Below, one piece after another: positions 1-30,438 of a stretch of DNA of 30,438 nucleotides. This DNA is from a virus. The position numbers were made by a program, and so were the translations under genes. Under the pieces are notes generated by a model. The model had not been told where the DNA came from. It saw only the letters and a program-made list of their open reading frames with translations, and made no database searches. The stretch lies in IMG/VR virus record IMGVR_UViG_3300027976_000137, positions 1 to 30,438 of that record; one strand, 5' to 3'. The number at the start of each line of letters is the position of its first letter. The stretch's first letter is position 1.

Positions 1-485
1 CGTTAACCTGCCTGCTGACCTGCTCGTAGACCTGATCGCTGACCTGCTCGTTAACCTGCCTGCTGACCTCAAAGTTAACCTGCTCGTTGACCTGAGCGCC
101 AACCTGCCTGCTGACCTGATCGCGGACCTGCTCGTAGACCTGCTCGTTGACCTGCTCGTTGACCTGAGCACCGACCTGCCTGCTGACCTGATCGCGGACC
201 TGAGCGCTGACCTGCTCGTTGACCTGAGCGCGGACCTGATCGCGGACCTGAACGTTGACCTGCTCCTCGACCCGATCGCTGACCCGCTCGTGTACCTGAT
301 CGTGGACCTGAGCTTGGAGCTGCGCTTGGAGCTGCTCGCGGACCTGATCGTTGACCTGCTCGCGGATCTGAGCGCCGACCTGATTGAAGACCTGAACGTT
401 GACCTGAGCGTGTACCTGATTGCTGATCAGCTCGCGGACCTGATCGCGGAGCTGAGCGCCGGTCTGATCGTGGACCTGCTTGCCA
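1..485. repeat. Degenerate 12-bp tandem repeat array
   Basis: Units follow the plus-strand pattern (g/a)acctg followed by six variable bases, for example ctcgtt, atcgcg, agcgct or cctgct. Periodicity is exactly 12 bp with no frame break, so on the minus strand it encodes Gln-Val-x-x. Conserved and variable halves alternate, and higher-order blocks such as cctgct next to gacctg recur every few units, suggesting growth by slippage or unequal exchange. The array continues past the left edge, so total length is unknown. Confidence 0.9.
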
Positions 486-721
486 ATCGCCTGAATGCCG
501 GTGTGTGACAGCATATTAGCCGCCATTTGAGCCTCAAACGGAGATTTGACGATAATTACCAATGGCTTTTTAAGCCCACAAAACTCGTATAACCAATGCA
601 CCCCCGATATGACCGCGTCTCGATTAGGTCTTGGGCAATTATTAAGTAAATCTATCCATTCCTTACGAACTGTACACATCAGCTCAACTTGGCTTTCTGT
701 TAACGATTTAAGCTTTTCCAT
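1..721 (-). CDS. DUF6745-like protein with Q-V-x-x tetrapeptide repeats (partial, C-terminus beyond left edge)
   Basis: The minus-strand frame opens with ATG at 721 and stays open for 240 codons to the left edge. Residues 1 to about 85 form a globular head with the pattern LTESQ, VRKEW, a WLYEFCGL stretch and a hydrophobic strand ending in KSP. From memory this matches the N-terminus of DUF6745 proteins, which also continue into Gln-Val repeats. From about residue 90 every four residues read Q-V-x-x, where x-x is mostly EN, DR, AR, ES, RS or EY. At DNA level this is a 12-bp repeat with about 40 units in view. The start overlaps the stop of the 110-aa upstream gene as TAATG, so the two are translationally coupled. 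The function of DUF6745 is unknown to me. The family call is a recognition from memory, not a search. The frame being a real gene is well supported by start, coupling and absence of stops. Confidence 0.75.
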   Translation of the reverse strand, partial: MEKLKSLTESQVELMCTVRKEWIDLLNNCPRPNRDAVISGVHWLYEFCGLKKPLVIIVKSPFEAQMAANMLSHTGIQAIGKQVHDQTGAQLRDQVRELISNQVHAQVNVQVFNQVGAQIREQVNDQVREQLQAQLQAQVHDQVHERVSDRVEEQVNVQVRDQVRAQVNEQVSAQVRDQVSRQVGAQVNEQVNEQVYEQVRDQVSRQVGAQVNEQVNFEVSRQVNEQVSDQVYEQVSRQVN

Positions 722-1053
722 TAGTCCACCACCTTCTTCATTTCGTTTTCAAAATAATCGTATTCGCGCTCATGGGTGATCTCGTAGACACCTGGAACGA
801 TTTTCAAAGTGTGATGCTCCTGATGGCGAAGTTCAGCATCGCCGCCAGATACACGGAATCGATAGACAGCCCCTTTATCATCTAAAATGCTTTCAACAAT
901 TACGCCTGCCGCAACCGGATAGAGCGTATGGTGATGTCCGGTTGCCTCGCCTGCCGCTAAAGTTAGCGGTTGCTTAGCAACGATCCAATTTCCCCCGGCG
1001 TCCTTATTTAAAGACGTCATCATTAAATCGCCATGTCTGTATGTAGTTTTCAT
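721..1053 (-). CDS. Small HGD / GEATGHHH-motif protein, partner of the DUF6745-like gene
   Basis: A 110-aa protein with no signal peptide. An early RHGDL motif (about residues 6-10) is followed by GEATGHHHTLYP (about 35-46), a central strand-rich part, EHHTLKIVPGVYEI (about 79-92) and an acidic HEREYDYFE segment. The histidine cluster and short strands suggest a small beta-sandwich or cupin-like fold that could bind metal, but this is inference. I recall this HGD...GExTGHxH...EHxxIxLxxGxYxVxxQREY layout from small proteins encoded beside DUF6745 genes, so the neighbourhood supports a conserved pair. A purine-rich AAGGAAAGGG site precedes ATG at 1053. Its stop shares a base with the start of the repeat protein. 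Function is unknown. Confidence 0.8.
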   Translation of the reverse strand: MKTTYRHGDLMMTSLNKDAGGNWIVAKQPLTLAAGEATGHHHTLYPVAAGVIVESILDDKGAVYRFRVSGGDAELRHQEHHTLKIVPGVYEITHEREYDYFENEMKKVVD

Positions 1054-1131
1054 ATTACCCTTTCCTTAATTATTTTTACTTGCTCGTTACTATTCACATT
1101 CCTACCCCTGCGGCTTACTTGCCGAGTAAAA

Positions 1132-1386
1132 TCATTTTTTCTGAGCCATCGCCGGACGAGCATCCATGACCCCGCCCTTAACCGCGCCCTTAACCGCGCC
1201 AACAGCTCCGTACATCCCGCCAAGTATCAGCATCCAAATGCAGGCTATTACGAAACCGTGCTTTGTAAGCAGATGCTCTTTGACGTTGCTCATGACTACC
1301 CCATACGAGCGGTAGCCGTAGTAGATCACGCATACAACCGCGCAGATGCCGATCGCCTGGATTGTGTGAATTGTGCTCGCGTCCAT
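1132..1386 (-). CDS. Small two-span membrane protein
   Basis: An 84-aa protein with two hydrophobic segments at about residues 9-27 (AIGICAVVCVIYYGY) and 44-68 (FVIACIWMLILGGMYGAVGAV). The second runs into a Gly/Ala/Val repeat (GAVGAVKGAVKGGV). The loop and tail are Lys-rich. AGAGGG lies about 8 bases before ATG at 1386. It directly follows a 61-aa lipoprotein, so the pair could be a small membrane or lysis accessory unit. A class II holin is possible by topology, but a second holin-like gene lies at 3782-4003 and the downstream neighbours here are not lysis genes. Treat the function as unknown. Confidence 0.7.
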   Translation of the reverse strand: MDASTIHTIQAIGICAVVCVIYYGYRSYGVVMSNVKEHLLTKHGFVIACIWMLILGGMYGAVGAVKGAVKGGVMDARPAMAQKK

Positions 1387-1387
1387 G

Positions 1388-1573
1388 TTAGCTGCCCTCT
1401 ACTTGACGGCTATGTTCGCACTGAGCAGACCACCAGACGATACACGTCAGCGGCCTGTCATACGTCTTCTGACTCTCCTGATATTCATCAATGTGACGAG
1501 TCCCAGCTTTGAGATAAATCTCCCCGCATCCCGATAACAAAACGATTACCAAACCTAGCAAAACCTTTTTCAT
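1388..1573 (-). CDS. Small lipoprotein (lipobox LSGC)
   Basis: A 61-aa protein starting MKKVLLGLVIVLLSGCGE: positively charged n-region, hydrophobic core and a lipobox L-S-G-C with Cys at residue 16. The mature part is about 45 residues, polar, with two further cysteines. Lipid modification and anchoring to the inner or outer membrane follow from the lipobox. Glu rather than Asp after Cys-Gly gives no clear inner-membrane retention signal. Short phage lipoproteins are often outer-membrane spanins, and the adjacent 84-aa membrane protein could be a partner, but the typical proline-rich Rz1 composition is missing. AAGGGGAATAAA precedes ATG at 1573. Role uncertain. Confidence 0.75.
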   Translation of the reverse strand: MKKVLLGLVIVLLSGCGEIYLKAGTRHIDEYQESQKTYDRPLTCIVWWSAQCEHSRQVEGS

Positions 1574-1583
1574 TTTATTCCCC

Positions 1584-1802
1584 TTATGCTTTGTTTACTA
1601 CTTCCTGTTCCATCTCAACTAACCGCCTAGCGTTGCGAAACATCACCTTTACTTCCTGCTCATTCGCCATTGTCATAGCTGCATCCTGGATCGCCGTCAG
1701 ATACGTGCTAGCCAGAGCCAGCGACTCCTGTGGATTTTTTTCAGCGTCCTTCACTCCCCTCACCCCGTGCACTATCAGCGCGTACAATTGTTCGTTTTTC
1801 AT
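1584..1802 (-). CDS. Small helical hypothetical protein
   Basis: A 72-aa soluble protein predicted to be almost all helix, rich in Ala, Glu and Met, with no membrane span or obvious motif. A strong AAGGAGAG site ends about 4 bases before ATG at 1802. It sits ten bases downstream of the RecT-type gene in the same short-gene operon, so an early or accessory role fits, but I do not recognise the family. Confidence 0.7.
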   Translation of the reverse strand: MKNEQLYALIVHGVRGVKDAEKNPQESLALASTYLTAIQDAAMTMANEQEVKVMFRNARRLVEMEQEVVNKA

Positions 1803-1812
1803 TGGTCTCTCC

Positions 1813-2745
1813 TTATTTTTGTTTCTCTTCAGCTAACGTCATTGCGTATGCTTCAAAAGCCATGCGGTCGATCTCATCAAAATCGTCGAAATGCTCTTGA
1901 ATGGTCTTCTCATCCTCGAGCATCGCTTGACGGATTGTGAGGCCACGTCTCTGCAACGAGCATTTCGTTTGGATCTTGTGGCTGCCGATTGCTCCCCAGT
2001 TCATGGCTTGAACAGCGGCTTTCATCTCGACGAGCGTCATTGGTTTGGTAAAGGATGCTGGTAGATCGTCGTCGATTACCTCCCCTGTCGTCTCGTCAAC
2101 AGTTGGAAATACGGGCTTTCTAGCTTGCGGTACTTCGCGCACTACTGGCGTTACGTCCCGCATCTCTTCTGAGCTGTAGAGGCCCCCTATTACGTCCGTG
2201 AACATGTTGCGGATGCCCGTCGATACGCATCGAGCGTACAGCATCGGCTTTGGCATTCGCTTCCAGTTGTCCTTGTTGGTGAGCCCTGCCCTCTCCGCTT
2301 CTGCCCACGTGAAAGTGACGTTCTCCTTCCAGTCCCCTCTTGAGATTTCAAGAGTGCAAACTTTTTCGTCCCATTCGACGGTTTTGAACTGACCACCGTG
2401 CTGAATCGCGAGCGCCTTTAATCCCGCAGCTGATAGCGTTGGTTTGCCCTGTATTACGTCGATGGCTTGAAGGGCACGTATAGGGCTGAATCCTAGCTCC
2501 CTGCCATACAGCACTGCGCCCAGGACTTGCTCGGGTGTCTTGTAGTGCTGTGGTGCCATCCCGCTACGAAGTAGGATTGACGCTACTTCGAGCTTTGCCT
2601 TTAGGTTGTCCGCGTAGGACTCGATTGATACCGGCCCGTTTAGTTGTGGTAGTGTGTTCATTATCTTTGGTTCCTCTTTAAATCCGCCTGCTGGCTCGAC
2701 GACTTCGCTATCTTTCCAAGGGTCGTGCGCCCATTTCTCTGCCAT
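1813..2745 (-). CDS. recT: RecT-family single-strand annealing protein
   Basis: A 310-aa protein with the RecT core: ILLRSGMAPQHYKTPEQVLGAV, then GRELGFSPIRALQAIDVIQGKP and LSAAGLKALAIQHGG, followed by a W...A...AGL...DNWKRMPKPMLYARCVS block and an IRNMFTDVIGGLYSSEEM ending. In this family these segments build the beta-hairpin and helices that bind ssDNA and anneal strands during recombination. The C-terminal 100 residues are more variable. I place the start at ATG 2745 (MAEKWAHDP), about 7 bases after GCAGG. An in-frame TTG at 2769 would add eight residues without a better ribosome site. No exonuclease partner is visible. It is the first gene after the promoter at 2787-2815. Confidence 0.88.
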   Translation of the reverse strand: MAEKWAHDPWKDSEVVEPAGGFKEEPKIMNTLPQLNGPVSIESYADNLKAKLEVASILLRSGMAPQHYKTPEQVLGAVLYGRELGFSPIRALQAIDVIQGKPTLSAAGLKALAIQHGGQFKTVEWDEKVCTLEISRGDWKENVTFTWAEAERAGLTNKDNWKRMPKPMLYARCVSTGIRNMFTDVIGGLYSSEEMRDVTPVVREVPQARKPVFPTVDETTGEVIDDDLPASFTKPMTLVEMKAAVQAMNWGAIGSHKIQTKCSLQRRGLTIRQAMLEDEKTIQEHFDDFDEIDRMAFEAYAMTLAEEKQK

Positions 2746-2761
2746 GTTGTGACCTGCTCTC

Positions 2762-2863
2762 GTATACAACAGTTTCTATACAAGTTAGACTACATACTCT
2801 GTCGGATAGGTGCAAGTATTTTTGTATAGAAATCTATTCAGTTCGACAAAAATAGTTGTATAG
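2762..2863. promoter_or_regulatory. Cluster of CTATACAA / TTGTATAG half-sites between divergent genes
   Basis: Four related 8-mers lie in the intergenic region: GTATACAA 2762-2769, CTATACAA 2776-2783, TTGTATAG 2822-2829 and TTGTATAG 2856-2863. The last sits in AATAGTTGTATAG, which matches the right part of the perfect palindrome at 3691-3709 with one change. They flank the recT promoter and lie just before the start of the divergent regulator gene, as operators would. Confidence 0.5.
2787..2815 (-). promoter_or_regulatory. Sigma70-type promoter for the recT operon
   Basis: On the minus strand TTGCAC (2810-2815) is followed after exactly 17 bases by TAGTCT (2787-2792). The motif is repeated with the same spacing at 3688-3716, including ACTTGCA at the -35 and GTAGTCTA at the -10. 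Transcription would begin near 2780, leaving a 5' leader of about 35 bases that contains two CTATACAA-type half-sites. Confidence 0.65.
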
Positions 2864-2870
2864 TTATTGT

Positions 2871-3110
2871 ATGGGAATGAAATTGCTGAAAAAGGTTAAG
2901 GACGCTGCCGGACTAACCAATTACGGGATCGCGAAAGGTTGCAACGATATGAACGTGAAGATCACGATTCCAGGAATTGACGCCTATGATAAGCCAACCG
3001 CTCAGAGTATGAAGCTCTCGGTGTTGTGCGCCATGCGGAAGCTTTCCGGGAAGGGCTGGGAAGAGTTTGGAAAGTGGCTTGATGAGGAATTTTTGCCTAA
3101 GCGTAAGTAG
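2871..3110 (+). CDS. Xre/Cro-like small DNA-binding regulator (probable)
   Basis: This is the only convincing plus-strand gene. From ATG 2871 it gives 79 aa (MGMKLLKK...). LKKVKDAAGLTNYGIAKGC at about residues 5-23 resembles the first helices of a Cro/Xre helix-turn-helix. The C-terminal half, SMKLSVLCAMRKLSGKGWEEFGKWLDEEF, resembles the tail of small phage repressors (R-x-L-S-G-x-x-W...G..L..EF). The divergent position opposite recT and the operator-like half-sites support a repressor role. No SD precedes the ATG at 2871. A TATAGT at 2859-2864 would place transcription start at the ATG itself, so the mRNA may be leaderless. TTG at 2856 and ATG at 2877 are alternative starts. Confidence 0.6.
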   Translation: MGMKLLKKVKDAAGLTNYGIAKGCNDMNVKITIPGIDAYDKPTAQSMKLSVLCAMRKLSGKGWEEFGKWLDEEFLPKRK

Positions 3111-3112
3111 TT

Positions 3113-3179
3113 TTCCCGCTCGGGACATTTAGCCCCTCTAATCGGTGAAATTGGCTTGGATCTTCCTGAGCGGGAAGAT
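3113..3179. terminator. Competing hairpins between convergent regulator genes
   Basis: The plus-strand regulator ends at 3110 and the minus-strand RHH gene ends at 3181. Between them TTCCCGCTC (3113-3121) is the exact reverse complement of GAGCGGGAA (3168-3176), enclosing 46 bases. The same right-hand segment also forms a compact hairpin, ATCTTCC (3160-3166) with GGAAGAT (3173-3179). The two structures exclude each other. Neither is followed by a clean U-tract, so terminator function for the convergent transcripts is an inference from position. Confidence 0.4.
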
Positions 3180-3180
3180 G

Positions 3181-3360
3181 CTACCGTCCCAACGCTGCCG
3201 CGAGTATAGCCCTCGATATCCACTGACTAGCTGATATTCCCTCACTCGCCGCAATCTCCTGCAACAGTTTAAGCGTTGAGGGCGAGATCGAGATGTTTGC
3301 TCTAGTTTTTTTCTCTGCCGGGTCCGCTAGTTTTGGGCCCGGCTTGTTTGGTTGTTTCAC
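3181..3360 (-). CDS. Ribbon-helix-helix (CopG/Arc-type) regulator, 59 aa
   Basis: A GTG start at 3360 follows AGGAG with 7-base spacing, and 59 codons later the frame ends in TAG at 3181-3183. A basic N-terminus (KQPNKPGPKLADPAEKK) is followed by TRANISIS, the DNA-contacting beta-strand. Helix A is PSTLKLLQEIAASEG, then GISASQWISRAILAAAL as helix B. This strand-helix-helix order, with alternating residues in the strand and a Gly before helix B, is typical of RHH repressors, which bind palindromes as dimers. The gene lies 46 bases after the 77-aa gene and shares its promoter, and a perfect 8-bp-arm palindrome lies inside that promoter. Autorepression is therefore a natural guess. Confidence 0.8.
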   Translation of the reverse strand: MKQPNKPGPKLADPAEKKTRANISISPSTLKLLQEIAASEGISASQWISRAILAAALGR

Positions 3361-3373
3361 TGTAAAACTCCTA

Positions 3374-3391
3374 TCCCCGCTTTCGCGGGGA
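3374..3391 (-). promoter_or_regulatory. GC hairpin in the leader of the RHH gene
   Basis: TCCCCGC (3374-3380) and GCGGGGA (3385-3391) form a perfect 7-bp stem with a 4-base loop. On the minus strand it lies between the stop of the 77-aa gene and the AGGAG ribosome site of the RHH gene, ending a few bases before that site. No U-run follows, so an RNA-stability or translation-control element is as likely as a terminator. Confidence 0.5.
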
Positions 3392-3406
3392 ATGTTAAAT
3401 TGTTTG

Positions 3407-3640
3407 TTATAATTGATTTTGCAGGCTCAAAACGATGTGATCGTAGTTGTTCGTACCGACCGCGATCTCGTTTTGCTTGAGAGCTGCAAACACTCGCTGC
3501 GCATCTTCGTCGCTTAGCGAGATATCGAGTCCGTTTTGAGCGTACGTTATGACTGACTCAACACTTGCCGCGTTGATTGTGTAGTATTCGCTAGCTGCGC
3601 TGTCTGAAATTCCCTCGAATGCTTTAACTAAATTGTTCAT
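3407..3640 (-). CDS. Small acidic hypothetical protein ahead of the RHH regulator
   Basis: A 77-aa soluble, acidic protein (MNNLVKAFEGISDSAASEYY...) with a likely helix-strand mix and no motif I recognise. GGGGAGA lies 7 bases before ATG at 3640. It is the first gene after the second copy of the TTGCAY-N17-TAGTCT promoter and is followed by the RHH regulator. This arrangement recalls two-gene control or toxin-antitoxin-like units, but nothing in the sequence shows a toxin fold. Confidence 0.7.
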   Translation of the reverse strand: MNNLVKAFEGISDSAASEYYTINAASVESVITYAQNGLDISLSDEDAQRVFAALKQNEIAVGTNNYDHIVLSLQNQL

Positions 3641-3687
3641 GTTATCGTCTCCCCGGTTCGCTTAATTGCTCACCTTCAATATCTATT

Positions 3688-3716
3688 AGACTACACAATA
3701 GTTGTGTAGGATGCAA
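3688..3716 (-). promoter_or_regulatory. Second sigma70-type promoter, same layout as the recT promoter
   Basis: On the minus strand TTGCAT (3711-3716), a 17-base spacer and TAGTCT (3688-3693) repeat the recT promoter design. The spacer is almost entirely filled by a palindrome, so repressor binding would block RNA polymerase directly. Transcription would start near 3681 and run into the 77-aa and RHH genes. Confidence 0.65.
3691..3709. promoter_or_regulatory. Operator: perfect palindrome inside the promoter
   Basis: CTACACAA (3691-3698), spacer TAG, TTGTGTAG (3702-3709): 8-bp arms with no mismatch. It spans the -10 edge and most of the spacer of the promoter at 3688-3716. Related half-sites (CTATACAA / TTGTATAG) lie around the other promoter. 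This is the expected form of a dimeric repressor site. Either the RHH protein or the Xre-like protein could be the ligand. Confidence 0.65.
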
Positions 3717-3781
3717 GTAAAAAGATATTTATTTTTGCCCTCCGGTGGGACAGGGGAGTTGGATATAGAAGAACTATAGAA

Positions 3782-4003
3782 CTACTTCTGATTAACAATC
3801 CCTTCGATCGGCGTGGGATTCCTATCGGTCCACCTACGAATCAACGCAATAGCACTAGCGACACCTGTGAGAGCTAGTGCGTACTTGGGCGGCACAATTC
3901 CCGACTGATTAACGTAATCGAGAAACGCGGCTACTGAGACGAGTAGGCCGGCAGCGGAAGCTAGTACGGTGACAGATTGCACGGCGGGTTTAGTTGATTG
4001 CAT
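3782..4003 (-). CDS. Putative holin-like two-span membrane protein
   Basis: From ATG 4003 the protein has 73 aa. Hydrophobic spans lie at about residues 11-29 (VTVLASAAGLLVSVAAFL) and 40-56 (YALALTGVASAIALI), followed by a basic RRWTDRNP tail. Size and two-span topology fit phage holins, which open the inner membrane at lysis. I chose ATG 4003 because AAGGA lies 6 bases upstream. A second in-frame ATG at 4024 would add MINQGNH. It has a near-perfect anti-16S sequence (4034-4047), but the SD core is 15 bases away. It follows a possible carbohydrate-active gene at 4110-5162 and closes the late operon, which suits a lysis gene. Confidence 0.6.
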   Translation of the reverse strand: MQSTKPAVQSVTVLASAAGLLVSVAAFLDYVNQSGIVPPKYALALTGVASAIALIRRWTDRNPTPIEGIVNQK

Positions 4004-4033
4004 GTGATTTCCTTGATTGATCATAAGATTATT

Positions 4034-4047
4034 GGATCACCTCCCTT
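4034..4047 (-). promoter_or_regulatory. Extended Shine-Dalgarno sequence upstream of the holin-like gene
   Basis: On the minus strand AAGGGAGGTGATCC nearly matches the full complement of the 16S rRNA 3' end (AAGGAGGTGATCC), with one extra G. Its core is 15 bases from ATG 4024 and 36 bases from ATG 4003. It is longer than any other ribosome site noted here and may act as a ribosome standby site. Confidence 0.45.
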
Positions 4048-4065
4048 TTGCCGTGAGCTGATTCG

Positions 4066-4079
4066 TTGTGAGTTCACAA
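4066..4079. promoter_or_regulatory. 14-bp palindrome TTGTGA-GT-TCACAA
   Basis: Perfect 6-bp arms with a 2-base spacer lie in the short gap between the 350-aa gene and the holin-like gene. It partly resembles the TTGTGTAG half-site at 3702-3709. It could be a regulator site controlling the last late gene. No clear -35/-10 pair was found with it. Confidence 0.3.
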
Positions 4080-4109
4080 TATCACTAGCCGAGTTCACTG
4101 GATATCAAT

Positions 4110-5162
4110 TTATCGAGTGACGCCACATCTCCAAGCTGGGTTGATTTTGCCTATCGCGTTACCGTCGACTCGAACGGTGACGATTGGGTGTCCCTGCAAC
4201 GATCGCGCCTTATCGAGTAATTCAAACCCCCACTCCGCAGCACGGTATATGGACCATCCATTCTGTGGCGAGCCCGGGGCTTTGTACGGTTCCGCGCTAG
4301 GAGATAGGCGAGCTATGACGGTGCCGTTGTCCGTAACTAGATCGACGTTACCATGCTGCGGAATAATCATTACTGGTTTCCCCTCTCTCGGGGACGGTTT
4401 GGTTTTGCTGTGCTGGTCCGCGTGGGTTTTGTAGATCCAGTTGTCGCGCCACTCAATTGCTCCGCGTTCCGCTGCGTAGGGGACGACAGACTTAATATGT
4501 TTTCCAATCGGCCAAGCCAAGCGCCTCGACCTCGGAGTTTCATCGGCACCTTTTGTGCCTTTTGCCTTGTCGGTATATTTGCCGTTGCACATGGAAAACC
4601 AGATTTCGAAAAGTTCCGCACGAAGATGGCGTTGCTTGAATCCCTCCATATCAGCGTCAAAGCATTGTTTGCCGTCGAACGAAAAGCTGTAGGAGCCACT
4701 CGGTGGAGCCATGGTTCCATGCACCTCTCCCATAATCCCATCGATAGCGCCGCCCTTTGCGTAAGAGTTAAGAATAATCAGGCCATCGGCTTTGTCCTTG
4801 AGTCGACCGAATAGATCGATTACCGCTTGGTTACGGTTGTCGCGCTCGCACATTGGCGAGAAGTAGGACGCTACGCTGTGATGCCGGTTTTTGAATTTGC
4901 GAGCTAAATCAAACTCCTTATTGATTATGGGATTATGCTCTTTAGGGTCGTAGGTGTGATCATCTTTCCATACAGCATGAATTTTCAGCGCTGGGAAATC
5001 AGAGCGAGCTCCAAGCTTATTGATTACTCCCCAACAATTTGTCTTGGGCCAAAACGGTTTGTTCGTGTTGAGGATAAACCCTGCGCCCCAGCCAGAGGGA
5101 TGGTTGTTGAGAATAATCTTCGGATAGTTAGCGCCGCCAAGATAGCCAATCGTGAATATCAT
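4110..5162 (-). CDS. Unknown 350-aa protein, possibly a carbohydrate-active (endolysin or depolymerase-like) enzyme
   Basis: The protein has no signal peptide or membrane span. Motifs that look like active-site loops of a TIM-barrel hydrolase occur in order: IHAVWKDDHTYDPKEH (about 60-75), VASYFSPMCERDN (about 97-109), LIILNSYAKGGAIDG (about 128-142), GEVHGT (about 145-150), FSFDGKQCFDADMEGF (about 158-173) and AELFEIWFSMCNGKY (about 182-196). The conserved-looking acids at strand ends and the aromatic WxxxCNG segment suggest glycan binding. I remember similar uncharacterised phage proteins but no assigned activity. Position next to a holin-like gene favours an endolysin or tail-linked glycosidase. 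The start overlaps the stop of the upstream membrane protein (ATGA). Confidence 0.6.
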   Translation of the reverse strand: MIFTIGYLGGANYPKIILNNHPSGWGAGFILNTNKPFWPKTNCWGVINKLGARSDFPALKIHAVWKDDHTYDPKEHNPIINKEFDLARKFKNRHHSVASYFSPMCERDNRNQAVIDLFGRLKDKADGLIILNSYAKGGAIDGIMGEVHGTMAPPSGSYSFSFDGKQCFDADMEGFKQRHLRAELFEIWFSMCNGKYTDKAKGTKGADETPRSRRLAWPIGKHIKSVVPYAAERGAIEWRDNWIYKTHADQHSKTKPSPREGKPVMIIPQHGNVDLVTDNGTVIARLSPSAEPYKAPGSPQNGWSIYRAAEWGFELLDKARSLQGHPIVTVRVDGNAIGKINPAWRCGVTR

Positions 5163-5650
5163 TTTCGATCCTGCTGTTGTTGTTGCGACTCAATACCCAA
5201 CCCATCCCTGCTTACGTTCAGTTTCATATTCCGATCGCTAAAGAGCGGTATCCAATTCGGGATAGCTACCAGCAACGCAAACAGAATCATGATCATCATT
5301 ACGATCGTGTAGGGTATACCTGAGCGATCGGTCGCTTTGGCGAGTAGTCCGCTTTTGATTTCCGCTAAATCTCTAGGGATGCTGCCAAAAGTTTGTAATG
5401 CTCCTTGTGCCACCTTGAAATTTTCATGGATATCGTCGATCTGCCTGTGTGACCTGATCTTGTTAGTGCTGAGAACATTGTAGTGATTCACGAAGCTTTT
5501 GAACTCGTGCCGATGGCCCCTGAGCTCGAGTAATCCTTGTTCGATCAGTCTGATTGCAACGTCACGGTTTCCAGTCGCAGTGTCAGGCGGCTGCATAGTC
5601 AGGTTCACGTCGGCTTGTATAGAGGGGATATCCGTCTCGCTGTCAATCAT
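5159..5650 (-). CDS. Membrane-anchored coiled-coil protein with C-terminal span
   Basis: The start is ATG 5650 (MIDSETD), preceded by AAAGGGAG about 6 bases away. A longer frame to 5719 uses a rare start and runs into the neighbour. The 163-aa product has a polar, charged helical region (about 30-105), one transmembrane span at about 116-135 (YTIVMMIMILFALLVAIPNW) and a polar tail ending in QQQQQ. With the next gene it forms an ATGA pair. The topology recalls small phage membrane proteins in lysis cassettes (i-spanin-like but with reversed order), so any lysis role is speculative. Confidence 0.7.
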   Translation of the reverse strand: MIDSETDIPSIQADVNLTMQPPDTATGNRDVAIRLIEQGLLELRGHRHEFKSFVNHYNVLSTNKIRSHRQIDDIHENFKVAQGALQTFGSIPRDLAEIKSGLLAKATDRSGIPYTIVMMIMILFALLVAIPNWIPLFSDRNMKLNVSRDGLGIESQQQQQDRK

Positions 5651-5663
5651 AAAGTCACTCCCT

Positions 5664-6023
5664 TTAAGGGGTATAGGAGAGGTAATACACATTGTAGTAA
5701 ACAGCGCCGCCCAGCACATCGAAGTTAAGCCCCTCGCCGACCAACGTACTAAAATAGCCCGAATCGATTACGTCTTGGACGTCTGGTCTATAAGTAGCTA
5801 ATGCGTCAACGCCCACTAAATCGTGCAATAGTGTGCCGCCTGACGATGTCATCGTGACGCTAGCGGCGGCGGCCTGCGCTTGTAGACGCCAGCCCATTAC
5901 CCGGATCGCCTTGCCCGCTACTGCAGCTACGACGACTCGCGCTAAACCGACTACCGCATTCCCGGGTGCTGTCAGGAGGGTATATACTTGGCCTTGGATC
6001 TCGTATTTGCGGATAGGATCCAT
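5664..6023 (-). CDS. Small beta-rich virion protein
   Basis: A 119-aa protein with the segments VVVAAVAGKAIRVMGW, ASVTMTSSGGTLLHDLVGV, SGYFSTLVGEGLNFDVL and GAVYYNVYYLSYTP. This is the pattern I associate with short phage beta-sandwich proteins, seen as decoration or tail-tip components, in which an 'AGKxIRV' strand is followed by 'SGGT' and 'TxxGEGL' turns. It follows the transglycosylase-containing internal protein with no gap and keeps the late-operon strand, which favours a structural role. GGAAGA precedes the ATG. Exact location in the virion is unknown. Confidence 0.7.
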   Translation of the reverse strand: MDPIRKYEIQGQVYTLLTAPGNAVVGLARVVVAAVAGKAIRVMGWRLQAQAAAASVTMTSSGGTLLHDLVGVDALATYRPDVQDVIDSGYFSTLVGEGLNFDVLGGAVYYNVYYLSYTP

Positions 6024-8237
6024 TTATGTCTTCCAGGACGATACTTTTTTAGTTGCTTCGGCTTTTGTAACCACGCCATCTTTGTTGATATCTAGGCCTC
6101 TGTTTTGCCAGTAGGCTTTGGTGCCCTTCTCGAAAAGTGCGTATTCGGAGTCTTTTCCGACTGCCTTGGGGTAGAGGACCGCCATGTAGACGTCATCCAG
6201 GGAATTAAGTTTGCCCTTGAACGGGGCTAGATACTTTTTGACGTAATCGAGTTGCTCGGTAGCAGTCATCTTCTCGAGTATCTGGATGGCCGCTTCTTTG
6301 CTGGTTGCTCCGACTAGGCTCTTAGCCGTCGATGGCATGAACTGGATGAGCCCCGTAGCGCCACTACCTGCCTTATTCTTCTCGGTTGGGTCTAACATTC
6401 CGCCGGTCTCGAATTTCATTACAGCAAGCAAGTCAGCAGGGTCCGCGCCTAGGTCGTCGGCGATCTTGCTAACCTTCGCCATGAATGCTGGGGCTTCTTC
6501 TTTGGATAGTTTCATATTCCTAGGTCCAAAATTCATTTCGGAGGCTTGAGCTTCGGGTACTCCAATAACGTTGCTTAGCAGGCTCGCAATACGTCCTTGA
6601 GTAGCAGTTTGAGTTGGGGCAGAGTTCGGTGATGCAGACAGTTCTGGACGTACTGAGCTCCCCGATTTTGACGAACTGCCTGTTATTGGGCTGGATGGTT
6701 TTATATGTTGCTGGCTGCGTTCTCCTTTGGTTTCGTCGACGGTGAGCAAAGCTTGAGATGCATTTCGCCCAGTTACAACCCTAGGGAGAAGTTCCCCTAA
6801 TTTCTCTACCGACTTTCCGATAACAGGATCTCTAAGAACGTCAGCGATTGCACTAAGCGCCTCGGGGCCTCGTGCTGCTTGTATGCCAGCGCCGATTGCA
6901 GCATAAATAGGATTACCGGATGCGGCTGAAGCAACGTTCATTGTTCCAACACCGCCCGATGTTCGACCACCCGCAACGATATCTTCTATTGGATTGCCCT
7001 GGATATCCCTGTGTCCTTTTCGCACAAAGGCATCGCGCAAATCGGCTAATTCACCCCATTCTGAATTCAGTGCTTTTACTTTCCCCGCTGAGGCGGTGGC
7101 GATTAGTCCGGTTTGTGCGGCTTTATTTACGCGGTTTTCTATTTCTTGCCTTAGATCGGATCTAATGGCTTTTTGAATATCATCGGTTAGTGGGTTTTGA
7201 TCGTACTTATAATTCAATCCTACTTTCAGATCTTGAAGCTCTCGCAATGTGCCTGTGCCCATCTGCTTAGTGAGCGCGGCTAGCTCTTTCATTGCCGCAT
7301 CCTCAGCGGCCTCTCTTGCGGTTCCGCTAATTCCATCCAGATACGCTATGGTATTTTTCATCTGGAAGTTGATGTCTGGTTTCACTACCGTATCGGCTTG
7401 CTTGAGCAATATCCCGAGATCGTGCGCTAAACCTCTTTGCTTATCGCCAACATTTTTAGCGTTCTCGAGTACGTCGTTACCTACCTTAACAAGCCCCTGA
7501 CTTTCGGCTCTGTGTAAGGTTTGAACTATTGGGATGTCCGCTGCACTCCCAGCCTGAACACCAGCCGCCTCAAGTTTTTTGATTTGTCGCGCAAGATCAG
7601 CACTCCCGATCCCAAATGCTGATAGCTTCATCCGGTCAGCACCACGCGCCGTGGATTCGACTACGTTACCAGCGACCGATCCTAATGCAGACAAGCCGCT
7701 CCCAATGACTGCGCTTTTTGCAGCATTCTCTAGTACATCCTTGCCGTCCGCAGCTCCAGCACCAGCAAGTCCAGCTTGAAACGGAACGCTAGTTCCGACC
7801 CTGATTGCAGTTCGTACACCAGGAGCTGCTAGAGTTCTAACAACCGGGCTTGTGGCTATTTGAGCAGTCTTCGCTGCGCCGCCTAGCATTCCGAGCGGAT
7901 TCAATACTGCACCCGAAACAAGCTCCACGGCGTTGTCTAGGTAGTCCGTTTTGTCCTTAAAACGATTTTGCTCGGCTCTAATTCCTTCGAGCTCTTGGTC
8001 GTATGTTTTGTCCGTAAAGGGAGCTGCGACAGCCGCCTCGATATTGTCGGCAAAGTTAAATGTTGGACCTGCCAAGTAGGATCGAGAATATCCCATAACT
8101 TTCTCAATAAGCGAAAGTGGTTGATCGTTATGGGCACCAAGGGCTATCTGGTCGAAAATGTCTCCCGTCGTTTGCGGCTGTTCCCCGGTTGATCCTGCTG
8201 CTATCTGGTCGAAAATGTCAGCCAAGAGGCACCCCAC
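6024..8237 (-). CDS. Internal virion (ejection) protein with C-terminal lytic transglycosylase and EF-hand-like loop
   Basis: A 737-aa protein. The N-terminus carries two DIFDQIA repeats (about residues 7-13 and 26-32). A long Ala/Gly-rich helical region includes possible membrane-active stretches (about 105-200). Residues about 580-700 form a goose-lysozyme/SLT-like domain with the presumed catalytic Glu610 in MKFETGG and the signature GATGLIQFMPSTA near 626-638. The last 25 residues include D716-I-N-K-D-G-V-V-T-K-A-E727, a canonical EF-hand calcium loop. In podophages such proteins are injected and cut peptidoglycan during entry. The GTG at 8237 overlaps the upstream gene. TTG at 8225 (giving M-ADIFDQ) is an alternative start. 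Confidence 0.85.
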   Translation of the reverse strand: MGCLLADIFDQIAAGSTGEQPQTTGDIFDQIALGAHNDQPLSLIEKVMGYSRSYLAGPTFNFADNIEAAVAAPFTDKTYDQELEGIRAEQNRFKDKTDYLDNAVELVSGAVLNPLGMLGGAAKTAQIATSPVVRTLAAPGVRTAIRVGTSVPFQAGLAGAGAADGKDVLENAAKSAVIGSGLSALGSVAGNVVESTARGADRMKLSAFGIGSADLARQIKKLEAAGVQAGSAADIPIVQTLHRAESQGLVKVGNDVLENAKNVGDKQRGLAHDLGILLKQADTVVKPDINFQMKNTIAYLDGISGTAREAAEDAAMKELAALTKQMGTGTLRELQDLKVGLNYKYDQNPLTDDIQKAIRSDLRQEIENRVNKAAQTGLIATASAGKVKALNSEWGELADLRDAFVRKGHRDIQGNPIEDIVAGGRTSGGVGTMNVASAASGNPIYAAIGAGIQAARGPEALSAIADVLRDPVIGKSVEKLGELLPRVVTGRNASQALLTVDETKGERSQQHIKPSSPITGSSSKSGSSVRPELSASPNSAPTQTATQGRIASLLSNVIGVPEAQASEMNFGPRNMKLSKEEAPAFMAKVSKIADDLGADPADLLAVMKFETGGMLDPTEKNKAGSGATGLIQFMPSTAKSLVGATSKEAAIQILEKMTATEQLDYVKKYLAPFKGKLNSLDDVYMAVLYPKAVGKDSEYALFEKGTKAYWQNRGLDINKDGVVTKAEATKKVSSWKT

Positions 8238-9390
8238 TTGGTGAAAGCCTCATCTGAGTTGCACCGCTGTATTTTTGTCTTAGTGTAGCGGCTATCTCTC
8301 CTTGAGTGATGCTAGGGTTTGCCGCTTTAAGCGCTAACGCCTCTTCTAGTAAGGTGTTTTGATCTAATCCAGGCGGCATAGTAGCTGCGCTAGGGTCGGT
8401 GGGAGGATTTAAATAGGAGCTATAATCAGCCTGCTTTATGTATTTGATGCGCTTCGGGTTGGCACCATATTCGCCCGCTGCCTCTATATAACTATCTCTC
8501 AAACTATTGTATTGATCGAATGTGTTTTTTTGCAGAACTGGCACCAGATCCCTCATGGCACCCTTAGCCTCTTCCGTTAGTTTGCCCTTGGCTTGAATCG
8601 TATTGTAGATCTGCGAAAGCTGCCCCAGCGGACCCCCTGGGTCGGAAACTCGCATTTCGTCGCCTTCCCTAACAGTCCCCGTGGGGTCCTGTAGTTTGGC
8701 AAACTCAAAGATGGCTGTGGATGCTGCTAGCGGATTATCCTTCTTGATCGCCTCGAGGATGTTTAATCCGGCCTTGTTGATTCCGACGGCTGCTTGCGCT
8801 TGAGCTCCCGTTAACAGTTTATCGGTGTACGCCTGCTCTATTTTGAATAGATCCTGATCGACCTGATAGTCGGGACTCTTCGGATTTTTCGCGCCCTGCC
8901 CCACACCGTACGCAGCATTTTCGCCCTGAATGCTTCTCATCTTCTCGATGCCAGCCGTGCCGAATTGGGCTAACTCACCGGGGCTGAATGCGCCCACCTT
9001 CTGCATTAGCTCAGCTAGTGTCTGATCCCTCTGCGCTGATTGCAGCTGGTTTTTTACAAGGGCGGTTCCTTTTAGAAGGGCGAACGCATCGGCGTTAACA
9101 CCCTTTGGCGCAACAACCGACATCGGATCGCTCTTAAGCTGCGGCAACACACTAATCACTGAATTGAGCTGGTCAGCTGACCGCTGTTGCGCGTAGTTCC
9201 CGAGGAGGCCCGAAAAGAAGGACTTGGCAAAAGCGCCCATCCCGGTTTCCATGGGCGACCAGGTGGAGGTATTAGGCTGCCAGCCAGCTAGAGATCTCCC
9301 GGCTATGCCGTAAGGATCCGACTGCTGAACAGATTGATTAAACCCTAATAGATCGTTACTTCCCAACCCTAATAGATCTTCAGCGCTCAT
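8218..9390 (-). CDS. Putative internal virion protein
   Basis: A 390-aa protein rich in Gln, Ala, Gly and Ser, largely helical from about residue 45, with no signal peptide. The N-terminus has a repeated DLLG motif (SAEDLLGLGSNDLLGF). It lies between the 452-aa and 737-aa virion proteins and overlaps the latter by 20 bases, matching the usual podophage order of several internal or ejection proteins after the tail genes. I do not recognise a named family. Confidence 0.7.
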   Translation of the reverse strand: MSAEDLLGLGSNDLLGFNQSVQQSDPYGIAGRSLAGWQPNTSTWSPMETGMGAFAKSFFSGLLGNYAQQRSADQLNSVISVLPQLKSDPMSVVAPKGVNADAFALLKGTALVKNQLQSAQRDQTLAELMQKVGAFSPGELAQFGTAGIEKMRSIQGENAAYGVGQGAKNPKSPDYQVDQDLFKIEQAYTDKLLTGAQAQAAVGINKAGLNILEAIKKDNPLAASTAIFEFAKLQDPTGTVREGDEMRVSDPGGPLGQLSQIYNTIQAKGKLTEEAKGAMRDLVPVLQKNTFDQYNSLRDSYIEAAGEYGANPKRIKYIKQADYSSYLNPPTDPSAATMPPGLDQNTLLEEALALKAANPSITQGEIAATLRQKYSGATQMRLSPSGVPLG

Positions 9391-9392
9391 AT

Positions 9393-10751
9393 TTACCCCA
9401 GTAATTCAAAGCCGCCCGCCGAATCAGACGATCCACCACCACCACCACCACCGGTCGGTTTATTTGCTATCTTGGTCGCTATCCTTTCGCCCGCCTTGTT
9501 GGATCTGGTTTGCTCTTTGAGCGTCTTTAGGGATAGTGCGTCATTACGGACAGATTCGGCTTCTTGTAGCGATATGCCCCTATTTTGTGCGAGCTGTTCG
9601 ACTGACATCGACAAGATGCCTAGTGAGTCGTCACCAAGGTGTGAATTGACCGTGTTGACGAATTGCTTAAAATTAGAGCCAAAAGTATTGGCTCCATTCG
9701 TAACCGCAGTTAAAAAGCTGTCTCGCGCCGATGATGTTGTAGCGTACGCCTGATTGCCGGCCAGAATGGCCTGTCTCGAGGCATCATCTTTCATGCCCGT
9801 GTATTTCTGATCTATGCCGCCAATCGTCCTTCCGTAAAGATTTTTACTGTTAACGTCCTGAGCAGCTGCCGGATCGTAGGGAATGCCCCGCTCTGCTAGT
9901 TCCTGCTTTTGCTCTTCGAGCTCTCGAGACCTATCACGATCGTAGTACTTAGTAAGTGTGCCGTAGGTAGCATCTTCGGCTGCCTTGCGATCGTTTTCTC
10001 GATTAAAAGAGCCGGCTGCTTGTGTCGCTAGACGTGTAAACGTCTTAGCCGTTTCGCCCTGGGTTATTTTGCGCTGGATTATTCCGTTTGCATCTTTGTA
10101 GTACGAAACGGTATTCCCGTACTCGTCGGTCTCGTCGGGATTGTCGCGCCTGAATTGCTTCTCTTCGTCGATCTTGCGTAGAGCTTCGAGTCTAGCAAAG
10201 GAAGCGTTCTGATCGATGTTTCCATCAGGTCCCAATGTATCGTCTTGGTCGGGAGGCGGTTGAGTTACTCGCGGACCGTCGACAGTAACGTCCGGCGGTA
10301 CACCGGGCGCCCCGGCAGTTGCCTTTAACTGTTCGAGTCTAGCAGCGTAACCCGGAGCTTCGTCAGGGCCACCACGCTTATCGATCTCGGCCTGAGTGCG
10401 AGCGATTTGAGCCTGCAGATCGGGAGGTGTGCCACCACTCCCATTTAGGGCACCTCGCAACTCCTGTAATCTCGTCGCATAACCCGGAGCTTCGTCAGGG
10501 CCACCACGCTTATCGATCTCGGCCTGAGTACGAGCGATTTGAGCTTGTAGATCGGGAGTGGGTTTAGCCGCAGGTTCCGCGCCGCCCGTAGCGACACCGC
10601 CCGGAGTGGTGGTTTTACCAAGTCTATTTGCCGTCTCTTGCGCGCGAGTACCGTACCCAGCATCCGCATCAGCTTTGATAGATTCAATCTGCCGAGGCGT
10701 GAGACCATCGGGGATGTTGATGACAGTGCCTTTCTTGCTGCGATATTTCAT
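9393..10751 (-). CDS. Putative internal virion protein with a duplicated 30-residue segment
   Basis: A 452-aa protein. The N-terminus (KYRSKKGTVINIPDGLTPRQ) is like the short 'LSDGRVVNVPDGTTPEQ' heads of phage internal proteins. A Gly/Pro linker then holds two near-identical 30-residue copies, P66-L95 and P110-L139, of P-D-L-Q-A-Q-I-A-R-T-Q... ending ...G-Y-A-x-R-L, predicted helical. A charged helical central part and a poly-Gly stretch near the C-terminus follow. The stop overlaps the upstream start as ATGA. Context suggests a virion protein next to the ejection proteins. The exact role is unknown. Confidence 0.7.
   Translation of the reverse strand: MKYRSKKGTVINIPDGLTPRQIESIKADADAGYGTRAQETANRLGKTTTPGGVATGGAEPAAKPTPDLQAQIARTQAEIDKRGGPDEAPGYATRLQELRGALNGSGGTPPDLQAQIARTQAEIDKRGGPDEAPGYAARLEQLKATAGAPGVPPDVTVDGPRVTQPPPDQDDTLGPDGNIDQNASFARLEALRKIDEEKQFRRDNPDETDEYGNTVSYYKDANGIIQRKITQGETAKTFTRLATQAAGSFNRENDRKAAEDATYGTLTKYYDRDRSRELEEQKQELAERGIPYDPAAAQDVNSKNLYGRTIGGIDQKYTGMKDDASRQAILAGNQAYATTSSARDSFLTAVTNGANTFGSNFKQFVNTVNSHLGDDSLGILSMSVEQLAQNRGISLQEAESVRNDALSLKTLKEQTRSNKAGERIATKIANKPTGGGGGGGSSDSAGGFELLG
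10335..10556. repeat. Direct repeat, 90 bp with 132-bp period
   Basis: Copies at 10467-10556 and 10335-10424 differ at only a few positions and keep the reading frame (44-codon offset). The high DNA identity, not just protein similarity, indicates a recent duplication. Confidence 0.85.
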
Positions 10752-12343
10752 CTTGATCCTGTCTCCCCAGAATTATACCAGACGTTATAGGAGTAAAGAT
10801 CCAATCCTACCGTCTTGGCCGCTACCGTAGTTCCTGACATTTTAACTTGCACGAAAGTAATATTTTGCATTCCAACATTAGCGGCTGGTTTTGCTACGCT
10901 CGTAGTAGCGGCGTCTGTTTTCTGGTCTACGCTGGTCTGGCGTCCGAAATCAGCCACAAAATTGTAACTAGTTTGCGCGTAAAGGTCGGACTCTAGAATT
11001 GGCTCGATTTGCGTAGTTTCGTACACGGCTGTTTTGGGGAAAGGAATTGGGGCTGAAAGCATCTCATAGTCGTAGCCGACATCTGCAGTGTCATCGACGT
11101 TACGATCCATAAAGCCGGTAGACCCTTCCTTTTTGTAGATCATGATACTTCTGCTATTCGCAGTAACATCACGAGAGATAAGTAATACCTTCCTGTTAAA
11201 AATAACCGCTTGTGCGAGTATGTGATTCAAGGCATCGACACCATGCGACCTATGCACCGACCAGGATTTTAGAAGTGTATCGAATACAAAGTACGAAGCA
11301 CCGGTTTGAACAGCGCCCTCAGAATCCAGGTATGCCGGGAATGGAATTATTATCCGATGATTTTTGTTGTCCCATACGCCGCTTATCAGAGCGAGATCGG
11401 TGCCCGCTAGTATCGGGGGCCGATTTTCCACCATATAGATCCATCTACGTTGAATATTAGCATTCACGCTTAGATCTATCGCCTGCTCTGACCCGTCGAG
11501 GAAGAGATCTCGCAAAGAGACAACACCGCTATCACAAAGAATGAGCGTGTCCCCCTGGTATTTAATATACGCGCTTGGGCCAAGTGGCCTGCCGATCTTT
11601 GCTTGGCCTGCGAGCGCCCATGATGCCGAGTCCGGATAGCTCCCAGAATAAAAAAGCACCTCCCCCGAAGCACATACAAACGCGAGATAGCTGCGATTCT
11701 CGGCGTTATTTGAAACCGTTATTGGGGATATGATGTAAATTTGGGTCTTCTCTTCGACTATCGAGGACAGGTCTACCGTTGTGACCGCGCCCGATATCGC
11801 ATCGATTCCGCCGTAGTGATAAACCGCCCCGTCTGTTGACGCGAGTCCGAACTGGATTAGGTAGATTCTGTGATTGAATGACCCAGCTCCCCTAATGCCA
11901 GCCGTGCCCGGAAAGCCTGTAAAACCCGCAAGGGACCACGTTGCGCCGTCGTACACAAATCCAGGGGCGTAGTTTAATTCAGTGAAAAAATATAAGTGTT
12001 GGTTGAACACAAAGGGGAACATATTGGCATCGCCTAGCGACGCTGCCGAGGTGAACGCGACAGTTGAAAGATCCGTGGCATCGTAAATCTGCATTTTGCT
12101 AATGGTGCTGTTGTATATCGCAGCAAAGATCTCACCACCCAACACACCCAACGCCTTTGGGCTTTTTGTGTTAGCTGCAAAGGTGGTAACTGCATACTTA
12201 GAATCGCCATGCCGTAACGATATACCCGCTTGCGTGACATTGAAGTTGAGTAAATTCTCGCAAAAAGGATTCTGAAGCGCGGCGGTGGGTGTCTTGTCGT
12301 CCACTCCCGCATAGGGTGCTGGTAGATTCGCGGAGTTGGTCAC
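10748..12343 (-). CDS. Tail nozzle / beta-propeller-like protein (gp12- or P22 gp10-like)
   Basis: A 531-aa, strand-rich protein with repeated blocks of hydrophobic strands ending in aromatic turns (for example QHLYFFTELNYAPGFVYDG, NHRIYLIQFG, SYLAFVCASGEVLFYSGSYPDS, DTLILCDSGVVSLRD). It begins with an N-terminal LPAPYAGVDDKTPTAALQN arm. This fits the beta-propeller 'tail tubular B / DNA stabilisation' family that plugs the podophage neck, and the next upstream large gene but one is an adaptor, as in those phages. The GTG start overlaps the upstream TAG as TAGTG, with GAGG just before it. Fold assignment is from pattern and position. Confidence 0.75.
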   Translation of the reverse strand: MTNSANLPAPYAGVDDKTPTAALQNPFCENLLNFNVTQAGISLRHGDSKYAVTTFAANTKSPKALGVLGGEIFAAIYNSTISKMQIYDATDLSTVAFTSAASLGDANMFPFVFNQHLYFFTELNYAPGFVYDGATWSLAGFTGFPGTAGIRGAGSFNHRIYLIQFGLASTDGAVYHYGGIDAISGAVTTVDLSSIVEEKTQIYIISPITVSNNAENRSYLAFVCASGEVLFYSGSYPDSASWALAGQAKIGRPLGPSAYIKYQGDTLILCDSGVVSLRDLFLDGSEQAIDLSVNANIQRRWIYMVENRPPILAGTDLALISGVWDNKNHRIIIPFPAYLDSEGAVQTGASYFVFDTLLKSWSVHRSHGVDALNHILAQAVIFNRKVLLISRDVTANSRSIMIYKKEGSTGFMDRNVDDTADVGYDYEMLSAPIPFPKTAVYETTQIEPILESDLYAQTSYNFVADFGRQTSVDQKTDAATTSVAKPAANVGMQNITFVQVKMSGTTVAAKTVGLDLYSYNVWYNSGETGSR

Positions 12344-14226
12344 TAGCGCCTCATCCCAGGTAGATAGACACCTGGAGAGCTAGTCCTAGATCGTGGGGGT
12401 ATATTCGCGCCTTGTGCTGCTGCCTGCGCAGGTGTTAGTGGCACTGCTGGCGTCCGAGGCACTCCGGTAACTGGAGCTGTCGATTGAGCACCAACCTCAA
12501 ACCCTTTCATCACGTTGTCGAAGTTAACTTTGGCTTTCTCATCGTCCGATATCTGGACTTCACCTTTGTGTGAATCGTAGAGATTTGAATCGATGTTTGC
12601 TTGAGTTACCGCCCGCCGTTGCTCTTCTGATAGCGATGCCCACTGCGGTCCGTAGACCCTGATATTTCCGTACACATGGGTAAGGTTCCCGGCATCGAGT
12701 CCACCAGACTTGTAATCGTCCCAGGTTCGATACTTATTGCCTTTAGTGTCACTGAATGGATGCTCTGGATCGGGAGGGGCCTCTTGGTGCTGAGCTCGAA
12801 CGGTCTGCACGTATCCTTGGTATGTTGGGTCTTCGGTGCCAAATTGCAATAGCTGCCCGGTGTGCTCTTTCTGAACGCCGCGAGTCGATTGATGGAATAT
12901 CTTTTTGTGAACTGCCTTACCGATGCCAAAATCAATTTTGTCGTTAAAGTTATTACTGCTTTTCATCCACGAATTGATTCCCTTCGTGGCCTTACCGCCA
13001 GAAACCGCATCAACTGCACCAAGAGCGGCATATGCTGCCCAGCCATAGGGCCCTAGAAACGGTAGTACCGCCTTAACTCCGTCTGTCTGGGATGCTGCAG
13101 CTCGATCATCAGTATTGCCCTCCGTGTTCATTACGTTCTGACCGACCTGCGCTGCTGCAACTCCAGCCCCTACAAACGGAGCGGCTTGGCTCAAACCTGT
13201 CGCAGAACCGCCATTAGCTAAGACACTTGCTCCTGCCGCTGCGTTGAACGCGCCTCCGACGATATTGGCACCGCCCGCAAGCTTCTGTCCGTCTTGGTAT
13301 TGCTTGTACCCCGAATAGGCTTGAGCTGCTCCGCCCGCTATCTGTAGTCCGGAAACGATAGGGCTCTGAGTAGCTGGGATAAACTGGCCATCGGGTTGAA
13401 CTATAGCCCCGTCATTTCCGACTATCGCGCCGTCAGACATTAAATGGCCCGGGGAGCCATCGGGCATCGCCGCGCTTCCAACTTCGGTTACTGGTGTTAC
13501 GCCTACCAATTGTGGGGCTGCAGGAGCTCCGGTGGTCGGAGTAGCTGGGATAAACTGGCCATCGGGTTGAACTATAGCCCCGTCATTTCCGACTATCGCG
13601 CCGTCAGACATTAAATGGCCCGGGGAGCCATCAGGCATCGCCGCGCTTCCAACTTCGGTTACTGGTGTTACGCCTACCAATTGTGGGGCTGCAGGAGCTC
13701 CGGTGGTCGGAGGAGCTGTGGCACCCTGCGCCGCTGCTTGAGATGGCGTGGTAGGAGCTGCAGCGCCCGACGTCCCACGAGCGGGAACTGCCGGTGCTAT
13801 AGTTTGACCGGTTGCACTTATCTGACTACCGTCCGACATAAATCTAATGCCGGATTTTACATCGACGTGCACAACGGTCGGGGGAGGGCTGCCCACTCCG
13901 GCCTTCATGGCTTCGTTAGCAAGTAGGATACCGCCTGTTCCGGCAATTACTGGCGTAACCTGACCCATCGGGCTATTAGCCTGCGCCTGCTGCTTTCTCT
14001 GTGCCTCTACCGCGTCTTTTTCGTCTTGGTGTTCTGAAATTGCAGCTGATGGGTTGGCTCTGAAAACTTTGCGCCCCGACGCATTGGAAGCTACCGGATC
14101 GTAAACATATCCAGGATATCCAGGAACCACGTACCAGGTTTGACCGCCAGGCGTTGTGACTTTCTCCCAGCTTTGGAATTTGCTGTAGTCAGTGCCAGGA
14201 AAAGGATCATTCTTTACTATCGCCAC
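12343..14226 (-). CDS. Large Ala/Gly/Pro-rich tail or neck-associated protein with a 57-residue tandem duplication
   Basis: I place the start at GTG 14226. It overlaps the upstream TAG as TAGTG and has AGGGGG 6 bases before it, giving 627 aa (M-AIVKNDPFPGTD). The track-length form starting at TTG 14274 lacks a good ribosome site. After a WYVVPGYPGYVYDP segment comes a low-complexity region with two tandem copies of a 57-aa unit containing SDGAIVGNDGAIVQPDG. Next is a hydrophobic Gly/Ala stretch (IAGGAAQAYSGYKQYQ...), then a soluble C-terminal region with HVYGNIRVYGPQWASL. AAAQGA recurs near both the repeat region and the C-terminus. Between adaptor and nozzle genes, a virion role is likely, but I know no family. 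Confidence 0.7.
   Translation of the reverse strand: MAIVKNDPFPGTDYSKFQSWEKVTTPGGQTWYVVPGYPGYVYDPVASNASGRKVFRANPSAAISEHQDEKDAVEAQRKQQAQANSPMGQVTPVIAGTGGILLANEAMKAGVGSPPPTVVHVDVKSGIRFMSDGSQISATGQTIAPAVPARGTSGAAAPTTPSQAAAQGATAPPTTGAPAAPQLVGVTPVTEVGSAAMPDGSPGHLMSDGAIVGNDGAIVQPDGQFIPATPTTGAPAAPQLVGVTPVTEVGSAAMPDGSPGHLMSDGAIVGNDGAIVQPDGQFIPATQSPIVSGLQIAGGAAQAYSGYKQYQDGQKLAGGANIVGGAFNAAAGASVLANGGSATGLSQAAPFVGAGVAAAQVGQNVMNTEGNTDDRAAASQTDGVKAVLPFLGPYGWAAYAALGAVDAVSGGKATKGINSWMKSSNNFNDKIDFGIGKAVHKKIFHQSTRGVQKEHTGQLLQFGTEDPTYQGYVQTVRAQHQEAPPDPEHPFSDTKGNKYRTWDDYKSGGLDAGNLTHVYGNIRVYGPQWASLSEEQRRAVTQANIDSNLYDSHKGEVQISDDEKAKVNFDNVMKGFEVGAQSTAPVTGVPRTPAVPLTPAQAAAQGANIPPRSRTSSPGVYLPGMRR
13371..13712. repeat. 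171-bp near-perfect tandem duplication
   Basis: The unit at 13371-13541 repeats at 13542-13712. I count a single clear mismatch inside the unit (cgggcatc versus caggcatc) plus slight decay at the far end. The period is 57 codons, so the frame is kept. It encodes the SDG/PDG-rich repeats of the 627-aa protein. Confidence 0.9.
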
Positions 14227-15083
14227 TATACGCCCCCTGTACCTGGCCATGAACCCACGGGAGTATTTGGCCAATCAATCGATCCGTTTATGTCGTACGC
14301 TGCGCTCACTACCGTGGCCCCATTCTGTCGGCCTAGTGCCGATCGGACCGAACTGCGCCACTTCGCATCGTAGGTTTGAGCAGACTGAAATTGTTGCTTC
14401 GCCTCGTACCAGGCCCAGCGCAACCCTTCGATAAACAACTCATCGTCTAGGATTACGAAATCAGTGTCAGCAGTGACGGGATACGGCTCGAAGTACGGTA
14501 CCCATTCGGCTGTTCCGTCCGATATGGTTCCTGATGATCCGGTCAATCGAGCACTACCTGATGTTCCGGACGTTACGCAGTAGTAAATATTGTTAATGCC
14601 AGATCGGATATTGCCTAGAACGTAAGCAGTAGCGGGAGCCCAGTTTTGAGGCCAAACGTAATTCCTGGACACATACGCGATGGCGTATTGCGTGGTGTTA
14701 TCCTGACCCGCTGGTGAAATCTGAAAATAACCTGCTGATTTTTGCAGGTAGGTATATGCACCAGTTGAGAATGTATACCCCTGAGCGCCGTTAATCTGAT
14801 ACCCAGCGTACGGACTGGATATATTAACCCCGTAGGTTTGGAACGCGAGTTGTGCGTTGGACAGTGGACCAGCTAAAGGAATCTGATTTGTCACACCCCA
14901 CTGAGTGCCCGTGAGCATTCTCAGGAAATCGCCAGGGAGTTGGTAGTTTGCAACTCCCAACGATGTGGTGAACGTGTAAATTCTCTTGAGCTGGTCCCAG
15001 CCGTCTTGATACTCGAGTAGCTTGCCAGCAACGTACTTAAATAGGGATAGATACTGCCGAGCGGCAGGCGTGGTAGAGCCCAC
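14226..15083 (-). CDS. Head-tail adaptor / tail tubular A-like protein
   Basis: GTG at 15083 gives 285 aa. The helical start (ARQYLSLFKYVAGKLLEYQDGWDQLKRIYTFTTSLGVANYQLPGDFLRML) matches the podophage adaptor layout: two helices, a W, an 'F.T..G...Y.LP.D..R' strand and loop. It continues into a beta-rich middle (YAIAYVSRNYVWP, AYVLGNIRSGINNIYYCV) and a helical end (ELFIEGLRWAWYEAKQQFQSAQTYDAKW). The frame stays open upstream to 15161 and adds ATVAELINEFLDRINQP, which looks like a genuine first helix, so the true N-terminus probably lies near 15152 despite lacking a standard start codon. Role: joins the portal to the nozzle. Confidence 0.75.
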   Translation of the reverse strand: MGSTTPAARQYLSLFKYVAGKLLEYQDGWDQLKRIYTFTTSLGVANYQLPGDFLRMLTGTQWGVTNQIPLAGPLSNAQLAFQTYGVNISSPYAGYQINGAQGYTFSTGAYTYLQKSAGYFQISPAGQDNTTQYAIAYVSRNYVWPQNWAPATAYVLGNIRSGINNIYYCVTSGTSGSARLTGSSGTISDGTAEWVPYFEPYPVTADTDFVILDDELFIEGLRWAWYEAKQQFQSAQTYDAKWRSSVRSALGRQNGATVVSAAYDINGSIDWPNTPVGSWPGTGGV

Positions 15084-15161
15084 GTAACTAGCTTCACGCG
15101 GCTGGTTTATCCTATCAAGGAATTCATTGATGAGCTCCGCAACAGTAGCGATGGCATCCCC
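15084..15161 (-). other. In-frame upstream extension of the adaptor gene without ATG/GTG/TTG
   Basis: Codons from 15152 read I-A-T-V-A-E-L-I-N-E-F-L-D-R-I-N-Q-P before reaching the GTG at 15083. The last upstream stop is TAG at 15162-15164. AGGGGG lies 5 bases before an ATC at 15150-15152. An out-of-frame ATG overlaps at 15155-15157. Inserting one G (ATG-GCC-ATC) would restore a normal start. Confidence 0.5.
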
Positions 15162-15170
15162 CTACTCATC

Positions 15171-15239
15171 TTAGTGGCGTTTTTTTGTGCTGAACTTCTT
15201 GTCGTCTTCTACAGCACGAGCCTCAAAGGGATCCTTCAT
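15171..15239 (-). CDS. 22-aa minicistron between the 88-aa and adaptor genes
   Basis: ATG at 15239 overlaps the stop of the 88-aa gene as ATGA, and TAA ends it at 15171-15173. The peptide (MKDPFEARAVEDDKKFSTKKRH) is highly charged. It is in the same frame as the adaptor gene, separated by TAA and then TAG. Coupling supports translation. A protein function is unproven. Confidence 0.35.
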   Translation of the reverse strand: MKDPFEARAVEDDKKFSTKKRH

Positions 15240-15502
15240 TCTGCTGGCTTTTCGGGTAGTGGAACAACTTCCACGGAAGGCTGCCCAACTTCTTCTTTGG
15301 TGAAGCTCTCGGGGAGCACATAATCAGGACGTGACGTCATGAATTCACCAAAAAGACCTGCGTAATCTCTTACGTGCTCTTTGCTGGCTTTGCCATCATA
15401 GCCGGAGCGAGCTTGGCGAAAGTAGAGCAGACCCTTAAGATCTACAGTGCTACCCGATAGTGATTTGTGTTTCTCGTCTGCGAGGTAAAATCCGTCTTGC
15501 AT
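15236..15502 (-). CDS. Small structural-operon protein, 88 aa
   Basis: The start is ATG 15502 (MQDGFYLADEKHKS), with GGAGA 8 bases upstream. Longer forms overlap the previous gene and lack a ribosome site. The protein has a strand-rich N-terminus, a central charged helix (KASKEHVRDYAGLFGEFM) and a Pro/Glu-rich acidic tail (SVEVVPLPEKPAE). It lies between a Sec-signal protein and the adaptor gene. No family recognised. An assembly or small virion component is possible. Confidence 0.65.
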   Translation of the reverse strand: MQDGFYLADEKHKSLSGSTVDLKGLLYFRQARSGYDGKASKEHVRDYAGLFGEFMTSRPDYVLPESFTKEEVGQPSVEVVPLPEKPAE

Positions 15503-15521
15503 ATAAATCTCTCCAATTGCT

Positions 15522-16061
15522 TTAGTTCGTACTCGTGTAACCGACTGCGCAGCATGTTGTTGCTGTCGCCGTCGTTCCCATTGCAAAATTAAATGCGGTA
15601 TTTGTGTTCGTTCGTAAAGGGACTGGCAATGCATGCGCGTAGTACGCCACGCCGTCTAGTGTCGAGTTGCCAACAGCTCCCACATATATCTGAGTAGCTC
15701 CGTCCTTAAATGCCATTGAGGACGCGACTGCTGCAGTGTTGAAGCACGAGATTGATGTAACGTATATTCTTACGCCTGCCCCGCCTGCTGCCTTAATCAC
15801 AACGTCAGTAACGCCGACATTAGACACTGAACATGATTGCCATGTATTGGCGGCTGTACCGTACGGCGAAAACGAGGTATCGCCACCCGGAGCAACCATA
15901 ACAACCTGCTGGTTACCGTAGATGTCGACGTTCGCCCGCTCCATCGGTGTACCGGGTGTCGGAAATGCTCGAGGCGTTGCAGCATTTCCAGGCTTAACCT
16001 GAAACCCATCAGAAAGCGCGATACCCGGCCATAGTGCGATTACTACCAGTAGTTTTTTCAT
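15522..16061 (-). CDS. Sec-exported beta-rich phage protein
   Basis: ATG at 16061 overlaps the upstream TAA (TAATG), giving 179 aa. The start MKKLLVVIALWPGIALS-DG is a clear Sec signal peptide with an A-L-S cleavage site. The mature part is strand-rich: TWQSCSVSNVGVTDVVIK, RIYVTSISCFNTA, YYAHALPVPLRTNTNTAFNF, and ends in CCAVGYTSTN with several cysteines that could pair in the periplasm. This second half matches the kind of 'chemically inert beta-sandwich' modules in phage structural proteins. An export signal inside a virion operon is unusual. Possible roles are a surface-exposed superinfection factor or an envelope-assembled component. Confidence 0.75.
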   Translation of the reverse strand: MKKLLVVIALWPGIALSDGFQVKPGNAATPRAFPTPGTPMERANVDIYGNQQVVMVAPGGDTSFSPYGTAANTWQSCSVSNVGVTDVVIKAAGGAGVRIYVTSISCFNTAAVASSMAFKDGATQIYVGAVGNSTLDGVAYYAHALPVPLRTNTNTAFNFAMGTTATATTCCAVGYTSTN

Positions 16062-16522
16062 TAGCTGCAGATCCAACCGGTAGACGTAAATTGCACGCAG
16101 ATAATCGGCTTGATACCCGTAAGAGCTGCAAACACCGCGTCAACTGCAGCACCGTTGATCGTGTCACTACCCGCAACGGCTGGAAAGATAAGAGGCGCCC
16201 CGGCAGTTGTATTGAGCAAGATATGCACCCGGCCAATCGTATTTACGTTTGCATCTGGAAGCGTCCATGCAAGGACACCATTTGCGCCCGTGATACGATG
16301 AACGTAATTTGTTCCGCTCAGTGCAGCGCCCGTAGCCTGATTAGTCCCAGTTCCCGCAACTGTCTCAACATTATCTTGAGCTATAATCGCGCCGTTCTGT
16401 TTGCAAATCCTAAGTTCCTGGTTAGGAGTAAACGCATTGCCCAAAAATTGAGTGCAGGCATCAGCAAGAGCCACGCTCGAACTGACCAGAACAACTGTAA
16501 GTAGCGTTAGAATTCGTTTCAT
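16061..16522 (-). CDS. Sec-exported cysteine-containing beta-rich protein
   Basis: A 153-aa protein starting MKRILTLLTVVLVSSSVALA-DAC with a canonical A-L-A cleavage site. The mature 133 residues are strand-rich with five cysteines (DAC, LRIC, PIIC, WIC and the one before the end), again consistent with disulphides. The middle has short Gly/Asn/Thr-rich turns such as GTGTNQATGAALSGTNYVH, typical of surface beta-sandwiches. It is coupled to the next Sec protein by TAATG. Function unknown. Confidence 0.75.
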   Translation of the reverse strand: MKRILTLLTVVLVSSSVALADACTQFLGNAFTPNQELRICKQNGAIIAQDNVETVAGTGTNQATGAALSGTNYVHRITGANGVLAWTLPDANVNTIGRVHILLNTTAGAPLIFPAVAGSDTINGAAVDAVFAALTGIKPIICVQFTSTGWICS

Positions 16523-16523
16523 T

Positions 16524-17312
16524 TTATACCTTTCTAGTACGTCCGGGACTTCGTGTTAGCTCTTCTGGGTTAATCTCGAGGGTCTCAACTGGCTCGCTCT
16601 CTTCTGTCGCTTGTACTGCTTTTAGATCAACAGACCTAACTTTACGTCCACTAGCTCGGAGTGATTCGAGCTCTGCTTTTAGTCGAGCGTTCTCGAGCTG
16701 CATTCGGTCGGCTTTACCAGCCTGACCATCAGGGGAATTGATTTTGAGCCATTGTTGAGCAAGGTCTCGAACTTCAAATCCAGATTGGTCTTTAATCTGC
16801 TCGCAAGAAACTTCGTCCATTTCGGCGACCTGCTCGAGGGTGTGAATCCCGAACATATGAAGCTCCATAACAGTCTGGGGCTGTATCCATTCGAAGTCTT
16901 CGATGGAATGACCATCCGGCAATTTACCATCACGAAAGTACCTATACTGCCGGTTAAATTGCCGCTTCGAGAATGCATCAGCTACGTCCTCTTTGATGTT
17001 GGTATCGCCTCTAGTCTCGACACGAATCATCTCTTTGATTTCGTCGAACGCGTCTTTAAACGGAATTCCCGTTCTAGGGTCAATATCAAATGCAGGCTTG
17101 CCTTTCTCATCTAAGGCTCGAACAGGCTTGCCGTTTGGATGCGTTGCAATCTCGCCATCATCGCGCTTTACCCAAAGTGGTCTAGCCCTAAACGACATCA
17201 CCTTAACGCGAGAAAACTTTACGTTCTGCTTGCCCGATTGTTTGAGTGTTCCATCGGCATTGATTTGAACATCAGCCAAAAGTGGATTGTCAAATGTTTC
17301 TATTCCGTCCAT
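16524..17312 (-). CDS. Hypothetical capsid-neighbourhood protein with HhH-like helix and coiled coil
   Basis: A 262-aa, charged protein. The N-terminal part is strand-rich and includes VKFSRVKVMSFRARPLWVKRDDG. At about 150-190, VMELHMFGIHTLEQVAEMDEVSCEQIKD resembles the helix-hairpin-helix lead-in used by phage proteins ('LxxxGIxTVEQLAxxxD'). A coiled coil follows (MQLENARLKAELESLRASGRK, about 204-224), then an acidic tail. This architecture recurs near capsid genes in phages, though I have no function for it. AGGAATCTC precedes ATG. Confidence 0.65.
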   Translation of the reverse strand: MDGIETFDNPLLADVQINADGTLKQSGKQNVKFSRVKVMSFRARPLWVKRDDGEIATHPNGKPVRALDEKGKPAFDIDPRTGIPFKDAFDEIKEMIRVETRGDTNIKEDVADAFSKRQFNRQYRYFRDGKLPDGHSIEDFEWIQPQTVMELHMFGIHTLEQVAEMDEVSCEQIKDQSGFEVRDLAQQWLKINSPDGQAGKADRMQLENARLKAELESLRASGRKVRSVDLKAVQATEESEPVETLEINPEELTRSPGRTRKV

Positions 17313-17328
17313 GAGATTCCTATCAAAA

Positions 17329-17348
17329 GGGGAGGAATTACCCTCCCC
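17329..17348 (-). terminator. Hairpin followed by TTTT between two capsid-region genes
   Basis: On the minus strand GGGGAGG, a 6-base loop and CCTCCCC form a perfect 7-bp stem followed by TTTT. It lies between the 162-aa gene and the 262-aa gene. It fits a weak intrinsic terminator that lowers expression downstream of the highly expressed capsid genes. Confidence 0.5.
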
Positions 17349-17355
17349 CCGTTAA

Positions 17356-17844
17356 CTACACGCCCACGAACATCCGTGTGCTGGCAGTGCATGCAGTATT
17401 TGCCGTAGAACCACCCACAGTGGACGAGAGAGTGAGACCTGCAATCAACGTCGTTGCTGCGTCATCAACCGATCCCGCCGTTGCCGTTGTGTAGAGCTTA
17501 GTACCCAACACAGCCAAAGTGAGCGCTGAGACCTTGAATGTTGTCGCACCGTCTTCGCGAAGGAAGAAAGGTCCAACCGGAGCGTAACCGAAATCCCCTG
17601 ACACAAAGTCAAACTGTGGCACTACAATATCCGCCACGGGCCCGACGGACGCAGCGAGCGCCGTCGTGAGAGGTTGGATGGTTCCGTCCGCCCTGCTAAC
17701 AATACAAGCCTGGAAGGCTGTAATCGTAGCTGAGGCCTTAACGTACATCCACGTGGCGCCCTTAATGTTAATCTCTTGCAGTAGAGCATTGAGCGATGTT
17801 GATCCATCACTCGCATTTAGACTGTATTTGGCTGAAGCTGTCAT
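17356..17844 (-). CDS. Capsid decoration / head-fibre-like protein
   Basis: A 162-aa, Ala/Thr/Ser/Val-rich beta protein with no signal peptide. A short N-terminal helix (SLNALLQEINIKGATWMYVKA) is followed by strands separated by small turns, among them FYAPVGPFFLREDG-like and LGTKLYTTATAGSVDD segments. Small beta-sandwich proteins placed right after the major capsid gene often decorate the shell. GGAGAA lies about 10 bases before the ATG. The assignment is by composition and position. Confidence 0.65.
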   Translation of the reverse strand: MTASAKYSLNASDGSTSLNALLQEINIKGATWMYVKASATITAFQACIVSRADGTIQPLTTALAASVGPVADIVVPQFDFVSGDFGYAPVGPFFLREDGATTFKVSALTLAVLGTKLYTTATAGSVDDAATTLIAGLTLSSTVGGSTANTACTASTRMFVGV

Positions 17845-17862
17845 GATTTTAAATTCTCCAGT

Positions 17863-18846
17863 TTATGAGTCGTACATAACGGCGTTAAGTGCTGGGTTGT
17901 TCATCGTGAGATTCCCAATTCCCAGTAAAATCGCAGCTTCGACTAGTTGGTTAAATGACGTGCGCTTATTGAGAGGCTGGAAGTTGTACCCGTTGTACAT
18001 CTTGAGCTTGAAAGTATTGGTGTTGAGTAGATATCCACGGTCCGCCGCGATATGCGAAAGTCCCGAAAATAATTTACCGCCCGCCAGTACAATCGTAATC
18101 CCTTCAATAACGAAGTTATCGAAGTTCGCTTCGTACATTTCTTTATCAACCGTTATTCTCGACTTACCGGAGAACGAATCAGCTGCAGCGTTGAAGTACG
18201 TATTGCCGAATAGTCCGAGGTCCGGCTTGTCAGTACCGCGAACAATCAAGTTTTTGACGTAGCGGGTACGCGATTCGATGTTACTCGAATCGGTAGCAGA
18301 GCCGAACGTCGAAACTAGGTTCACCGATGAGTGCCGAAGCGCCGAATAGGTAGCTCTCGAGAGCCCACCAATCGTACCAGTTGAGTTTGTGTCAGGTAGG
18401 TATCCTCGAATGCCCGCAAAGGCCTTGCCGCCGTAGGTAGTGCCATCACCCTGCATCATGGCCTCCATGACGTTCCAGGTGGATTCGTCAGCCACCTCTT
18501 GCCGCTCGTCCATGAGGTCCAGGAAAGCGCTCGGACCTTGGTTCTGAGCTTGCTCGAGCTCGTTGATCACTGTTGGCGTAACGATAATTTTTGGAGTGAA
18601 CTGGAATGCCGCGAGGGTGTTGTTGTAACCCATCGCTATCTCTTCATCAGCGTCAATCAGCTGCACGTACTGATTCTGAGCAATCCGGATGTTTTCGGAA
18701 ATAAAGCGTCCGCCGGAAATAGTCTTGATATTTCCCTTTTTACGCAACTTCCAAATGAACGGAATGTGATCCGCTACGGCATCAGCGGGCTTTTTTTCCC
18801 GGAGTTCCCAAGTGGTCGAGTATATGTCACTAAAATTATCTGGCAC
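17863..18846 (-). CDS. Major capsid protein (HK97-fold type, podophage form)
   Basis: A 327-aa protein with no signal. The pattern matches podophage coats: a short N-arm (IYSTTWELREKKPADAVADHIPFIWKLRKKGNIKTISGG), ENIRIAQN, an A-domain strand block, a helical spine (SAFLDLMDERQEVADESTWNVMEAMMQGDGT), 'GIRGYLPDTNS..GTIGGLSRATYSALRH' and a beta-rich P-domain end (YGYNFQPLNK...). A strong AGGAGG lies 7 bases before the GTG start, as expected for the most abundant product. It follows the scaffold gene, the classic order. It should polymerise into the shell around the 351-aa scaffold. Confidence 0.85.
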   Translation of the reverse strand: MPDNFSDIYSTTWELREKKPADAVADHIPFIWKLRKKGNIKTISGGRFISENIRIAQNQYVQLIDADEEIAMGYNNTLAAFQFTPKIIVTPTVINELEQAQNQGPSAFLDLMDERQEVADESTWNVMEAMMQGDGTTYGGKAFAGIRGYLPDTNSTGTIGGLSRATYSALRHSSVNLVSTFGSATDSSNIESRTRYVKNLIVRGTDKPDLGLFGNTYFNAAADSFSGKSRITVDKEMYEANFDNFVIEGITIVLAGGKLFSGLSHIAADRGYLLNTNTFKLKMYNGYNFQPLNKRTSFNQLVEAAILLGIGNLTMNNPALNAVMYDS

Positions 18847-18878
18847 TTAAAGCCTCCTTTTTACAGGAAGCCTAAGTT

Positions 18879-19934
18879 CTAGTGCTCCCTGTTGAGTTCT
18901 ATAGCCTTAATCAGAGCAGCCCTATTTGAGAGCTTCCCTGAAAGGTTCGAGTCATTGACTCTAGGTGCGGTTCTGCCTGGACTTGCAGCGGACGCACGCC
19001 GTGATTTATCGATGTGTTGTTGAGTGCTTTGTGTGGAGACTTTTACCGGGTCACCGGATACCTTGCCCCCTAAGTACTTGTAGGCTTCGCGCACTACAGT
19101 TTCGAAGGTAGCATCAGGGAATCTGCGGGCCACTCCAGCCTGAAACCGCTGGTCTTGGGTAAGAGATCCCAACTCTCTGGCGAATTCGTTACCCGCTTCG
19201 CTGTTATCGAGCAACGCGGGGAATACGGTTTCACCAGTTCGAGTTTTCTCGGAAGTTAATTTACTAAAGATCGTACCAAACGTCTGAACGGTTCTTTGGA
19301 AGTTAGCTTCCTCTTTGTCCTTTTTATACTCTGCGGCCATGCCCTGTAAAGATTTGATCTCATCTCGAAGCTCGATAGGAATTGCCGCGCTGTTTTGTGT
19401 ATGTGCCCTATCAAGATCGATACCGATTTTTTTGAGCTCAGCCTTTACCGCCGACGGATCGCCTTTTTTAAACTCGTTAATGAGCGCGAGTGCTTCCATG
19501 ATGGCCTTGTCGGGCGAAACGCCTTCAGTGCCACGAGCTTCAATGTAAGGGGCTGCCATCTTGCCTAGTTCGCGCCACGTCTTGCCCTCTTCGCGCGCCT
19601 CTCGCTCCGCTTTCTGTGCCCGCGAGATCTCCGCCGTCCTAGAATCGTGAATGCGTCGAAACTCTTTTTGAATGCCGGTCACATCCTTCAGTCGCCAGGC
19701 TGCTTTACCATTGGCGCTAAACTCGGATGGTGGCTCTGGCTCCGCCTCGACTGCCTGCTTCACTTCGGTTGTAGTCGGCGCTTTTTGCTCTGGGTCCTTA
19801 TCTTCCCGATGGATCTCTACAGCCTTTTGCAACGCATCCCGATTCGAGAGGCCATCGAAATCTTTAGGTGCTTCGACCGTCTGCTCTGCTACGGGCGCTT
19901 CGAGGTTAACGTCGTTGGTTGGTATTTCGTTCAT
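18879..19934 (-). CDS. Scaffolding protein
   Basis: A 351-aa, highly charged, mostly helical protein with acidic N-terminus, central coiled-coil-like segments (KAEREAREEGKTWRELGKM, DEIKSLQGMAAEYKKDKEEA) and a basic C-terminal stretch (DKSRRASAASPGRTAPR). Located directly before the major capsid gene, it fits a capsid assembly scaffold. The unusual point is a motif present at both ends: L-S-N-R-x-A-L-x-K-A-x-E-x-x-R-E at residues 29-44 and 335-350, 11 of 16 identical. AAGGAATTAT precedes ATG 19934, which overlaps the upstream stop as ATGA. Confidence 0.8.
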   Translation of the reverse strand: MNEIPTNDVNLEAPVAEQTVEAPKDFDGLSNRDALQKAVEIHREDKDPEQKAPTTTEVKQAVEAEPEPPSEFSANGKAAWRLKDVTGIQKEFRRIHDSRTAEISRAQKAEREAREEGKTWRELGKMAAPYIEARGTEGVSPDKAIMEALALINEFKKGDPSAVKAELKKIGIDLDRAHTQNSAAIPIELRDEIKSLQGMAAEYKKDKEEANFQRTVQTFGTIFSKLTSEKTRTGETVFPALLDNSEAGNEFARELGSLTQDQRFQAGVARRFPDATFETVVREAYKYLGGKVSGDPVKVSTQSTQQHIDKSRRASAASPGRTAPRVNDSNLSGKLSNRAALIKAIELNREH

Positions 19935-20428
19935 ATAATTCCTTGCTCTTTGAGTACTTTATCCATTCCCGACTTCTTGGCGGCTTCTAGTTGATTTTCG
20001 GCCTGCTTATTGAGCTTTTCCCTAATCTCTTTGGGGTTAGCACGGACCATCTCGGTAGCTTCAATGGAAGCTTTTCGCCTGTCGCGCTTTATGGCTTTGG
20101 CCTCGGCTTTATTGCCCTTATCCATATACCCTCGTGGCTCTTTGACGCTGCTAAATGTTAAGAGGTTGTGCTCTTTGTCGAGTCTGTTCCACTCCTCTCG
20201 CGACTCGATAACTCTGCAAGCGCCTTCGTGATAAGCGGGAGCCATTGAGTCAAATATGACGCTTGGAGCAACACCAAACTGATTGTTTGGGTTGGGAGGA
20301 TAGCCCTCTACGAATTCTTTGGTTTTCGGATCGACATATCCAACGAGACCTTTTAGGCCTTGAGGAAACTGTGGTGGCCACTCTGCTTCGTGCTCATTAC
20401 CGTAATTGAATATCTTTGATTTAATCAT
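19931..20428 (-). CDS. Charged hypothetical protein before scaffold
   Basis: The start is ATG 20428, overlapping the previous gene's end. A TTG at 20440 is weaker. The 165-aa protein begins with an aromatic/Pro part (IKSKIFNYGNEHEAEWPPQFPQGLKGLVGYV, then YPPNPNNQFGVAPSVIFD). It ends in a long Lys/Arg/Glu helix (NKAEAKAIKRDRRKASIEATEMVRANPKEIREKLNKQAENQLEAAKK). The head with FGVAPSVIFDSM...HEGACRVIESREEW is a phage pattern I recall only as 'hypothetical, near capsid'. A role in assembly is possible. Coupled to the scaffold gene by ATGA. Confidence 0.65.
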   Translation of the reverse strand: MIKSKIFNYGNEHEAEWPPQFPQGLKGLVGYVDPKTKEFVEGYPPNPNNQFGVAPSVIFDSMAPAYHEGACRVIESREEWNRLDKEHNLLTFSSVKEPRGYMDKGNKAEAKAIKRDRRKASIEATEMVRANPKEIREKLNKQAENQLEAAKKSGMDKVLKEQGII

Positions 20429-20705
20429 CGTACCCGTCAAACTCGTGCATCATTAACATCAACAACAGCTCTTCCTCTTTTCTCTTCTTTCTCTTTTTCT
20501 CTTTGCGTACTGCTATTCGGTTAGCTTCCTCAAATGCCTCGTGTAACGTCTGCTTTTTGAAGCGGTCGAGCTCTTTCTCTTCCCTCGACTTCCTAGCCTT
20601 TCGCTTCGGTCTTGCATCCTCATGGTCGTAGTATACACCCGTACTTGGTGGCGGTCCTGTGTCAGTTATTCCAGCTGGAGAGCGTAAGAAGAACAGGAGC
20701 GTCAT
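20421..20705 (-). CDS. Small Lys/Glu-rich phage protein
   Basis: A 94-aa protein. The head is TLLFFLRSPAGITDTGPPPSTGVYY; the tail is a strongly charged helix (REEKELDRFKKQTLHEAFEEANRI...KEKKRKKRKEEELLLMLMMHEF). The upstream overlap is ATGA. The short hydrophobic/proline head plus charged helix recurs in phage structural operons without a known function. No signal or membrane span is evident. Confidence 0.6.
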   Translation of the reverse strand: MTLLFFLRSPAGITDTGPPPSTGVYYDHEDARPKRKARKSREEKELDRFKKQTLHEAFEEANRIAVRKEKKRKKRKEEELLLMLMMHEFDGYDD

Positions 20706-21970
20706 TGGCCTACTCCCGTTGACGACAGAAGTCGAAGAGTAGATCCGCTGGGAGCCGTGTACGCAACAAAACCAAGTTTACCGATCCTTGCCGTGGGAGT
20801 TCCTGCGCTTAATGATGATGCATCGATTAGATCGAGAGCTGCGATAGTATCAGAGTTAGTCGTATCACTTCCTGTCGTAGCGGCTGCGGAGACGGTAACG
20901 ACAAGAGCTCCGTTTGCTGCGTTTTTTCTTGAGCGAAACGTATAAGACGCCGCACCGCCTGGTGCGCCATTGAGCGCTATATACATGCTCTTTAGCGTGA
21001 AAGCCGATCCAAGATTATGCGTTGGCGCTTCGCTTGATTGCCAAAGGTTCGAGGAGCCTTGGATTGATGTGTAACGAGCCAGACCGGCAGTATTTAGACT
21101 TCCTCCACTATTGACCATCAAAACGGCTTCGCCGTCCGTAGTCGGTGCCCACTTTACCCCCCATCTTCCAACGCGAGCAGTTGGAGCTGGGCCCGCACTG
21201 GGCACAACTTTGATTGCCACGAGGTCACCGGCAACTACCGAAAATGAGTTAGCAGTGTCATTGCATGTGGTCGCCGCAGCTCCCGAGATTGTGCATGTAA
21301 GAGTCTGGTCGGTGCCGTTTTTATTGAGTGTTATTACGTAGCTAGCACCAGCACCAGCCACACCAACCAAATCGACGTATAGACTGCTAAGGGTTCCCGC
21401 TGTGGGGAAAACTTGGTCTCTATTATAGAGGGTCGCGTTATTGCCCACTGAGCCCTGCAACCCACCGTATTGGGTTGATACGGTCGAGAAGGCAGCAGTT
21501 CTACTACTGCCCAGAATTACTGATTCTCTGGCTCCTCCCGAAAAGGTCCACGATTGACGAACATTCACTGGAGACGTTGGCGTTCCCGTTGGGATTGATC
21601 GAATGGATAATACGTCTCCAGCCACAAGCGATGTTGTGTTAACGGTATCGGTACACGTTGTCGCGGTACCTGAAATCGTGCATGTGATGCTCGTGGCCGC
21701 ACCATTCTTCATCAGCGTAAAGGCCCATGACTTACCGGCAGCTGGAGCTGTGGCTACGGCTGCCGCGAAATCCTTAGCCGTTCCGGCAAACGGAATTACG
21801 TTCCGAACGTCACTTTCTACTGTTGAGTAAAAGAGCGTGTTACCTGTCGCATGGGAGTAATTCGTGACAGTTGACGAGGGAACCTTATTACCGCCCGAGC
21901 TGATCGGAGTGTCGAGCGCTTGGGCTTGGAAGCAGAGCAGTAATAAGACTGCTAGTACTATCCTGTTCAT
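20702..21970 (-). CDS. Sec-exported protein with three beta-sandwich-like repeats
   Basis: A 422-aa protein starting MNRIVLAVLLLLCFQAQA-LDT, a signal peptide with an A-Q-A cleavage site. Three related units lie at about residues 60-140, 190-275 and 310-400: AxTxxxxxxxL..G..SY...LxKNG, then TCTISG-(T/A)-(A)TTC-(T/N)DT, then AGDxxxIxxxPxxxPTxxxxxG. The first two keep a Cys pair in the TCTISG...TTC strand-turn-strand. The third lacks it. The unit is familiar from phage and metagenomic surface-like proteins, but I cannot name the function. It is coupled downstream of the 461-aa Sec protein. Confidence 0.75.
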   Translation of the reverse strand: MNRIVLAVLLLLCFQAQALDTPISSGGNKVPSSTVTNYSHATGNTLFYSTVESDVRNVIPFAGTAKDFAAAVATAPAAGKSWAFTLMKNGAATSITCTISGTATTCTDTVNTTSLVAGDVLSIRSIPTGTPTSPVNVRQSWTFSGGARESVILGSSRTAAFSTVSTQYGGLQGSVGNNATLYNRDQVFPTAGTLSSLYVDLVGVAGAGASYVITLNKNGTDQTLTCTISGAAATTCNDTANSFSVVAGDLVAIKVVPSAGPAPTARVGRWGVKWAPTTDGEAVLMVNSGGSLNTAGLARYTSIQGSSNLWQSSEAPTHNLGSAFTLKSMYIALNGAPGGAASYTFRSRKNAANGALVVTVSAAATTGSDTTNSDTIAALDLIDASSLSAGTPTARIGKLGFVAYTAPSGSTLRLLSSTGVGQ

Positions 21971-23352
21971 TTGTAGAATAGGTTTATGGTCAAGTCGTTT
22001 AACTCTACCGCTGCCGTATCGCTATCAGCGATTCCCGTGACTGTCGTAATTGCTATGCCTGTCGAGAATGGAATGCCTGTGTCATTGAACACGTTCGCCG
22101 CTGCTCCGGCTGGAAGCATGATAGAGAAAAATACTGAAGCGCCAGCGGTTGGTGTAGATGCCGCATTGTGAAAGACAAGCTTTCTAGCGGCTGCGTTTGA
22201 ATTGTAAATATACCAGCCGTAGAGTTGCCCGGCTGACGCCTTGACTACCGTTGCGTTTGTCGTGGCTGCGGATACGAGATGATACGTGGTGAAACCACCT
22301 GTGGTTGCCGGGGTATTCTGAGTTAGCCACGCTGTAGTGTTCGGCGTGTTACCGGGTTGAACTGTCCACGTACCGGATTGCGATACGGGAATGGCTGCCT
22401 GGTCTGATGCGATGGTCACTCTGTGCGACCCCGTTCCTGTGTTTCCGGCTCCCATCAAAGGCGTAACACCGTTGATTTGAGCTACGTTGACGGCTTGGTT
22501 ACCCGATATAGAAACAGGCTGCGTGGCCTGCCAGAAAGTTCCAGTCACTGCCGTCGTCGGCATGGTTAGGACGTCCACTTGTAACTCACCGCTGGTATCG
22601 CTCTTGATGATTCTGGCGTTTGTGCCGTCCGTAGCTGAACAAGCTAAGCCTTTAGTCGGAATCGCTGCCGCTGTTGTGGCTACTGCGTCATCGATTAGCT
22701 GTGAGCTCGTAAGCAGAGCCCCAGATTCTTGAGTAGCGAAGGTTCCCGCATTGGTTACTGCGTGGGAAGGCACGCTTACTAACGAGACCGGCTGTGTAGC
22801 TTGCCAGAAGGTTCCCGATACCGGTTGAGTAACAGCTGACCCATCTACTTTCCAAGCTGTGGTATTGGCAGTATTCCCAGGCTGCACGGTCCATGTACCG
22901 GATTGCGTTACTGCCGTGGTCGGAGCTGAGATAACGGTAACGGATCCAGTATTACAAGCTGTAACTTTACCGTTGAGCGTCGATAGAGTTGCCTCTGTCG
23001 CAAGTGCTGACGTGTTGAGATTGGTGCCAGCGTTGCAGGTAAGCGTTCCGCTGACTGGCTGTGTGGCCTGCCAGAACGTGCCGGTCACTGCAGTAGTAGG
23101 AGCTGAAGAGACAACCACAGCGCCGGTATTACATGCCGTAATTTTCCCATCGATTGCCGATAGTGAGGTGTTGCCAGTGTCTTGTTTTGCCTCTGTTGCA
23201 AGCCCCGCCGTGCTTATTGTGGCGTTTACATCGAGCGCCCCGCCAGTGACGTTAGCTATATCGGTGCCGTCCCATATACGCACAGTGCTCTGAGCAAATG
23301 CGCAGTTTCCAACGATAAGTGACACCAGAATTCCTGTAACTTGGGTCCTCAT
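21967..23352 (-). CDS. Sec-exported repeat protein with phage-structural C-terminal domain
   Basis: The start is ATG 23352 (MRTQVTGILVSLIVGNCAFA-QST), which gives a signal peptide and an ATGA overlap; the longer frame to 23397 runs into the upstream gene. The 461-aa product has ATEAKQDTGNTSLSAIDGK (52-70) and its partner ATEATLSTLNGK (118-129), three G-T-F-W-Q-A-T-Q-P-V-S copies (91-101, 180-190, 271-281), two S-G-T-W-T-V-Q-P-G-N-T copies (151-161, 326-336) and a C-terminal domain (about 355-461) with SAGQLYGWYIYNSNAA and FSTGIAITTVTG. Such modules are common in phage virion proteins, normally without a signal peptide. Confidence 0.8.
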   Translation of the reverse strand: MRTQVTGILVSLIVGNCAFAQSTVRIWDGTDIANVTGGALDVNATISTAGLATEAKQDTGNTSLSAIDGKITACNTGAVVVSSAPTTAVTGTFWQATQPVSGTLTCNAGTNLNTSALATEATLSTLNGKVTACNTGSVTVISAPTTAVTQSGTWTVQPGNTANTTAWKVDGSAVTQPVSGTFWQATQPVSLVSVPSHAVTNAGTFATQESGALLTSSQLIDDAVATTAAAIPTKGLACSATDGTNARIIKSDTSGELQVDVLTMPTTAVTGTFWQATQPVSISGNQAVNVAQINGVTPLMGAGNTGTGSHRVTIASDQAAIPVSQSGTWTVQPGNTPNTTAWLTQNTPATTGGFTTYHLVSAATTNATVVKASAGQLYGWYIYNSNAAARKLVFHNAASTPTAGASVFFSIMLPAGAAANVFNDTGIPFSTGIAITTVTGIADSDTAAVELNDLTINLFYK

Positions 23353-23807
23353 AGTTCTACATACTCCACAATTCCCGTACCAGCCGCGGAGTAGCAATAA
23401 ACAGCCCCCGTATATTTTACGGCTCCGTCAGCTAAAAGAATATTTTCGCCTGGTGCGTACAGGGGACTCGAGGCAGAGGCCGCACCACTAAAGCTTACGT
23501 TAACCGACACTGGAGAATTCGGGGACACTCTGACTTTGCCGCCCTTGCGTGAGCCATTAGCTGCCAACACAAGTGTGGTTGAATCACCAGCCGTTACCCT
23601 TCCTTCGCTCGAGGTAGATGCGGACGCCAATGATGCCGAAAAGCTGCCTGATATGGGCATGGGGTTAAGCGCATTGTATTCAACGCCAGTGGAATCAACG
23701 GAAACTACAGCCTGCAGCTCCGTGCCATTGGCCTGTTTGAATACGCCAACCGGATAGCTATTAGTCGGGCTGTTGGCTACATTCTGATTGAGGGTTACGG
23801 TTGCCAT
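23349..23807 (-). CDS. Small beta-rich virion-like protein
   Basis: A 152-aa protein without signal peptide, Ser/Ala/Val/Gly-rich. NSPTNSYPVGVFKQANGTELQAVVSVDSTG near the start and a Gly-rich end (GENILLADGAVKYTGAVYCYSAAGTGIVEYVEL) suggest an all-beta fold similar to short phage tail or head accessory proteins. It is adjacent to the portal with a one-base stop/start overlap, so it is part of the head operon. No family name is certain. Confidence 0.65.
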   Translation of the reverse strand: MATVTLNQNVANSPTNSYPVGVFKQANGTELQAVVSVDSTGVEYNALNPMPISGSFSASLASASTSSEGRVTAGDSTTLVLAANGSRKGGKVRVSPNSPVSVNVSFSGAASASSPLYAPGENILLADGAVKYTGAVYCYSAAGTGIVEYVEL

Positions 23808-26512
23808 TATTCGGCCTCCTCCTCATCGATTTCTAAGTGCGTAGCCTCACCGGCTGCGTCTCTAATAATTCGCCCGGAGCGCTTTCGCTTTTTAGATTTT
23901 GGCAGATGAACCACTACGGGAGTTGGGCTAGTCTTCATTTCCTGCAGCGTCTTTTGCATCTCGACTAGCCCTCTGGCTACATCGACTTTGTGTTCATCTT
24001 GCAATCGCGCTTCGGTCGCCCACTTCTCACGCTCAGATGACATTTTTTCCTGAGCTTGCAGGATGGTCTTTTGCTTCTCGAGTCCTACGTAGATCTCTTC
24101 GAGCTGTTGTTTTTGCTCTGCTACTCGCTGATCGAGGATTAGTTCGAGTTGCTTAAATTCGGTTTTTGAAGCTATCTCTTGAGCGGCAAGCATAAACTCT
24201 GCACGCTTACCGGCTAACTCCTCCTGAGCTAACGCAATGTCAGCCTGTATCTGTTGGGCTCGAAGCTGCAGATCTGAGGATGAGGCTCCCGCCTCGTTTT
24301 GCATCTTGATTTGCTCGAGCTGTAGAGCAAACCCATCAAGACGTTCCTTCTGCTGCATTTTGGCAGATTCGATGCCCTGATCCATCTGCATTTGAAGTTG
24401 AGTTAGTCGATCGTCAGTCATTGCCTTTTGTTCGGCGAATTCCTGCTTTCTCATCTCAAGCTTGAGTTTCTCGCCTTCGATGGCGCTATCGAGCTTTAGT
24501 TTCTCTAGATCAATGTTCGGCTCTGGCTCTTTTGGCTGACTGAACTTATCGATGGTCGATTGGATGGCGTCTATAACTTCGTCAGTGAAAAGCTTGCCGT
24601 CTGTGAGCTCCGCTATGACGTGCTTGGCCACCTTCAGTTCAGCGTCTGCCAGTTCCGGCATTTTCTCTGCAGTGTTGGCGATAGATTCCAGCATTTTGGT
24701 GATAGCATCCGCCGTCTCTATTGCCTGCCTCTTTTTCCACTCCTGGTTGATCGAAATGGTGGAATCGGTCTCGAATTCCATGCGGAAGCGATTGCGTCGA
24801 TTGTTCTTGAGAAGTTCGAGCGCTGGTATGTAACGCTGCTTATCTTCCTGGTCTAACGTCTGCGGCGTAATGTACTCGTCAATGGTCTCATCAGAGAACA
24901 TCTTTAAGCCCATCTCCATTCCGAGTTGATAGTTATCCTTCATCCACTCTTGGATCTTGCGCTGATAGGGCTCCATACGGTTCATCGCAAACTTGCCCTC
25001 GAGTTGTAGGCCTCGATAGGTTTCGTTCGATGATTCGCTGCCGACTTGGCCCCGGATTAGGTTGGAAAACCCCGTTATGTTGTAGAATCTATCGAGCTCC
25101 TGCACGAAAGCTGCGTTCATGTTCTGCAGCCCCTTCATCAACTCATCGATCGGGAAATATGCGACTAGCTTGGACAGATCTCCATTGCTATTCATTAGGG
25201 TCTGTTCAAGGTTTGGGATACCCATTCCGGTACCCTCACCTGTGGCCCAATTTTCCCCGATTAGTGACGCCAGCGGCTTAACTGAGCTATCAAAAAGGAA
25301 TCTAATACGCACCGCCTTAGTAAGCTGCATTGAGCGCGTAACTATCGAGCTAATATTGTCGAGTAGATCCTGCACTTGGAAGTATTCAGGCGTTGGCCAA
25401 AAACTTCGCGTTGATTGATTTATGACGAGAGGCTCGGTACACGGAAAGACGCTCGAGAGGCCATAGGGATCCGAGTTATCGGGCTTTTCTCCGTCCTTGG
25501 GTTGCATCTGTTTGGGCTGGAAGAAATCTGTGGAATCCTGCGCCAGCCATCGGACTTCCTTTAGAACTGAGTCGTAGTATTCTTGGACTGTGATCGACTG
25601 CTTTCCTGACTTGTAGTCGGCTAAGTCAGTGATAGCGAGCTTATCAACTGCAGCCTGTCCGAACTTCTCTTTGAATTCGCGGTAACTGTAGGGATACTCC
25701 ATTCCAATGCGCGTTACTTTGCTCCACCGGACAGCGTCCGGATCTACCACTAGGCCGCCATAGTCACAGGCATCAAAGTACACCTCCTCGTTGTCTATAG
25801 TGACCATCTGCCCAGTAGAAACGAACGGTCCTAAATCGTCCTCTTGAACCATCGATGGATCTATCTGCTCTCCCTCGGGAGTGAAGAATAATGGCGGTAA
25901 CGGTTCTTGTGTTGCGGCTGGTGCCTGGTCTGGTAGTGGCTGCCCGTCCGGTCCCATCATTGGTTCCGGAGGAGGTGGTGGCTCTTGTTGCTGAACCTGC
26001 AGCCTTACTTTCTCTTCTTCTTCGATTTCAGTGCTTCGATAACACCATCTTCCCCAACCAAAGTTGGTAACCAAAAAATCATCATTCGCCGCTGAGAATT
26101 CCGGAAAGGCTTCAAAGGTCTTCAGAATTCCTTTTGCAAACCTCTCTCCAATGACGCAAGCAGTGCGACCATATGGGTCGTCGCCTTGTGTATCCTTGAG
26201 AACCGGAACCGCAAGCCTAGCAAGAGTAATCGGTTGTCGTATTTTCCAACAGGACCACCAAAGGGGAAATCTGACCCATCGCTTGGCTTCGTAGAGCTTT
26301 CCAAGATTGTTTCTCTTTTCGACTTCATTCCACGACTTATCAGCTATGTTTTTGTAGTCTTCTCGTTTCTTCTTGCCATCAACAAAGAACTGGCGCACAT
26401 CCTCAATCGTAATGGTATCGCCGTCCTCTATCTGCTTATTGAGTGCTGATCTATCGGGCGAAATGTCTGATACACCTAGCTGCTTGGCTTTTGAGTCGCG
26501 CTTTTTAGCCAA
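23807..26512 (-). CDS. Portal protein, long form with C-terminal coiled-coil crown
   Basis: A 901-aa protein beginning at TTG 26512, with AAGG upstream. The core (about 40-600) matches podophage portals: WWSCWKIRQPITLARLAVPVLKDTQG and GWGRWCYRSTEI, then VYFDACDYGGLVVDPDAVRWSKVTRIGMEYPYSYREFKEKFG. Later come IFPIDELMKGLQNMNAAFVQELDRFYNITGFSNLIRGQV-type and SSNETYRGLQLEGKFAMNRMEPYQRKIQEW helices. Residues about 640-860 form an extended Gln/Glu/Lys coiled coil. The tail has KSKKRKRSGRIIRDAAGEATHLEIDEEEAE. The portal drives DNA entry and exit. Long C-terminal barrels exist in P22-like portals. The length here is at the high end. Confidence 0.88.
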   Translation of the reverse strand: MAKKRDSKAKQLGVSDISPDRSALNKQIEDGDTITIEDVRQFFVDGKKKREDYKNIADKSWNEVEKRNNLGKLYEAKRWVRFPLWWSCWKIRQPITLARLAVPVLKDTQGDDPYGRTACVIGERFAKGILKTFEAFPEFSAANDDFLVTNFGWGRWCYRSTEIEEEEKVRLQVQQQEPPPPPEPMMGPDGQPLPDQAPAATQEPLPPLFFTPEGEQIDPSMVQEDDLGPFVSTGQMVTIDNEEVYFDACDYGGLVVDPDAVRWSKVTRIGMEYPYSYREFKEKFGQAAVDKLAITDLADYKSGKQSITVQEYYDSVLKEVRWLAQDSTDFFQPKQMQPKDGEKPDNSDPYGLSSVFPCTEPLVINQSTRSFWPTPEYFQVQDLLDNISSIVTRSMQLTKAVRIRFLFDSSVKPLASLIGENWATGEGTGMGIPNLEQTLMNSNGDLSKLVAYFPIDELMKGLQNMNAAFVQELDRFYNITGFSNLIRGQVGSESSNETYRGLQLEGKFAMNRMEPYQRKIQEWMKDNYQLGMEMGLKMFSDETIDEYITPQTLDQEDKQRYIPALELLKNNRRNRFRMEFETDSTISINQEWKKRQAIETADAITKMLESIANTAEKMPELADAELKVAKHVIAELTDGKLFTDEVIDAIQSTIDKFSQPKEPEPNIDLEKLKLDSAIEGEKLKLEMRKQEFAEQKAMTDDRLTQLQMQMDQGIESAKMQQKERLDGFALQLEQIKMQNEAGASSSDLQLRAQQIQADIALAQEELAGKRAEFMLAAQEIASKTEFKQLELILDQRVAEQKQQLEEIYVGLEKQKTILQAQEKMSSEREKWATEARLQDEHKVDVARGLVEMQKTLQEMKTSPTPVVVHLPKSKKRKRSGRIIRDAAGEATHLEIDEEEAE

Positions 26513-26555
26513 TTGGAAGCCTTAAATAATCAAGTGACCACCCGTTTGCTGTCAT
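26505..26555 (-). other. 16-aa minicistron bridging large terminase and portal
   Basis: ATG at 26555 overlaps the large-terminase stop (ATGA). The frame reads MTANGWSLDYLRLPIG and ends with TAA inside the first codons of the portal (26505-26507). It would carry ribosomes across the gap to the weak TTG start of the portal. Translation is plausible, but unproven. Confidence 0.3.
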
Positions 26556-28090
26556 ATCCCTAACCCGGGTATTATGTCATTTAGTGATGGCCGAATAGTT
26601 CGTTTGTCCTTCATGGCCCTACTAACTTCCGTTGCTATGTCGGTAGGTGCATCGACTACGACCTTATTCATAATGGCCGCGAGGGTAACGCAGTCGACTA
26701 TATGAGTGGCTTCTCCGTTCTCGGCGTAGTCCCATGGTCTGCCCTCTCTTGGATGACGCTCAACCATAGGGATGTAGTCCTGACAGTATTTACACGACTC
26801 GAAGAACACCATCATGGGCCATTGCTCGTCACTGCCAGCGATCAACTTCTCGCCGTTTAGTTTGGAAATTGTCAGAGATGCGCGATTTTTGCGGTTGGTA
26901 TCTCCCAACTTGAGATTGATCCCAGCGTCGAGAAAATCCTTCGCAATTGTACGTCCACCTAAGTTATTGAAAGGAAACTTGTCTGTAAAGATCGGCTGAG
27001 CATCGAAGCGCTCTTCTGTCTGATCAATAATTCCGTTGGCCATATCGGTGTTGGACCACCCGACTGGTGCGAGATTTGTAACTGCCTTGTCTCGATCGTT
27101 AGTGGGATATTCAGCCTTGCAGCCGTACCATTCCCGGTATCCGACTAGACAATACCTGGGTAGGTAGCGCTCGTGCGGCGTGCCCTTGTGAATCGTTGCG
27201 CCCGGAGAGATGGCCCACCAAATACAGGCCCAGGGCTCATACGAACCGTAATCGAACGTGCGAAACCGTAGCCAGAAATCAGGGATCGTGAAGTCTTTGA
27301 TTACGTGTTTGTCAGAATCCCACATCTCGAAGAAATTACCTGTCTGAGCGTCCCAATCCTCATTAAGAAGGGCCTTGGCGGTAGCTGGATCGGTTGCGTC
27401 CAAGACTCGAAGCCTAGTCATCTCCGCGTCCTCGGACGGGTTATCCTCAACCCGATAGGGAATGTATTGTAGCTTCCACGCTCCGACCTTCTCAATTGAA
27501 AACTTGGGTCGTGCTTTGACGAATCTGTTTCTAAGATAAGGCTTTGATGGTCCGATAGGATTCGATAGGAAAAGGACCTTGGGAAATGCCTCTCGGTACT
27601 GCTCCGGAAGTTTAGTCTTCATATCCTCGTTCAAAATCATCCAACCCGTTAGCCACTTCATGCGGCGTTCCGGTATCTGACCTGCCTCGTCAAAGGCCCT
27701 GATGTGCTTTGGGATGCCCTGGTGCTTGCTCATAGCTGAGTCAGTGCTGCAATGCTCAAGCGAGATATATGAGCCATTCCAAAATTTAACTTCGGTTTGA
27801 TTGACTGTTACTAGTTTGTCCTTGATCCACTGATTAAGCAGCACAGGAAACGAGAAATCCCCCCGCATATACGAACCGACCACGTCGTCCTCGTGCAAGC
27901 GAAAAATATCACATTGAAGGCCTGGTAACATGGCGCACATGCGAATAAGCCAGAGCTTAAATCCCGCTGTCTTGCCCCCTCTAGTATCTCCACCTAATAG
28001 TATTTGAGTCGCGTCCGAATCTGCAAAGAACTGTTGCTTGGGATGGAATTGGGGTAACCAGATTTCGCTAGTTCTTTGTGGGGTTGCCAA
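26552..28090 (-). CDS. terL: Terminase large subunit
   Basis: A 512-aa protein. Walker A GGDTRGGKT lies at residues 33-41. Walker B RAFDEAG is near 131-137 with Asp134 and Glu135. The coupling-type motif LFLSNP lies near 173-178. The nuclease domain opens with FRTFDYGSYEPW (metal-binding Asp280) and closes with THIVDCVTLAA near 467-477. It packages DNA by ATP hydrolysis and cuts concatemers at the portal. The start is TTG 28090: ATA and then TAA lie directly upstream in frame, so no other start is possible before an internal Met. It overlaps the small-subunit gene by 23 bases. Confidence 0.93.
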   Translation of the reverse strand: MATPQRTSEIWLPQFHPKQQFFADSDATQILLGGDTRGGKTAGFKLWLIRMCAMLPGLQCDIFRLHEDDVVGSYMRGDFSFPVLLNQWIKDKLVTVNQTEVKFWNGSYISLEHCSTDSAMSKHQGIPKHIRAFDEAGQIPERRMKWLTGWMILNEDMKTKLPEQYREAFPKVLFLSNPIGPSKPYLRNRFVKARPKFSIEKVGAWKLQYIPYRVEDNPSEDAEMTRLRVLDATDPATAKALLNEDWDAQTGNFFEMWDSDKHVIKDFTIPDFWLRFRTFDYGSYEPWACIWWAISPGATIHKGTPHERYLPRYCLVGYREWYGCKAEYPTNDRDKAVTNLAPVGWSNTDMANGIIDQTEERFDAQPIFTDKFPFNNLGGRTIAKDFLDAGINLKLGDTNRKNRASLTISKLNGEKLIAGSDEQWPMMVFFESCKYCQDYIPMVERHPREGRPWDYAENGEATHIVDCVTLAAIMNKVVVDAPTDIATEVSRAMKDKRTIRPSLNDIIPGLGI

Positions 28091-28469
28091 TATTTAACAC
28101 CGGGACTAGGGGCGTTCCATCCTTGCCCGTGTGTTCATGCTCTTGCTTATCGCGCCACCTAGCTGGCTGTCTGTTCTTGAGCCAGAAGATAGCGGATGTG
28201 GGGTTGGGCGGGTAATACTTATCATCGGGCCCAGTGAAGCCCTTGGCGGCCATCGCTAGGCTCGCCTCTACTTCGACATCATGAATGCTCTTGGAATCTT
28301 TTAGGACCTCGCAAAATTCTGAAAAATCGTTCTTCCATCGGTAAAGAGTGGCGATGTCGATATCAAGAGCAATCGCCAGCATCTCATCCGTAGCACCCTT
28401 CAAACAGAGTCCTCGTGCCTTCTCGCACGTCTCCTCACCTTTGTATTTGGTTGGTCTACCTGCTGGCAT
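28068..28469 (-). CDS. terS: Terminase small subunit
   Basis: A 133-aa protein. MPAGRPTKYK, a helical region with ATLYRWKNDFSEFCEVLKDSK (helix-turn-helix-like, about 40-60), VEASLAMAAKGF, then PPNPTSAIFWLKNRQPARWRDKQEHEHTG form the standard phage small-terminase layout: N-terminal DNA-binding HTH, oligomerisation core and C-terminal large-subunit contact. It lies immediately before the large subunit. This subunit selects phage DNA. Confidence 0.9.
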   Translation of the reverse strand: MPAGRPTKYKGEETCEKARGLCLKGATDEMLAIALDIDIATLYRWKNDFSEFCEVLKDSKSIHDVEVEASLAMAAKGFTGPDDKYYPPNPTSAIFWLKNRQPARWRDKQEHEHTGKDGTPLVPVLNIGNPTKN

Positions 28470-28472
28470 TCG

Positions 28473-28820
28473 TCACAGTCTTAGTATGGGGAAGAATGCA
28501 AACTCTACATCCTCCTCGATTAGTATCGACATTGTATCGAGCCTCGGCATTTTCGTGCAGCCGTGCGCCTTTGGCTGCTCGAGTAGCATCATGATGTTTC
28601 GCCTGACCTCATCTGGCAGTAATCCCAGCTGCTCGCACACCCAGGCAAAGGACATAGTATCATCGTCCTCCTCGTCTGTCAGCCAACGCAATGCATAGCG
28701 TTTATCGTGTTTGCTCGCCCCCGCATCGCGTCCTTGAGCATCAAATATAGCGGTAATCAGAACTGCGCCCAAAAGAGCTCTGCAACGTTGTGGCTGCCTC
28801 TCAAACGTATCTTCCGACAT
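28473..28820 (-). CDS. Small phage protein near terminase
   Basis: A 115-aa protein. RALLGAVLITAIFDA, ALRWLTDEEDDDTMSFAWVCEQLGLLPDEVRRNIMMLLEQ is a pattern I have seen in small phage proteins adjacent to terminase and nuclease genes ('RWIxSD...FSFxWVCxxLGLDPxxVR'), possibly DNA-binding. It has no annotated function that I know. GAGG lies 10 bases before ATG 28820. Confidence 0.7.
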   Translation of the reverse strand: MSEDTFERQPQRCRALLGAVLITAIFDAQGRDAGASKHDKRYALRWLTDEEDDDTMSFAWVCEQLGLLPDEVRRNIMMLLEQPKAHGCTKMPRLDTMSILIEEDVEFAFFPILRL

Positions 28821-28824
28821 ATAT

Positions 28825-29136
28825 TCAATGCCTCAATAGCTGTTGAATCATCTGTATTGCGGTGCCATCGTGTATCATCTTGTCGCCAACCCGGAGCACG
28901 CTCCAGCCGAGCAGTAGAGCATGTGCGTACTTTTCTAGATCATTCTCAAAACCTTTACCTCTTGTGTGTCGTCCGCCCGTCCAAATTCCTCCCTCTACCT
29001 CAACAGCAAATTTGATGTCCGGCCAAGCAAAGTCGAATCTCCATCGCCTTTTTGTGTGAAACCGATACTCGTGCGTTGGCATAAGTTGCAGATATTCGAG
29101 GTGGTGCCCGAGTAATTGAGCAGGCGTCTGCCGCAT
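28825..29136 (-). CDS. Small PD-(D/E)XK-like endonuclease (VSR/DUF559-like)
   Basis: A 103-aa protein. EYRFHTKRRWRFDFAWPDIKFAVEVEGGIW holds the fold signature: an Asp in FDFAWP, then the E-x-E of AVEVEGG after about eleven residues. It is followed by GRHTRGKGFENDLEKYAHALLLGWSVLRVGDKMI, the conserved loop and helix plus the Trp-Val-Leu-Arg strand seen in small very-short-patch-repair-type nucleases. Such proteins in phages may resolve or nick DNA during packaging. Metal binding would involve Asp and Glu residues at about 34 and 46-48. The start overlaps the upstream stop as TGATG. Confidence 0.82.
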   Translation of the reverse strand: MRQTPAQLLGHHLEYLQLMPTHEYRFHTKRRWRFDFAWPDIKFAVEVEGGIWTGGRHTRGKGFENDLEKYAHALLLGWSVLRVGDKMIHDGTAIQMIQQLLRH

Positions 29137-30272
29137 CAGCTAAGGACCTTCGCTAATCGGGTTGCTTGAAATGCTGAGAATGCTGGCATAAAATCTTTTG
29201 CTGCGTATGGCCCACCTCCTGTGTGGATTGATTCCGACTCCGCCCAGGCAATTCCTTGCGGTGCCCAGTACAGCATCTGATTGATATGCTTTCCTGTTGG
29301 GTCGGCAATGGTGCCCAAGAATGTGCCGGAAATGTGATAGGCGTTGTCAGGTCCGTAAACCGGAATGCCACCCTGAAAGAGAGAGTCATGCCTTGTTCGG
29401 TGCCTCGCTTGTCCGGTCTGATAGTAGAGCCACGCATACACAGGGCTAATTAGGAAATTCAGATCGGCAGCTGTGAAATCATCCTCACCCGGATAGTAAA
29501 TACCGCTAGGGCTTAGCACGTTAGGCACGTATCGGTAGAGATACAGCATAGATTGACCATCCCCCCACGTTCCGGCTGCGTCCTTCCATGCCACTGCCCA
29601 CATTTTATCGGCTGCCGCTGCAATCTTAGTGACGATACTGGGGGCTGGTGTGACGTACATGTAGTACGCAATTAGGACCCTTGCAGATAAAGCCATCTGA
29701 AAGCACTTGAGGAACCTGGTGGTGCCATTTGCCCAGGCGTCCATATGAGCTAGAGCGTGCCCATAGAGTTTTGCCATACGCGCCTCTTGGGTTCCCGTTA
29801 AGATATGCCCCGCCCGCTTGGCATTGATGTGATTACGTAGCGCGTAGGCTACTTCGCGAGACCCTCCATTATCGTCAAATTCAGCGCTTGGATCATCTGA
29901 TACCGTACCGCTTGAATGATAGGATGCATTCTGCACGATACTTAGAATGGCCGCTTTTGCTGCGGTGGCTCTGGTAGTTGCCCGCAAAACGTCTTCCAGA
30001 AAACCATCTGTGAAGGCCCTAAACCCCGAAGTACCGTAATTGGTAGCCGTAACAGTTCCATAGTAGACGTACTCGTCATACTGGCGTGTTATGTACGAAT
30101 CGTAAGACGCGCTGCCCGTATAATCTTTAATTTTATACCCCGCAGATTCCCCGTCATAAAAGTTATCGTCTAGTTGAGTGCCGACCGCTTGCGCCGCCAT
30201 GGCGATTTGATTATAGCCCGTGAACTCAGTTGCTTTCGTCCAGAATTCGGCTGTTTGTGGTACTACTGTCAT
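29136..30272 (-). CDS. Tail-associated alpha/alpha-toroid-like protein
   Basis: A 378-aa protein. Repeated helices with aromatic pairs (RQYDEYVYYGTVT, YALRNHINAKRAG, KCFQMALSARVLIAYYMYV, DGQSMLYLYRYVPN) and SPVYAWLYYQTGQARHRTRHDSLFQGGI match, as I recall, phage proteins with 'AWLYxxTGDxxYRxxGDxxFxGGV', which have an alpha-helical toroid related to glycan-cleaving enzymes. No signal. It ends with a Gly/Pro-rich loop before a helix. GAGGAG lies 6 bases before ATG. A receptor-binding or polysaccharide-degrading role is likely but uncertain. The adjacent 103-aa nuclease is coupled to it. Confidence 0.6.
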   Translation of the reverse strand: MTVVPQTAEFWTKATEFTGYNQIAMAAQAVGTQLDDNFYDGESAGYKIKDYTGSASYDSYITRQYDEYVYYGTVTATNYGTSGFRAFTDGFLEDVLRATTRATAAKAAILSIVQNASYHSSGTVSDDPSAEFDDNGGSREVAYALRNHINAKRAGHILTGTQEARMAKLYGHALAHMDAWANGTTRFLKCFQMALSARVLIAYYMYVTPAPSIVTKIAAAADKMWAVAWKDAAGTWGDGQSMLYLYRYVPNVLSPSGIYYPGEDDFTAADLNFLISPVYAWLYYQTGQARHRTRHDSLFQGGIPVYGPDNAYHISGTFLGTIADPTGKHINQMLYWAPQGIAWAESESIHTGGGPYAAKDFMPAFSAFQATRLAKVLS

Positions 30273-30310
30273 TTCGGGCTCCTCAACAAATTAGACATTT
30301 TCTTCGGCAT
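30269..30310 (-). other. 13-aa leader-type minicistron
   Basis: AAGGAG, 4-base spacing, then ATG 30310 encodes MPKKMSNLLRSPK. The TGA overlaps the start of the 378-aa gene (AATGA). This is the configuration of a translational leader. It also carries a GAGGAG, used by the downstream gene. Confidence 0.35.
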
Positions 30311-30350
30311 TGGGCTCCTTGGGTTCTTCTACATCTGTAACATTTTTCCT

Positions 30351-30437
30351 TTAGCACGGGACTAAACACATCTTAGGCGTAGGCGTAGGCGTTTTGGTCG
30401 GTGTCGCTGTTTTGGTTGGCGTAGCTGTCTTTGTCGG
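30351..30437 (-). CDS. C-terminal end of a Pro/Thr-rich repeat protein (partial)
   Basis: The minus-strand frame is open from the right edge and ends with TAA at 30351-30353. It reads P-T-K-T-A-T-P-T-K-T-A-T-P-T-K-T-P-T-P-T-P-K followed by MCLVPC. P-T-x-T repeats of this kind are common linkers in exported or surface proteins. Start, size and function are off-window. A second frame (Asp/Asn/Tyr-rich, ending in AYAYA) is also open over this short stretch, so the frame is not certain. Confidence 0.45.
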   Translation of the reverse strand, partial: PTKTATPTKTATPTKTPTPTPKMCLVPC

Positions 30438-30438
30438 A

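What the first reader, a model, noticed from the sequence alone, without database searches (positions are those of the whole stretch)
1..721. DUF6745-like protein carried by a phage and expanded by a 12-bp DNA repeat
The frame has a globular N-terminus followed by at least 38 Gln-Val-x-x units, and the array runs off the window. Residues in the two variable positions are mostly charged or polar, so every fourth step gives a Val, a regular ribbon that could form a filament, stack or nucleic-acid-binding surface. DUF6745 is, as far as I recall, uncharacterised and found mostly in bacterial chromosomes. A phage copy with such a long exact-period repeat, which can vary in length by slippage, suggests a selected, length-tunable function, for instance in host interaction or anti-defence.
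Basis: partly seen in the sequence, partly recalled or inferred. Interest (0 to 1): 0.72.

Follow-up and report, generated by a model that had tools for sequence, protein, structure and literature searches.

The report
Phage protein with hypervariable tetrapeptide array
The window holds the front half of a phage protein whose middle is a long string of four-amino-acid units that differs even between nearly identical phages; about ninety related phage loci carry the same kind of string, and its variation falls on two protein-changing bases per unit, which suggests a fast-changing binding surface of still unknown target.

Summary
In detail: the minus-strand ORF 721->2 has a globular N-terminus followed by 40 in-phase Q-V-x-x-type units that run off the contig. 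A near-identical contig reaches at least 51 units. Pfam finds no DUF6745 in the visible part, because its model covers only the core beyond the array. Full-length relatives have N-terminus, array and DUF6745 core, and their N-terminus profile picks out only this ORF in the window (E 2e-13). It is not a rare phage copy: 84 of 90 non-redundant viral DUF6745 loci carry a period-4 array at this site, against 1 of 80 actinobacterial chromosomal ones. The gene is paired with an unnamed small protein (window 721-1053) in 61/62 viral and 79/80 chromosomal loci. The array is hypervariable: prophages identical in the flanks (0-1 differences in 891 bp) have 19, 46 or 62 units. Variation falls on two amino-acid-changing bases per 12-bp unit (pi 0.61 and 0.42), while the silent site is nearly fixed (0.03; 81/81 arrays). 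I read it as a protein-level, recombination-shuffled interaction surface. Its target is unknown.

The parts
2..721 (-). 5' part of a DUF6745-type gene: N-terminal domain plus tetrapeptide array; the gene runs off the contig, so the DUF6745 core is not in the window
   Evidence: ORF; N-terminus profile E 2e-13; full-length relatives carry PF20530 after the array
479..721 (-). Conserved N-terminal domain, residues 1-81 (LTxxQ...RxEW...P.R......YE..GL..P......SP)
   Evidence: Profile of 49 phage N-termini aligns from residue 1 to 73
2..478 (-). Tetrapeptide array, 40 in-phase Q-V-x-x-type units, open at the contig edge
   Evidence: per-base diversity (silent site 0.30; x1 bases 0.67 and 0.55; x2 bases 0.30, 0.60 and 0.51)
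721..1053 (-). Partner gene (110 aa; invariant GD, GE..GHxH, HxEH, C-terminal D), translationally coupled upstream of the DUF6745 gene; matches PHROG 27831 (no function); no Pfam or NCBIfam family
   Evidence: all-beta AlphaFold2 model, mean pLDDT 88.9
1813..2769 (-). RecT-like single-strand annealing protein, upstream in the same direction (context, not part of the module)
   Evidence: PHROG 561, E 3e-26; RecT-type neighbours are seen in only some relatives

Best explanation
The window holds the first half of the second gene of a two-gene phage module: a small all-beta partner protein plus a DUF6745 protein. Between the N-terminal domain and the DUF6745 core, phages carry an array of 6-63 four-residue units. 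Shown: the array has period 4 in nearly all phage members although its two framework residues change (QL, QV, SV, AV, AT and others); its length, order and composition differ between phages whose flanks are identical; and within arrays diversity sits on amino-acid-changing bases and not on the silent site. Inferred: the arrays are rebuilt by slippage and unequal recombination that reshuffles a small inherited set of unit variants, and selection on the protein keeps two positions diverse. Inferred and less certain: the array is a multivalent, fast-changing interaction surface displayed by the DUF6745/partner core, used early in infection against a variable target (host defence, a competing phage, or a self/non-self mark). 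Rough odds: anatomy 0.95, hypervariability 0.9, protein-level selection 0.8, variable interaction surface 0.45.
For: Membership. Array in 84/90 non-redundant viral loci and 1/80 chromosomal ones. Partner present in 61/62 viral and 79/80 chromosomal loci, no other neighbour conserved. Hypervariability: Mycobacterium abscessus prophage alleles with 0 differences in 249 bp before and 0-1 in 642 bp after the array have 46, 62 and 19 units, and the 62-unit order shares no more than chance with the 46-unit one; the same kind of difference in L136/L138 (99.84% core identity) and L188/L189 (100%, 40 versus 6 units). Selection: mean pi at base 7 is 0.61 and at base 11 is 0.42, against 0.032 at the silent base 6; base 7 exceeds base 6 in 81/81 arrays (Wilcoxon p 5e-15). 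Inherited unit set: Arg at x1 is CGN only in 40 arrays, AGR only in 30, both in 3. Framework labels (array-less groups included) change at least 31 times on the core tree. Array units also occur as families of short stand-alone genes with start codons, which argues for a protein product.
Against: No target, phenotype or expression data. The repeat fold is unresolved: low-confidence helix, Gly-rich units. No relative of known function for core or partner by sequence or fold. In the window itself the silent-site diversity (0.30) is higher than in most arrays, so the contrast is weaker there. The excess of replacement diversity was measured between units of one array, which are not independent, and codon preference could hold silent bases constant.
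Confidence: 0.55

Rival explanations
1. A coding minisatellite tolerated in a linker: slippage and unequal crossing-over expand and shuffle units, and nothing selects for the content beyond keeping the frame and solubility.
For: Wide length range (6-63 units, median 30); period 12 keeps the frame; related arrays share segments.
Against: Neutral turnover should leave at least as much variation at the silent base as at replacement bases; the reverse holds in 81/81 arrays. Independent lineages keep the period and the same kind of x1/x2 alphabet.
Confidence: 0.2
2. A spacer, ruler or scaffold: the array forms a rod or filament whose length matters, and residue differences are incidental.
For: Strict period 4 across different frameworks; AlphaFold2 proposes long helices; array-less chromosomal homologues have another, non-repeated stretch there.
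Against: Length is not conserved even between identical flanks (19, 46, 62). Does not explain why variation sits on two residues.
Confidence: 0.17
3. A DNA-level element (recombination hot spot, partition or protein-binding repeat) that happens to be read through.
For: Near-perfect 12-bp period; recombination genes nearby in some phages.
Against: The DNA motif differs between lineages (framework codons and consensus silent bases differ) while the protein period stays; short stand-alone genes keep start codons and, in L003, a ribosome-binding-like AAAGGAGG.
Confidence: 0.05
4. Assembly artefact: collapsed or chimeric repeats.
For: 34 of 84 arrays are cut by a contig start, so assemblers do fail here; unit numbers from short reads can be wrong.
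Against: 53 arrays lie complete within an ORF in mid-contig, including one in a prophage record deposited as complete; the array order differs, not only the number.
Confidence: 0.03

Closest known systems
DUF6745 (Pfam PF20530)
   Same: Full-length phage relatives with the same N-terminus and array carry this domain (E 6e-29 for prophiGD102-1 gp38); same two-gene arrangement
   Different: The domain itself lies beyond the window edge; chromosomal actinobacterial members lack the array (1/80); no paper in the library names it
Amino-acid tandem repeats of Borg elements (PMC9879509)
   Same: Coding, in-frame, rapidly evolving tandem repeats in a mobile element
   Different: Borg units are described as perfectly repeated without SNPs and spread over the genome; here units are alike except at two replacement bases, and the array sits at one site of one family
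Variable-number coding repeats (contingency loci; general knowledge)
   Same: Copy number varies between near-identical genomes, probably by slippage or recombination
   Different: Unit order and composition are exchanged as well, with diversity concentrated on two residues
Diversity-generating retroelements (general knowledge)
   Same: Outcome: variation focused on a few codons of a phage protein
   Different: No reverse transcriptase among the conserved neighbours; within an array Arg is almost always coded by one codon family only, which fits shuffling of inherited units and not template mutagenesis

Membership tests
DUF6745 (PF20530) | Match to the Pfam domain in the protein itself | not testable with these tools
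   The visible 240 aa stop inside the array; Pfam finds nothing above its cut-off; the core would lie beyond the contig edge
DUF6745 (PF20530) | N-terminal segment shared with proteins that carry PF20530 | tested here: met
   Profile of 49 phage N-termini, all from ORFs with a detected core: E 2e-13 for the window ORF, no other ORF in the window
DUF6745 (PF20530) | Nearby partner gene (GHxH/HxEH protein), found here to go with the family | tested here: met
   Window 721-1053; partner in 61/62 viral and 79/80 chromosomal loci
Diversity-generating retroelement target | Reverse transcriptase and template repeat nearby | tested here: inconclusive
   No conserved RT cluster in the flanks of the viral loci; loci were not scanned with an RT profile, and the region left of the window is missing
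Known anti-phage defence families | Significant PADLOC match | tested here: inconclusive
   Only weak matches, to the repeat (best E 3e-4); counter-defence proteins are not the scope of PADLOC

The most novel reading that the evidence does not exclude
A phage diversification system of a new kind: a two-gene module in which a tetrapeptide array with a small alphabet of units is continually rebuilt by recombination, giving each phage its own combinatorial recognition surface, without a reverse transcriptase, directed at host defences or competing phages.
Probability: 0.25. Interest if true: 0.92.

Novelty: new variant of a known kind. Interest (0 to 1): 0.75.

Why it matters
About ninety phage loci carry a protein region that changes faster than its own flanks, and neither the protein nor its partner has a known function or a recognisable fold. 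If the array is a recognition surface, it would be a hypervariable phage system built from a four-residue unit, with a simple read-out: which array goes with which host or defence. Practically, the array breaks assemblies (34 of 84 arrays are cut by a contig start), so phage contigs may be wrongly ended or called incomplete at this gene.

Tried and rejected
Pfam on residues 1-78: no hit; not counted against membership because the model starts after the array. The weak Pfam and PADLOC matches to the repeat (YpjP, DUF445, PDC-S29 and others) look like composition matches and were set aside. Foldseek with both models found nothing at E <= 0.001, and VIA-align 2 for the partner gave a best Z of 3.9 (NAD kinase, 68 residues), too low to use. 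Profile searches of PDB sequences: none for core or partner. Paper searches for DUF6745, QLWDQL and tetrapeptide repeats in phages found nothing; the paper on M. abscessus prophages (PMC8092301) lists prophiGD102-1, and a text search found no mention of tandem repeats. The + strand frame 2-508 (VDLLADL...) is open but is only the antisense of the array. An RT-driven mechanism was considered and not supported. Limits of the chromosomal survey: the 80 loci kept are all Actinomycetota and the best-scoring of 498, so 1/80 does not speak for other phyla; of 198 Actinomycetota genomes 6 had the family.

Full report
What is there. The minus-strand ORF 721->2 starts with an 81-residue non-repetitive domain and continues with 40 in-phase four-residue units up to the contig edge. 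Its ATG overlaps the stop of the upstream gene 721-1053. A second contig, 6 mismatches in 5,721 bp from the window, carries the array on to at least 51 units and also ends inside it. The true end of the gene is therefore not known for this phage.

What family. Pfam finds no DUF6745 in the visible part. The phage hit prophiGD102-1 gp38 (Mycobacterium abscessus prophage) has the same kind of N-terminus, then 46 QLxx units, then a Pfam DUF6745 domain at residues 291-475 (E 6e-29). A profile of 49 N-termini from phage proteins with a detected core finds the window ORF with E 2e-13 and no other ORF of the window. The Pfam model covers only the core after the array, which explains the empty Pfam result.

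How common. Searching by the core alone, so without favouring repeats, gave 80 viral and 80 chromosomal loci, added to those from earlier scans, which did favour repeats. Of 101 viral loci with a core, 90 have a clear period-4 array at the same place; after removing duplicates 84 of 90 have one (slightly lower threshold). Of 80 chromosomal loci, 1 passes the threshold. The chromosomal loci shown on the tree are all Actinomycetota. The framework pair differs between phages (QL 31, SV 22, QV 12, AV 7, AT 6 and rarer ones), and on a tree of the cores the labels (framework types plus array-less groups) need at least 31 changes; the chromosomal loci form one clade. So the period is kept while its residues are replaced.

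The partner. A small protein with invariant GD, H42, HxxH and C-terminal D residues accompanies DUF6745 in 61 of 62 viral loci with enough upstream sequence, on either side, and in 79 of 80 chromosomal loci. It matches PHROG 27831 (unknown function) and no Pfam or NCBIfam family. AlphaFold2 gives an all-beta fold with mean pLDDT 88.9; no solved structure stands out. No other neighbour is conserved. The module looks accessory: the related prophage prophiGD57-2 has other small hypothetical genes at the corresponding place, and a protein search of the phage collection with gp38 did not list it.

Hypervariability. Three M. abscessus prophage alleles have identical DNA in the 249 bp before the array and 0-1 differences in the 642 bp after it, with 46, 62 and 19 units. 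The 46-unit and the 19-unit array each share a longer run of units with a fourth, partial array than shuffles do, whereas the 62-unit array shares no more order with the others than shuffles do. Independent pairs repeat the pattern: L136/L138 (core 99.84% identical, different arrays) and L188/L189 (core 100%, 40 versus 6 units).

Where the variation sits. Across 81 arrays mean diversity is 0.61 at base 7 (first base of the third codon) and 0.42 at base 11 (second base of the fourth), against 0.032 at base 6, the third base of the Val/Leu/Thr codon; base 7 exceeds base 6 in all 81. Units were chosen by their framework residues, so bases 1-5 are constrained by the method and base 6 is the fairest silent comparison. 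In the window the contrast is weaker (0.67 against 0.30). Arg at x1 uses CGN in 40 arrays, AGR in 30 and both in 3; linkage between the two variable bases of a unit is detectable in 23 of 61 arrays. This fits reshuffling of a few inherited unit types, kept diverse by selection on the protein, better than fresh mutation at each unit.

Structure. AlphaFold2 on a full-length QV-type relative (L176) models N-domain and core well and the array as long helices, mostly at pLDDT 46-71. Gly is 30% at x1 and 17% at x2 over all arrays, which does not favour helix. The fold of the array is open.

Stand-alone arrays. In L003 a DUF6745 gene without array is followed by short ORFs made of QVxx units with their own start codons, and L029-L032 hold several short QLxx genes in a row. 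This supports a protein-level role of the unit.

Assembly. 34 of 84 arrays are cut by a contig start, more than a random cut would be expected to give for a stretch of a few hundred bases. The window's own left end is such a cut.

Judgement. The anatomy and the hypervariability are well supported. Selection on the protein is likely. The role is inferred: a variable interaction surface is the reading I prefer, with a tolerated minisatellite and a structural spacer as the main rivals.

Noticed in passing
L003 4986-5454; L029 3061-3975; L030 3578-4067; L032 1-572: Series of short stand-alone genes made almost only of tetrapeptide units, with short unique ends and start codons; in L003 they follow a DUF6745 gene that has no array.
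   Followed up: partly
window 721-1053 (minus strand) and its homologues: The partner protein is a well-conserved family (invariant GD, second His of GHxH, HxEH histidines) without a Pfam or NCBIfam model.
   Followed up: partly
L024 and L027 (same contig IMGVR_UViG_3300044703_000050): One end of the contig carries the rear half and the other end the front half of such a gene, as expected if a circular molecule was cut open inside the array.
   Followed up: no
window 30382-30437: The right end of the contig also lies in a short imperfect repeat (period 18), so both contig ends fall in repeats.
   Followed up: no
window 13368-13718: A 171-bp tandem duplication (98% matches) inside the 643-aa ORF 12343-14274.
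   Followed up: no
L173 and L160 (contig starts): AV-type arrays of 72 and 58 units cut by the contig start; 72 is the longest seen.
   Followed up: no
L004 4665-5780: A short run of QV-type units (NEQVNEQ...) inside a phage protein that is not DUF6745.
   Followed up: no

Follow-up and report, generated by a model that had tools for sequence, protein, structure and literature searches.

Tailed-phage head fibres, decoration proteins and fibre knobs share with the four proteins studied here, designated SP1 to SP4, similar domain types, the same place in the head module and presumably similar beta folds. The examples compared were the phage 7-7-1 fibres, the phi812 spike, the KHP30 capsid protein and Caulobacter S2B gp004c, with Hoc, T5 pb10 and phage L Dec compared by function. 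Known decoration proteins other than pb10 can bind heads that are already finished. The same has been described for the T5 decoration protein pb10 (PMC5292684). These head fibre and decoration proteins are synthesised and assembled inside the cytoplasm and have no signal peptide, whereas SP1–SP4 carry Sec leaders and paired cysteines. A Sec signal is also present in the phage-encoded proteins Lom and Bor of lambda, Llp of T5, and Cor. The latter are lipoproteins or membrane proteins located outside the virion; in contrast, SP1–SP4 are of the fibre-domain type, show no anchor and are coupled to head genes. On the other hand, pIII and pVIII of filamentous phages are virion proteins with cleaved signal peptides, but they are anchored in the membrane, where assembly takes place without lysis, whereas the phage described here has a tail, a dsDNA genome, portal, terminase and major capsid protein (MCP).

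The window, that is, the whole stretch of 30,438 nucleotides analysed, corresponds to an Mx8-like podovirus, with the MCP and portal of this group and the same head and tail gene order. These traits relate it to the Myxococcus phages Mx8/Mx9 and Stenotrophomonas phage BUCT555, in whose head modules no exported proteins were found. Searches revealed no cultured phage with this four-protein set, and neither tblastn of SP2, SP3 and the SP2 protein of the relative L007 nor a nucleotide search of the whole module matched cultured phages. The initial annotation of this DNA knew of no described system with such a set, and none was found in the open-access literature, which was the text searched.

Leaders of SP1–SP4

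The genes encoding SP1–SP4 sit in the head module and overlap their neighbours by 1–4 bases (Table 1). Portal, MCP and TerL were recognised by PHROG, which confirms the location inside a head operon initially proposed. A pattern scan restricted to sigma-70 type sites detected nothing promoter-like ahead of SP4/SP3 or SP2/SP1, and Pfam and PHROGs searches of the four proteins gave no useful match.

Table 1. Features of the head module and positions in the window.
Feature	Position	Strand	Remarks
SP1, 179 aa	15522-16061	-	leader MKKLLVVIALWPGIALS, mature start DG
SP2, 153 aa	16061-16522	-	leader MKRILTLLTVVLVSSSVALA, mature start DA
Terminator-like hairpin	17330-17350	-	follows gene downstream of MCP; pattern only
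Major capsid protein	17863-18846	-	phrog_9953; 31-36% identity to Mx8, Mx9 and BUCT555 MCPs
Probable scaffold	18879-19934	-	position and weak PHROG match
p94	20421-20705	-	starts within SP3 stop; conserved downstream border of variable slot
SP3, 422 aa	20702-21970	-	leader MNRIVLAVLLLLCFQAQA, mature start LD
SP4, 461 aa	21967-23352	-	leader MRTQVTGILVSLIVGNCAFA, mature start QS
SP4 C-terminal domain	21970-22335	-	63% identity to the non-exported fibre of locus L011
h152, 152 aa, no signal peptide	23349-23807	-	candidate base protein; immediately precedes SP4, 4-base overlap
Portal protein	23807-26512	-	phrog_12082

Each leader consists of a positive n-region, a hydrophobic h-region and an A-x-A/S cleavage site, the features of Sec export and signal peptidase I processing. 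Signal peptides were scored with a home-made n/h/c-region rule, not SignalP, and some were called by eye. All four proteins were called, in agreement with the initial annotation, and the same rule made no call in the 22 other window proteins tested. False positives of the rule, determined on internal start codons, amounted to 1.6%, as compared with calls at 9.6% of gene starts (868 genes), so that four leaders among the about 33 genes of the window are improbable by chance (P about 0.002). For SP4, the start was placed at ATG 23352, which is preceded by GGAG and overlaps by 4 bases the stop of the preceding gene; a 476-aa ORF starting from TTG 23397 was rejected, since the signal peptide would become internal. 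A sequence check found no lipobox in the four leaders, the VGNC of SP4 being off consensus, and no outer-membrane barrel end was seen. The anchoring implied by the earlier proposal of outer-membrane or surface decoration is thus unsupported.

Fibre-type domains and cysteine pattern

The signal peptide of SP4 is followed by TQPVS/QSGTWTVQPGNT repeats and a C-terminal jelly-roll-like domain (residues ~340–461), and that of SP3 by three TNF/C1q-like repeats of ~105 aa, of which repeats 1 and 2 carry a Cys pair and repeat 3 has lost both Cys. Phage-structural repeats, expected initially in all four proteins, are therefore present in the 461- and 422-aa proteins and not in the two small ones (179 and 153 aa). 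Likewise, the predicted beta-rich character holds for the two domains modelled, both all-beta in the predicted structures (pLDDT 88–89). The PDB fold matches included fibre knobs of phages and a capsid protein (9rkv, 9eul, 7dn2), and carbohydrate-binding modules were also found among the fold neighbours; since even the best matches (Z 7.9–8.0) are generic for jelly rolls, no function was read from them.

The domains of SP4, SP3 and SP1 have homologues in structural-region proteins of other phages. A non-exported SP4-domain fibre is encoded between portal and scaffold/MCP in L011, the same domains are non-exported in Caulobacter phages S2B and KSC and in OscarSo gp10, which adjoins the portal, and the SP1 domain occurs, with neither signal peptide nor Cys, in structural-region proteins of Microbacterium phages. 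Homology of SP2 was seen within the group only.

The paired cysteines noted earlier correspond to exactly four Cys in each mature part. Counting one protein per cluster, the ratio of even to odd Cys numbers was 31:7 for exported proteins vs 195:277 for the other proteins of the same loci (Fisher P 1e-6), some exported genes having no Cys or odd counts. Furthermore, the Cys pair of the SP3 domain was present in 6/6 exported proteins (window, L112, L114, L116, L124 and L126) and in 0/8 non-exported homologues (P 3e-4). For the SP4 C-terminal domain alone, the presence of two or more Cys did not significantly track the signal peptide on the tree. Altogether, the sequences indicate that virion-type domains are likely truly exported and disulfide-folded.

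Slot exchange, recurrence and putative split fibres

In the close relatives compared, with MCPs ~90% identical to that of the window phage, the SP2 slot encodes a signal peptide, though diverged, in 4/4 phages of the group. The diverged leaders of L005, L006 and L007 keep the K-rich start, the hydrophobic core and AxA before DACT/DSCT, the mature SP2 beginning with DACT. Leaders that diverged and yet were kept, along with the excess of even Cys numbers and the Cys pair tracking the signal peptide, point to a destination outside the cytoplasm, as the initial annotation had proposed. The other slots alternate between exported and non-exported fibre-like proteins: the SP1 slot holds a non-exported protein of 112–131 aa in relatives, the SP3/SP4 slot of G001 and G002 a 597-aa non-exported fibre-like repeat protein, and G003 (L076) has an SP4 orthologue, its SP3 slot being occupied by an exported protein other than SP3.

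In IMG/VR, both the SP4 and the SP3 domain occur mostly without signal peptide, which is present in at least 17 of 80 loci for SP4 and in at least 6 loci for SP3; the loci were chosen by similarity to SP3/SP4, so these frequencies do not represent phages in general. Exported members often adjoin genes for MCP, portal, TerL or tail proteins in unrelated phages, and the signal-peptide state changes at least 5 times (best estimate 8) on the SP4-domain tree. Such recurrence in many unrelated environmental phages suggests that a part of the coat, or its decoy, leaves the cytoplasm before burst. The combination of signal peptide, fibre domain and even cysteines, clustered in head/tail modules, defines a recurrent and recognisable gene class for which no name was found, and provides a sequence-based rule by which many unknown phage genes could be annotated. 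Regarding hosts, no tRNA was found in a search of the window, and no kin with a named host was found. A genome scan located proteins resembling SP4 in MAG contigs from several phyla, with exported ones in bins of Acidobacteriota, Acetobacteraceae, Armatimonadota and Nitrospiraceae that may be binned phage contigs.

A profile of the N-terminal anchor of fused fibres matched 24 long but only two short proteins among 1802 ORFs. Both short matches (L041 and L057; E 5e-18 and 9e-16) lie immediately before a gene for an exported fibre, as does one of the 24 long anchor proteins (L063). As judged from these sequences, the non-exported anchor protein and the next exported gene would constitute a split fibre in the three loci. 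Similarity of h152 to fibre anchors was not significant; h152 was consequently rejected as an anchor homologue, and the link to a base protein is weak for the window itself.

Possible destinations of the exported proteins

The identity of the domains, the exchange of slots with fibre-type proteins that lack export signals and the architecture of a split fibre make virion decoration at lysis our best guess: we tentatively favour, at somewhat less than even confidence, that SP1–SP4 are virion-type fibre/decoration proteins rerouted via Sec that join the particle at lysis. Their translationally coupled synthesis from the head operon, whose layout is observed, would take place late in infection. 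Host Sec would then export them, with the leader likely cut by signal peptidase I, and folding and disulfide formation would likely occur in the periplasm, judging from the cysteine pattern. Soluble trimers or fibres may be held there, as no membrane anchor was seen. At holin opening or lysis they might bind finished heads, probably docking through the non-exported h152, so that the exported protein would form the outer half of such a split fibre; binding and docking are the least certain steps. The gain may be disulfide-stabilised or periplasm-modified fibres unable to fold in the cytoplasm. We know of no precedent for tailed-phage heads capturing proteins from the periplasm, and no description of two-compartment virion assembly was found for any tailed phage. 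The broader proposal that tailed dsDNA phages repeatedly split their fibres into a cytoplasmic base that is placed on the head and an outer half that is exported, disulfide-bonded and matured in the periplasm, joining only at lysis, is more doubtful still. If exported halves do reach virions, tailed-phage assembly extends beyond the cytoplasm. Many environmental phages would then display virion surface proteins that contain disulfide bonds and could be modified in the periplasm.

If virions are not reached, phages would be exporting fibre domains of their own to serve as decoys or as tools acting on the envelope. Decoys or receptor blockers, with exported knobs filling receptors from the periplasm side or shed at lysis so as to spare progeny from loss on debris or to exclude competitors, are unlikely but deserve the most weight among the alternatives. 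The domains are knob-like (TNF/C1q, jelly-roll folds), exported cassettes are exchanged quickly among close relatives, as receptor-facing genes would be, and export without virion entry is accommodated. However, no outer-membrane anchor was seen, synthesis with head proteins implies no help early in infection, and the coupling of an exported gene to a non-exported fibre-anchor protein is left unexplained.

Envelope remodelling or lysis help through periplasmic or surface action (cell-wall binding, aggregation, biofilm) appears improbable: the inferred export and disulfides and the carbohydrate-binding modules among fold neighbours would fit, but the genes lie between portal and MCP rather than in a lysis cassette, and the domains are found elsewhere in non-exported structural-region proteins. 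Lysogenic-conversion cargo of the Lom/Bor type is quite improbable, although these lambda proteins exemplify exported products of tail/late regions, in view of the 1–4 base overlaps, the lack of promoter-like sites before the gene pairs in the scan, the lack of lipobox, and the distribution of four proteins over two places. Uncleaved leaders, serving as inner-membrane tethers for virion proteins or assembly or as capsid-binding peptides, are very improbable; hydrophobic N-termini alone fit a tether and a cleaved signal equally, but the AxA end is conserved directly before the mature start, and the cysteine pairs imply that the remaining chain exits the cytoplasm. Chance hydrophobic N-termini or misassigned start codons, for which the 1.6% false-positive rate leaves some room, are the most improbable source of leaders seen in 4/4 proteins, with orthologues in relatives and agreeing cysteine statistics.

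As a separate observation, the C-terminal tail LRLLSSTGVG[QK], set aside as a docking peptide for its overlap with the start region of the next gene (ribosome-binding site), is common to SP3 and an unrelated 447-aa protein of L076.

Signal-peptide genes in the head operon

Nearly every gene of this 30,438-base IMG/VR virus record lies on the minus strand, and by MCP and portal it falls close to Mx8 and Mx9 of Myxococcus and to Stenotrophomonas phage BUCT555. The initial annotation had attributed signal peptides and paired cysteines to four proteins of 179, 153, 422 and 461 aa (SP1 to SP4), and both attributions held up. All four begin with an n-region containing K or R, followed by a hydrophobic stretch free of charges and an A-x-A or A-L-S site, and each mature protein has four cysteines; a lipobox was seen in none of them. 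The home-made rule used for scoring, which makes calls at 9.6% of 868 gene starts vs 1.6% of internal control windows, called no signal peptide in the 22 other window proteins tested.

Gene order of the head region
Feature	Position	Strand	Remark
TerL	26552-28090	-	
portal	23807-26512	-	
h152 (152 aa)	23349-23807	-	
SP4	21967-23352	-	
SP3	20702-21970	-	
p94, then p169	between SP3 and scaffold	-	
probable scaffold	18879-19934	-	
MCP	17863-18846	-	
p162, then p262	between MCP and SP2	-	
SP2	16061-16522	-	
SP1	15522-16061	-	
p132	between SP1 and tail protein	-	
tail protein	14226-15083	-	then more tail/ejection genes

The ATG of SP4 at 23352 overlaps the stop of h152, SP3 shares four-base overlaps with both SP4 and p94, SP1 overlaps SP2 by one base, and SP2 starts one base past p262. 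Because of these overlaps and tight spacing, and because a pattern scan saw no sigma-70 type promoter-like site before either the SP4/SP3 or the SP2/SP1 pair, SP1-SP4 are working parts of the head operon and not inserted cargo.

Elsewhere on the minus strand, a 240-aa ORF that runs off the end of the contig (2-721) carries many QVxxQV/QVRDQVNEQV repeats and looks like a long coiled coil, and a 643-aa protein (12343-14274) contains two near-identical direct repeats of ~60 aa (PTTGAPAAPQLVGVTPVTEVGSAAMPDGSPGHLMSDGAIVGNDGAIVQPDGQFIPAT). A small lipoprotein (MKKVLLGLVIVLLSGCGEIYL..., 1388-1573) is possibly an o-spanin (Rz1), which would indicate a diderm host.

Slot exchange and cysteines

Three close-relative contigs (G001-G003, also L005-L007 among the IMG/VR comparison loci) have an MCP 90% identical. 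In all three and in the window the SP2 slot encodes an exported protein, whose leaders MKRILALFLSLNLIGVASAHA, MKKFILAVFFSINLIGITNAHA and MKKIACSIVVALLAFVSGSAHA stand directly before DACT/DSCT; the cysteines of the mature proteins are conserved and the remaining sequence is replaced. The SP1 slot of the relatives holds a non-exported protein of 112-131 aa. At the SP3/SP4 slot, G001 and G002 encode a non-exported 597-aa fibre-like repeat protein, and in G003 the slot encodes two exported proteins, an SP4 orthologue that lacks the repeats (38% identical overall) and a different protein of 447 aa. Exported and non-exported proteins therefore substitute for one another at the same places.

A 119-aa non-exported homologue of the relatives' SP1-slot protein lies at 5664-6023 (-), as if displaced by SP1. 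Glycosyltransferase-like and methyltransferase-like genes, recognised by eye, adjoin the 597-aa protein (L005:6909-8203, L006:6909-8203). SP3 (20702-20740) and an unrelated exported protein (L076:7745-7781) are alike only in their C-terminal tail, LRLLSSTGVG[QK], immediately ahead of the p94 start; the tail could serve as a docking peptide or simply reflect the ribosome-binding region of p94.

Taking one protein per cluster, non-zero cysteine counts were even in 31 and odd in 7 exported proteins, vs 195 and 277 in the remaining proteins of those loci (Fisher P 1.2e-6); among proteins with two or more cysteines the figures were 31:3 vs 195:160. In the SP3 domain, a pair at residues 53 and 63 falls on neighbouring strands (47-56 and 62-72) of a predicted hairpin. 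The exported proteins from the window and from L112, L114, L116, L124 and L126 have this pair; all eight non-exported homologues (L107, L108, L109, L110, L115, L117, L118/L120, L122/L123) lack it. L126 was first called non-exported, and the pair pointed to an internal ATG with leader MKRLSLLLLLVASADRALA; this start was picked after the fact, and counting L126 as non-exported gives P 0.003. Of the three domain copies in SP3, repeat 3 lacks both cysteines, lost together. Four cysteines occur in SP1 and none in its non-exported homologues of Microbacterium phages OscarSo and TinyTimothy. Such tracking of export is what disulfide formation following real export would predict.

A proposed split fibre and its possible assembly

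Typical non-exported fibres of the SP4 family have a ~50-aa N-terminal anchor (MADN.TLN.GTGG...NPLPV), then repeats, then a knob. Against 1802 ORFs, the anchor profile matched 24 proteins of at least 230 aa, and also two short proteins, L041:5183-5674 (163 aa, E 4.8e-18) and L057:3900-4346 (148 aa, E 8.6e-16). Both short proteins lie directly upstream of an exported repeat/knob gene with a 4-base overlap, and a long anchor-bearing protein, L063:4238-5389, also directly precedes an exported fibre; anchor and outer part are therefore separated, with the outer part alone exported. In the window h152 occupies the equivalent position, its likeness to the anchors is weak, and by analogy it would be the base half of a split fibre.

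The SP4 C-terminal domain is predicted to be all-beta (pLDDT 88), with best BFVD matches among uncharacterised phage proteins (TM 0.87-0.89) and generic jelly rolls in the PDB. The SP3 repeat is predicted to be C1q/TNF-like, with matches including the phage 7-7-1 tail fibre, phi812 spike and KHP30 capsid protein (Z 7-8). By fold, both are putatively knob- or cement-like.

Expression coupled to the head operon, Sec export and disulfide folding after export would very probably all apply to SP1-SP4. The whole chain, in which the exported proteins would finally join the head at lysis through the base protein, is tentative, a little short of an even chance. That they serve instead as decoys or receptor blockers is unlikely, and action on the envelope is distinctly more so. 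Improbable too is a moron origin of these genes, and marginally less credible is that the leaders are uncleaved tethers; an artefact is very improbable. Cytoplasmic decoration proteins and exported accessory proteins are known relatives, and SP1-SP4 combine both kinds. No account of signal peptides in phage structural modules like this set was found in the open-access papers searched.

Occurrence in other phages

IMG/VR contains many members of the SP4 repeat/knob family (>500 matches). Signal peptides occur in at least 17 of the best 80 loci, which were picked by similarity to SP4, so that the fraction is no census; in L044 and L066 the signal peptide was read by eye, and L009 and L010 are the window's own phage. 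In unrelated phages, exported SP4-like genes often stand next to true head or tail genes: HK97-type protease and MCP (L041), tail tubular proteins (L057), head protease (L059), TerL and portal (L060), MCPs (L082, L086) and an internal virion protein (L066); the SP3 domain of L124 neighbours a structural protein. The exported genes often stand in runs of two to five (L034, L059, L060, L086). Such runs, noted in L116 and L129 too, lie inside phage structural regions, and the families of their genes are mostly unknown. In the SP4 C-terminal domain tree, starred branches account for at least five changes of signal-peptide state, and the best tree has eight. The closest homologue of this domain (L011, 63% identical) has no signal peptide, and its gene lies between portal and scaffold/MCP, the same slot as in the window.
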